Positions 1-64,000 of a DNA stretch of 64,000 nucleotides are shown here, in pieces; position 1 is the stretch's first letter, and each line of letters opens with the position of its first letter. The position numbers and the translations under genes are program-made. Below the pieces are notes generated by a model. That model searched no databases. It saw only the letters and a list, made by a program, of their open reading frames with translations, and was not told where the DNA came from. The stretch is taken from the NCBI GenBank assembly GCA_018340805.1, contig JACMZG010001908.1, positions 38,534,223 to 38,598,222 on the forward strand, given 5' to 3'. The stretch is from Microvelia longipes. Taxonomy: Eukaryota; Arthropoda; Insecta; Hemiptera; Veliidae.

Positions 1-64
1 GATCACTTCATGTGATAAAAAAAAAGCCTTGGTTAACAACCGAAACATTTATAATACTGTAGGA

Positions 65-104
65 CTTTGCTTTGCAAGACAATGAATTGTCTTGCAAAGC
101 AAAG
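65..104. repeat. Short hairpin
   Basis: CTTTGCTTTGCAAGACAAT pairs with its exact reverse complement around a 2-nt centre (GA). It lies in the ppk copy A intron. Confidence 0.7.
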
Positions 105-160
105 GAAATTAAATTTTCTTTAATGACAAAACTAGGTATGTATATTCTATGATACCGTAC

Positions 161-1620
161 TGTTCTAAAGTAGTAGAACTTGAAGAGTCGTTACGTGGGG
201 GATTCTTGATTATATGGTCCACTGGGCACACTGACAACGCAGGGAAAGGAATGCAATGCACGTATGTTGGTTCCGTGTCCAGCGATATCAGCACTGGACT
301 GTACGTGTAATTGTAAGTCTGTTCATAAACTGTTTGTACAGCTGCCATTATTACCAGTAAGATAGCTGTTATCCAAAATATACTGAAACAAATTTCGAAA
401 TCTCCGATTAATTTTTGCTAACACAAGATGACCAAACCTTTTATAAAGAAACAACGGGTACAACGAGTTCCTCACATTTTGAGAGTTGCTTTTTTCGTCT
501 TTAAAATTTTATGATTATCCAAAGGTTAATGTGGTATTACTTTGGTTTCACTATGCTCAACCTCAAAATAAAGCAGTGATCCAAAATCTAGAGTGTTATG
601 ACTTCGGAGTCATTTCGCTCTTCCTCAAAAATCATGACTCCCCCCCCCCCCTTTAAGGTTGTTATAACTTAATTAAGTTCAGATAAGGGTGAGGATAATG
701 AAAGGTCTCGGGTTAGTTAAAGCTTGAAACTACAATAGATATCCATTTAATCGTGCAATGTTCACAAAATTAATAAAATGCCAGGAGTCATACATGGCAG
801 AAAAGTTTTAATTAAGTTTATTCTTTTAATGAATAATTGCTATATATATTTTATTTTTATTATTTTATTATATGTTTTGTAAGGAAGGGACACACTAAAC
901 TGGACATATATAGTTTACCCACTTTCAAAACGTATCGTTTTCAATGTTTTTTAAGCCTCTGAGTAAAATTTTACTTGTCTGGAGTCTATCTAAGTTCCCA
1001 AAGCACTCAAACCGGAGGGTTCAAACCTTAGTTCCGGGATTTTTTATTGTTAACTTATATTTTATAAGTTTGTAGCTACAATATAATTTTGGCACAGTGG
1101 ACCGCACGCCGGGAGAATTTCCTTTAGAAAGCTTGCTTTCTTGCTTACTTATCCAGTCATTGCTCAGATATTCGGTTTATGCTTCACAGTTGGAACAGTG
1201 ACACTTGTTAATAAATTTGTTTAATTCTACATATTTGAATCTTTCTAAGTATGTGCGTTTAGTCTATATGCTACACTATACCATGCTCACTTTTAAATAC
1301 TCTCTTCTCTTTTTAATCTTATTTAAAGATTAAATGTCGCATTTTCTTTGAAAAATCAGAAAAATTGATTTAGCAGACAAATTGTCATTCATTCTAAAGA
1401 AAATTCGCACGGCTTGAAGACCTTGATTTTTTTCTGAATGGTATTGAGTTGCGAATCAGATGACTTACCGTTCATATAGAGGTCTCTCTGGTTCACTAAG
1501 ATATTTAAATCCATGCATTGAAGTTCTGTTGGCGAAACTATGTGCAGCGTCTTTTATCCATTGCCAAAATAATTTCTTTTTTGTTTTTTTCAATGTTATA
1601 TCTTTCTTTGTTTGATTTTT
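161..1620 (-). CDS. Pickpocket-like DEG/ENaC sodium channel, copy A (partial, 5' part)
   Basis: Two coding exons are visible: 1469-1620 and 161-382. The first encodes the cytoplasmic N-terminal stretch with the family block SMHGFKYLSEPERPLYER and ends on a GTAAG donor in phase 2. The second starts after a TTTCAG acceptor, supplies the base completing Arg, and encodes transmembrane segment 1 (IFWITAILLVIMAAV) and the post-M1 region with FPALSVCP; a phase-2 donor (GTACGG) follows at 160. Members of this family form trimeric amiloride-sensitive sodium channels in the plasma membrane, used in insect chemo-, mechano- and osmosensation. The rest, including M2, lies left of the window. The first visible exon begins in phase 0 at 1620 with no Met, so a short initiating exon should lie further right. 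Intron positions and phases equal those of copy B, so the two are tandem duplicates. Confidence 0.85.
1058..1215. repeat. Partial copy of repeat family R1
   Basis: TTATAAGTTTGTAGCTACAA, GGCACAGTGGACCGCACG and GGTTTATGCTTCACAGTTGG match the R1 flank in the orientation of 32260-32480. It lies between ppk copy A exons 161-382 and 1469-1620. Confidence 0.4.
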
Positions 1621-2939
1621 CTATAACGAAATATAGAAGTAAATAAAAACTTACCTCATTGAATATAGGTTGAGATACCAGTGAAATTTTTACTACTTAT
1701 TTTTATAAGAGTAACACTTCATACATATTTCATGACACAAATAATACATAATAATTTTTGGTAAATATAATGACAAAGAATCGGAAACGGGGATCCTAGA
1801 TACATTTCATTACGTTATCGGATTCGCTATGCTTATTCGAAACACTTCGGGCTCGCTTTGCTAGTCCTAAAAAATAAAAAAAACCCCTTAATTCAACAAG
1901 AATTCGTTTGAATTGTTTTCAAGCCCTCTTTTGTGGTTTTACTAAGTTGTGTGTGGGTATGAGGATGGGTGTGGGTGTGTCCTTTATTATTTGTGGGTCC
2001 GTTGTAATACTCCTAGTGTATTTATGCAAGAGATTTGACACTTGGTACAAAAATGTATCCTTAGGCCTAGTTGTGCTTTCTTAAAAGTAATTTTTCGACG
2101 AGGATTTTTTTAGGACGAGTAAAGTAAGTCCAATGTACTGAGGATGAGAACAGTGAATCCGTAAGATAAGGAAATGTTTCCAGAGTAATCATCACCACTA
2201 TGCACTCTTTGATCGCCTTTACATGTTTTAGTAAAGCGATGGAGTTAGAGGTGACCACCGACCGTATCCACCACTCTACACCTAAATCAATACACGTTGG
2301 CAGCCTCTCCTAACCTAAATGATAATCTTTCTAAAGTTATCTCGGACGCGGATAGAATGAAAAAAATCATTAAGCACAATTCCTTTTCTAAATTTTAATC
2401 ATGGATTCAACTTCAAGAAGCTTGAATCCGACCTCTGATCCAAGACATCAAGTTAAGGGAACTCTTAGTTACTTATTATTAAAATTGAAGCCTTACCCAA
2501 TAGACATCAGGTCGTTGAGAGCACGCGTGTTTGGCACAGCAATATTCTTTACAACAATTAAATCCCTTCTTGCCCATAGTATTTTGTGGCTAAGGTACTG
2601 ACTCTGTTCTTCTTTTTAGAAGGATAGGATGAACTGCTGCAGTTACTGCTGTATAGTATTACTTCTATTATGTTACATTTTTCGATGACACTGTCACTAT
2701 GATTTATATGTTGTTAGTTTCCAAGCTGATAGAGTTTAGAAGGTTGTTTTGAGGTTTTCATGAATGAAATCAATTTTTTACATGTTAGGTTATAGTCCGA
2801 CGGTGACGTCATTGCAGGAATGAGTATAGACAACTTAAATTATAATACTAACAAATTAGAGCACTAATACTTAACGAAGAAAAATTTTTCGAAATGGTCG
2901 CCGGTTATTGATGTCAAAAACATTTTTTTACCGAATAGA

Positions 2940-3100
2940 ACAACTAAACCTAAAGATTGATTTTTGTACGAAGTTTCAACTCTCTACCATAAATGCTCTG
3001 AGGCTACGTAAGGCACACTTACACATACAGACAATCAACTTTGGAAAACTACTTGGAAGGTAAATATCGGTTTCAGATGTTCAGTGCCGACACAACACAT
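2940..3100. repeat. Dispersed repeat family R2, short copy
   Basis: AACTAAACCTAAAGATTGAT and GTTTCAACTCTCTACCATAA match the R2 core. Further short copies lie at 17655-17770, 19495-19690, 35570-35765 and 59025-59165. Reverse-orientation copies lie at about 1945-2060, 5855-5945 and 52225-52290. Confidence 0.5.
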
Positions 3101-3119
3101 TACTTTATACCGTTATAAC

Positions 3120-3156
3120 ACAATATTTTACCGTTCAAATAACGGTAAAATATTGT
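3120..3156. repeat. Short hairpin, 16-bp arms
   Basis: ACAATATTTTACCGTT, loop CAAAT, then the exact reverse complement. Confidence 0.7.
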
Positions 3157-3171
3157 TTTTTAACAATTAGT

Positions 3172-3255
3172 ATTCCGAAGACCTGATGCTTGAACCCGAA
3201 ATCTCATGTATTAGGAGCGAATGCGTACCCACAACGCTATCAAGGCTTATGAATA
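3172..3255 (-). mobile_element. Possible tRNA-derived SINE head
   Basis: The minus strand reads GATAGCGTTGTGGGTACGC and then, about 40 bases on, TCGGGTTCAAGCATCAGG, an A-box/B-box-like pair. The spacing is tRNA-like but no acceptor stem pairs, so it is not called as a tRNA. Confidence 0.3.
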
Positions 3256-3927
3256 ATTGCAGATGAATTGCAATGAATAATTCCTGCAATGACGGCAAGC
3301 CATCAGCGGCCGTTTAGTGGCGTATATTTACAGCCACTTACAATTGTTACAAGTATTAGAGTTAATACTGTTTTGATTGATTGCACTCAGGCGAGACAAG
3401 TTTCGTTTATTTAGATGTATTAAGATACTATTTGGTGGGAATTGATGAAATATGAAGATAAGAAATGAATGATTTAAAAATATAAGAGAGATAATTAAAA
3501 TTTGAGTGATAGTAATTGATGAAGATTTAAATAAAATTGTGAAAACAGATTGATTAAGATGAGATAAGGTAAAACAAGGCTTGATGAAGTAAGATTATAA
3601 GTTTATAATGGTAGCTAGTCTCGAGGTAACTACATCTTCAGGCGTCGTACAGGATTATCAGGAAGTGTATTTGAAGAAAGGATTTGTACGAGAGGATTTC
3701 GAAGTTCAATTAAGGATTTGTGGGAGCGTTTATTACAGAATATGGAGAGATCTCGGACATATGGAACATTAAAGTTACTGTGAAGAGTTAGGTTTGATAC
3801 GTAAAAGGAAGCATTTGTTATGGTTCTATGGATTTTGGACTGTAGGACCTAAAGGCGTTTGGAGTTGGAAGGCTTATTGCTACTACCCCACATTTATAGG
3901 GACTTCTATAAAATCTTAGAAGTCCTG

Positions 3928-3957
3928 ACATAACAGACACATAAGTGTCTGTTATGT
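3928..3957. repeat. Short hairpin, 13-bp arms
   Basis: ACATAACAGACAC, loop ATAA, then the exact reverse complement. A second small stem (ACTTCT/AGAAGT) lies just upstream at 3902-3923. Confidence 0.65.
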
Positions 3958-4828
3958 TTCCTTTTCAGCTTAGTTGTATATAATATTATACCTTTTCAAA
4001 AATATTAGAAAAAGTAATTATAAATCAAAATCACAACACATATAATTTATCTGGCATTTTTAATTGTTTATTTTGATAATACAACAATAAATTAATAAAC
4101 TAATTACTTTGTATAAAGTTAAAAAAAAAAAATATCAAACATGAATCAACAAAAATAATAAACTTAGTTAACATGGCGTATAACTTTTATTTCACGAGTT
4201 ATTCCCCCTTATAAAAATGAAGGGGGTAATTTGTTGGATTAATTTATATAATTTTGAAATTACCTGATGTATTTCACAAGTTATACTCCAGTGTTTCCTC
4301 TATTTGTTTACCAAAACGAACATTTACTTAACATTCCTAATGAATTGTTTTAATATTTAGTTTTAAATAACTGTTAAATAAAAAAATTTAACTTAAGAAG
4401 AAAAAAAAATTATCAACAAATATTATAATAAACTTTACTAGTCGGATATTCAAAAATCAATCAGGTAAAGTTTAACTTGCCTTGGGACACAAAGTAAAAC
4501 TCTTGTATTTTAATTGTGTCATAAATATATACAAAATATTGCCTACCTTGGCATTAAATCCCATGCAGGCAATACTTTATCTGAATATTTTTTTGAATTT
4601 TACCAGCTTATTTTAAATATTCTAGAGACAGATCAACAAAATAGCATTTTCCTGCCTGAAAATAGTTGAGTAATGCTTTATTTTGCAGACGTGAATGCAT
4701 ATATAATATTATTATACTATCTATTATTTAACATTATATTGTATACATATTATGTATTTAATGTTTTAATATGTTACATAATGAAACAAGAAATATTACT
4801 TCTTGCTTAATAACAACAGAATTATAAG

Positions 4829-7800
4829 TCAATTAGTTTCAGGATCTGTATTAGTTTCTTTATCTTCTAGTACTTTGCAGAATCTATAACACGGCCTCAC
4901 TAAGAAGAAATAAACAATTTCAGCCAAACTAATGAAACTGAATCCTAAAAATAATCCAAGCAGTCCTCCGATGTTACCTAAAAAAGAAATTCATGAAGAA
5001 ATTTATTTGGAAATGGTTATTGCATGTAATTCCCGGCTTGATAGCTGATAGCAGCCACTATATTATACTCAAAGAGACTAATACTTAGAGGGAAGATACA
5101 ACAGCTCTTATCATTCCCTGGGTAGCTAGGTGCATATAACTGCACATTGTGTAGCTGTGTGCATAGGTAACGTCATTACGTCATGTGCGTAGGTACATTG
5201 GTGACGTCATTTTTTTTATTTTTCCTAATAGTAGCAATCCTACGTAAATATTTGATTATTTTTCTACTACTTTGTCTTAATTTAAGTAAATTAAATTTAA
5301 AATAAGTTTTAATTATTATCTATCGCATGTATTCTTTAATTGTCTGTGTTGAATAAAGTCGTTTAATGTGGCGTTACTGAAAAATGCCCGCCGTTATAAA
5401 GTGGTGAGGGAGTATCTAGTCTCTCTCTAGGGAGATTATAGTAGGGGTAAGTAGAGTTATGGCACCCAGTGGAAGCTGTCTTACTCCCCCTCCCCCTTAT
5501 CACTGTGCTATTTTGCTCATGTACACCCTCTAAGTATTAGTCTCTTTGACTATACTAAATATACTGATAGTACTGTACTATACTAAATGTACATAGATAC
5601 ATTTAGTTTTTAAATACGAATTAATCTAAATTTAATTTTATTTCGTTCTGTAAAGTTAAAGCTAATTAAGCTCAAAGGTATATAGAAGCCTCTACTCAAT
5701 ACATCTTGCCTTAAACCAAACCTTTGCGTCTTTTTACTTTTCCTCATTGATACGAAAAGTATATAGAAATTGTAATGTGTGGGATTTTAACTAAATAATC
5801 TGTTTCAAGTGTTTTAATAGTTAAAATCTCTTCCTGAGTTGTTTTTATTAAGTTGTCTGTCTGTATGTGTGGGTCGGTTATCATCATAGCTCCCAGTATG
5901 TTCATGCTAGAAAGTTGAAACTTGGTACAAACATCAATCTTTTAGTCTTGTTTTGCTATCCGGAAAATACAGGGTGGTACAATTATAATACATCAACCTG
6001 ATTAACTCAGCATTGCGAGGAGCAATTGCGATAAAATTAGTATCTACTCCTACTAAGTTGACCGATGGAAGTTCAAATACCCAATTATTTGTTTGGTAAT
6101 CGTCTGGCATGTATAGTAATCTGATTACCAAAATGTTAAATCGGAACATACCTTTATATTAATTATTTCAGAAGCTGTCAAATCTTAAACAATTTGATAC
6201 CTATATAATTAAATTCCAGTATTTTTTTCCATAGCTATCGTTTGGCATACATAGGACCTATTATTTATTTTCCTTATTACATCGGATTCGCTACGCTCAT
6301 CCCTATGTTTCGGACTCGCATCGCACATTCTCGCTTTATTCGTTCTCAGAATATACAAGCTGTTAAATGTATATTGCAACATGTGTTCTGACTCGCTTCG
6401 CTCGTCCTTAAATAATAAATACATTCCATTCCCAGTAGTCACCTATTAAGGCACGCCCGATGCGGCTTAACTTTTATGATGCAACAAAAATCATATATAT
6501 ACTTGTACACTAAACTTGGTGTACTTATTTATTTCCTAAAGGTATACAGTAGTACCGAATTACACCTATAGACTGATTTTTGTACAAAGTTTCAACTCTC
6601 TAGCATAAATACACTGGGAGCTACGAACCCTCATACATACAGAAAACTTGGTAAAAACCTCTTATGAGGTCTTAAAAACACCTGAAACGGATAATTTTGG
6701 AGACATCCCGGTTATGGATTGTTTTTGCAAACACACTTTTCCTACATTATTACGGTATAAATGAGGAAAAGAAAGAATTAATATCAATACTACTATATTT
6801 AGGTTAGTCTTGGATAAAACTTCGGTATACGGTGCACCCTGTTATTAATACTATATATCGATATATTTTTAGTTTAGAGATATGACGTAGGAATAATCGA
6901 TATATGCCTTTTCTTTTACGTTTATGAACATATTTTATTATTTTTTTAAATGTTTTTTTTTGTTGTTTGTGTTTTTATTTATTTGTTGTAAAATGGTTTA
7001 TAACTATTTTCATATTTTTTTATGTTTTTATAATGTTTTAACTATGTTTTCATAAGAATAATTCGATGATACGCCACATTTTATTTTATGTTACGCGTAT
7101 TTTTTACGTATTTTTGTGTTTGTTATTTTCATGTTTTTTATTATATTTTTGTTGTTAATGTTTTCATTTATTTGTTGTTTGGTTTTTTAATTTTTTAACT
7201 ATAATTAATAAATTAACGACGCTGCTTACCTTTTAAGTTGCTCAGTTCTCGTTTACGTTGTCGCGTAACTAAATCCTGGTTCGAGGGGGATAACCTTTGT
7301 TATCCCATTGTTAAATAATCATTATTTCATTATTCTACTGCTAAGGTGGGGGAATGGTAGAGACGGAGAACATAAAATCTGAAGACGGGGGTGTAGTTTA
7401 GGGGGAACGGTAAAGTACGTGCCAATATATATCGATACATGGTTACAAGGAGGGTTCGATATATATGGAAATAGGACGTTGATAACAAGGGGCACCGTAT
7501 ACCGAAGTTCAGCCGACCCTTGTAGTTTAAAACCGAAATTATGCATGTCGAGCAATAACTTAGTAAAAAATTGTCAATATAAAGTGGTATTGTACAATAT
7601 ATTTTAGAATTTGATATTGTTTGGAAACAAGTTAATATTATGATATGATCATATACAGGGTGTTTCATATAAAGTGTCCACCAGAAAAGGAGGTGATAGT
7701 ACTCTTCAAAAGGAACAAAAAATGTCCTATAATATAAACCCCGATCTCCAACCGTTTTCCCACAAGGTCCAATTGAATATTTCAAAAAAAAAATATTTGA

Positions 7801-9583
7801 CCTCACATCATAAAATTGTTATAGGATTTAACTTTCAGCTAGAAGGCGAAATTGGTATCATTAGAAAGCTGAGTAAATTTCCTAAAGGACAAACTACTAA
7901 CTATGTCAAATATTTTGGAACTACTGCCCAAAATTGCATTAAAATGATTTTTTAAAAAATGAATTTATGGAATTTTTGTAGTAGGGCATTAGAGGAAGTA
8001 AGGATGAGCAAAAGTTCAGCAAGAACAGAAAAAACTTCTCTTATGACTGCCCTTTAAGAAAATGTAATATTTTTATACATTCAATAGTCAAAAATTTTAA
8101 GCCATTCTTCCTAGAAGTTGGAAAACTGATATTTTTTTGGCATTTTTGCATATGTGTCCAATGTTAATTACATGGTACATAATAATTAAAAAATCTCTAA
8201 AGCAAGGGAAAGAGTGTTTTAGAGAAAAAATGTGTAAGAATAAAATAGGTTTATTTTACCTTCTAGAGTCTAAAAATCGTATTATTTAATTATTTTCGAA
8301 AATAAAATATTTTGTTAAAATAACACATTATTTTCGCTTTTATACGACAAAAATGATCAGTTTTTGCAACTTCCAGCGCAACAATAGCTTACATTTTTGA
8401 CTATTGAATGTATGAAAATATTTACATTTTCTTAAAGGGCAGTCATAAGAGAAGTTTTTTCCGTTCTTGGCTGAACTTTTGCTCATCTCTTATATCCTCT
8501 AATGCTCTACTACAAAAATTCCATAAAATTCATTTTTAAAAAAAAACATGCTTCCTGCAAAATTTGGGGCAGTAGTTCCAAAATATTTGACATAGTTAGT
8601 ACTTTGTCCTTTAGGAAATTTACTCAGCTTTCTAATGATACCAATTTCGCCTTTCTAGCTTGAATAGTTAAATCCCTATTAACAATTTTATGATGTGAGG
8701 TCAAATATTTTTTTGAAATATTAAATTTGACCTTGTGGGAAAACGGTTGGAGATCGGGGTTTATATTATAGGACATTTTTTGTTCCTTTTGAGGAGTACT
8801 ATCACCTCCTTTTCTGGTGGACACTTTATATGAAACACCCTGTATAACTATTAAAAGTAACTAAAAGTGTTAAAAATACTATACATAGGTAATAGTTACA
8901 ACAAAAATAATGATAATGGTGAATTTGAACTCGCATAAGTCAAACTATTTAGGGTAGAGACCATTTACGTAAGTTTTGAAAAATGTTATGTATAAATAAA
9001 ATTAATGTTTTCCTTAATTTTCATATAAAGTCAATAAAATGTAATGTCCATATATGTAATGTCAATATATTTATTTCCACCTCAAAAAATTATAATAAAT
9101 TTGCACTCGCATGAGTAAATTTATTTAGGGTAGAATATTTTGGAATGTCTAGGACCATGCTTTCTCCTTGATTTACATATGAAGTCGGTGCGCCTAAATG
9201 TTCTATACCTAGTATAGTGGTGTACTCAGTATTTATAGATTAACTTTTACATTAATGCTTTTTTTACCATCATACTTGAATAATAGCATAGGTTTGGTTC
9301 ATGCTGGGAGTTTTTAAAAACACATTAATTTAAATAATTAACCTACCAATAAAATGAATTCCCCCGAGTATACTGTTCCTTCTGACTGCGACAGGAAATT
9401 TAGTGAGATAAGAAACATGAACTCCTCCAAATACGCCACTACTTTGATCTCTAAAGCAAACATGATTGATAGAAAATAAATAAACTGCAAGCAGACTTCG
9501 TTCAAATTCTTAATTGAACGAACTTAAATTTACCCTTTAAAAGAAAGGTTGAGGAAGTGTTGTATAATATCAATGGTATATTA

Positions 9584-9629
<46 letters not shown>

Positions 9630-9690
9630 ATATTATATATATATATATGTATATGCGTGTGTGTGTTATGTATATAATTATGTATATATA

Positions 9691-9737
<47 letters not shown>

Positions 9738-11744
9738 TGTATATATTATTACTTTAATTATAGATGATAAAGTTTCGTAATAATTTAGGCATTATTATAT
9801 CATCATCATCAATAATAATTTGCTTTTCGTTCTATAGTATCTTTCCTTACTACAATTATACAATGATGACAAACACTAAAATAAAGAAATGAAAATAATA
9901 ATCTCACTTGAAGACCTCTGTCAAAGAGAAAGACAGTTTGCGAACATCGTCTTTTTCGTGTCTGTCTAGAGCACCGAAGAATCTTGACCAATTCCTACTG
10001 TAGCTAGATGAATGGACATCGAATTCTATTTCGTTGCACGAAGGCTTACAGTCGCAGAACATTGCTTTATTCAGTAAACTTGCCTCTCTTACTAAACACA
10101 ATTAAAATAAAATGTTTAGAATGATAAAAATTAAATAGTAGATATGGAGGGAGGGGGTTGGTATAGAGAATAGGTTGCCATCAAGAGTTTTACAATAAAT
10201 CCCCATAGATAATTAGATTTTTTAAATGTTATTCCTCTTGAGACTGTTACTGATTTTGAGGCTCGTAAAGCCCTCTGTGCATATTTCCACAGCCGCATTC
10301 TCTGGGTAGAGATAGACGATACTCGGCAGAGTAGAGATAATCTGTTTTAAATGCAGTAAATGGTTTTAGTAGAATAAGTGGATTGTTTTTCTAAAATCCT
10401 TATCAAGCCATTAAACTGTATAAGTTCTTGTAACAATCGTTTTTAATGCACAATAAAATTAAAATATTTTAATTAAAATGACTCTCTAACCTAAGCTTGA
10501 TTTAACGCATTCAAATCTATCGGTTCCACAAACAGCTGTGCCATTTTGTCCTGTAACAAAAGAAATAATTAGAAGTAATCACAAGCACTCGGCATAAGTG
10601 AAAAGCATACAAGTAGTGCGAAATAGTTGTACTTAATTTTAACTCTAAGTTATCTTGGAACTTAATTAACTTAAAACATCACCTAATTAACTTTATTTAA
10701 TTCTTAAAGGCTGTTCTGCTCTTGCCTTTTTTGAATACCCATAATTCCTTCGGTGTTATTGTCGTAGATACTTGAAATGTCTCAATTGTTTCAGGCATAT
10801 ATTACTAATGAGACCAGAGTCATCCTATTTTTCGAAACCATGCAAATAAACTTAATATTAATTCTTTATTAAACAATCTAAATACACTGGTCTTTTATCA
10901 AATCTCATAATAATCATATAACATTTGGTACTATTCTAGAAAAAAATGTGGCCATGATTGGGGAACAAAATATTTTTGCGAAATAAAAACGAAACTGTAG
11001 TGCATCACTAACTAATTGAGTAATCAAAAACTTGTTAAATAGTGATCCAACTGAGATTGGTGACCCAAGGTAAATTTATAAGCGTCATTTTTACGATGAG
11101 TTTCCTAAGAGAAATACTAAAATAAAAATTGTTGTATTTTGGTCTTACAGCAAAAGTGCCCCTTAACATTTTAACAGACAAAAAATGTTCTCGAGAACTC
11201 TGAGAATTGTTTTAGATGTAATTCTTTTATCATTTTGTATTTGTCTGCATCGCTCTGGTAGTTAGATATTTCACGAAAATCTTAGGTGAAGAAACTCGGT
11301 GTACAGGAACTTTTTATACAACCCCTCGAAAGCGGATTTGAATTTTATTTAAAAACCTCTAATAAGGAAAAAATCTAACATAGAATCATAATTACTTGGA
11401 TGATGCAGTGGTGAACATTTACATATTTCCAAAGTCCTATTAGCCTCACATTCCAAGTCACAATTATTTTGATTGTACTTCTGAAAATGCACTAATTGTC
11501 TTTCTGTTTCAAAGTAGCATCCTCTTTGAGTCGGTGTCCATTGCATTAAAATTTCACTTGTGTTTACTATTCTGCAAACATTAAAAGATGAGAAAATTGT
11601 CATAAGTAAGTGATATAGCAATCTAAAAGGCGGTTGTCGGTTTAAACTAGCCAACCCTAAAATAATTTGACCTCAAACGATAAAAATATTTTAAGATGTA
11701 AAGAAAAACAATTGGGACAGGTTGATTTTCCGGAAGAGTGATTA

Positions 11745-11795
<51 letters not shown>

Positions 11796-14700
11796 TAACA
11801 CACAATTACAAATATTTATACAATAGAATAAAACTAGATACATCGAGATATCAATTTAAAATAACCGAATAGAAATTTTGGCTGAGATATATATTTTCAT
11901 CCCAAAGCCAAGTAAGTATAAGCCCAAAAGCAATGTAATTTTTTTATCAGAATATTAAAACAAGGAAGCATATTAGCATGTTTAAAACTGAAATACTGAG
12001 TTTCAAAAATTAATTAAAATGTTAGCAAAACCTGTTTTCCTAATAAAGCAACTTAAGTAAAAAATAAAGTAGAAATCTGTCTGTTTCAAAGGACGTCATT
12101 ACATCAGGTCAGATTAGCAACAACTTAGCTTAATCAGGTCAAGCTAACAACAATACTGTAGCTTAATATAGGTCTTGAATAAAAATACAAAACGTAGATT
12201 TGGGATTGATTTGAGAAGTAAGTAAGACTAACCTTGGTTTCACTTGTGCTATTGTGTAGGAATCAAAATGAACAGGTATTTGTATGTGATTTGATCCTGG
12301 TAACTCATGCGGACCATGTACAACAACCTGCAAGCAGTAACTATAATAAAAATGGTATACACCTCAAAATGAATATATGCATAAATTATCTGCGTGAAAG
12401 ACACTTTTAAATCTATAAGTTTGCATATAAATGTTGTTTTCTTTCTACTATGATATTTTATTAAACAAATAAATCGTTTTTGAGATTAAACATCAATATT
12501 GACAGCCGCCTTCGTAGTTGAGATCGATTAAGTGTTAGTATTCTAATCTCTGACACCAGGAAGATCAGGGCAAAGCTCTTTATACGAGCATGTGGAGTTA
12601 AAAATTATAAGTAATTAGTACGTGCTATTAATTACTTAATTAATCGAATAAAAAAGAGATAGTGAAAAATAAATTCGATCAGTTTGCTGCTTCCAGGGTC
12701 TGAACAAGTAGTTTTCTCGCTCTATACTAGTGTACTCCCTTCAAATAATTTTTATAAAAATACTTTTAATAGTTAATTTAATTTTAGAGCTTAAACTCTT
12801 ACAGAAATTTCAGCTAAATCTCCCAAACAAGTTTGGTTAGGATCGGGAGACTTTACCAATATCCCAACTCCATTTTCAAATCCATTTCCACCTATCCTCC
12901 TTGGTAATCTGTCAGTAGGATAGTTCATCGGATAACCTTCATCTATAGACCATGTTACGTCTTCAGGATGATCATGATGACTGCCGTTGACGTGCATTGT
13001 TGAACTAAGAAAAAAAATCATTATCAGTGGCGTAACTAGAGAGGTGCAGAACCCGCAGTTGCGGGCAGGAGTAGGTAGGATTGCTCTTGTATGTTAATAG
13101 ATCTAGATATTAAAGATTTTAAAAGTAATAACTATAAAATATTTCTTTATTAAGCCACAAATTTCTATTAAAATGTAATGAAAATCCTACTCGCAGAACA
13201 TCTAGCTCAACTTTATAATGCTTTAATCGATAGTACCGACCCTCAGAACAATTTATTGTAAGGTATTTAGTATAAATAACCCATACATATAGTATATATG
13301 TATGTAGAGTATCACTGATACTTACAAATCTTAGAAAAAATATAATCTAACCTCAACACTCGGAACCTCTCCATTCTCACTTTAATAATAACACTATTAT
13401 TGGTTTTATATTGCAAACAGCAATATGAAAGCCTACGATGATAATTTGATTTACTTTAAATTATAAACAGGCAAGATTGATATTAATACAAGGCGCTCAA
13501 CCATTTCCCAATATTCGGTACGAAGTCTATAAACCCTAGCTTACTAAGAAAAATAAATATAATATGCTACGAATAACCGAGTGTTCTGAATAAAATGAGT
13601 TAATTAGATTTGAAACAAATCTAATGAAATTGTCATAGTTATTTGGGGCATAAGATTTGAACCTGTATGACATTATGTTTTGATGCTTTAGATACTTACT
13701 AATGAGTTGTATTGCGATAGAATATTTGATGAGGAACCATGTTATAAGTAAAACAGAACCCCATTCTAAATGAAGTTGGTTGGAATTTTTTGCACGGGTC
13801 ACGATCTATTTGGTTCATAAAAATGATTCCTTGAATTATTTTAGTGCACATCTCGTAGCTAAACATACTCTGTAACAAAAAAACATACGCGTAATTTTCT
13901 TAAATAAATACCCCAAAAATAATTACATTTGCAGCAACACTTCTTGTTCTTCTACAAATTTAAAATTTCATTACAAGTGATTAATTATTAATTAAATATA
14001 ACCTAAGTTTATAGCAATATTAAAAAACCTTGCCTTTAAAACTCTTTCAGCAGCTTCTTGTGAGACGTATTTCATTTCATCATCGGTACGTAAATGATTG
14101 CCTTTTGATCCATGACAAATGAATTTACCAAGATCCAACTCCCTATAATTATTTTCACAAAAATAAATTAATAAATATAGTATTTTTTTACGTTTTGTCT
14201 TTTACTCAATAGAAAAGTTAGAAAGAGGTTGATATTTAGGGTAAAATAATTATACTCCTAATGTAGCAGAAAAGCACATTTGGTAAAATTTAATTAGCTG
14301 GACAAAACAAAAACAAAAAACAATTGACAAATCGATGGTCGAATATTGTTTTCAATTTTCCTAATTTATTCCGTAGTTATGTAGGAAAAATATTGTGTTT
14401 GCACTGCAAATCCAAAACTGAGATTTCTCCTAAATGAGGAACACGTATGTTTTTCTTTTGTTGGAATATATTGTGAACCCTTATAGAAATGATGTTTGAT
14501 TAATGATGTTGATATGGTCCATTACACTTGATTTTATGGTATATTCATTACCGTTAGTGGATTTATATTTTATTTAGGTCTTGTCTCACACTATATTCCA
14601 CTTACGACGAGGAACAGCACATTGTAAAATATTTCAATTATACAAAATCTTATGCTTCTAAATAAATTTAAACGTTACCTACTGTTTATATAGTGGATTT

Positions 14701-17185
14701 GAAGCGTTTACGTCTGGATGAACAATAGATGGGTCTACAGGGCAAATAGACAGAGCCGGGAAGGGTATATAATGTATGTAAGTTGGTTCCGCGTCCAAGG
14801 ACACTATTACCGGACTTGTTTGGTAATTTGATATCTGTTCCATAACGGTTTTAACAGCAGCCACATAAACCACTGCTAATGTTAACAACCAGAATAATCT
14901 GAAAATAATAGTAAAACAAAGCTTTTTGACCAAACGATTATAAAAAGTCTTAATTATTTTTCAATTATATGTATGCAATGCGCAAAACCAGCCAAGTTGT
15001 CTCAGTTCAGCGCAAAGATTACATGTATAAGATAGCAGAGCAGAAGGTGAGTTATGTGTAAAACTAGAGTTTCTGGCGAACTCTAGTTTTTCTGGCGAAA
15101 ACTAGTCAGACGAAATAGAGTTTGTCAGGCATTGAAATGGGTACGTAAATTTTGGTACATATTTTGGTTAAAATGTATGACAACATTAATTAGACTTTAA
15201 TTAATTAATATCATTAATTAAGATTAATTAAATGAAATACTAAAAAGCTAATATGGAATAAAGGATGGAATTTAATGTTTACAATTAAAAATAGACTTTT
15301 AGAATAGAAATATACTTTTAGTAATATGACACACTTAAAATTAGGAGCAAATACTATTACGAAAATACTTATGTTAACATAAGAGCAAATACTATTACGA
15401 AAATACTTATGTTAACATAGGTATTTTCGTAAAAGTATTTGCTCCTATGTTAACATAAGTATTTTCGTAATAGTATTTGCTCCTATGTTAACATAGGTAT
15501 TTTCGTAATAGTATTTGATCCTATGTTAACATAGGAGCAAATACTATTACGAAAATACCTATGTTAACATAGGAGCAAATATTATTACGAAAATGCATAT
15601 GTTAACATAATCTTATATGTTTATATAGAAATGTAATACAATAATGAAAAATATTAAAAATAATACATAGAAATTAAATCAATTTTTTATATTAAATAAA
15701 TTAAATTTGCATGCTGCATGAATTTCCTTTGGATTGCGTGGTTCCGTAGTTAACAAACTATTTCTTGCTTAACAATCCGGTTTATGCTTTATAACTTAAG
15801 AAGTTACTCAATAATCAAGCACAACTCTTACTTAATTTTCTCTATTTTTTTATCAATGCGCACAATTATCCTGTTGGTTATACAAAACTATTCCTCTAAA
15901 ATTGGCAGTGCATACAATTATTTGCACTAGTAAAGCCCAGTAAGTATCTTTAAGATTTTAAAACACTGAACAAATGAGTTGTGAGTAGTGCTATAGATAA
16001 TTGAGTTACTGCCCAAGTTATAAAGCAGAAAGCGGAACCTTAAGCACGGAAACACGCTCTGCCCCATGTTCATTCAATTCATAGGCCCAAAAACATCGAA
16101 AACAACTCCCCTCTTAATATATTTTGTTTACAGGCCTTTTTAGGGTTAATTGGTCGTATCGGCAGCGGACTAGTTTAAATCGATACAGCGCTCCCTTAAA
16201 AAAAAATAGGTCCTTTCTTCAAAGCAAAAGATAATAACCTTGAATTTTACCCATTTTTGAAAATTTTATTGACAGCAAACCGGGTTAGTGACGTCACCAC
16301 AACCTTGTTTTCAGTAGGGTTCGTGTTCTTCCAAAAGTTGATTTTTCTACCAAGTTTGATTAAAAAATATTTAATTGTTTAATAATTATTATATATTTAT
16401 TATTTATTTAAAGATAAACACTAACTGAGCTTTAAATTAGTGCAAATAATGGTGTGCATTGCCAATTATACCTTTAAATGCATAGTATTGTATAACAAAC
16501 ATGTATTTCCTTTAAAAAGAAAGAAAACATGAGTTACGAGTAGTGATTGACAATTGAGCAACTGCACAAGCAATGAAGCATAACCTTAAGCAAGAAATGG
16601 ACTGTTTAGTATGGAAATACGCATTCAAAATAAAATTGGCCCGGCATGTAGACCGCTGCGCCAGACTTTTGCATGCACTGTACAGTATAAATTAGAGCTT
16701 GTTTTGTGCCTATAGAAAATGAAGAAAGACAGTCACCTTTGTTTTAAAAATTTTCAATTACAAAATAATTTTGATTTTACAATTTATTCTTCGTAATTTT
16801 TCTTACTTTTGTAAGAAAAATTGGCTCTGCCAAACTTCTTGATCTTTAATAAGCACAGAATTTTAACTTGGTAAACCAAAGTTAATTCAATGAACGTTAA
16901 ATAAGAATTTTCTCTATAATTGAATGTACCTTTTTTTAAGAAATCCTAATGGATTTTAACAAGAGGATCAGAGGGCTGGGGCTCTTTAAAGAAACGGTCC
17001 TCTTCAATCAGATAACGTGATTTACGATTAGTTTTAGCTTACCTTTCATAAATCGGTCTTTTTGGTTCACTTAAATATTTTAAGCCGTGCAGTGATGTGC
17101 TTTCAGCAAATCTCTTAAGTGTTCTTTTAACAATAGCAGTTGGGCTTAAAATATCTTCATTGTTTTTGTTTTCTTTTCTGTGATG
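4829..17185 (-). CDS. Pickpocket-like DEG/ENaC sodium channel, copy B (nearly complete, 11 exons)
   Basis: Exons, in gene order: 17043-17185, 14683-14898, 14034-14142, 13700-13869, 12803-13004, 12233-12327, 11396-11571, 10491-10550, 9908-10091, 9347-9450, 4829-4977. Every junction keeps phase, giving 535 codons plus TGA, close to the usual family length. In order: N-terminal block TSLHGLKYLSEPKRPIYER; M1 LFWLLTLAVVYVAAV; post-M1 FPALSICP; cysteine-rich extracellular domain (MCTKI, DPC, MGFCFTYN, QTC, GCYF, NNCDLEC, ICKCSP, VCGTD, FCDCKPSC); and M2 with its pore region, GGLLGLFLGFSFISLAEIVY, containing the G-x-S selectivity motif. The product should be a plasma-membrane Na+ channel subunit. 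The first exon shown starts in phase 0 without Met, so one 5' exon is missing. One intron (13870-14033) uses a GC donor. TTTATT at 4678-4683 could be the polyA signal on this strand. Confidence 0.9.
5070..5548. mobile_element. MITE with CAAAGAGAC ends
   Basis: About 24-bp terminal inverted repeats, starting CAAAGAGACTAATACTTAGA at the left. Flanks ATTATACT (5062-5069) and ACTATACT (5549-5556) match at 7 of 8 positions, suggesting an 8-bp hAT-type target duplication. Internal sequence is non-coding. It lies in the last intron of ppk copy B. Related termini occur at 25080-25411 and near 39695. Confidence 0.7.
6180..6790. repeat. Dispersed repeat family R2, long copy
   Basis: Contains ATTACATCGGATTCGCTACG, CGCTTCGCTCGTCCTTAAAT, a TTATGATGCAACAAA block, then CCTATAGACTGATTTTTGTA, CAACTCTCTAGCATAAATAC, ACTGGGAGCTACGA and CACCTGAAACGGATAATTTT. 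The same order recurs at 27870-28425 continued at 29117-29345. The class is unknown; no coding frame is shared. Confidence 0.6.
7656..8842. mobile_element. Foldback/MITE-like element with about 440-bp terminal inverted repeats
   Basis: Starts CAGGGTGTTTCATATAAAG and ends with its reverse complement. The arms (about 7656-8096 and 8391-8842) match with scattered differences and enclose about 300 bases of unique AT-rich sequence. TATA flanks each end, a likely target duplication. Open frames in the arms are mirror images of each other and look non-coding. It lies in the last, 4.4-kb intron of ppk copy B. Confidence 0.85.
9575..9735. repeat. (TA)n microsatellite
   Basis: Interrupted TA dinucleotides in a ppk copy B intron; the frames inside are low-complexity artefacts. 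Confidence 0.9.
11747..11796. repeat. (AT)n microsatellite
   Basis: About 24 AT units in the intron downstream of exon 12233-12327. Confidence 0.9.
15342..15608. repeat. 38-bp repeat array with switching orientation
   Basis: Seven units of about 38 bases, AGGAGCAAATACTATTACGA followed by AAATACCTATGTTAACAT, are arranged forward, forward, reverse, reverse, reverse, forward, forward. Neighbours are joined by the palindrome TATGTTAACATA. The array lies in a ppk copy B intron. Confidence 0.85.
15700..16200. repeat. Dispersed repeat family R1, diverged copy
   Basis: Carries CTAAAATTGGCAGTGC, ATTTGCACTAGTAAAGCCCA, AAGCACGGAAACACGC and AACATCGAAAACAACTCCCC in the R1 order; the tRNA-like segment is lacking. 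It lies in the ppk copy B intron between exons 17043-17185 and 14683-14898. A second short piece is at 16540-16680. Confidence 0.55.
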
Positions 17186-18000
17186 CTAAACAAAAATATT
17201 GATCACTCAAAATTTTCTTATCTTAAATAACAAAAATCGGGTACGGGGTACATCGGTACATTTCCTCACAATTTCAGAATAATATTTTGGCTCTTCTTTA
17301 GTTAAGGTGAGCCCTTTAGTCACTCTGTTTATTTACCATTGTAATTTATTAATTGTTTTAACCTGAAAGTTAAATAGTTATCGAATTATAACTCAATTAT
17401 TTTATTTTTTCAATCTGACGATATATTTTACTATTTTGACGATGCCGTTCTTTACAAAGAAGTTAAATAACTAATAATTAAAGGTACTCAAAGTTTGAAA
17501 GTTTAGAAGTAAATTTCAAATTAGCGACCAATATCAAAATGGAATTTATTGGACTCAGTAACACATTTTCATGTGGTCATTTTTTTTTAATTTTCGATTT
17601 TTAATGAATTTTATTTATGTATGTCTAAAAATATTATTTCCTTGCAGTACTAATAGACCTTAAATAATTTTATGTCAAGTTTGGACTCTCTAGCGTGAAA
17701 TACGAATTTTATGCGTGCCGCAGACACACATCGACACAAACAGACATCATGATAAAACTCAAAATGAACCACTCTTTACAACGCTTAAACCATGCAATTA
17801 TGATGAAATCTTAGTTGAGTAAACCCAATACTTTTCCTGTACACCTATAACAGTTGGCGTGGAAGAGTAAAAAATGTATACCAAATACATAGAAATATGT
17901 ATAAAGCATGGTTACTTATTTACATTGTCAGTAGATTAAAGTACTATGTTCTAACCCAGACTTTGTTACAATGCAATTCTTGCCGTTTTGAAAAGTTTGT

Positions 18001-18159
<159 letters not shown>

Positions 18160-21100
18160 GTAGTTTTTTGTGTTCAAAGATAACTAAACCTTTGATGTTT
18201 GTTGAGTCACTTAAACAAGAAAATATATTACTTTTAAAATTTTTATTTACAACTTTTTAAATAAGCAATAATAAGAAACAACAATCGGGAGGTAAGTTTG
18301 CAATAATTTAAGGTAAGTTAAATTTAGGACCTGCGCAGTTAATATAATTATTGTAAGCATGCGCAGTTCGAAATAAGCATGAGAATTTTGTTTTAGACAT
18401 ATGATTTATGGTATCTTCTCTATCGTTTTATCCTCAACGAAACCACTTTGCTACATGAAAAATGGACTTGATGCGTCATCTCTTTAATTCAATTAAGGAG
18501 GTTTTTCATTATAAATCTTGATTATATAGCACGGTTTTTCATGACTTTGGCAGTAGTGGTGATACTTAATAATGCAATATTGAACATTATCTGTACTGTT
18601 AAGTTTACCCTGTTATATAATTGATGATTCCATTCATGGTACGCGGGAGGAATATTAACAGAATCCTGTTTACTTTTAGTTAACATGTCCAGCTGAAACC
18701 GCTCGATACAAATAATCAGTTTCTTCTTCCTGTCTTTAGTTTAAACAGTTTTTAAGTAACACTGTACGGCAATTTTACAATTTAAAATTATAATTGTCAC
18801 CTAAAAGATAAATTATAATATTAATTTAAAATATAATTACAAAAAGTACGTTTCAAATGTACATTTCAAGATACATTTTCTAGTGTTATCAAATGTACAT
18901 TTAAAGGTATGTAGTGATTTTTCAATATTTTACAAACAGGAGAGAAAGTTTTATTTAAACATTCGAATGAATGGAGTATATCTTGAACTTATGTAAAGCG
19001 TTAAGGTTCAAGCTATAGCCTATAAAGTAAAAAAAACTGAATTAAAATTTTGTACGCGGTATTTTGGAACATTTACTCATCATATTGTATTTTTACTACT
19101 TCGAGTCGCTTTTCTTGTCACCGGAATATTGAACTTGCTTCGTCGTCTCAGGAGTAAAACATACGTTTTATTACCAGCAGTCACAGGCAATGTAATTTTA
19201 CAGGATGCTGCTTAATATTACTGACCCAACAGAACCATATACTAGCAGTATTAGTATATAAAACAAACGTACAGGGATACACTTCAATATTATTTTTGAT
19301 AATAGATAATGTTATAATGAGATTAAACTTAGTAAATTTGCTGGTTTTATATAGAACTATATGAGTGCCAAATTTCACATTGGTCTAAGCATTTTTCCGC
19401 GTTTTGTAAATTTTAGAAGATTTTACTGACTCCTTAATGCCCGCGCTTGCTAACCTCATACAATTATTTTCAAGAAAGCTCAATTAGATTACAAAATTGT
19501 TTTAACACTATTCAATCTCTACCTTAACACATTGGGAGCTACGATGATAATAGACTTACACGCTCACATATACAGACTAAAATCGAGGTAAAACTATTTA
19601 GACGGTCCTAAAGCCGCTTGAAACGGATAATTAAGGGAAATAACGGTTTCGGAATATTAGAGCGTAAACTATTTCCTACAGTTTACTTGAATGATTTTAT
19701 TCTTTAGATATAAAAGTTTTAGGTTTATTTTGTCGATAAATCGTGGTTATTGACTAGAGAATCAAATTGCTGTAGCAAAGTTACAAATTTACATAGATGA
19801 CTTTGAAATATTTAGATTTATTTATATAAATTTGGAGTAACAATTATTTATTTTTAACAAAAATGTTGAGGTTCTTAGTTAATAAAATTTCAGGAATTGT
19901 CCTAATACTAGTTATTGTATCTACATCGATAAATACTTTCCAATCTTGATGCGTCGTATATTCATAGAATTATATATCTAATACAAATACTATATTCGAT
20001 TATTAGTTTAGGATATAACTTATTCCTAAAGTATACTGATTATAGTTTGACTGTAACTGGTATTCGTATCAAGCGAAAAAGTCGCGAAATTGAGGAATAC
20101 TGGTGTTCAATTTATAAAGGCTGTGACACTAAGCTTAGTATTAAAGTTTGGGATGTTGTCTTAATTAGCTCCACGCATTATTGCTTTTAACCTTTATTAG
20201 GCTTTTACTGACCGGCTCAGCTATTAACGTGTTTGAAGTGTTAAATAACCAAAAGCTTAAAAAAACATGCTTCGCGACACTTATATCAGTAGCAAACTCA
20301 TAAGCCCTATAAAGACTTCGACATTTTCTGACTTTATTGTGGTTGTTTATGATGATATTATAAATGACTGTTCTGGATCGATTTTCCCCAAAAAAAGTAG
20401 AACCTTCAGTTTTCTTTAGATTGGTGTATTTAAATCTATGTAATTACAGATAATTTTTTGAGTTTTTGATATTATAGCCGGGGCTGGATTAAGCAAGATA
20501 AAACATACTTATAAATTAAACATTTCAACCGTTATCATTATAAATTTTAGCTTACTCATGCATTATTAAATACGAAGTCAAATTTTTTAACCCAACATTA
20601 ACTACACAGGAAAAATAAATTATTCCCAATACAAGAACACCGCTAAGTAAAGCAAGTTGGAACAAGGAATTTTGGGGTTTCAATGTACAACACCTGGACA
20701 ACCATCCAAAGCCAAACCAGCAAAAAAATATCTTGAAGAAATTATGGCAGTTTATACTAAAAACCGATATTATGTGATCAATTATGGGTTTTTTTTTTAA
20801 ATAATTTGATTATTTTCCCTTTTGGACCGTAGCAAATATTCTAGTAACTGTTACAATTTACATTCAATAAGCAGATTTTATATATTTATTTTATTTACGT
20901 TAGATTTATAAGGATAGATAGATAATAGATATATTTCTAAGATAGAATAGATAAAGGTTCCAATCATTTCATAAAGTGGTGATCAGGAAGCGAAATTTAC
21001 CCCAAAAAATGTTTTACACCCCAAACAAACTTTATAGAAACAAAAACAGATTAGATCAACAAACAATTGTAGTTTTTATTAATAATATAGACTTTCTGAA

Positions 21101-23004
21101 ATTGATACATGCAAGAACGAAATTAGTTTGAAGCATTATAAAAATTAATGCAACTATATCGTGTTGAGTAGGGGTTTACCCCAGGGGTTTTCTTATTTTT
21201 ATGTCGTGTAAGTATATTTAAATATGTTTATTAATAGCTTTTAAATAAACAAAGGTTTTTACTTGCAGGTTTAAATTATTTAATAAAATGTTTTGTTTTA
21301 TTTAGCCCAGAACTTTTATTTTAAATTATTTCAGATTAATAATATAGAATAATGTGATGTGGCTTTTTCTCTGTTTTATTTAATATATACATTATGATTA
21401 ATTATGTTTTAGATTATCTCTCCGCACAGAATGTAGTGACAAATTTTTAACTATTGGCAATATTCAATACTTGTATTAAACACAAACTTCATGATTAAGT
21501 CTAGAAGAGATGATTAAGAGTATAACACAATTTATTCCCTATTAAATATAATTAATAGTATGATATATATATATACATTTTAATTTAATTTTAGTAATTT
21601 ATGAACACTTGATCGAGCTGGGTGGGGACGATTAACTTATATTATTTCAAGTATTTCTTGGAAATATTCTTTATCTCTTCTGTTGTTGTGTTTCCTTACA
21701 AAAATCTATATCTAATATTGTTAGTAGTTTGGTTCGCGTAACTTTAAAGACTTGGTCGCGCCGGACGTCAAACACTTTTAAAATGGGTAGTAGATTTACA
21801 GCTAGTTTTATGTTTGTATTTAATTTGCTTATGTTTGATTTCATCTATTGATGTTCATATCGACGAGGATACGTGGTGAACCAAAACGTTTTTATTAATT
21901 TATTATTATAAATTTTCAAAGCGTTAAAGGGAATTAGGCATTTACCTGAGGACTTGGAGGAGTAATAATGACGATCTATCCGAGGTTGCAAAGAAGGCGA
22001 TTTAAAGCATATTTTTTCCCAGTGATTAAGATGAAATATTTACGGTAGTGCATAAAAACTTTAGAATTATAAAAAAAGTTTTTGATTTGTTTTTATATAT
22101 AGAAACATTTACTTTTACATTATGTTTTATTAACAATATCTTGTATAAAATGCAAATTAATGATATTATATATATATAAATATATAATATATATTTATTA
22201 TTATTATATATATATCATTATATAAATATATTGATATATATATATATATTATAGACCAAGGTATCAAGCATTAAAACTCTACTTGTAGTTCATACGAATT
22301 ATATAACATAAAACTTAAATAATATCTCCTGCAAATAAACCGATTTATATTATTAGGGCAGAAAATCGGGTTGATACTATTTTGGAACTATTGTTGATTG
22401 TACCTGAAGAATAACTAAAGGAATAAAAGTTATTTATGTTTTATAACGTTAAAATTCAGCGACCGTTAAATAAAAGCCATGCCATATAACATACTGTTCT
22501 TTATATTGCGAATGTCTATTATTTTTTATGAGTCATAGGAATACTAGGAATATTGTAACACTACATCTACGAGCCTATAATTTATCCAGTTATAAGTTTG
22601 CTGGTTAGTAAATAATTAAATACTTAAATATATTTCAAGGATGGGGGACTGCAATAAATTTGTTAGTTATTTACAAAATTAATTTTAATAAATATATAAA
22701 ATAGAATATTAAGTAATATATAATATAATTATATTATATAAAGTAAGAATATATTTCATAATTTTTTAAATTTTATTTTGATAATAAAAAATATTGTTCG
22801 TGAATCTATACCAAAGCATCTCATAGTCAACGATAACTTTGTAGACTTATCGCAACAAATGAAACTCGGGCAGCATATGACGGACGTTGTAAGGTTATGG
22901 GCTCCACAAGTTGAAGTTATAGACGTTAGGGACTGGACGTTACAGCAAAATTGTTTTTTTAACTTAAAGTGTAATAAAAGAACTACATACCAAAAATTAT
23001 TTAA

Positions 23005-23051
23005 ATATATAATAAATATATAATATATATTATTATATATATATTTATATA

Positions 23052-23082
<31 letters not shown>

Positions 23083-23083
23083 T
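23005..23083. repeat. (TA)n microsatellite
   Basis: Interrupted TA tract. A shorter TA palindromic cluster is at 22160-22250. Confidence 0.85.
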
Positions 23084-25079
23084 TCTGCTTATTAATAGAC
23101 ATTTGAAGTTTACATAAGCCAAAGTAAAAAAAAATGATATAAGTGAATTATTTAGGAACCTAGAATAAACAAAGCTCAACCCAATAAGGGTTGACAAGTC
23201 TTAGGTCTTAAAGTCCGGTTTTGATGTTTGGCTTTACGAGATAGAAGAAGCTTACTTTAATAATATCTAGATTTTTAAAATAAAAAATGAGTTGAGTAAA
23301 AAAATATGTACTTTATTATTGATTCTTGTATGCAATGGACATAATCAGGAGATAATGTCATTTGACAGTGTAAATCAAGAAACTATAAGTTTTTCGTTTT
23401 CAAGAATAGTATGATTTGAGGCAGCTGACAAATATATTCTTGCTGGGCCTAACAGGCTGATATTATTCGTCTTCGTTTTTATTCAGCAGCTAGCCTGAAA
23501 GGCAAATTAATGATATAAACGTGCAAACTATATGAGTGATAGTGTAAAGATATTGGTTCTTGAATAAGGGGTTGGAATAGAGTTTTGCTTTTTCCAAAAA
23601 AAAATTTTTTGCTTCATAAAATGGAATGAAATGTGTTTAAAATATATTCGAGTCTGCAAAAAAAATATTTATTTTAAATAGTCGAAATAAGCATTATAGG
23701 AAGTTGAGAGGGGGAGTGGGTGAGTTGAGTGAGTGAAAATGAATTGATCTAAAGGTTGAAGTCGTTACGTACAGATGGATTTTTAGTTTAGAAAATATGT
23801 TAAAGTCTACAGTTGTTTAACAGGTCAATGAAGTAAAGGACTGAAACAAACAATTGGTTCAGGTATACAATACCATAATGGAACATGATGACTACAGCTG
23901 TCAGTAAATTCTTTGTTACAATAGAATAACTCTTAAAGTTGTTGCTTCTAGTGGATATTGCAACTACAAGCGGTGTTATTACGTTCTTGAGTCACACAGC
24001 AGTCGAGCCGTTTTTCCGCCAAAGAAAAAGTTAAATAAGATTTTTCCGTTTTTTGCGCTGTATCATTCAAAATAAGTTTTTTCATTCTAATATTTTACAG
24101 AGTGTTCTTTTATATGACGTACTAAGATAATGCAATAAAAAATTGTTGCAATACTCTATTAACTCAATTGTCAACACAGCTATTATTAAAAAGGAAAAAA
24201 ACCTGACTTATAGTATAGCCTCCAAGTCACAATGATTATTAAATGACTAAATTTGCGTATATGCAAAATTGTCAGTGGCGCCTGGAAACTTCGTGGATGG
24301 CTTGATCCGCTCAGAAGAAGTGGTTTATTGTACATTGCTTTATATTATTTCATTGTACATTGTGTTTTATATCTTGTGTTAACATACCTTTTATTTAGAG
24401 ATTCACTCAAAATTTTATTGTGGTTAAACAACTCGTACCTAGATTAGGGTTACCCATAGGGCAAACAAGGATAATGTTATACATACTAATACGAATACTT
24501 GTACTCGGTCAAACCATGTGGCTGTTAATGTTGCAAAAGCGAAGGGCTTTGTTTTCATATCGGTAATTTTAAATCTAACCTGAGGTCGTCGATTTCCATG
24601 TTGGTTGATTTTTGTCAAATCTTTCAGTCAATATTGTCCAAGTATTCTGAAAATATTATGAAAAAGGGTGATTTAAGCATTTTTTTAGCGTTCTGTAAAG
24701 TTTTTAAAAAATGAATTTTTCTTAATCCCTTTTTCGATGTTATTGCGAGGCGTAGAACAGGTTCAATATAATTATTGAAATGTTGGCCAACCTCTAGTAG
24801 TAGATAGGTTAACAAAAAACATTATATTTAGCTATCAGAAAAAAGTTATTTTTTAAATCACAGGCTTTTTACCAATCAAATTTGTAAAATATAAAGAAAA
24901 AATATTTTTAATTTGGTTGGTGAAGCTTTCGTCATATTAACTGTTGCCATGACTCGGTCTTAATTGAGATCATAAAATGTATGCGAAACAAAGAGACAAT
25001 GTAATGGGCAGTTAAATAGATTCACCATACATTGAATGTAATGAGGGCTTAGTATAATTCAAAAAATTAAAGCCCCGTA

Positions 25080-25411
25080 CCAAAGAGACTTACACTACTA
25101 GAGGAAAAACTGGAGTAGAAGGATACTCCGCCTCTACAACCCTATCAGCGCATGAATTAAATGATCATTTTTCCAGTAACGATATGTTAATCACGATGTA
25201 ACAACCAATTTAGAATATAATAAAAACTTATTTATTATTATAAAAACTTGTTTCGACTAATTTTTGTCACAAAAGTAGTCGAAAAGATGCTTATTACGTG
25301 GAATCATACGGATTAGTATGAAAAATACGTCACCAAATTACGTTGGTTGGTACAAAACACTTTAGGTATGATTACAGTTTTGTACCTCCCTTAGTGCTAT
25401 AAGTCTCTTTG
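25080..25411. mobile_element. Diverged MITE related to the CAAAGAGAC family
   Basis: Begins CAAAGAGACTTA and ends TAAGTCTCTTTG; the next subterminal bases (CTAGAGGAA versus CTCCCTTAG) are partly complementary. No clear target duplication is visible, so age or rearrangement has blurred the ends. Confidence 0.45.
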
Positions 25412-26749
25412 ATAGGCTGTGTACAAAAATTGAGGAAGGAATCCCACTTTTGACTATAAATATGTAAGATGGTTAAAGATGTTACCAACAGTAGTTATTA
25501 GTACAAACTGAGAAAACTATCTTTTAACTTAAACAAAGACAACTATAGGCTGAGGGTCCGGTTTATTACAGTGTATGATAGCCTAATTTATTTTAAAGAA
25601 ATTATGAATTACCTAGGCTAGTCTCTTGGTTTAGCATTTGTACTTTCTATAGTCTATGCGCCCAGAATGAAGTGTTGTTATTAAAACTTTCAATCCGGGA
25701 GGATTTCTCTAAATTTCCTTAAAAGAAATTAAATTTATTTTAATTAAATGGGTATGTAATACTAATCAGTGTTGATGCTAAAAAATTAAGTGAATTAATT
25801 TATTAGTTTTAGAAATCAAAAAAATGAATTAAATTATTTAACATACGTTATTTATTTAATTATTTATTATAATTTAAAATAACTTATTATAAAAATTACC
25901 TCATTCCTCAATTGTCAAAGAAAATTTATCACAGAAATAATTAAGTCATATTTTCGTGTATTCTTAGGATTCTTCTGATGGATGAAACATTTCTATTTAA
26001 AAACTATAATATTTGAAATTGCGATATTTTTAATCATAGAAATATATTTAAAAAATTTAAATACTTAATTTTTATTTTGTCTCTTGAAGAGACGCAACGT
26101 TGAGTGCAGTTTTAACCGGTTGTGCAGGGAAGAAAATATAGTCTTTAGGTATGACTTTGGTAGTGACAAATATTTTAGAGGGTGCAACGTTTTCTTGGTT
26201 TTTTCACTGTTTTGGATTGCTGTGTTGAAAACACCTAATTATTAAAATCTTTTACAAATGCAAACTGTAATTATGGATTATAATTATATGAATTTAACTT
26301 CTGCATGCATCTAAACAACCAGTCAGCTGTTTTTACAAAAAATATTAATACAGAGTGGCAACAAGCCTTGGTAGTTAGACGTAGAACAAACCGGATACAC
26401 ATTCAGCCGGAATTCAGTTCTAATAACCACGATGAAGGGCACTGAACATATTAATTATTTGGCAAATTGGAATGTATCAGTTTTTATACATTGGGTCTAT
26501 ATTTACTGTCTAAATAAAATATAGTATAGATTTTATGTTTACAGTATGTACAATTGTTAAGCTTGGTAAAGTATTTAACATTCGATTTGAATAGTTCTAG
26601 GGGCTAGCGGAAAAGCACATTAGCAATTTTTACAAATTTTTTTTAAACGGATTAAATTATTTCAAGACTGACATAACCAAACATAAAACACTTAAGTCAA
26701 AAACTATCGATAGAAAGTAGATTAAATAAAAACAAAATTTTTATCATTC

Positions 26750-27621
26750 NNNNNNNNNNNNNNNNNNNNNNNNNNNNNNNNNNNNNNNNNNNNNNNNNNN
26801 NNNNNNNNNNNNNNNNNNNNNNNNNNNNNNNNNNNNNNNNNNNNNNNNNNNNNNNNNNNNNNNNNNNNNNNNNNNNNNNNNNNNNNNNNNNNNNNNNNNN
26901 NNNNNNNNNNNNNNNNNNNNNNNNNNNNNNNNNNNNNNNNNNNNNNNNNNNNNNNNNNNNNNNNNNNNNNNNNNNNNNNNNNNNNNNNNNNNNNNNNNNN
27001 NNNNNNNNNNNNNNNNNNNNNNNNNNNNNNNNNNNNNNNNNNNNNNNNNNNNNNNNNNNNNNNNNNNNNNNNNNNNNNNNNNNNNNNNNNNNNNNNNNNN
27101 NNNNNNNNNNNNNNNNNNNNNNNNNNNNNNNNNNNNNNNNNNNNNNNNNNNNNNNNNNNNNNNNNNNNNNNNNNNNNNNNNNNNNNNNNNNNNNNNNNNN
27201 NNNNNNNNNNNNNNNNNNNNNNNNNNNNNNNNNNNNNNNNNNNNNNNNNNNNNNNNNNNNNNNNNNNNNNNNNNNNNNNNNNNNNNNNNNNNNNNNNNNN
27301 NNNNNNNNNNNNNNNNNNNNNNNNNNNNNNNNNNNNNNNNNNNNNNNNNNNNNNNNNNNNNNNNNNNNNNNNNNNNNNNNNNNNNNNNNNNNNNNNNNNN
27401 NNNNNNNNNNNNNNNNNNNNNNNNNNNNNNNNNNNNNNNNNNNNNNNNNNNNNNNNNNNNNNNNNNNNNNNNNNNNNNNNNNNNNNNNNNNNNNNNNNNN
27501 NNNNNNNNNNNNNNNNNNNNNNNNNNNNNNNNNNNNNNNNNNNNNNNNNNNNNNNNNNNNNNNNNNNNNNNNNNNNNNNNNNNNNNNNNNNNNNNNNNNN
27601 NNNNNNNNNNNNNNNNNNNNN
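26750..27621. other. Assembly gap (872 N)
   Basis: Run of N between a unique AT-rich stretch and a repeat-bearing stretch. Frames spanning it are meaningless. Confidence 1.
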
Positions 27622-27699
27622 AAGGGCGTGCGTATGATTACAGACCCACCCAAACAAAAACAAGGGTTATTTGGCAAATTAGGTTTATTTTGAAGAAAA

Positions 27700-29345
27700 C
27701 AATAATGAAAATGGTCGGAGTGTAAGGCAATATATTTATTTATCAGGAAGCCAATAGGAACCGATTCCGCTCACTTCCACCCTCAACTTCCGTCATCCGA
27801 ACAACCTCATAAGCGTCATTTTCATAATGAAAATCGCTAAAAAACGGGTTCGGCGTACCTTGAAACTTTTCCTCATTACATCGGATTCGCTAAGCTCAAT
27901 ACAATACTTCTCAATACTTCGGACTCGCTTTCCTCGTCCTCAGAATAAACAAGTAAATACATCGAATAGACAGAATATACAGATAGTAAATACTTCCATT
28001 TCAGTCCCAGCGGTTACTCATCCAGACACTGACCACGCTTAATGCTGCTTAGCTTTTATGATCCAACAAATATTATGGATGTACTTGTCGTATTTAAACG
28101 AAATATGGTGTGCTTATTTATTACGTAAAGGTATACACTTCAACTAAATGGGATTATTTTCTGATTTTTTTACAATTTAAAAAAAAACGTATACAAATTA
28201 AAGTAAAAACGTAACAAATACAAATGAAAGTAAACGTATGCGAATTAAGTCATTAGATAAAATTAAACTAATACTGATTATGAGATGAAACCAAGTACAT
28301 ATTTTTTATGTTTGACAACATGTGTGCTAAATCTCAACCCCATCAAAAAATTATTCCGCGTTTCATGATGGTTAATGACGTCATAAAAAAATTATTTTCC
28401 GAAAAGCATAACTAAACCTATAGACTAAAGTGTGTAGAAATTCATACAGTTGGGGTCGGGGCGGGGGGACACAGTGGTCTAACTCCCTGGTTTTAGGTGG
28501 CTCCGAAAAAAACTGAGATTAGTTGCATCAACTAATGCACCGAGCGCTAGTTTTCACCTTGTTCTCTTATCACTATTGTTATCAGTTTAAATCGATACTT
28601 CTATTTATGTTTATAAAAAATGTAAACAAGACAATTTTTATCTTATTCATTGACTTTTTTTCTTTTTAAGTAGCTTATAAAATATTTTTTTTAGAAAATA
28701 GGATAACGTGTGTTACGAAAGGTGTGTTATAATGAGACAACGAAGACGTAAATTAAATTTATAATTTCCCGGTTTGATGTTTGTTTACAAACATTTTTGA
28801 TGTTTGTCTACAAATCATGGTTATCACGATATCAGTCTACTTAAAATTAACACAGCGTTAATATTTTATAACATTTATGAAATTATACCTTTCAAATAAT
28901 TAATACAATTTTTAACATTGTTAAAGACCATTTTAAATAATTTTAACCTTAGAATTGAAGAAATAGTTATTTTATATATAGGGAACAAGGTGAACTGACC
29001 CACTAGCAGAGAAAGGGTGAACTTAGGCAGGTCCATCTAAAGCAGCTTATTTCGGGGAGTTAGAACACTGTGTCCCGCGCCCCCACCCCTACTGTATGAA
29101 TTTCTACATCACTTTACTATAGACTGATTTTTGTACACAGTTTCAACTCTCTAGAATAAATACACTGGAAGTACGATGATAACACACACATACAGACAGA
29201 CTACTTTGTGAAAACCAGGAGGCCTTACAAACACCTGAAACGGATAATTCCGGTGACATCCCGGTTTCCGATTTTTGTTTGCAAACAAATGTTTTTGCAA
29301 AATACTTTTCCTTTATACCTATGTTATAGGTAAATGATGAAAAGT
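27700..29345. repeat. Dispersed repeat family R2, copy interrupted by a MITE
   Basis: R2 blocks run from about 27870 to 28425 (ATTACATCGGATTCGCTAAG, TTTATGATCCAACAAAT, AAGCATAACTAAACCTATAG) and resume at 29117 (CTATAGACTGATTTTTGTAC ... CACCTGAAACGGATAATTCC) after the hAT-like insertion. Frames within it have no coding support. Confidence 0.6.
28426..29116. mobile_element. MITE with hAT-type 8-bp target duplication
   Basis: Terminal inverted repeats start TAAAGTG and extend about 75 bases (AGAAATTCATACAG near each end). The element is flanked on both sides by CTATAGAC (28418-28425 and 29117-29124), an exact 8-bp duplication fitting the hAT consensus nTnnnnAn. It interrupts a copy of a dispersed repeat whose uninterrupted form reads CCTATAGACTGATTTTTGTA (for example near 6567). 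No transposase frame is present. Confidence 0.85.
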
Positions 29346-30283
29346 AATAAAAGGAGACAATTCTAGACATAATTTGTTATTCTGATACCAAACTGTTCTA
29401 AACCGTTTCGCTGCTATTGTGCATTTGGTTAATTTATTCGGTGTTGATACCTTACTTTAATAAATCGCTCATATCAGCTACAAACTTAATTTCTAAAGTC
29501 ACAAATTTAGTATTCTTGGAAGGTTATAAAATTGTCTAAAAACTCAATTTCAGGGACTTAAAACAAATTATTATGTAAATTCTCCGAATAGATACAACCG
29601 TCTTGTAACAAGTAACCATTAGATTCATTAAAACATAAAGAAAATAATTATCTAAAGATATAAAAAATAACAATAGTGAAAACTAACAATCAGATAGCAA
29701 TATATAGTATAAATTAGAACAAAAATAATAGAAAATTAAAAAACTAATTAATAAATAAAAATAAGAAAAATAAAGAAAGTGACGATGATAAGATTTCTAG
29801 AACAATTAAGTTGTTGTTTTTGGACTTAAAGTAACCAATTAAATATAAAGCAGCGTAGTTTTAAACAAGCAGCACGTGCCGGTATCTGAAAATTATCAAG
29901 TTTGATAAACAGCTATTGATAAATTTATGGATATAAGTTTGGTTTCTTTGTACATTCTTGCACTATCAATAGTTGCTTTAAATCCTCAGTGCTTAATTTT
30001 CGGTGTCTAACTTATTATTTTATCGTAATGTAATGTAATTTACAATAAAAGTAATTGCATACTCGTACTCTTACAAAAAACTGGCTGTGGATAGAATAAA
30101 ATATGAAATGTTAATAAAAAATAAAATATTATTTGTTGTTAACTAAATGGTACTTTTTTACAAATAAACTTAGTTATTATATATTTTTATATGGATTTAG
30201 TGAATTAAATTGTTTTTAATTGATTTTACATAGTTTCGTCCGATTTATTCGATAAAATAATAATAATAATAAAATATTTTACA

Positions 30284-31135
30284 ATGAAAGCATTAAGTTT
30301 GTATAACTGGTTACTACTTGTGATGGTAAATGAATTAATAGTCAAAGTAATGAGTTTCTCACGAAGAGGACTTATGTTGCCTCCACCAGAGATTCAGAGA
30401 GTCACCACAGTTGATGTAGACCAACAAGTATATCAACAGATATTGGATCACTATGATCCAACAAATAATAAAACTTTTCAACAAGTAAGTTTGTACAGTT
30501 TAATGCTAATTTCTTTATTTTTTTATATTTTCCATATTTACATTATTTTATTAAATAATGTAATTTATTTATTAAATTAATTAAAAGAAAAATTAAAATT
30601 ATTTATGCAACATAAACATATTATTAGCATTAAACATAACGGTTAAATAAATAAACAATATAAGATTAAATATTAATGAACCATTGACACCGTCAATCAA
30701 AAACTGGTGACCATTCTGCTGCCGTGATAAATTACAGGAATCTTTCTACTTGGCACAATTTCTAACAAGTGGCATAATGCCACTTATAAAAGCGAATTTT
30801 CAAATGCATTACTCAAAAAACGTGATTTTTGATACATTTCAATAGATAAAACCGGAGCTGATAATAAACTTTTATTCTCATAAATGTGTTAACCTTACAT
30901 AGTATTATATGTGAATAACATTTCAGCCCTATCACACAACTTTTTTAGGTTTTGTCATTTTTTGAAATTTTTACTACGTCATTATTGTTGGTTATTGGCG
31001 TCACACATATTAAAAAAAAACAGGATTCAGAACATTATTGGGGTAGATTTTGTGCCAAGTTTTATTTCGATCTGAGAAGGTGTTCGAATGATATCGTGTC
31101 TCATAAAAACGTCTTAGGAACTAAATTTCGTACAT

Positions 31136-31169
<34 letters not shown>

Positions 31170-31188
31170 ATATATATATATATTATAT

Positions 31189-31220
<32 letters not shown>

Positions 31221-34200
31221 TCAAAAATATTTATATTTACAAATACGGCAGAGCCATTTTACAAAAAATAGGGAACATTAAAATATAATTTAAAACATGA
31301 AAAATAATGAACAATTATAAAATCATACTTTATTTAAAGTTTATTTTAAGAATGCTATTTTTAATTATTTTCTTCGAGTATTCAGGGTACTAAACAAAAT
31401 ATAATTTTGTTTAAAATAACTCTTCATGGTAGGAAACGAAAAAACTTATTTAATGAATTTTAGATATTTTACCTATACATATTTGTTGTAGTTATTAGTT
31501 TCCATTGCAAACAAATGGAATTAGTTTCCTTTATTTTCAGAAATACTACCAAAATTTAGACAACTGCAAAAAACGGACAAGCTGCCCTGTATTTCTCTAT
31601 ATCGGACCAGAAGCTCCTGCTCATCCGGTGCTGATGAAATATGGATCTTGGGTGGACCATGCTAAGACATTTGGAGCAATTATGTTTCTCTTGGAGCACA
31701 GATATTACGGAGAAAGCCATCCAACTCAGTATGATGTTTAATTAGTTGAACATGAATTAATTATTTTTGTATAATTTAAAGAAATACTAAAAGAAATATA
31801 TACCTAGTGTTATATGAGAACTTAAACCAATTGAATAAGAAACTAATAATTCTTTCATCCCCTTAAAAGTTTTTGAAATTCTCGTTTGACATATTTTATG
31901 GTACTTAAGATAATTATGTGTGTTTTACATATAATTAGGATGGGTACTAATTTTATCTGCGTGTTTCAGGGATCTTTCTGTAGCTAATTTAAAATACTTA
32001 AGTAGCCAGCAAGCCCTGGCTGACATAGCATATTTTATAGAAGGTATGAGTTCTAAGTACAAGTTAAATAAAAAAAATAAATGGATATTATTCGGAGGCA
32101 GTTATGCTGGATCCTTAGCGGCCTGGTCCAGGATGAAGTATCCACATTTAGTTCACGCTGCCGTTTCTTCTAGCGCTCCTCTTAAAGCTCAAATAGACTT
32201 TAAAGGTAAAAATGCCATTTTTTAGCGTTTTAATATTTTATAAGCTTCATAGACAAATAATTCTGGCACGGTGGTCCGGTCCGCATGTCGGGCGCATTTC
32301 CTTTGGATGCGTGTTTCCGTGCTTTTTACATTATATAAGTTTACAACTACAAAATAAATAATTCCGCTGCGGTGGCCCGCTGTCGGGAAAATTTCATTTA
32401 GAATGCGTGTTTTGATGCTAAACAACTCATTTCTTGCTTATGCAAGAACCATGCCCATTGCGTGGTTCCTGTTCATGCTTTAGAACCTAAGCAGTTACTC
32501 AATTGCCAAGCACTGCTCGTAACTCATTTTGTCAGTATTTTCCAAAGGAAATGCGCATAATCATCCAGTTGTTGTACAAAATTATGCATCTAAAATTAGA
32601 AGTACGCACTATTATTTGTACTAGTTTAAAGCTTACTTATCTTTAAGCTTAGTCAGTTATCTTTAAAGGTTTTAGCGCATTTCCTTTGGAAAATACAGAC
32701 AAAATGAGTTACGAGCAGTGCTTGACAATTGAGTAACTGCTTAAGTTCTAAAGCATGAACCGCGGAACCACGCAATGGGCATGGTTCTTGCATAAGCAAG
32801 AAATGGGTTGTTTAGCACGGAAACACGCATTCTAAATGAAATTCGCCCGACAGCGGACCACCGCGCCGGAATTATTTATTTAGTAGTTGTAAACTTATAT
32901 AATGTAAAAAGCACGGAAACACGCATCCAAAGGAAATTCGCCCGACATGCGGACCACCGCGCCAGAATTTTTATTTTAAGTGTAGGTATATATCTAATCT
33001 AAACAGAAGAGCCGTGAATTTCTATGTTTCCTCTCATGCTTTTTTAAGCGATTATACATATTTTCTCTGACTCTTATAGTCTAGTAAAAACTAGGAACAA
33101 CACGTGTCCCCAGTGTTAAACCAATGCTCCACACACTATAAACTACAAGGCAGAAACAGTATAGTATTATAATGAATCTACTACGAGGGTCCTAAATTTT
33201 GCCTATACTTAGTTTCATTTAGGGTAAGGGATCTTTAACGGGTACCTGAGAACGTACAGACTCGAGACCACCGGCTTTACGTCCCTTCTGAAGGACGTGG
33301 TACCCAGAATTTTTATCCCTCTCATAAAAATCCCAGAGGCCCGTGCTGGGATTGAACCCATGACTAAATAAACTCGAAAGTTTAAAGCCCATTCATTCTG
33401 TGTATTGGCCGCGCACCTTAACCAGTACACCACGGGTGAATCTTTGTATTGAGAGGGAACTTTGTGTACTTATTTATTACGTAAAGGCATAATTTTTTAA
33501 AAAGCATTCATTTGTACTAAATTTAAATTTAATTAGATCAATGTGATAATTTTCCAATTTTCACATTTTTGTTAAAACGCACAAAAGTCATTTGATAAAC
33601 AATGAATTTGTGCTGATTATGAAATGAAACTTAGTACATATGTATTTGTCGTACAAATGCCTAATCATACGCATGCCGCAGCTCAACCCGATCGCAACAT
33701 TTTTGCGGGGTTTTCAATTTTTTTAAGGTACTGATTTTCGAACAAAATTTAACTCTCTAGCAAAAATACACAGGGAACTAACTGATAACAGACACACACA
33801 CATATAGATACAGGAGGTCTTAAAACACCTGACACGGATAATTTCGGTGACATCCAGGTTTCATATTTTGTTGCAAACACAATTTTTTTCCTATATACCT
33901 ACGGTATAAAGGAGAGAAAGTAAAAAAGTGTAGGTCAGAATAGTTTTACCAATATCTTTACAATAGAAATGGTGGATGAGCTAAATTGAAGCCGATACCA
34001 ATATCTAACAGTAGCAACAGTCATAAATCTAAAATAGAGAACATTAAGAGTTTTTTAAGTTTTTAAGATGGGCTGATGCTAATTATTTGATTAGTCATTA
34101 TTAATCACAAATTAAAGATTAACGATTATTAATTGCTTTATTTATTTTCAGAGTATTTTCAAGTAGTTGATAAAGTTTTAGAAGATAATAACAAAGATTG

Positions 34201-34500
34201 CTCAAAGTCAGTTCACGAAGCCTTTTTAAAATTACAAAATATGTTAGCCACTGATGAGGGAAAGAAAAATATCAATAAATTGTTTAAGTAAGTTTACTTG
34301 GTCTAATAATACATAATCAATTAGATATCGCAGATAAAGTAAGTTTGTATATTCACACATGAACAAAATAACAAAAATGACATTACTTTGATCTTCGAGT
34401 ATAGTATGGCATGGACTAAGCTGCTCGCCTTTTTTTTTCTTTATAAGTTTCTGGCTTCTTTACTTCTTTATGTAATGTAATTATTTCTACTTATATATGT

Positions 34501-34551
<51 letters not shown>

Positions 34552-37500
34552 TGTGTGTATGTTATAAAATTATATGTACATGTAAATACATAATCTAAAA
34601 TATTAATTTGTTTTCTTTGTTTTCATTTTCAGCATATGCGATAATTATGACAGACAAAGCAAGGACGACGTGTCTATGTTGTTGTTATCATTAGCTACCC
34701 CTTTTATTAGCTGTGTTCAGTATGACAAAATAGACTGTCAGGCTAAAAATATCTGTCAACTGATGACGAATTCCTCAATATCTGATCCTTTACAGAGGTG
34801 AATTTAAGGAAATTTTATTTTAATTGCTACATTGTGGAGGATTGAGGCTTTTAAGTAATATATGAGAATAAAGATAAGATATGGGCTTGGTGTAACATTT
34901 ATAGAAACCCTGAGATAGAACAGATAGAACTGATAGAACAGATGACTTTGTAGCAGTTCTTTTATTATCTACAACGATCACTTTACATTTTCTGTTTTGA
35001 GTAACCTTACTCTAGCTTAATTGCAAAACTGTTAATTTTTCTTGGACACATTGCCCTAAACCTTACTCCTAGACATTAATACTAACTGCTATAAATTGAC
35101 CAGACATTGGTTTATCATTTAATATAAAAACTACTAATTATACATTTGGTTGTATTTCGACAGGTTTGTGGTTTTAAATAAAATGTCAAATGAAGCTGGG
35201 ATGGAATGCATGAACATTAATTTTAAAGACACTGTAGCTGCTTATAGTGAGACATCTTGGGATTCTCCCGTGTCTCAAGGAGGTAAACTTAATTATTATT
35301 TTACATACGTACAGAAAATATTAGTCTGCAGTGGTAAAAGAATAGTAATGTAACAACTCGTACTTAAGATTGTTGATAATACAAAAATTAGGTGTGGTAA
35401 ACCTCTGCACTTACTTCGGATTCGCTAATCTCCATTTTACTTAGGATAATGAGATGAACATTTTGATTCAGACTAATTTATTGGTTTTTAAATAATACTG
35501 CATGCGTGACAAATTTCAATGGCGTTTTATGATAATTATAAAAAATATTTTACAGAGAGCAAAACTAAGCCTAAAGGTTATTTTTGTAGTTTTGACTCTC
35601 TAGATTTAACATACTTGGAGCTATAGGCACAGGGAAGGAGCTATACACACGCACAAAGAGATAGTTGTCTGTTTGGTTTTAAAACGACTGAAACTCTGGC
35701 GAAATTTCGGTTTCACATTTTTGCTGCAATCACATTACTTTTAAACGGGTTAAGTGATGAAAACTATACAGACCTACTACTTACGTTCAAATAGTATAAT
35801 CATATTTATTGCTACTTAATAAATAGAGCTACACCTCAAGATTAGTTTATCTGAAAATATTCCCAAGTTATAAGAATTTAGGGTGTAAGCCAAAATAACG
35901 AGAGTGAACAACAGATTCCCAATTGATTTATTCTAATAATATCCTGTCCAAAAATATCTTATATTTTCCAACATTTTTAATCTCCTTATTCTTTATGCAT
36001 TTATGAAATGTTATGTATGGTAGTAAAATAAACATTGTAGGTAACCTAAGTTATGGGAAATAATTTCTAAAAGAACGTCTGAAATGGAAACATGGACAAG
36101 TCCGTTTCTAGTGCTTTAATAATACTTTAGGTAATTTAAGCAGTAGCGATCAACTTAAACAATGATGATGAAACATTTTGCATAATAAGAAACAACGTAA
36201 CGTAACAAGAGTAACAAATTTATATTTTTTGTTTTAACAGAGAGACAATGGCTATATCAGACATGTACAGAATTTGGATACTATGTAACTTCAACTGCAA
36301 AAAATGATTTATTTGGACCTGGTATACCTCTGAGTAGTTTCTTAAATCAATGTACAGATATATTTGGAGAGAAGTATGTTTATCTATTAATTAATTAAAT
36401 ACGGGCCTTCGACTTGTACCTGCTAAACGGGCGGGGCGCGAAAATTTGCTGAAACCTGAAAAGGGTTATTTACTAATATTAATTCGTTATTCGTTTGATA
36501 TGTTAAAATTTATAAATGACCTTTACATAAGAACATGGATTTCTGTGTTTGACCACTGTAAATGTGACCATTTAATTAAAGGCATAGAGTTATTAAGTTT
36601 GTAACGATTAGTAAATCGAATTGGATGGACTTCAAAATTCGAATTTCGAGGTTTCTACAAATGAGAATATATTTATAACTTTAATTATAATGTTTAAACA
36701 ATTTTAAGAGGCATACATTCGACGCGATTTTTTACGATTATAGCACATAGTATTGCAGCCGGACTTACTCTACAGTGTGTGCTATTCATATTAAATATTT
36801 GAATAGTTCTGTCACTTAGAATTTATTGCAATTAGAAAGTATTTATACATTTTATTACTATTTATTTAACAGTAAAGTATATTTAGAATTTATTGGTAAT
36901 AATATGCTTGCGACACCCCATCGGAGGTCAAAAGTTACTCAATTTGTGATTATTTACGCCAAACAATAACAGAATTTTATGAAGGGAACTAAAATGTTAG
37001 TTACAAACGCTTAGTTTACTGTAAAAACGTTGATTTTTGTTACAGTTTTAACGAGAAAAATCTGCAGAATGATATAGTTCGAACTAACATGATGTATGGA
37101 TCGTTGGATATACAAGTAACACGAGTGCTATATACGCATGGTTCTTACGATCCTTGGCATGCATTAGGTATTACTAAATCACCATACCCTCAATCACCAG
37201 CCATATTTATACAAGGTACTTATTGAATTCAATGCTTATAATACTTATTTTTATTCAATGTTGAATGTGGTGATAAAAACTTCTGATAACTTCTAAAGAC
37301 CGCTGAGAGCATCTACTTCCTGTTTCTCCTGTTTAAATAGGGAAAGACTTTAAAATATTATTAATGGCGACATTTTTAAGATGTATTATGCTGTTAAAGA
37401 TGTTTCCGCTATTACTTCGTTGAAAAAGATACTAATCGCGTCCGAGGTCACTTTTAACTGATGACAAAAATCTTTAAAAATAAATGTTTCACTATAATCA

Positions 37501-37824
37501 ATACCATTGCAACGTCATTGGTAGCTAAACTTTACCAAAGCTTCACAGACTTAAAGGAAGCAGTGTGATGTATAGATTTTTTTAAATATTTTTATTATTA
37601 AAAAGATAAGTCGCTTTCTTCTAAGATGAAAACTTTCATCAAATGTATTTTGATTTTTCTAATTTTTAGGAACATCGCACTGTGCGGATTTATACTCAGC
37701 AAGATCTGATGATCCACCGCAACTAACAGCAGCTCGACGTCAGACTGCCAGTCTCATTTCAAAATGGTTATCACAGGAAGGTCCTGGTGTTATTTCTTTT
37801 AGTCACTTAAGGCCCAAAATTTGA
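30284..37824 (+). CDS. S28-family serine peptidase, K12H4.7/PRSS16-like (complete, 9 exons)
   Basis: Exons: 30284-30484, 31541-31728, 31970-32205, 34152-34287, 34633-34797, 35164-35282, 36241-36373, 37046-37215, 37670-37824. All junctions are GT-AG and in phase, giving 500 residues and TGA. The N-terminus has a hydrophobic signal-like segment (about residues 6-23). Family blocks follow: DHYDP near residue 55; [21 protein letters not shown]; catalytic Ser174 in [25 protein letters not shown]; catalytic Asp428 in [11 protein letters not shown]; catalytic His453 in [10 protein letters not shown]28 enzymes (PRSS16, prolylcarboxypeptidase, DPP7) cleave after proline or in short peptides in lysosomes or outside the cell. 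The length and the GGSYxGSLAAW form favour the PRSS16/K12H4.7 branch over prolylcarboxypeptidase. The triad is intact, so it is probably active. Introns, especially 32206-34151, are filled with repeats. Confidence 0.93.
31136..31220. repeat. (CA)n(TA)n compound microsatellite
   Basis: About 15 CA units followed by interrupted TA, in intron 1 of the S28 gene. Confidence 0.9.
32235..32990. repeat. Two inverted copies of repeat family R1
   Basis: The left half (about 32235-32560) and right half (about 32660-32990) are inverted copies: AAGCACGGAAACACGCATCC on the right mirrors GGATGCGTGTTTCCGTGCTT on the left, and AAGAACCATGCCCATTGCGT is mirrored by ACGCAATGGGCATGGTTCTT. It lies in the S28 intron 32206-34151. 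Open frames in both arms are complementary reflections and not genes. Confidence 0.7.
33120..33437 (-). mobile_element. tRNA-derived SINE, copy 1
   Basis: On the minus strand it opens CACCCGTGGTGTACTGGTTA (A-box-like) with GGGTTCAATCCCAGC (B box) about 75 bases later, then a shared body ending near CTATAAACTACAAGG as read on the plus strand. It aligns along its full length with 46085-46388. It lies inside intron 3 of the S28 gene, on the opposite strand. The open frame inside is an accident of the SINE. Confidence 0.8.
33440..33920. repeat. Dispersed repeat family R2 copy
   Basis: TGTGTACTTATTTATTACGT, AACTCTCTAGCAAAAATACA and ACACCTGACACGGATAATTT identify the family; it follows directly after SINE copy 1 in the S28 intron. 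Confidence 0.5.
34490..34549. repeat. (TA)n microsatellite
   Basis: TA tract in the S28 intron 34288-34632. Confidence 0.9.
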
Positions 37825-38024
37825 TTTATACCGTTCTCTGAAAGTGGTTTATTGATACCTATAGGACAAAGTAATATAATAATTGATTATTGGGTCCTAG
37901 CAAATATAAAACTTCCAACGCCAATTAAAGCTCAATATTACGTCGTTTACTGAATATTACTCTTCTAATATCCCCATATTCCCTTATGCATTCTATGTAA
38001 ATATATTTTATAATTGAAGTTACC

Positions 38025-38030
38025 AATAAA
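38025..38030 (+). terminator. Polyadenylation signal of the S28 peptidase gene
   Basis: Canonical AATAAA about 200 bases after the stop codon, at a plausible distance for an insect 3' UTR. Cleavage site not determined. Confidence 0.6.
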
Positions 38031-38442
38031 CTATCAAATAAGAGTATCATCAGTCAGTTAAATTTTGGTTCATTGCAGAGCTAACACTTATGAAGTAATG
38101 ATACTTCATTACTTCATCTCATACTTACTCATTACTTGGATTTAAAAGTTACAAATCGTCAAATAATTAGATTTGATTATACTTTAAATCGCATTAATCT
38201 TTGCGCTAATCTACAAGTAAAAACAACATATTATTAAATTAAACCCTTTGATAACTAGGATGAATATTTAATTTGGATTATTTTGAATTAGTATTGTATT
38301 GAATTTACCTGAAAATTAATTAAATAAAAATTTCTTTAAAATTGTATTTACTTAATTTTATTATTTTTTAGCGTTAACGTTTAAAAGAAAAATATTAATA
38401 AATATATATTATAGAATATTATTGTTTTATCCCTTACGTAAT

Positions 38443-39602
38443 TTAAAGCGAGCCATTTTTTAGGCTTTTGTTGATCTGAGTATAAGCCATTTTTATAACC
38501 TCTTCATCAGTGTCTAATAGATCGCACATATTCAGCAAAGTGTCCAGTATCTGTAATTATTTATAACAAAATTATAACAGTTAAAAATGATATTCTGGAA
38601 ATAATATAAACAATATAAAGAAACACTCATGGCAATAATAAGTTTTGATTCAAAGTTAGGTATGATCACTAGATAAAATCTGAATAAATCAGGTGTTAAA
38701 ATACCAACAAATTTAGATTTTATTTATAAAGAAGATGTAAAGGTTTTATCTCTTTAAGTTGCCTAGTTTTTCTAGTATTTTTATCCCCTTTTTTGCTAAG
38801 TCTTGAATAATAAAACAAATTAACCTCCCTCCCCTCACTCACCGGAGTGATATCATTGGATATCTTCTCCGTCCCGATAACTAACACCACTACATCTTCC
38901 TTCACAAATACTTGTATTAAATATTACAATAAATAAAATATTGACAAAGATTAGGTCTTGAATGATTTGCCCAAAGATATTTAGAACTAATTTAAACCTA
39001 ATATTAATCTTAGTTTTGTAGTTTAAAGAATCGTTTGTATTTTACATTTGATTACTTGTAAGGGATATTTTATGTCTCGTTAATGCCATAAAAATTGTTG
39101 TATAGCCATGGATTATCCTTGGCTTAATCTCAAAATATCTTCACTTGGAGTCGTAAGGTATGAAGAATATCTTTTATTTAAGAAGATAGCAAAAAGAGTC
39201 AATTATTATCGCTATTATCGCTCCCTCAATTATACTACTATAGTATAATACACGGTTAAAATCAATTGACAGTGTGGTAAAACAGTGTTAAGGGAACAAT
39301 GAGGTTAGCCATGAAATCGTGGGAGTGTTAATATCCAGGAGTAACCACATTGGCTCCCTCGCATTATCTCCCAGGCTGTCAACTGATTATAACCGTAAGT
39401 TTTACACGGTTAAGACCCTTTGATCCTTCCATTGATCAAACCATAGTTGAGAGGATTGTTTAACGTAGAATTCCTGATCATGCTCAGTGCTTACTAAGGA
39501 TCAACTCTTTCTTGTACAAATTACTCATGTTTTACTTCTATATCCATACCGTTTCCACCGTTAGATTCGTTTACTCCATTTAACATCTGATGTTCGTTAT
39601 AC
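38443..39602 (-). CDS. Possible two-exon C-terminal fragment of an unrecognised gene
   Basis: Proposed exons: 39536-39602 and 38443-38550, ending in TAA. The first follows a CCAACAG acceptor, reads YNEHQMLNGVNESNGGNGMD and ends at GAA before GTAAAA (phase 0). The second follows ATTACAG and reads ILDTLLNMCDLLDTDEEVIK then about 16 residues to stop. Evidence is codon-like composition (acidic, balanced residues, unlike the flanking AT-rich frames) and matching phase; I do not recognise the family. Alternatively the first exon runs to its own TAA at 39521, giving two unrelated terminal exons. Upstream exons were not found. Confidence 0.35.
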
Positions 39603-40056
39603 CTGTTGGACAATGTAAAGATAAATGTATTAGGTAATTTTACAACTAGGGATATAATTTGTTTAATTGGTTTTCTTTTATAATAATCAAAGAGACAAAT
39701 ACTTAGTAGAGGGAGGATGCAACAGTTGTAGTGCGGATACAACAATAGTGCAGTCACAGGGGGAGCAAAAAAAGTGTCACCCCCTCTTTCAAGGATAATA
39801 GATAGGCAAGGGACAACTTGTCCCTTATAGAGTTTAAAAGAATTTGAGAAGGTTGTAGCAGCGAGGATTACACATTGACCATATTTTATATTGACTATTA
39901 CTCTATTTTAAATAAACACTATTTTACATTGGGAAGGTCTGATATGTTTCTTCCCCAATATACGAGTATAACATCCTGCGGTACTATAACTATACATTAT
40001 AGTACATTGTATATTTTATAATAATTACAATTTCTCGTAAGCATTACATTATTTTA

Positions 40057-40132
40057 GATAACTGCACCTTCATTTATATAAGGTTTAACTGAGCTATCAG
40101 TTAAACCTTATATAAATGAAGGTGCAGTTATC
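40057..40132. repeat. Near-perfect hairpin, 36-bp arms and 4-nt loop
   Basis: GATAACTGCACCTTCATTTA and 16 further bases pair with the reverse complement after loop GCTA (40093-40096). It sits 8 bases before the GTCGAC array. Confidence 0.85.
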
Positions 40133-40139
40133 GGCTCCG

Positions 40140-40535
40140 TATCGTTCCGTCGACAAATCACTTCGTCGACAAATCATTCCATCGACAAATCATAGCGTCG
40201 ACAAATCATTGCGTCGACAAATCGTTCCATCGACAAATAATTTGAGTTTGTCGACGGAATGATTTGTCGACGGAACAAATCAGGTTGTTGCGTCGACAAA
40301 TCACTCCGTCGACAAGTTATTTGTCGACGTAATGAGTTGTCGATGGTACGATACGAGTTGTTGCGTCGACAAATCATTCCGTCGACAAATCACTCCGTCG
40401 ACAAATCATTGGATCGACAAGTTATTTGTCGACGGAATGATTTGTAACGCAACAACTCGTTTCGTTCCGTCGACAAATTTTTCCGTCGACTGTCGACGGA
40501 GTGATTTGTCGACGGAATGATTTGTCGACGGAACG
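40140..40535. repeat. 16-bp GTCGACAAATCATTCC array in both orientations
   Basis: About 24 units, each holding the palindrome GTCGAC or a variant (ATCGAC, GTCGAT) followed by AAATCATTCC-like bases, in blocks of opposite orientation. Short open frames on both strands here arise from the 16-base period and are not genes. Confidence 0.85.
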
Positions 40536-40544
40536 ACATCACAC

Positions 40545-40735
40545 CGCTCAGCTAGTTAGCCATCACAAGGCCACGCAGGGGTACGTACCTATAGTCTTAA
40601 GTTAGTCTAGGTTCAAATCTCGGATTGGCCACTTGGTGTTCACACTAAATGTCTAGTAATGTTACCTCCTTAAAATAGGAGTAGAGATGGTCCCCAAGAG
40701 GTTTAACAAATGTCAGGTTGCCTTCAATATGTAGG
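40545..40735 (+). mobile_element. SINE-like tRNA-derived head, second family
   Basis: GCTCAGCTAGTTAGCCATC resembles an A box, and AGGTTCAAATCTCGG about 65 bases later is a B box. An unrelated tail follows. It abuts the GTCGAC array. Only one copy is visible, so its limits are uncertain. Confidence 0.5.
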
Positions 40736-41811
40736 CCTCACTTAAAATCAAACTTGCTGATTGGCAAGTTCATAGATACTTGTTTGATACGATTTTTCAA
40801 ATGTGAAAAAAGTTATGATAAAACCTTTCATGCTGTTTTACCCATATTTATTTTTGATATAATTCTGATCAATAACCTTCGTTTTCAAATGATAGTGTTG
40901 GTTTCAACAGGATCTTTTTTTGCGCAGCACTAAAGAATGAATCACCTTTATTTTGGGCACGATAATGGGTGCATTTGTTGCTCCAAATCCATCACTTCTT
41001 TTCGTCTTATAGCTGAATTAAAATCATTATAATAAGAGATCTGTGTCATATCGCGTATCGAAGCGTTTTCGAAGAAATTATTTCGAGGTAAGATGGTGAG
41101 ACCTACTGAAATTATAGATTACTATTGAAATTAATTTGACATTCAATTTACAAATTATAGATCATAAATATAGTCTTCTTATGACTACATAACTTCGGAA
41201 AAAAACTACTTTATCTTAGTCTCAGAAATAGTAAAAACAAAAATTAGAATAATGACAAAGAATTTTAAAAAACGTTTCTTTAATAATCATGGTAACAAAT
41301 CATACATTAACATTTACACGGATCCCATTTATAAATAATTTTATATTTTATTCTTTAACATTTAACAAATATTTTTAATTTGAAATATTTAGATCTAATA
41401 TATAGTTATGCTTTATAGAGCTGCCATTCTTTTTGCCTCGTTGACAAAAGTTAATTTTAAAAATTCAAGTTTTTTTCACCTTTCTGTCTGATTTATAAAA
41501 CAGACAATTATATTCAGCTAAGTAACAATTTTTTTTCAGTTTGAACGATTGAACTGCTGTACTAAATGATTAACTATAAAAGTTTTTACAAATATGAGTC
41601 AAAGCACTCAATTAAAAGTTTTATTACAAAAGATAATTGCTCAAATGAAAGATGAAAATTAGTGGGAAGAGGGAGAGGAAATTTAGGTAAACTAATGAAA
41701 ATTAGTTGTATACTATATTATGAATTGTGTTAAGTTTGCAATATTGACTAATTCGGGATTCTTGTTCTTGATTAGTTGTACTAGTGATAAGCAATGGTTA
41801 GATGATTAATA

Positions 41812-41962
41812 GTCATTAGTAGTAGTTAGTAATTAGAGTTGTAGTCATTAGTAGTAGTTAGTAATTAGAGTTGTAGTCATTAGTAGTTAGTAATTAGAGT
41901 TGTAGTCATTAGTAGTAGTTAGTAATTAGAGTTGTAGTCATTAGTAGTAGTTAGTTGATTAA
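41812..41962 (+). repeat. 32-bp minisatellite
   Basis: About five units of GTAGTCATTAGTAGTAGTTA GTAATTAGAGTT; one unit lacks a GTA triplet. Plus strand almost without C. Confidence 0.8.
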
Positions 41963-42204
41963 GGTAGTCAATTGTTGTAGGTATAAAAAATATGTAGGTG
42001 TTAAAAATGTTGGATTACAATTTGCTCATACGAAAAAACTTCTCATGCGCCGAGGCTAAGGAAGCAGAAGGCCTATTATTTTTTGTTTGCCTGTTGACAT
42101 AGAGATATTATTACTAGAGAGCCCTTCTTGATTGATTTTGGAACATCGAAAAAGTAATGTTTAAAATACAGGAGAAACACAAGGGTATAACCTGTATATT
42201 GTAT

Positions 42205-42306
<102 letters not shown>

Positions 42307-45144
42307 ACTCATTCTTAGAGTAAGTTTCAATGATATTACACAGAACTCCTGAGAGTCCCTAACAGATATTTTATACTTCTCAATGTATTTAGATACATTG
42401 CCTCTTCTAATTCTAATTCTATATGTAGTTCATATAACAAATAGCGTGCTGTATATACAAATTTAATAAATGTCTTTAACATGTAACATAGTACTCTTGC
42501 TGTTTGGGTCTTATACTCCATAATATTTGTATAATTATCATAGACGACTCTATAAAACATAATTTCTTACTTTCTAACATTTATTTTATATTTTAAAATT
42601 TTTATATTTACTATTTAACATCATTTTATACATATAAAAGGATTAACATTAATAATTTGATTACAGGGGATCGTAGTATAAAAATATGGTCTGTATATTT
42701 TTTATTTGTTAACCATACTCTACAAAATGAACTATTACAATAATAATTAGTTAGTACAAAATATATATTTTTATTGTTATTGACACTGGACTATTGGGTC
42801 AATAAATTTATTATAACTTCCTCATTGAGGAGAAGATAATAATGATACATTTTTAGTTTCTTCCCATAAGTAGGTTAATATTGAATGAGGATGCTTTTCT
42901 GGGATTGAAATAACAGCATTTTTTCCTGCAGCCTATTAATAGTATAATATTCTACTAAGCTGTGAAATAAATCTTTTTTTTTGCCTAAGTGACTATATTA
43001 ATTGGCGAGCGAAGTAAGACAGTTAAAGGATCTGAGGAAAAAATTCATTCACAGCTTTGCAGTGTATGATATTTTTTCTGGAGTAAAGAGCAATAATAAA
43101 ATAAATAACATTTACAAGAAAAAATAATAATAATACAATAATTAGAAAAAATAATTTTATTTCTATTAAATAAATACAAATATGTAATACAAATAAATAA
43201 TAATGCCTGTTGAGAGCCTTGCGGATAACTATCCAGCGGGAACTACCTCAGGTGGTATGGCAACCGTTACGCTCTAAGTGTTTTCTAAAATTGCCCACTA
43301 GATGGGTGCTACTAGTTTACTATAAGGTTATAATATTACCTTCTTTGTTCTTCTTACTTTTTTTGTTTATCAAATATATAATTGAACATTTTTGGTTGCA
43401 AAGTTATGTTATTTTTGGAAAGTGAGCAATCAATAATTTATTATTAAGTGTTGAATTGAAATTTTTGGCCAACGAAGCGATCGAAAGTCGTGTACCGACA
43501 AATTTTTATACATTATACTGTATTTTATATAAATAGTTGTTTACTATCACTACACCCGAAAAATTAGCATTTGCAACACCGACTGGGAATGAATGTTTCA
43601 CCTCGGCTCTTTTATTGTCTTGCTTCGCTCGACAGTAAATATAATCACTTCGGTAAAAAAAGATCTGCTTTACAGTCTTGTAACATAATATACCATTTAA
43701 GGATATCCATAAATAAATCATTTAAATGGATAAGGAAATTATTTGAACTGAAATAACCCTGTCCAAGCATAATACTCTCTGATATAAACAAAGCTGCTAC
43801 TTCCAAGCCCCCGCCGCTATCTTAAAACTTAAAGATAAAGCGAAGACTTTACATAGATCTCCAAATTGAAACTTAAGGATCAAGTTGTGAATCCGAATTT
43901 ATTCATCAAGAAAATTCATAATTTATAAAATAGCTCAATAAACCTGAGAGACAAGTTTCGGTAAAATTATTTCGACATCAATAAATTTGGCAATCACAAA
44001 ATATCCTTAGAAAACTCCTCAACTACATTTTGATCTATACATATTTCACAGAAACATGTAATATATTTTAAGCTATTTTCTTTCAAACCACGATTTTAAA
44101 ACAGAAAATAATGCTACATTGTTTAATCTTATATCCTGAGAGTTTTAACTCCTTAAAAATGCTGGTTACAGAGTTAATTATGCACATCTATCACTAAATA
44201 TGTTAACTGGGAAATAAATAATTAAATGAAACATACTTTGATCCGCTCTGAAATACTTTGACATCTTTAATTAGGAATATGATCAGGTCTTTCCATCCAA
44301 GGTTTGGACTCCCCAGGATTTTAAGTTTTTAGGTATATTTTAACTTTAGATGACTTAGCAACCATAATCGATCACCTTTAGTAACCTCTTTTACTAACCA
44401 ATAATAACAGTAGATCACCAATAATAACCAATATAAACTAGTAATCTTCTTTTACATAGTAATTCATAAGTTTTGGCACAGTTTTGGTTATATTTTGGTT
44501 ATCGGTGGTTATTATTTCTTGATGATGTTGTTTTTGGTTGTTGGTGAATAGTTTTAATAACTAAAAATGAGTATTGTCCATAAAAAAAAAATATTACCAA
44601 AAACTGGCAAAAGAAATCATGGGGAGGACTAGGACACGAAAGACAATCCTCTTCCCTTCAGTTCCTTACTTTGTACCTTAAACTCAAAATCTTAATGTTT
44701 TAAATGCCATATTTGTTTAGGTTGTAGTCAATCCTATTAAGTAAGAGTGAGAAAATGTTTGGTGAATAGATCTTTAAAAAACACCAAATTAATACAAAGT
44801 AAAGGAAAAGCACAAAAAAGTACAAATTTTGTGCGCAAGAAAACCTGCTGTTTTCTAGTATTTTTTGTCAAAAATTTAATTTTATTGTATTCTTTCTCAC
44901 TTTACACCTGTAATTCTAGGAGTATTCATGTCAATAAACAAAGTTAAAGTTATACCAAAAATTTGCATAGAGTTAGGAAACATAGTAAACTCAAACTCAT
45001 CAAGCTATACCCAAGTAGAATCCAAAAACAAAACACCAGATTTTAAATTATAGGTGATTCCCAGTATTTAAAAAACAAAGTTGAAAGTTAATTTAGAAGA
45101 AAATTATAAATAAAGAAATAAAAATAAAATTAATTTTATTTATA

Positions 45145-45204
45145 AAATGAAGGGAATTTTAATGTATAGTGCTTAAGCACTATACATTAAAATTCCCTTC
45201 ATTT
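45145..45204. repeat. Perfect 60-bp palindrome without spacer
   Basis: AAATGAAGGGAATTTTAATG then TATAGTGCTT is followed at once by its exact reverse complement; the centre is between 45174 and 45175 in GTGCTTAAGCAC. Confidence 0.9.
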
Positions 45205-46084
45205 CTGTCTTTTATCTCATTTCTAGTTTGGTTTTCAGATTTTCTTGGCAATTGCTTGATGAGTTTGTGTTGACTGAGTTAAAATTTAGAATCGAGTTTT
45301 CTTTAATTTACTAAGAACGTTTCGACGAGTTCCAGTTCCTTTCTTTAAAATTATTTGACTCTTTCTTGCCTAGAGGGCCTATATTAACATACAGAGAATC
45401 AAAATAATAATCACATTATTCTAATAATAGATTATTTAGGTCTTTTTGATTTAGCAACCAATTTTTAAACATGAATTTTCATGCAATGGCTTAATATTAA
45501 TCTGCAGTACCAAATGTGTTATCCTGAAGTACCTTAATGGGGTTTTTCCCCATCTTAGTGGAAAGCCAAAACCAATTATAAAAAGTAATACTAACAAGTA
45601 TTAAACGCAGCTCATTTAATTATGTTATTCCCGTGAGTAAATTAACATTACATTAATATTGTATAAAATTTACATCAATTTTCATACATTTATAAAATAT
45701 ACACTTAACATTGAATTAAATCTCTTATTTATTCCAACGTACTAAAATAATTTTTAACGATACCGCCTAGTATGGTCCGTTAGGTATAGAGCTATTTAAA
45801 AGAACAAATCTATTGTTGATACCAAATAAGAAAGTCATTTTCTATCAACATCTAAGCTATTTGAGTCAATCTTAAGTGTTTCAAAATGATTTTTTAACTT
45901 TTTAGCGAATTTTTTAACAGAGTCGTATATATGACTCTGCCTAATAAGTCAAACTAGGATTCTCCTTCTTCAACTCTCCGGCACTGATGATGATCGTGAG
46001 GTCGAAAACCGGCTCTGGTTTTAATAAAGGTTTTGTGGAGATAGCTGTGTTTACTCCACTGCTCAGTTTTCTGTTAATACAACC

Positions 46085-46388
46085 TCCATACACTAAAAAC
46101 TACAAGGAAGTCACACTATAGTATTATAATGAATCTACGATGAGGGTCCTAAATTTTGCCTATACCCAGTTTCATTTAGGGTAAGGGATCTTTAAAGAGT
46201 AACAGACAACGCACATCAGGCTTGAGACTACCGGCTTTACGTCCCTTCTAAAGGACGTGTTACACAGATTTTTTATCCTTTTCATAAAAAGTCCAGAGGC
46301 CCGTGCTGGGATTGAACCCATGAATAAATCAACTCGGAATTTTAATTCTGTGTATTGGCCGCGTACCTTAACCACTACACCACGGGTG
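46085..46388 (-). mobile_element. tRNA-derived SINE, copy 2
   Basis: Same family and orientation as 33120-33437: promoter-like head CACCCGTGGTGTAGTGGTTA, B box GGGTTCAATCCCAGC, and the body block CCGGCTTTACGTCCCTTCT. A few indels separate the two copies. Confidence 0.8.
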
Positions 46389-48250
46389 ACTCTCAGTAAG
46401 CCTATTATATAAACCAGTTATATGACAGACTGATAAAGTACAACAACCATGAGCCCGCAAAGCGGCCAAAAGGAGGCGCGAGGGCCGCGAAGCTGCCCCC
46501 AGCGTCGATGCCGTGGAGCGGCAAAAAAGCAGAAGGCCACTTAATATAATAATACAATGAGTGACTTAAATTAATTAAGGACATCCTCTCCGCTATAAAG
46601 CTAGAGCTTCAAGCAGAGGAGAGAGAAAGAGATACTGTCAGTTTAAAATAATTTGAACATATACAGTATTTTGATTAAATGTCTTAGAATAATAATGGTA
46701 TAGAAAGAGCATAGTACCATAAACATAATAGAATTTCACTGATAACACGAAAGACGGTTTATAGGTGATCTTAATTATTTTATAAATGAGTCATAAATAT
46801 CCATTAATGAAGAAAGATCGTAAAAAGGGAGTGTAATACCTTAAAAACCCAGGTAAGCATTTAATAAAATTTAAAATCGGTTATGGGGAACATTTGAGGT
46901 ACGTTCACGACTGCTTAAGTCAGTTCGTTCTGACCAAAGGGCCGTCTCAGCATGTTGTTCCCGGTTAGTACGCGGAGTTACTCGGTGGGCGTGTCTGAAA
47001 AATCAAGGTGGCTTTGCTGTTCAAAGAGTCTGGGAAAAAGGTGGGTTACTCGTCTCAGGTCTAGTATAGTGTCGTATACATTTTCGTCAGTTTTACCAAT
47101 TTTCGTTTGTTTTAGCCTATTTTTTCTCGCTTTGGTAAAAACGTATTTATTTAACGTTACAATACGTTGTAGTTATGTTACTTTCAGTTGATTCATAAAA
47201 TTTAGCACAAATGATATAGAGTAAAGCCTGGAGTTGTAGGATCAATAAACATAAACACAAGATATAAACAAGATTTATGTATATGCTTTGATGACGCGTA
47301 TATCAAAGCTTAAACAAAAGTAAGCTTACCGTTAACGGTTGAAAGTCGGCTTTGTTATTAGTAATCATAATGAGTGGAGAGACGAAAACTTGTTTAGTTT
47401 TATTTCTTCTTAAAAGTAAGCTCTTTTTGTTAAAAGGTTATACCGGAAACCTTAAGGTTATCTATCACTGATCTCAAAAAGAGAGTTCACCAACATAACT
47501 CTGGTCACTTAGGTGGTAGGGGTAAAATAGCCGCTATTACACTGACCATTCAGATCGAACCGGTCTCACTCGCAAACACGCCAAAAAATTAAATAAAAAA
47601 TTATAATGCTCCAAAATTTATAATATAAATTTATAATTCATGAATAATGGAACATTAAATAAAACTTAATAATCCAGAATCCAGCGACCGGAATATTGCC
47701 ACCTTTTTTATAAGAAAGTTATATATTATTAGGGATTAAGAAAGCAGCATTACTTAAGACCTTCAGTAAACCAGCTTTGCCGTTATCAGTTATGCCCCTG
47801 TTTGACATTTTTCAACAGTTAATTATTATTCTAAGTTGACTATAAATAAAATATATAAATATAATCAAAGAAAATAACTTTCTTTTTATTTATATTCAAT
47901 TAATTCACTCTACCTTTACAAAATTTTAAATTAAAAATTTAGTATTACTCAAATTTGTAAAATTAATTACACTACACAAATAGGTTTGATTGAGTACTAC
48001 TCAAACAACTACGATATACGATTACAATTTAATAATTCTCTTATAGTAATGAGCTAATTAATAAATGCTAAGTGAAGACAGCGCTAGTAGCTAATAGTTA
48101 ACTATAGAAACACCCTGTATTTGAATGCAAACAAAGTAACTACTGTAAATTCGCATTTATAGCAATGAGTTGTAGTTATTTTTGTGGTTCCAGAGGTGCA
48201 CTGTACTCATAATATTTACCATCAGGGTGATATTTAGTGGCTTTAAAATA
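46389..48250. other. No gene seen; includes a GC-rich island
   Basis: 46448-46540 is strikingly GC-rich (GCAAAGCGGCCAAAAGGAGG, CGAGGGCCGCGAAGCTGCCC) in an AT-rich region. 46930-47200 has a moderately GC-rich open frame (VSTRSYSVGVSEKSRW...) that I do not recognise. The rest is AT-rich. Confidence 0.4.
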
Positions 48251-48255
48251 AAAAT

Positions 48256-48290
<35 letters not shown>

Positions 48291-48302
48291 TAGGGGAAAA
48301 GA

Positions 48303-48790
48303 GCGTTCTGGGACCGCCTCCTCCTCACTCATAACCTTCCACTATAACCACCCTTATCCACCTATAACCTCCCCTCACTCATATCCTTCCTTATAATTCT
48401 CTTTCAACCTATAACCTACACTTGTAACCACCTATAACTTCCTTATCACCTTTCTTATCACGTCTCTTATCCACCTATAACCTCTCTTATCACCTCTCTT
48501 ATCAACCTATAACCTTCCACCTGTAACCACCTATAACCTACCTTATAACCTTCCTTATCACCTCTCTTATCACCTATAACCTACCTTATCCACTTATAAC
48601 CTACCTTATAACATCCCTTATCACCTATAACCTTCCATCTGTAACCTACCCTATCCACTTAAAAACCTCCCTTACCTATTAGCTCTGACTCCCCCCCCCC
48701 TTTATTACTTTCCTCATCAGATCCCTTATCAACTTATAACCCCGCATAACCTCGCTTATCTATTAGCTCTGACCACCCCTAACCGGCGCA
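48303..48790. repeat. Degenerate C-rich minisatellite (CCTATAACCT / CCTTATCAC)
   Basis: Irregular tandem runs of CCACCTATAACCT, CCTCTCTTATCA and CCTTCCTTATAA with very little G on the plus strand. The period varies between about 9 and 13 bases. It follows a (TA)n tract at 48258-48289. Confidence 0.65.
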
Positions 48791-48889
48791 ATCCCTTTAT
48801 GAGATATTACTTATTTCTAACAGGTTGTGACGTGTAATTAATAGCTTAATAAAAAATAAGGGTTCTGATAAGGACCATCCTCAATATGA

Positions 48890-49112
48890 GAACATGGGAG
48901 TGTGCCTTTCTTAGTTTAAAAGTAAGAAGGCTTAAAGCCTTCCCACCACGTCAAGGTGAAGGCACATCGGGGAAGATAGAGTTCGCTAATCACTATGTCT
49001 AATGTCTAGCCTTTAACTCATAAAATATAACTGGACCAGCCAGTTGTTGAACCCGTGCACCTTCGATTACGAGTCAAAGACGCTAACCACTAGACCAGCC
49101 GAACTCTAAGAA
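48890..49112 (-). mobile_element. SINE-like tRNA-derived head, third family
   Basis: On the minus strand AGTTCGGCTGGTCTAGTGGT TAGCG is an A-box-type start and GCACGGGTTCAACAAC a B box, about 55 bases apart. Internal short inverted segments follow (AGAAGGCTT/AAGCCTTC). It lies just upstream of the CRE-like array. Confidence 0.5.
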
Positions 49113-49307
49113 TGTTATTCTATTTCTACTTATAAGTTGTATACTGCTCGATGTTAATTCGATGTCGTCACACTAATGCAATATTTAACGGGGAATACAG
49201 GTTTTGACAAAAAATTATTAAACCGAATTAATTTATAAATTGTGTGTATGTTTCTAAATTTTTGTATTCAGTTTTAATAAAGGCTTATTTATATTTATTT
49301 ATTTATA

Positions 49308-49680
49308 CAGGTTTGGACACGTTTGTTCGATGACGTCACACTAATGTAGTTTTTTAACGATAATTACAGGTTTGGACACGTTTATGCCATGACGTCACAC
49401 TAATGCAATTTTTAACGATAATTACAGGTTTGGACACGTTTATGCCATGACGTCACACTAATGCAATATTTAACGATAGTTACAGGTTTGGACACGTTTA
49501 TGACATGACGTCACACTAATGCAATATTTAACGATAATTACAGGTTTGGACACGTTTATGCAATGACGTCACACTAATGCAAGTTATATCATGTTTCAAC
49601 AGGTTTTGACATGTTTATGCGATTACGTTACACTAATGCAAGTTAATGATTCAACAGGTTTTGACATGTTTATGCAAGTT
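49308..49680 (+). repeat. 58-59 bp tandem array carrying TGACGTCA (CRE/ATF-like) sites
   Basis: Units begin with ACAGGTTTGGACACG, then a palindromic TGACGTCA followed by CACTAATGCAA. Intact TGACGTCA occurs at 49331, 49390, 49448, 49506 and 49564, that is every 58-59 bases; a decayed version (TTACGTTA) follows at 49623. One more unit, with TGTCGTCA, lies at about 49158-49210 and is separated from the array by roughly 100 bases of other sequence. The array ends about 25 bases before the TATA box at 49705, so it sits where an upstream enhancer would. Confidence 0.8.
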
Positions 49681-49704
49681 TTTAAGGAGTGGGGGGAGCG
49701 AGGG

Positions 49705-49740
49705 TATATAAGGCGGTGAGGAACCAACATCGTGGTCATT
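49705..49740 (+). promoter_or_regulatory. TATA box and arthropod initiator of the zinc-finger gene
   Basis: TATATAAG at 49705-49712 is followed 33 bases later by TCATT (A at 49738), matching the arthropod initiator TCAKT at standard spacing. A GC-richer stretch surrounds the TATA box. The 5' UTR would run from about 49738 to 49956; a T-rich tract ending in TTTCAG at 49922-49927 could be a 5' UTR splice acceptor. Confidence 0.6.
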
Positions 49741-49956
49741 TACTCAACGGAAGTCAATGTGATACAATAGTTCTTGTTGCGTAATTGATTTCTAATTTTC
49801 TTTTCTTCATCTGAAAATTATTTAGTTTAAAAAGTTTTTTAACTTATTAACTTATAATCAAGTTTTTTTAGCCTTTTAATTAATAATCAAGTTTTTTTTT
49901 TTTTTAATTCAAAGTGATTAATTTCAGTGTTATTAAGTTATAGTTTAAGTGACACA

Positions 49957-50534
49957 ATGTTTAAGTGTGCTAAATGCAGTTCATCTTTTACCCGCTTGGA
50001 TAGCTTGCGTAGACATGAAGATTCTTGTTTATCTGGCAGCAGTTTAAGCTGTGATTCTTGCGGATCCAGCTACTCTCGTAAAGACAATTTATTTCGACAT
50101 ATAAAAACTGTTCTCTCGATGATAAGAAAAACGCGTGTGCCAAGTGCGGTAAAAATTTCAGCCGTCCGGATAATAGAAAGCGCCATGAAAGTGCGTGCGG
50201 TTCAACAAGTGAACTTGAATGTGAATCGTGTGGTGAAACGTTTAGTCGTATAGATAACAAAAATAGACACGAAGCTACATGTTCAGTACCTTTCGAAGGC
50301 AAGTGCGATGTGTGCGATCATCCCTTTACAAATAGATACAATTTATCCAGGCATCAAAAGAATTGTGGGGCAGCCACCTGAAAAGAAGAAGGCCGAACCA
50401 AAAATATCAACACTACTAGGGACCAAGCCAGATCAAGAGGGGATTACGCCGTACGAAACAGCATTTAAAAACAGGTTACAATCTTTTTTCATTAGATCCG
50501 ATACAAATGATGACTTGACAAATTTTCTAGAGTC
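49957..50534 (+). CDS. C2HC zinc-finger protein, frame broken twice, running into an assembly gap
   Basis: Start ATG at 49957 (ACACAATG context). Five finger units spaced about 25-30 residues apart each have the form C-x2-C ... H-x3-4-C: FKCAKCSSSF/RRHEDSC, LSCDSCGSSY, NACAKCGKNF/KRHESAC, LECESCGETF/NRHEATC and GKCDVCDHPF/SRHQKNC. Fingers 1-2 and the segment after finger 5 share one frame; fingers 3-5 lie in another. The breaks fall at the A5 run 50103-50107 and the G4 run 50367-50370, where a -1 and a +1 length change cancel. After the fingers comes a lysine-rich linker and a segment ETAFKNRLQSFFI...FLES that meets the N run. Similar N-terminal fingers plus an 'AF-R-FF...FL' segment occur, from memory, in uncharacterised insect proteins, some near type-B DNA polymerase genes of Maverick-like elements; that is only a hypothesis here. 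TATA box and initiator lie about 250 bases upstream. Confidence 0.6.
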
Positions 50535-51500
50535 NNNNNNNNNNNNNNNNNNNNNNNNNNNNNNNNNNNNNNNNNNNNNNNNNNNNNNNNNNNNNNNNNN
50601 NNNNNNNNNNNNNNNNNNNNNNNNNNNNNNNNNNNNNNNNNNNNNNNNNNNNNNNNNNNNNNNNNNNNNNNNNNNNNNNNNNNNNNNNNNNNNNNNNNNN
50701 NNNNNNNNNNNNNNNNNNNNNNNNNNNNNNNNNNNNNNNNNNNNNNNNNNNNNNNNNNNNNNNNNNNNNNNNNNNNNNNNNNNNNNNNNNNNNNNNNNNN
50801 NNNNNNNNNNNNNNNNNNNNNNNNNNNNNNNNNNNNNNNNNNNNNNNNNNNNNNNNNNNNNNNNNNNNNNNNNNNNNNNNNNNNNNNNNNNNNNNNNNNN
50901 NNNNNNNNNNNNNNNNNNNNNNNNNNNNNNNNNNNNNNNNNNNNNNNNNNNNNNNNNNNNNNNNNNNNNNNNNNNNNNNNNNNNNNNNNNNNNNNNNNNN
51001 NNNNNNNNNNNNNNNNNNNNNNNNNNNNNNNNNNNNNNNNNNNNNNNNNNNNNNNNNNNNNNNNNNNNNNNNNNNNNNNNNNNNNNNNNNNNNNNNNNNN
51101 NNNNNNNNNNNNNNNNNNNNNNNNNNNNNNNNNNNNNNNNNNNNNNNNNNNNNNNNNNNNNNNNNNNNNNNNNNNNNNNNNNNNNNNNNNNNNNNNNNNN
51201 NNNNNNNNNNNNNNNNNNNNNNNNNNNNNNNNNNNNNNNNNNNNNNNNNNNNNNNNNNNNNNNNNNNNNNNNNNNNNNNNNNNNNNNNNNNNNNNNNNNN
51301 NNNNNNNNNNNNNNNNNNNNNNNNNNNNNNNNNNNNNNNNNNNNNNNNNNNNNNNNNNNNNNNNNNNNNNNNNNNNNNNNNNNNNNNNNNNNNNNNNNNN
51401 NNNNNNNNNNNNNNNNNNNNNNNNNNNNNNNNNNNNNNNNNNNNNNNNNNNNNNNNNNNNNNNNNNNNNNNNNNNNNNNNNNNNNNNNNNNNNNNNNNNN
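50535..51500. other. Assembly gap (966 N)
   Basis: The gap begins inside the zinc-finger reading frame and ends in (TA)-rich sequence, so the 3' part of that gene is unknown. Confidence 1.
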
Positions 51501-52224
51501 ATAATTACACATATATTATATATTATTATATTATATTATTAAATTTTATATGTATTAAGAGTTTCTACCCTTGCAATATGGCGTACAATAATTCTTAAAG
51601 GTTTACACGAAACAAATATTAGTAGATCGTGAGATGTTGACGAGGTTGCGGAACCTAATGTTTGTAAAATATTTATTACGTCATCAACCCAACTTGCGAT
51701 GCCATAAATAAATGTAGTTTAAAACTTGAAACAGCATCAAAACAAATTGTCTCAATTAAAGTAGATGACGAGCTAAACCTATTGATAGATCTATTACAAA
51801 TGATACATATTTGTTTATAAATATAAATGTATATATTTATAAATATATTTATTTTATTATAAATGTTGGTTGATGTGCTCTACGACATCTTCAATAGTGC
51901 TAATGGGCAAAGAAGAAGTTGGGGAGGAGCTTTACCCTGGATAGTCCACTATCTCAGATAGTCAGTACTCGCTTGCAGGCTCGCTTTACGGACCTAAAAT
52001 TTTGCTAAATACAAGGTGAATGTCATGTAATAAATATAATATTCTGGCATTATATTATTTATTTGTCAGCCTCCGTGTTACATTTACATTTCTTCATCTA
52101 CTATCATAAGTATAGTAGTATACTTAGTATAGTAGTAAGTATTGTGTTCGTTCTTAAAATTTCTAAAACGAGGTTTTATCACAATGAACAGTTTTATCAT
52201 TTGACGTTCCCGTTCCAAGTGGTT
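51501..52224. other. Sequence after the gap, possible tail of the zinc-finger gene
   Basis: After TA-rich sequence, plus-strand bases about 51680-51820 give an open stretch (NPTCDAINKCSLKLETASKQ, then IVSIKVDDELNLLIDLLQ) ending in TAA. It has coding-like composition and might be the C-terminus of the gene that enters the gap, but nothing joins them. The remainder shows no gene. Confidence 0.2.
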
Positions 52225-52519
52225 TTTATCAGGCTGTCTGTATGCCTGTGTTACCTATAACTCCCGCATTGTACATGCTAGAGAGTTGAGTTAGACTTCA
52301 GTTATACTAGAGCTGCCCGGAAGAAATTCTTTTTAGATCGTGTCCTATACTGCTGAGTCATTAAAAATATTAAAAAACGTAAAAATCGAAAATTTGGATA
52401 AATCAAGTAGAAATTAGACTCATATTTTTTTTGTGTCATGATTCCTAAGATTGGTTTCTTGTAGCTCTCCATTCATCTCTGCTCCTGGCTTGAGTTTTCA
52501 AATAATAATATAAATGGCA

Positions 52520-53315
52520 GTGAATATTAGCCTTAATTCTATTTATGAACTCTAGTCGAGGCCTTCCTCTGTTTTGCCATTATCATTCCTTCAAGTATTG
52601 TGTTTAGAAGTCCCTCGTGACGAAGTATAGGGCCAATCCAGGTATTTTTCCTTTTCTGTATGGAATGTATTAAAGATGGAGTTTTCTCTATTTTTCTTAG
52701 AACTTCTTCATTATTAACCCGATCCATCCAAGAAATTTTTAATATTCTTCGAACACTACATTTCAAACGCCTCTATCCTGCTTTCTTCCGGTTAACCGAA
52801 TGTCCAAGTCTCACTGCCGTAGAGAAATACACTTCATACTAGTTTTAGGAAGTTTTCCTAGTAGCGAGGCTAATATTATATGATGTAAACAGGCTTTTCT
52901 TCACATTACATGCAGCTTTTGGTCGCCCTATTCTAGATATGATGCCTTTTTTGCTACGTCCGTTGTATGTTATTTTACTGCCTAAGTAGCAAAACTCGTC
53001 AAAATTTCCTAGATCCTTGCAATTTTGAACATCATAGGTTTCCATGCTTGCTGACCACTAATTTCTTTGTTTGGTTATATTCATTTTCATGTTAAATGCG
53101 TCACTAAGGATTCTATTAAGTTCCATGAAGAAGTTCCATTAAGAGGGCCATGAAATCTTCTTCCGTGTCTGCCACTACAGCAATGTCATCTGCAAACCGA
53201 AAGACATGTACTCTGCCATGAATCTTGATACCTCCTGTCTCTAAATGTTTCTAGGACTAAATTTAAGGATATCTATGTGTATAGATTAAACAGAGCAGGT
53301 AATAAGACTCATATG
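52520..53315 (-). mobile_element. Truncated LINE reverse-transcriptase fragment
   Basis: On the minus strand, conceptual translation in shifting frames gives, in order, LLPALFNLYT, the catalytic RFADDIAVVADTEEDF block (the Y/F-A-D-D box), FCYLGSKITYNGR, a thumb segment with NVKKSLFTSYNISLATRK, then RILKISWMDRVNNEEVLRKI and WIGPILRHEGLL. This order is typical of the RT C-terminal half of insect non-LTR elements. Stops and frameshifts are frequent; no endonuclease domain is present. It is a dead, truncated copy. Confidence 0.85.
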
Positions 53316-56300
53316 TTCATCTATAAATAGTGTTTGATCCACTAAATTTCGATTTTATAATTTTTGGTATTTTGAAAAAAATGACTTACAAATTTTCAAA
53401 CTTTGACAACCTTCCCCTGTATTATTTGATTAAATGGCTTTTCGCTGTACTTTTCTAAACTTTAATTAACCTTAAGATATAAGATCCTTGACATTAGGTT
53501 AAGCATTAAGTAATTATGACAATCTGAGGACTAGCAAAGCATGTCTAAAGTCATAATACCCTTAGATATTTTATCAGTATTTCTCCTGAAGTTGAGCGTA
53601 GCGAGACCGAAGTAATACCACACTAAGCTTCGTATAATCTTAACATTCTAAAGACGATCTATGCGAGTCCGAAGTGGTAAAGAAAAGTACCACGGTACAT
53701 CGTACCCGAATTTGTTTAAGGTTACAAATCCTGAACTGTTATTATCATAGTAGTGTGAATCTACAGTGTTATGAAGGCAGAAGTGAATACATTTACCTAA
53801 CTAATTGTTATATTTAATTTAATAACTTATAAACCTAGACCTATTCTTTAAAAAATAATTAAGAAACGTTTGCCGAAAACTCAGCCCTAAGCAATCTGAT
53901 TAATTTGATAAGAAGTTTCAGGACAAAATGATAGCTTAAAAATCCTTACTTTTTAATATAAATAAAATAACAAAATTGCCATTAAAGCAGCATTTAAATA
54001 ATATCTATTTGAATAACTTAAATATAAATCCCAGACAAAATTAAACTCCTCTATATTAGTCCAAAAGCTGGACCAGAAAATGTGACTTATTGTGAACTAC
54101 TTCAAACCAAATATTTCTAAAAATATACCTATCAAATTATGAAAAATAACTATAGTCTGCCGATCCAGAGTTAAGCCCTTCAAATGATTGCGCAAACTTA
54201 AAATTTTATTAAAAATTTCGATTTTTTATAATCAAGTAGTTCCCTGTGGGTCGTGTGCAAAACATGAAGAAAACATTTTTTAAAGTTGATAAAATGTTCT
54301 ATAAAACAAGTGTCTTACTCATCAAAATCGGATAACTGCAACCAAAGTTAGACTCTTTCAAAACATTAAAAAATGGTAATTAATGCCAGTCAGCGAATTT
54401 CTTTGAAAAAATAGTGCTTATGAGCATTTTGGCCATGTAACCAAATTATAACTTATTGTTTTTATCCGGTTTCTACGAAAAAAACACTGCTTTTTATAGG
54501 AAAATGATATTATCAGCTTTTAAAAAAAGTTTTCTTCATGTTGTGTACACAATCTACAGGGAACCACTACTAGGAAACTGGAATTTTGTGCGATTATCTA
54601 ATATCCGAGCGCATTCATCATGAAAGGGCTCCCACTCTGGATAGGCGCACTATGCTTTCCTTCATAATTAGGTATTATTTTAAAAAAGATTGAAGTTTGA
54701 AGTAGTACAAAATGAGTCACATTTTTTAGGCCTGGCTCTTTGACTATATATATTTAGTCATTTATATATATATTTTCCAAATATGTAAAGGACAAATAAT
54801 ACGGACATTTTAAGTATTTTAATAATAAAATTCTTATTTTTCATATATTGTATGGTATGAGAAACCACTATGACGGTTTCTTACCTTACACAGCAAAAGG
54901 AAACTCCAAATTTAATAAACAATGTTAATCTAACCTACTACTGTAGGAAAATTACTTCATCTCTTATACCATGAAGTAACCTTACCACTTTCTCCTCTTA
55001 TATGATTTAGACACATATAAAACAAGTTGAAATGCCACAAAAATAGGATCTGCTATTCATTTCATAGCTTATTAATTTTGAAGACTTAGTATAGAACAAA
55101 AATTACTAAGCGAAAAATAAACTCTCTAACAAAGTGGAAGTCCAAGAAAGATGGATTATCCCTACTAAAGTTATAAGTTTGTGATATTCTTTCATCTTAA
55201 AAAAATCGCTCTTTGATTAGCCAATTTATAATTGTACTAAAAAATAATTAATCAGATTGAATTCAATTTTCATAAAGTATGAAATTCACGGTACTACGTG
55301 CCAAACTTTACAAAACTAGTTTTTATTCGAGATCATCTTTTTAAAGTAATTTTAGGTATGGTTACATCAAGCAATTTTTACCTTTTATTTACTTTGTGAA
55401 AATACAATTTTTACTCGTTCTATTAATACAGTCCGACGAGGCATCGTTTACATTAATACAAAACAGAAGAACAACTATAGATTATACCTAACGTGCGCTT
55501 TATATCTAACATAAAATTTATAATTATTATACAATAACAATTAATCTACATCAATTATACACATATTTTAAATATAAAACTATTGAATATCTATCTATAC
55601 AAATATTTTTAGATACATGACAAATAGCCTTGCAACGTTTAGCCAATAAATATCTGAAATATATAAGTTACAATTTATTTTGCTACGCTGCAGTTTTACT
55701 TGATAGTTATTATTTTTTAAGTTTGCTATTACCAATACCTGGTATACTTTAATTTTAATCATTAGTGATAATTTTGTTGGTTCAGTCATTATAATTTTTC
55801 ATTTGGCAACAATAAATATATTTCTAAAATTATTAATTTAATTATCAATAATTGCAGTTCAATTTTGTATTTTTTTAGATTTTCCTGTTCCTTAATTTTA
55901 AAATATTTTTTTTAATAGTCGAAAGAATGACGATTTTAGAGAAAATTAAAAAGTTAAAATTATGTTCTCTTAAACCTCTCATTAATTTAGATTACATTTA
56001 TCCAAATTAAATTAAAATAAATGGATAATATCAAAAGTTGTATTACCCAGTTCTTTCTCTAAAATCATTGATATTATTAATTTTTGATTTTATAAAAACT
56101 AAACGCATTTGGTAAATGAATTTTTTAGGTTGCAAAAGTATCCAAGTCAATAGAAGTTTCAAGAAAAGTATACGAAGAAGTTACCTAAAAAGCCTAAGCT
56201 GGCAAGTTCCTGATTTGAACTGGACCTGGCAGTTCTTGTTCTCTGCTCTTGTGTTGAAATAAAAGAAACAAGAAAGAAATTTAATCTATTGATTTTTGAA

Positions 56301-56775
56301 TATTTCATTATCGATAAACAATTTTTAAAAAAATCGCAAATGGTCACATTTTATTCATCATTATTCTTTCAGAAAATGTTTCATATTTTACTGTTACAAA
56401 CGAACCTGTTTGTAAAAACTTTGAGAATGATCTGGAAATATTTTCCTAAAATTTGTTGATGTTATCAGAAATTCTACTACTCCATATCAAAAGTGCTATA
56501 CAAATTTGGTATGCTGTCCCTTTAATAAGAGTATGTAGAAACATTAAAATGATATAACAAGTGAAATTAATTTTGCATAGGAAATAGAGGATTTTGAAAA
56601 AAATAATTTGAAGTTGTGACGAGTCACATTAAGATTGAATCCATAACTGAAGAAAAAACCCACAAGAAGGCGTGAAAGGTTCATAAGATTCAGTTGTAGG
56701 ATAAACGTCAAGTTAGCTGGTTGAAGTACTTCTAGGACGGTGATAAATGAAAGGAGACGAAGCGGTAGGTTGGCA
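53316..56775. other. No gene seen apart from the foldback element
   Basis: 53316-54057 and 54746-56775 are AT-rich with no supported exon. TTTATT at 56350-56355 is an AATAAA on the minus strand, about 420 bases past the arrestin-domain stop, and could be its polyA signal. Confidence 0.4.
54058..54745. mobile_element. Foldback element with about 280-bp diverged inverted arms
   Basis: The left end AGTCCAAAAGCTGG and the right end CCTGGCTCTTTGACT are imperfect inverted copies. Further in, GTGACTTATTGTGAACTACT pairs with AGTAGTACAAAATGAGTCAC, and AACATGAAGAAAAC with GTTTTCTTCATGTT. Both flanks are TA-rich, so the duplication cannot be fixed. No coding capacity. Confidence 0.7.
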
Positions 56776-59700
56776 CTAGCTGGGTCCGGGCTGGCAAGGT
56801 GGAACACTACATTCGGTGTCGTTATCTTTTGAAACACAGACGTAGACGGGTCTGTAGAGGACAATAGGGTCTCGAGGGAGAGCTGTTCCGTCGTAAACCT
56901 GGCCGAGAAGAAACTCAGGACCTACGTACATTCCACCTTCGACATGATCAGCAGCACAGCCTAAAACATAACATTAAGTTACCTACGGACTTATATTTTA
57001 CAAATAATCAATAAAGACTTTAATATGGTAAGTGGCAATAAAAAATCAAACTGGATCTACATCTGGTTATCATTAATCAAAGAGTATTTGATTACCAACG
57101 ACGGCACAGGTTCTGAGCATGGGTACTTCGTGTGAATTTCGTTATATTTTATGATATTATTGTTATATTATTAGCACTTATGTTGAGTACATCATAACAA
57201 AATTTCACAAAAGAAAGTTTGCAAATTGAGATAACATTTCTTTTACACGTAACTTTCATGACTTGTATTAAACAAAGCAGACCTTAAAGTCTAAAACATA
57301 ATTTTAAAAATTAAAATAATTAAAAATTCACTCGCATCATTTCTCATTAGGAAAAAGAAACTAATTGATCAAGCTTAAATTAGAAGTCTCAATAAAAAGT
57401 TATTAAAACAAGATCAAGAGATGTTTTCCATGTTCCAAGAATTTTGCAGAGTCCATTCCACCACATCTATCCTAAAGATTTAAATAAATTTCCATCGAAG
57501 AGATGGAATCAATAGGTAAGTTAGTTACAGACTATCTACTAAATATCTTAACTTTATTGATCTTAACAATTATAACTTACTATAATGTATGGTCGGCTGC
57601 TGGGTAGAATTTGGTATTCTAAACGGGACAGTAGCAATTGTTATTGGAAAATGCATATGAAGGTCGTCTCCAGACTTCTCAAATTCAAGATTAACCTATA
57701 AAATGTTAAGTTATTATCCGATAATTTAATATACAACAAGCAAAGCAATTAAATATATTTTACAATAATATACCTTATTCAAATAATAACACGAAATATG
57801 CGTACATTTTGTGCAAGTAAAATACAATTTTATAATTATCTCTAAAATTTAAAAACTAACACGTTCCTTTGAAATAGGCATATCATTAATAAATTATGGA
57901 AAAAATAATATTCAATTTAAATTTTTCAAAATACTAAACTTTGGAATCTCCTAATCCCTAGAGATGAAAAGTAAAAGATAAAATAATAAAGTTAAACTGG
58001 ATGAGAAAATAAACTTTTAGGTCTTGTACATTTCGTAAAATATTCTTTAAAACGTCATTAGCCGTCTTTTTTGCTCAGGGAAAATGTCAAAGTTGATGAA
58101 ACGCGAATATTAGGATCGGATTGAAATTTAGGTTAAAAGTAGTTAATATAAGACCATCATATGAGTCAAGTTAAATTTCATTATCAGCATTAGTTTAATG
58201 TAAATCAAATGACATCTACGTTTTGCGAATATCCTTTAGAAAAAATTTGGTAATGTGATATTTTAATTTTCAACCGCCATTAACTGATCAAAAATTAAAA
58301 AAAAATATTCTGTTGGTAATACAAAACTATGCCCCTAAAATTGGAAGTGCTCGTCATTATTTGTACTAGTTTAAAGCTCAGTCAGTGTTTATCTATAAAG
58401 ATTTTAGCACATATCCTATGAAATATACAAAAAAAAAAATAAGTTATGAGTAGTGATCACTCAAGTAATAATGCATAAACCGGAACTTAAAGCAAAAAAC
58501 AGAATGTTGTGCACGGGTAAACGCATTCCAAAGGAAATTTGCTCGCGGAGCACCGCACCAGAATTATTTTGTAGTTATAAACTTGTATAATGTGAAAAAA
58601 CGATACAAAATTATCGTCTTTACCGGGATTTGAACCCGGGTATCCTGGCTTTGAGCACTTTGAGTGCTCGTATCGACTCCGGACCATTTTCATTCAACTG
58701 ACATGCCCCCAAAATAATTGAATACGACTTCTCTCTTGAATTATCTTAGTTTTATTCAATTGCTTAGTTTAATAAAAAAAAATTGAAATTGAAAAGCCTA
58801 GAAAAAGCCCTCAAAAAATTGAAATTGATACTCTCCTTGTAATTTGTTCTTCAACGACCGTAATTTCGGTTTCCAGTGATTTACTAAGGTTTTTTCGACT
58901 TTTTGATCATTTAAAGTAGTCGTAACGTCTTTGGACAGGTTTTATGTTATTCAGCGCTCCAAAAAACATAAATATGGACCTTTTTTGGGACTAAAAATAA
59001 TAACCTTATATATTACAGGAATTTGCTGTGAATAATCCTACACCTAAAGATCATTTTCGCACTAAGTTTTAATGCTACCAAAAACACGCTCCGATTGTAA
59101 CACACACTCACATAAGACAGACAACATGGAAATAACTTTTATGAGGTCTTAAGACCAGATTTTTTGAATGATGTTCTTTTTTGTATGTTATGATTTGTAT
59201 CATGATTCCTTTTCAAGATTGTTTTTTATATTCATTAATAAATCTATTTAGGAAAATTTCGAGATGGACAAATCATATAAAATTGCCGGTCAAGTCGTTA
59301 TATCAATAAGTCACCACATATGACTTGCCAGACATAAGAAAGATGCTAAAGTACTAGAAACTCATTTCATATTTACCTTTAAAACATAATATATTTGTAT
59401 AAGACGACAAATTCCTAGAAGAGTAGGAGGCGAGACAGGTACAACTAGGTTCTGAGCGGCATCCCACTTGCTTTGACTGTGGGGTCTGATACAATCTCCT
59501 CGGTATTCAAGAACTAAGTTAGCACTTTCTTTGTTAACTCCAAGTACTCCCCGGTCTATAAAATATTCTACGTACTGGAACAAGAAAACAAGTCCGATCA
59601 ATTAAACATAAGCATTAGCTATTAGTCTGAGTGAAAACATTACAAAGGCAACTTGCGATCTTGGACAAATTACATGGACGTCCAGAAAATAAATAATACA

Positions 59701-61000
59701 ATGAGTGCACTATGATTAACAAAGGAGCTTTTCGTGAAAAAAATCGAGGTAAGTTGTCATAAATGTTATAAAAGGAAAAATACTAATACATATCCTATTT
59801 ACCAATAATAGGATTTACATAATAACCCTTTATGTATGGAAAATATTTCCGAAAACTAAACTGCGCAGTTGTTACGCGTAAAATCAAGGAGCATGTATAG
59901 ATACTTTTTGTCAAAGTCATTATAAATTCACTTATTATTGTTAAACTTGTAAAAATGTAAACTTATTTTTGAATTTCTGTCAGTAGTTTAAACTTTTACG
60001 CAATAATTTGTTTACTGGCCTAATGTTGAATTAAAGGCCTGAGCAAAAGGCTTGAGCAGCGCTTTCAAACTTTATATGGAGCTAAGTAGGCAAAGAGCAA
60101 TAAAAGAATCATTTTAAAATATTTACTCATACATTTCTTACTCTCTAGATCCAAATACATCTATGAGATATCAGAAAGGAAAATTACATTATCTATTCGC
60201 TAGTTGGTATGGAAAATCTTCCCTTTCAAGACTATCATTATCACAATATAGTATTTTCAAATTATGTATATAAAATACATAAAATATTTAGAACAACTAG
60301 TTATTAAGACTAACATTATTATAGTTATTAACAACTACATTAAATATTTTGATAAAGTTAAAATATAAATACATACATAGATGTATGTATCGATAGATGC
60401 TGGTTTCACTCCAATATGTTGCAAAATCAGATATTATAATCCCAACCTAAATATACAATGTTGGGTATCATACCACAAACCACAATATTCTCTCACATGC
60501 TACAAATATGTATATTTTTCAAATTATTTCAATGATTTCAAACAAAAGCTTAACGATAAGAATGAATAATATAATTTTTATGGAACATTCAATAAAAAAC
60601 AGGATAAGTATCATTCGGATTGAACAAAAATTTTACAAAAATGATCCACCCAATCTTTTTGTTTCCCTTCATAGGTTTTTATAATATAAAATCTTCAAGG
60701 TAATATTTAGTTCACGAGATTCATTAATAAGACCTTATATAGAAGTTTTTTCAATATCAAAGTGTATATTGCAATAGCAGTTGGTATGTCGTTCTTTAAT
60801 ATTGTTGTGAAATGATTTAATATTAAATAAATCACAGGAACGGGCCAAAAATATTAAGAATTAAATAAATAAAATAAATTTGTTGGTATACCTGCATGAG
60901 TTTAACAGTAAGGCGGCACTCCTCCTCTCCTTGATTGTCTATATTTGCTTTGAGTCTGATCCATTCACCGCAAACGTAAGCAGTTCTCTCCATTTGAGCC
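56776..61000 (-). CDS. Arrestin-domain-containing (alpha-arrestin, ARRDC-like) protein, last four exons
   Basis: Exons in gene order: 60892-61000, 59377-59574, 57581-57695, 56776-56960, ending in TAG. Phases agree throughout (201 residues). The first encodes a stretch with TAYVCGEWIRLKANIDNQ, matching the start of an arrestin C domain. The second contains the diagnostic run LVVPVSPPTLLGICRLIQIY. The third has MHFPITIATVPFR, equivalent to the family's 'P-I-x-I-G-T-x-P' strand. The last is a tail with EFLLGQVYDG and VLYRPVYVC. Alpha-arrestins are cytosolic adaptors that recruit NEDD4-type ubiquitin ligases to membrane proteins and drive endocytosis. No clear PPxY motif appears in this short tail (a PxY-like RPVY occurs), so ligase docking may differ or lie in another isoform. 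The N-terminal arrestin fold is missing; I find no further exon up to 64000, so it lies to the right, beyond the Penelope-like copy. Confidence 0.82.
58305..59000. mobile_element. Dispersed repeat family R1 with tRNA-like internal region
   Basis: Shared blocks in order: AAAATTGGAAGTGC, TTTGTACTAGTTTAAAGCTC, TAAACGCATTCCAAAGGAAA, CACCGCACCAGAATTATTT, then a minus-strand tRNA-like part (58600-58690) with B box GGGTTCAAATCCCGGT. The same order occurs at 61655-62500. It looks like a non-autonomous retroelement with a tRNA-derived promoter. Confidence 0.65.
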
Positions 61001-61654
61001 CTAGGCATGACAAAAATGCGCTATTTTTTAAAACCATTGGAAACAAAGAAATAAAGTGATGACATTTTCAATTTTCCTCGTACTGAATAATTGCACAAAA
61101 TAATTATGCAATGAATACAATTTTTTTTATTTATACAAATTATGCATGATAAAAATTACGATTTTCGATGTAATCAAGATTGAAAAATAGCAAGGTGGTT
61201 ACCCCAATAATTTGGATTACATTTTGATCAACCTCATAATCTTAATATCTAAGACTAAGAGATTAATAAATTTTTGGGCTAGACACTTAGGGCTTTTAAA
61301 CTGAATAAGGAATTTTTATCTAATTTTTGCCTGGAAACAACTTGATTCCTTGATAGCTATTAAATTCATTAATAGTCTAACTTAATCTGACTAATATAAT
61401 ACAATGATTCTAGGAGAAAGCTGTATTGATTCTTTCAGTCTTATTTTGTCGACGTAATAAAAACCAGATCTAAAACATCAGCCATAAACGGCATTCCAAA
61501 GAGGTCGCGTTTAAAAAAAAGTTTGGATGTAGAGAATATTTTAGTATTGGGTAGTTTTGGTATTGAACAGGTTTAATAATTACTTTTAATATGAAAAACG
61601 AGCCATATTTTTTTTCGTCAGATTTTTTACTTCATATCAAATGAAATCAATCAA

Positions 61655-62500
61655 ATTCTGGCGCAGAGGTCCGTATGTCAAGCAAATTTTCTTTGAAATG
61701 TGTCTTTCCGTACTTAAAAATCCATTTCTTGTTTAAAGGTCCCATCTATGCTTTATAACTTAAGCAGTTACCCATCATCAAGCCCTAATCGTGACTCATT
61801 TATTCGGTATTTTCAAAAGGAAATGCGCATAACTATGCCGTTGGTTATACACAGAACCATGCCTTAAAAGTTGGCAGTGCACAGAATTATTTGCACTAGT
61901 TTAATGCTCAGTTGGATTCATGGTTGGTTCCTTTAAACGTTTTAGTGCATTTCCTTTAAAAATACAGAAAAATAAAAGACGAATAATGCTTGATAATTGG
62001 TAACTGCTCAAGTAACCAAAGGAACCAAAGGAAATTCACCCTACATGTGGACCACCGTGCCAGAATTATTTTATAGTTTTACACTTATATAAAGTAAAAA
62101 CACGATATAAAAATTATCTTCCCTACCAGGATTCGAACCAAAGCACCCTGGCTTTAAGTGCTCTTATCGACTTGGGACCACTCTCATACAACTCACAGGC
62201 CCAAAAAAGCATCGAAAACGACTCCCTATTTGAAATGTGTTGTTTATAAGCCGTATTTAAGGTTTTTTAGTATTGACTGGTAGTTTTTTCTTCGCCTTTT
62301 TCGTCTTTTAGATTGGTCGCATCGACTTTGGGCCGGTTTTATTCGATTCAGCGCCTAAAAATACATAGAAATAGACACCCTGATCGAAATTTCTTTTTTT
62401 ATCAACCATCATTTTGGTTTCCGGTAATTTACCATGGTTTTTTCGACTTTTTGGTCAATTAGAGCGGTCGTATCTACTTTGGACTGGTTTCAAAGTACAA
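61655..62500. mobile_element. Dispersed repeat family R1, second long copy
   Basis: Same block order as 58305-59000, including the tRNA-like segment at 62119-62195 (minus-strand B box GGTTCGAATCCTGGTA) and the following GCATCGAAAACGACTCCC block. It lies between the arrestin-domain exons and the Penelope-like element. Confidence 0.65.
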
Positions 62501-62559
62501 TAATAAATAATAAAAAATAGAGTTGTGGAGTCCAGATATAAGGAAAAATAAAAAACAAG

Positions 62560-63740
62560 TCTCTCCACTGATGTTATTGTATTATGACAAAGCCAGCTTT
62601 CAGACTTGACAGTCCATCATCAATATTATACGGCACCGGATGGATTGGCTATGGGTGCCCCCTTGTCAGGACTTATGGCAGAAATTTTTATGCATCACTT
62701 TTTTAAGCAGTTTATATTAGGTAGAGGGAATCGTTTTCGCGCTAAGATCTTAGCCTGGAGACGCTATGTAGATGATGTTTTCTGCATTTGGGATGAACTT
62801 TAGACCAACTCAGCGCTTTGTGGACTATCTTAATGATTGCATACCGCGTATAAAGTTCACTTACGAAGTAGAAGTGCAAAAAACGCTAACTACCTGGATC
62901 TTAGCGTTACTAGGTCTAATAATCGACTAACTTTTGTATATTTAGAAAGCCCACGACTACCGATGCTATTATACCTTTTAATTCTTACCACCCATGGTCA
63001 CATAAGATGGCAGCTATACATGCTTTAGTCAACAGGTTATTAGTGGTACCTCTAGAACAGCAAGCATATGATAAGGAACTGGCTAATATTAACACATTGC
63101 TGGTCTAACGGATACGAATAATGATGTTGTGAACAGGATTATAAACAAGCATAAGAGAAAGCAGCGTTACAACATATAAATACGGTGGTGGAGGCGTTAC
63201 GGCTGAGAATGCGTTACAATGGCGTTCGTTGCCTTATATGGGTCTCGTTTCAGAGAGAATAGGTAAGGTGATGAGAAAGAATGGGTTTAATGTTGGTTTT
63301 CGGAATTTGCATTCGCTACGTGGCGCTCTTTCACACGCCAAGGATAAAATCGAGCCTACTGATAAAAGTGGTATTTATGCCCTTAAGTGTGGAGGCTGTG
63401 GAAGTGTCTATGTAGGCCAAACTGGTAGAGCCTACTTTACTAGACTTAAAGAGCACTTCCGCAAGCAAAATAGTAGGTTCTATCAGCACATCACTGAAGA
63501 GGACCATATAAGCCACAAGCACGAGGTTGCGTTTCTACATATGGCCCAAAAAGGCCGTATTATGAATTTCTTGGAGAATGTTGAAATTGCAAGGAATGTA
63601 AAGGAAAGTGTGATAAAGCGCTTAACAAGAAGGGGAAAGCGGGGCGGTGACGATGATTCAGAGTGCTTTAGCTAAAGCGCCTCGCTTCCCTTCAGTCGAT
63701 TTCAACGAGTTGGACGACTCAATCACTTCCGTCTCTTAAC
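62560..63740 (+). mobile_element. 5'-truncated Penelope-like element: RT fragment plus GIY-YIG endonuclease
   Basis: The first part encodes DGLAMGAPLSGLMAEIFM and RYVDDVFCIW (RT palm motifs), then in other frames FVDYLNDCIPRIKF, NYLDLSVTR and FNSYHPWSHK, typical of Penelope RT. The last frame, 63229-63675, encodes a GIY-YIG nuclease (SGIYALKCGGCGSVYVGQTG, then R and EH downstream) with the CGGC pair of the Penelope zinc-binding insert, and ends at 63673-63675. At least three frame changes separate the parts, so it is inactive as assembled. Loss of the 5' end is usual for this group. It lies 1.6 kb upstream of the visible arrestin-domain exons, on the opposite strand. Confidence 0.88.
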
Positions 63741-63759
63741 ACTTTCTTCGCATCTCGCC

Positions 63760-64000
63760 GGTAATTTTCTATTCTCGTTTCTTTTATTTTCATATTGCTT
63801 TTATTATATTTTTATTTTGGTTTTGCTTATATTTTTTCTCTATTTCCGTTTTGGTTTTTTTTTTCTATTTTATTTTATTTTATTATATATTTATTTTATC
63901 TTATTACTTATTTATCTTTTTATATTTTTTCTCTCGCATACTTATATTCTTTTATTTATTTATTGGTTATACATCTTATGAGTTACATTTATTTATTTAT
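63760..64000. other. T-rich low-complexity tail after the Penelope-like element
   Basis: TTTTATTTT-like sequence with few G or C, running to the window edge; could be the 3' part of the element or simple sequence next to it. Confidence 0.5.

What the first reader, a model, noticed from the sequence alone, without database searches (positions are those of the whole stretch)
49158..50534. CRE-like tandem enhancer array feeding a zinc-finger gene of possible mobile-element origin
Five exact TGACGTCA palindromes at 58-59 bp spacing, plus decayed units, end just before a TATA box and arthropod initiator at correct spacing. They are followed by an ORF with five C2HC fingers and an 'ETAFKNRLQSFF...FL' segment. 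Host genes seldom carry bZIP-type sites in a regular minisatellite; compact promoters of that kind are more typical of mobile or viral-like elements. The combination is not explained by any family I can name with confidence.
Basis: partly seen in the sequence, partly recalled or inferred. Interest (0 to 1): 0.85.

Follow-up and report, generated by a model that had tools for sequence, protein, structure and literature searches.

The report
Self-copying transposon reading its own ends
The repeat array and "zinc-finger gene" are the left end of a 7-kb mobile element of an animal (probably an insect), related to Polinton/Maverick virus-like transposons, and its zinc-finger DNA polymerase appears to recognise the element's own ends by a readable code that has changed in step in both partners.

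Summary
Array, TATA/initiator and finger ORF (49153-50534) are the left end of an interspersed ~7.4-kb element that starts at window 48289. Copies elsewhere in the same 665-Mb genome have inverted repeats beginning AGTAGGGG, 6-bp target duplications, and one recognisable gene: five C-C-H-C zinc fingers fused to a family-B DNA polymerase. No integrase or capsid ORF was seen in seven copies, but a larger integrase-bearing relative lives in the same genome. It is a reduced, polymerase-only Polinton/Maverick relative. The window copy has two apparent frame breaks and runs into the assembly gap.

The five CREs are one site multiplied by minisatellite growth; related copies often lose the exact palindrome. 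TATA and initiator, by contrast, are invariant.

Most surprising: the standard zinc-finger code applied to fingers 4-1 predicts GAGGAGGAGG(C/T)G. In five copies scanned, the lineage's version occurs only in the terminal repeats, about 29 bp from the ends. Across 15 copies the helix residue of fingers 1-3 and the matching terminal base agree in 44 of 45 cells; predictions fixed beforehand succeeded in 16 of 17. The fingers probably dock the polymerase on its own origin. Binding is inferred, not measured.

The parts
48289..48975 (+). left terminal inverted repeat (outer 48289-48922, inner remnant 48934-48975), begins AGTAGGGG, inserted in an (AT)n tract
   Evidence: boundary shared by copies; the right repeat of L030 matches 48278-48922 and 48934-48975 inverted
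48315..48326 (-). predicted docking site of fingers 4-3-2-1: GAGGAGGAGGCG
   Evidence: recognition code (passages of PMC12264921) applied to helices; genome match at C558:38582536-38582558 converted to window coordinates
48398..48674 (.). CCTATAACCTACC-type minisatellite inside the terminal repeat
   Evidence: TRF; lies inside the inverted repeat of other copies
49021..49110 (-). tRNA-like stretch (read by eye), part of the element
   Evidence: shared by other copies, e.g. L040, L042; ARAGORN finds no tRNA in the window or in 7 copies
49153..49690 (+). 58-bp array carrying TGACGTCACACTAATGCAA, with decayed edge units
49705..49741 (+). core promoter: TATATAAGG and TCATTT initiator
   Evidence: ATATAAGG and the initiator stretch invariant in 21 of 21 aligned rows
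49957..50534 (+). 5' end of the zinc-finger/DNA polymerase B gene: five CCHC fingers and the start of the tail, with two apparent frame breaks
   Evidence: L030 (99.1% identical over 2013 columns) continues into DNA_pol_B_2
50535..51500 (.). assembly gap where the rest of the element is hidden or lost; no right terminal repeat is found in the window

Best explanation
[quoted passage not shown] It encodes a zinc-finger/family-B DNA polymerase fusion behind a conserved TATA/initiator promoter; no integrase or capsid ORF was seen in the seven copies read. Inferred: host RNA polymerase II makes the polymerase from this promoter. Fingers 4-1 dock it on GAGGAGGAGG(C/T)G about 29 bp inside each end, where it starts protein-primed, strand-displacing copying of the linear element. 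An integrase supplied in trans by larger relatives in the same genome inserts the product and makes the 6-bp duplications. Finger helices and terminal triplets change together, so each lineage copies mainly its own ends. Strand switching during copying yields palindromic derivatives that are inserted as units.
For: Dispersed copies: 53 array matches, several at one locus; 103 polymerase matches with 79 of 463 candidates scored; 92 terminal-repeat matches against 0 for the reversed control. Ends: exact 6-bp duplications in 6 of 8 copies, the other two sharing 5 bp with a one-base shift, and GGTTAA around palindrome L038. Size 7187-7609 bp in 6 of 8 complete copies, 4499 and 4996 in two. DNA_pol_B_2 above cut-off in pieces of three copies (5.8e-7, 8.4e-9, 1.8e-16). 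dN/dS 0.14-0.36 in 15 pairs of six copies. Core promoter invariant in 21 of 21 rows. Predicted site found at most one mismatch only in terminal repeats of 5 of 5 copies scanned, chance 0.03 or less per copy. Co-variation 44 of 45 cells in 15 copies; other finger-to-triplet pairings give at most 34 of 45; permutations of termini among the 7 distinct combinations reach it in 4 of 5040. Predictions written in notes before the checks and tested: 16 of 17 cells met. Integrase-bearing relative L063: rve 1.2e-15 with Chromo 2.3e-6.
Against: One blind cell failed: L039 finger 1 has Asn but its triplet is GTG, inside an expanded CCN repeat. Copies are related and finger modules differ as whole blocks, so 15 copies are not 15 events; the tree backbone is weak, 22-65%. 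One end per copy was used: the left ends of L030 and L043 carry small indels in or beside the site. Finger 5 does not fit the next triplet without a one-base skip. Pairs with the decayed copy L046 have dN/dS 0.31-0.95. C-terminal polymerase pieces alone have no DNA_pol_B_2 match and find no polymerase of known structure (best E 0.11). Absence of integrase and capsid rests on reading ORFs of 90 aa or more, not on a profile scan of every ORF. Protein priming, binding and trans-integration were not observed; the ends of L063 were not seen.
Confidence: 0.82

Rival explanations
1. A host zinc-finger gene whose promoter happens to carry a minisatellite.
For: Fingers match C2H2 families; most of the tail lies in the gap.
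Against: Many dispersed copies with the same ends, target duplications and fused polymerase.
Confidence: 0.01
2. The 7-kb copies are only decayed remnants of larger adintovirus/Polinton insertions, not a family of their own.
For: Larger relatives, one with integrase (L063) and one with a phospholipase A2-like gene (L065), occur in the genome; deleted or incomplete Mavericks are reported in insects (passages of PMC8504770 and PMC9783078).
Against: Six of 8 copies share one length class and both ends with a target duplication; purifying selection on the polymerase between copies; no capsid or integrase ORF of 90 aa or more seen in 7 copies.
Confidence: 0.15
3. Finger helices and terminal triplets agree only because they are linked and inherited together; there is no recognition.
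For: Copies are related, modules differ as blocks, and the tree backbone is weak.
Against: The direction of change follows the known code for Asn with A (Ser, Thr or Gly go with C or T here), the colinear antiparallel pairing is best of six, predictions met in 16 of 17 cells, and within the strongly supported clade L035/L034/L036 finger 1 and its triplet differ together. The site is confined to the ends.
Confidence: 0.17
4. The array is a CREB/ATF enhancer, as in HTLV-1, and this is its main function.
For: Position just upstream of a conserved promoter; HTLV-1 has three 21-bp CRE-bearing repeats (passages of PMC12564054).
Against: Exact CRE in 49 of 84 array units and in 5 of 22 of the divergent arrays; the left half is the least kept part of the unit's core. 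L040, L042 and L049, which share one junction and lack promoter and gene, still carry array units on both sides, which suggests a cis role in copying or mere hitch-hiking.
Confidence: 0.35

Closest known systems
Polinton/Maverick transposons (vertebrate Mavericks, PMC8097293, passages)
   Same: Family-B polymerase, terminal inverted repeats, 6-bp target duplications, AGT-type termini ((AGT)2 there, AGTAGG here).
   Different: 7.4 kb instead of 15-20 kb (PMC4028283, passage); no integrase or capsid ORF seen in the copies read; CCHC fingers fused to the polymerase.
Adintoviruses (PMC11071296, passages)
   Same: One relative in this genome (L063) has an rve integrase with a chromodomain, as adintoviruses do; separate zinc-finger genes are reported in some adintoviruses.
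   Different: [quoted passage not shown] here the N-terminus carries fingers and no hexon was seen.
HTLV-1 21-bp repeats (PMC12564054, passages)
   Same: Tandem CRE-bearing units in a promoter region.
   Different: No relationship; here the palindrome is not maintained across copies.
Copy-back defective genomes of protein-primed linear DNA viruses such as adenovirus (recalled, from no call)
   Same: Palindromes of one end, as in L038.
   Different: Here inserted in a chromosome with its own 6-bp duplication.

Membership tests
Polinton/Maverick | 6-bp target site duplication | tested here: met
   exact in 6 of 8 copies, 5 bp in two; GGTTAA for L038
Polinton/Maverick | terminal inverted repeats with AG/AGT termini | tested here: met
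   18 of 19 ends printed begin AGTAGGGG, one AGTAGGGC; end motifs of Mavericks from passages of PMC8097293
Polinton/Maverick | family-B DNA polymerase | tested here: met
   PF03175 1.8e-16, 8.4e-9, 5.8e-7
Polinton/Maverick | protein-primed mechanism / terminal protein | not testable with these tools
   inferred from the polymerase family and the terminal repeats
Polinton/Maverick | rve integrase in the element | tested here: not met
   none recognised by reading the ORFs of 90 aa or more in 7 copies (not every ORF was scanned by profile); present in relative L063
Polinton/Maverick | capsid, ATPase and protease genes; 15-20 kb | tested here: not met
   none recognised among ORFs of 90 aa or more in 7 copies; lengths
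[quoted passage not shown]
   Pfam shows fingers, no OTU domain; no hexon-like ORF recognised in 7 copies, but remote homology was not tested
CREB-responsive enhancer array | conserved TGACGTCA in the units of related copies | tested here: not met
   49 of 84 array units exact, 5 of 22 in four divergent arrays

The most novel reading that the evidence does not exclude
A polymerase-only virus-like transposon whose replicative polymerase carries its own modular zinc-finger origin reader; fingers and terminal triplets co-evolve by module swapping, so lineages become mutually blind, and end-only palindromic parasites that keep a lineage's ends can exploit it. This would be a natural, readable protein-DNA code for replication-origin specificity.
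Probability: 0.72. Interest if true: 0.88.

Novelty: new variant of a known kind. Interest (0 to 1): 0.8.

Why it matters
How Polinton/Maverick polymerases find their own ends is, as far as I know, not settled. Here the answer can be read from sequence and tested with short DNA and one small protein domain. It would also show how a virus-like element can shrink to a polymerase and two ends, how lineages split by changing origin specificity, and how strand switching feeds palindromic parasites into a genome.

Tried and rejected
Protein-database searches of the tail and of the fingers found nothing. IMG/VR scans for tail, fingers and C-terminal polymerase found nothing, a further one hit only an unrelated 18-residue match, a unit pattern found nothing in IMG/VR or GTDB contigs, and two finger-spacing patterns hit only unrelated sequences. 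Those contig collections are of viruses and prokaryotes, so absence there says little about animals. Rfam and ARAGORN were negative. Idea that the element's own fingers bind the array: not supported, since the predicted 12-mer occurs only in the terminal repeats. SINE reading of the tRNA-like stretch: dropped, because it is shared by copies of the element. The column-conservation figures are biased by the anchor; one search uses another anchor. The first mapping loop had a coding slip (all pairings printed alike); it was redone in 121 and 141. Genome-wide pairing of fingers with ends was not completed: only the Asn-type finger-2 pattern was answered (130: 11 clear matches, 8 of them copies already in hand and 3 with no listed end nearby, plus 3 weak ones); the patterns for finger 1, finger 3 and Ser-type finger 2 stayed unanswered.

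Rows dropped from the 15-copy table: L046 (no readable fingers), L040, L042, L049 (no fingers), L044/L045 (no fingers found), and the outer finger set of L032 (two tandem 5' ends; only the inner, complete set, which fits, was counted; the outer set, Ser-Ser, would not fit its end). For L030 and L043 the end without an indel was used. Ends of L047/L048 were assigned by position. C542 was not blind.

Full report
1. The observation. The 58-bp array is real (49306-49641, 5.8 copies), with five exact TGACGTCA plus decayed units at both edges. The window holds 9 such palindromes against 0.24 expected, four outside the array. The array is homogeneous in the centre and decayed at its edges, as expected of a minisatellite, so the five sites are copies of one. 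TATA and initiator are present; that pairing alone is expected about 1.7 times per window by chance. The ORF is broken: fingers 1-2 and the tail share a frame, fingers 3-5 lie in another. Pfam supports the fingers; the tail had no match in Pfam, PDB or the protein database. The host is an animal (amiloride-sensitive sodium channel exons), probably an insect; its identity was not determined.

2. It is dispersed. When the genome became searchable, the array gave 53 matches, several in facing pairs. Twenty regions were read. The window segment 48527-50534 is 99.1% identical over 2013 columns to copy L030, which continues without a gap into a long coding region. The difference is 1 mismatch and 13 gap openings, so the two copies are very recent relatives and many indels, perhaps including the frame breaks, may be assembly errors. 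In L030 two overlapping open pieces of 761 and 548 aa hold the five fingers and a family-B polymerase; DNA_pol_B_2 is above its cut-off in that copy (5.8e-7) and in pieces of L043 and L031 (8.4e-9 and 1.8e-16). The C-terminal pieces alone gave no such match and no polymerase of known structure (best E 0.11), but the L030 piece is 55% identical to the polymerase of L063 and shares its YMDTDS motif (the meaning of the motif is recalled). The polymerase piece gave 103 matches, 79 of 463 candidates having been scored; two matches without stops lie in open frames of 1301 and 1307 aa, so intact genes probably exist, while none of the seven copies read has one. Between six copies dN/dS is 0.14-0.36 in 15 pairs; the pairs with the decayed copy L046 give 0.31-0.95 on 67-123 codons.

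3. Its ends. Of 19 ends printed, 18 begin AGTAGGGG and one AGTAGGGC. Six of 8 complete copies have exact 6-bp target duplications; two share five bases with a one-base shift. Six of 8 are 7187-7609 bp, two are 4499 and 4996. In the window the element begins at 48289 inside an (AT)n tract; no right end is found, and the 60 bases after the gap are 93% AT, so the gap probably hides the rest or a deletion. Vertebrate Mavericks have 6-bp duplications and (AGT)2 ends (passages of PMC8097293). No integrase, ATPase or capsid ORF was recognised among the ORFs of 90 aa or more in seven copies (read by eye, not all scanned). The same genome carries larger relatives: L063 (56% identical polymerase with CCHC fingers, plus rve integrase 1.2e-15 and chromodomain 2.3e-6) and L065 (42% identical polymerase with fingers, plus a phospholipase A2-like gene 1.2e-9). 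Their ends were not reached. So this is a polymerase-only relative of Polintons/adintoviruses.

4. Promoter and array across copies. ATATAAGG and TCGTGGTCATTTACTCAACGG are invariant in 21 of 21 aligned rows, which stand for 20 places because L044 and L045 overlap. One search matched 88 stretches in 13 copies, 4 of them in the gene; of the 84 array units 49 have the exact CRE, and 5 of 22 units of L041, L043, L044 and L046. With an anchor independent of the CRE, 36 of 99 distinct units have it, and the left half-site is less conserved than the right half-site and the neighbouring CACTAATGCAA. Three loci, L040, L042 and L049, share one identical junction and lack promoter and gene; L040 and L042 keep arrays with exact CREs on both sides, L049 mostly decayed ones. 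I cannot decide between enhancer, cis element for copying, and hitch-hiking.

5. The fingers read the ends. In the published code, Arg reads guanine and Asn adenine, with the residue four before the first histidine reading the central base (passages of PMC12264921). Fingers 2, 3 and 4 of L030 are R-D-N-R and finger 1 is R-D-S-R, which predicts GAG GAG GAG G(C/T)G for fingers 4 to 1; that small residues go with C or T is the weaker, recalled part of the code. In the five copies scanned this site, or its lineage version, occurs at up to one mismatch only inside terminal repeats, within bases 27-40, with 0.03 or fewer expected per copy. The ends were already in view when I derived the code, so this first fit is not blind. 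I then fixed predictions in the notebook: L037 and L038 fingers from their ends (checked in 106), and L034, L036, L039 and L047/L048 ends from their fingers (checked in 109 and 113). Of 17 cells 16 were met; the miss is L039 finger 1. Over 15 copies 44 of 45 cells agree; the other five pairings of fingers with triplets give 26-34; permuting ends among the seven distinct combinations reaches the observed agreement in 4 of 5040. Within the strongly supported clade L035/L034/L036 finger 1 and its triplet differ together. Finger modules differ along whole helices, as if exchanged as blocks. Copies are related and the tree backbone is weak (22-65%), so the number of independent events is smaller than 15.

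6. Palindromes. L038 is two left halves face to face (arms 99.0% identical over 2944 columns) with its own duplication GGTTAA; L039 joins two right halves inside the array. Such forms are what strand switching on a linear, displacement-copied DNA would give (inference). Arm divergence of 1% argues against a simple assembly duplicate, although indel errors could supply part of it.

7. Literature. Searches of the held library for Polinton/Maverick with zinc finger, non-autonomous, integrase-less, palindrome and adintovirus terms listed no paper that, from its listing, describes a finger-bearing polymerase-only family or finger-terminus co-variation; I read only passages of PMC11071296, PMC8363768, PMC8504770, PMC9783078, PMC8097293, PMC4028283, PMC12564054, PMC3717713 and PMC12264921. 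PMC11071296 reports separate zinc-finger genes in some adintoviruses. Most subscription papers and Repbase were not available, so priority is not established.

Noticed in passing
window 2804, 5202, 16289, 28376: Four further exact TGACGTCA outside the array, against 0.24 expected for the whole window; no common context seen.
   Followed up: partly
window 40141-40533: Arrays of a 16-bp unit with GTCGAC in both orientations, forming long inverted repeats.
   Followed up: no
window 54235-54568: Inverted repeat with 50-nt arms (86%) 234 nt apart, possibly a small inverted-repeat element.
   Followed up: no
window 7652-8136 and 8349-8846: Inverted pair of about 500 bp at 92% identity.
   Followed up: no
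window 63145-63675: ORF with a weak GIY-YIG match (below cut-off), Penelope-like by appearance.
   Followed up: partly
window 109-14960 (minus) and 31499-37223 (plus): Host exons of amiloride-sensitive sodium channel and S28 serine carboxypeptidase genes.
   Followed up: partly
L063 39-8159; L065 2635-9899: Larger Polinton/adintovirus-like elements with finger-bearing polymerases in the same genome.
   Followed up: partly
L038 174-6174; L039; L047 and L048: Palindromic derivatives, one with its own 6-bp target duplication.
   Followed up: partly
L030 3359-3989: Minisatellite of about 630 bp downstream of the polymerase gene; its repeats recur inside the end-only derivatives L040 and L042.
   Followed up: partly
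window 48527-50534 against L030: Differences between near-identical copies are almost all indels (1 mismatch, 13 gap openings), which points to indel errors in the assembly.
   Followed up: partly
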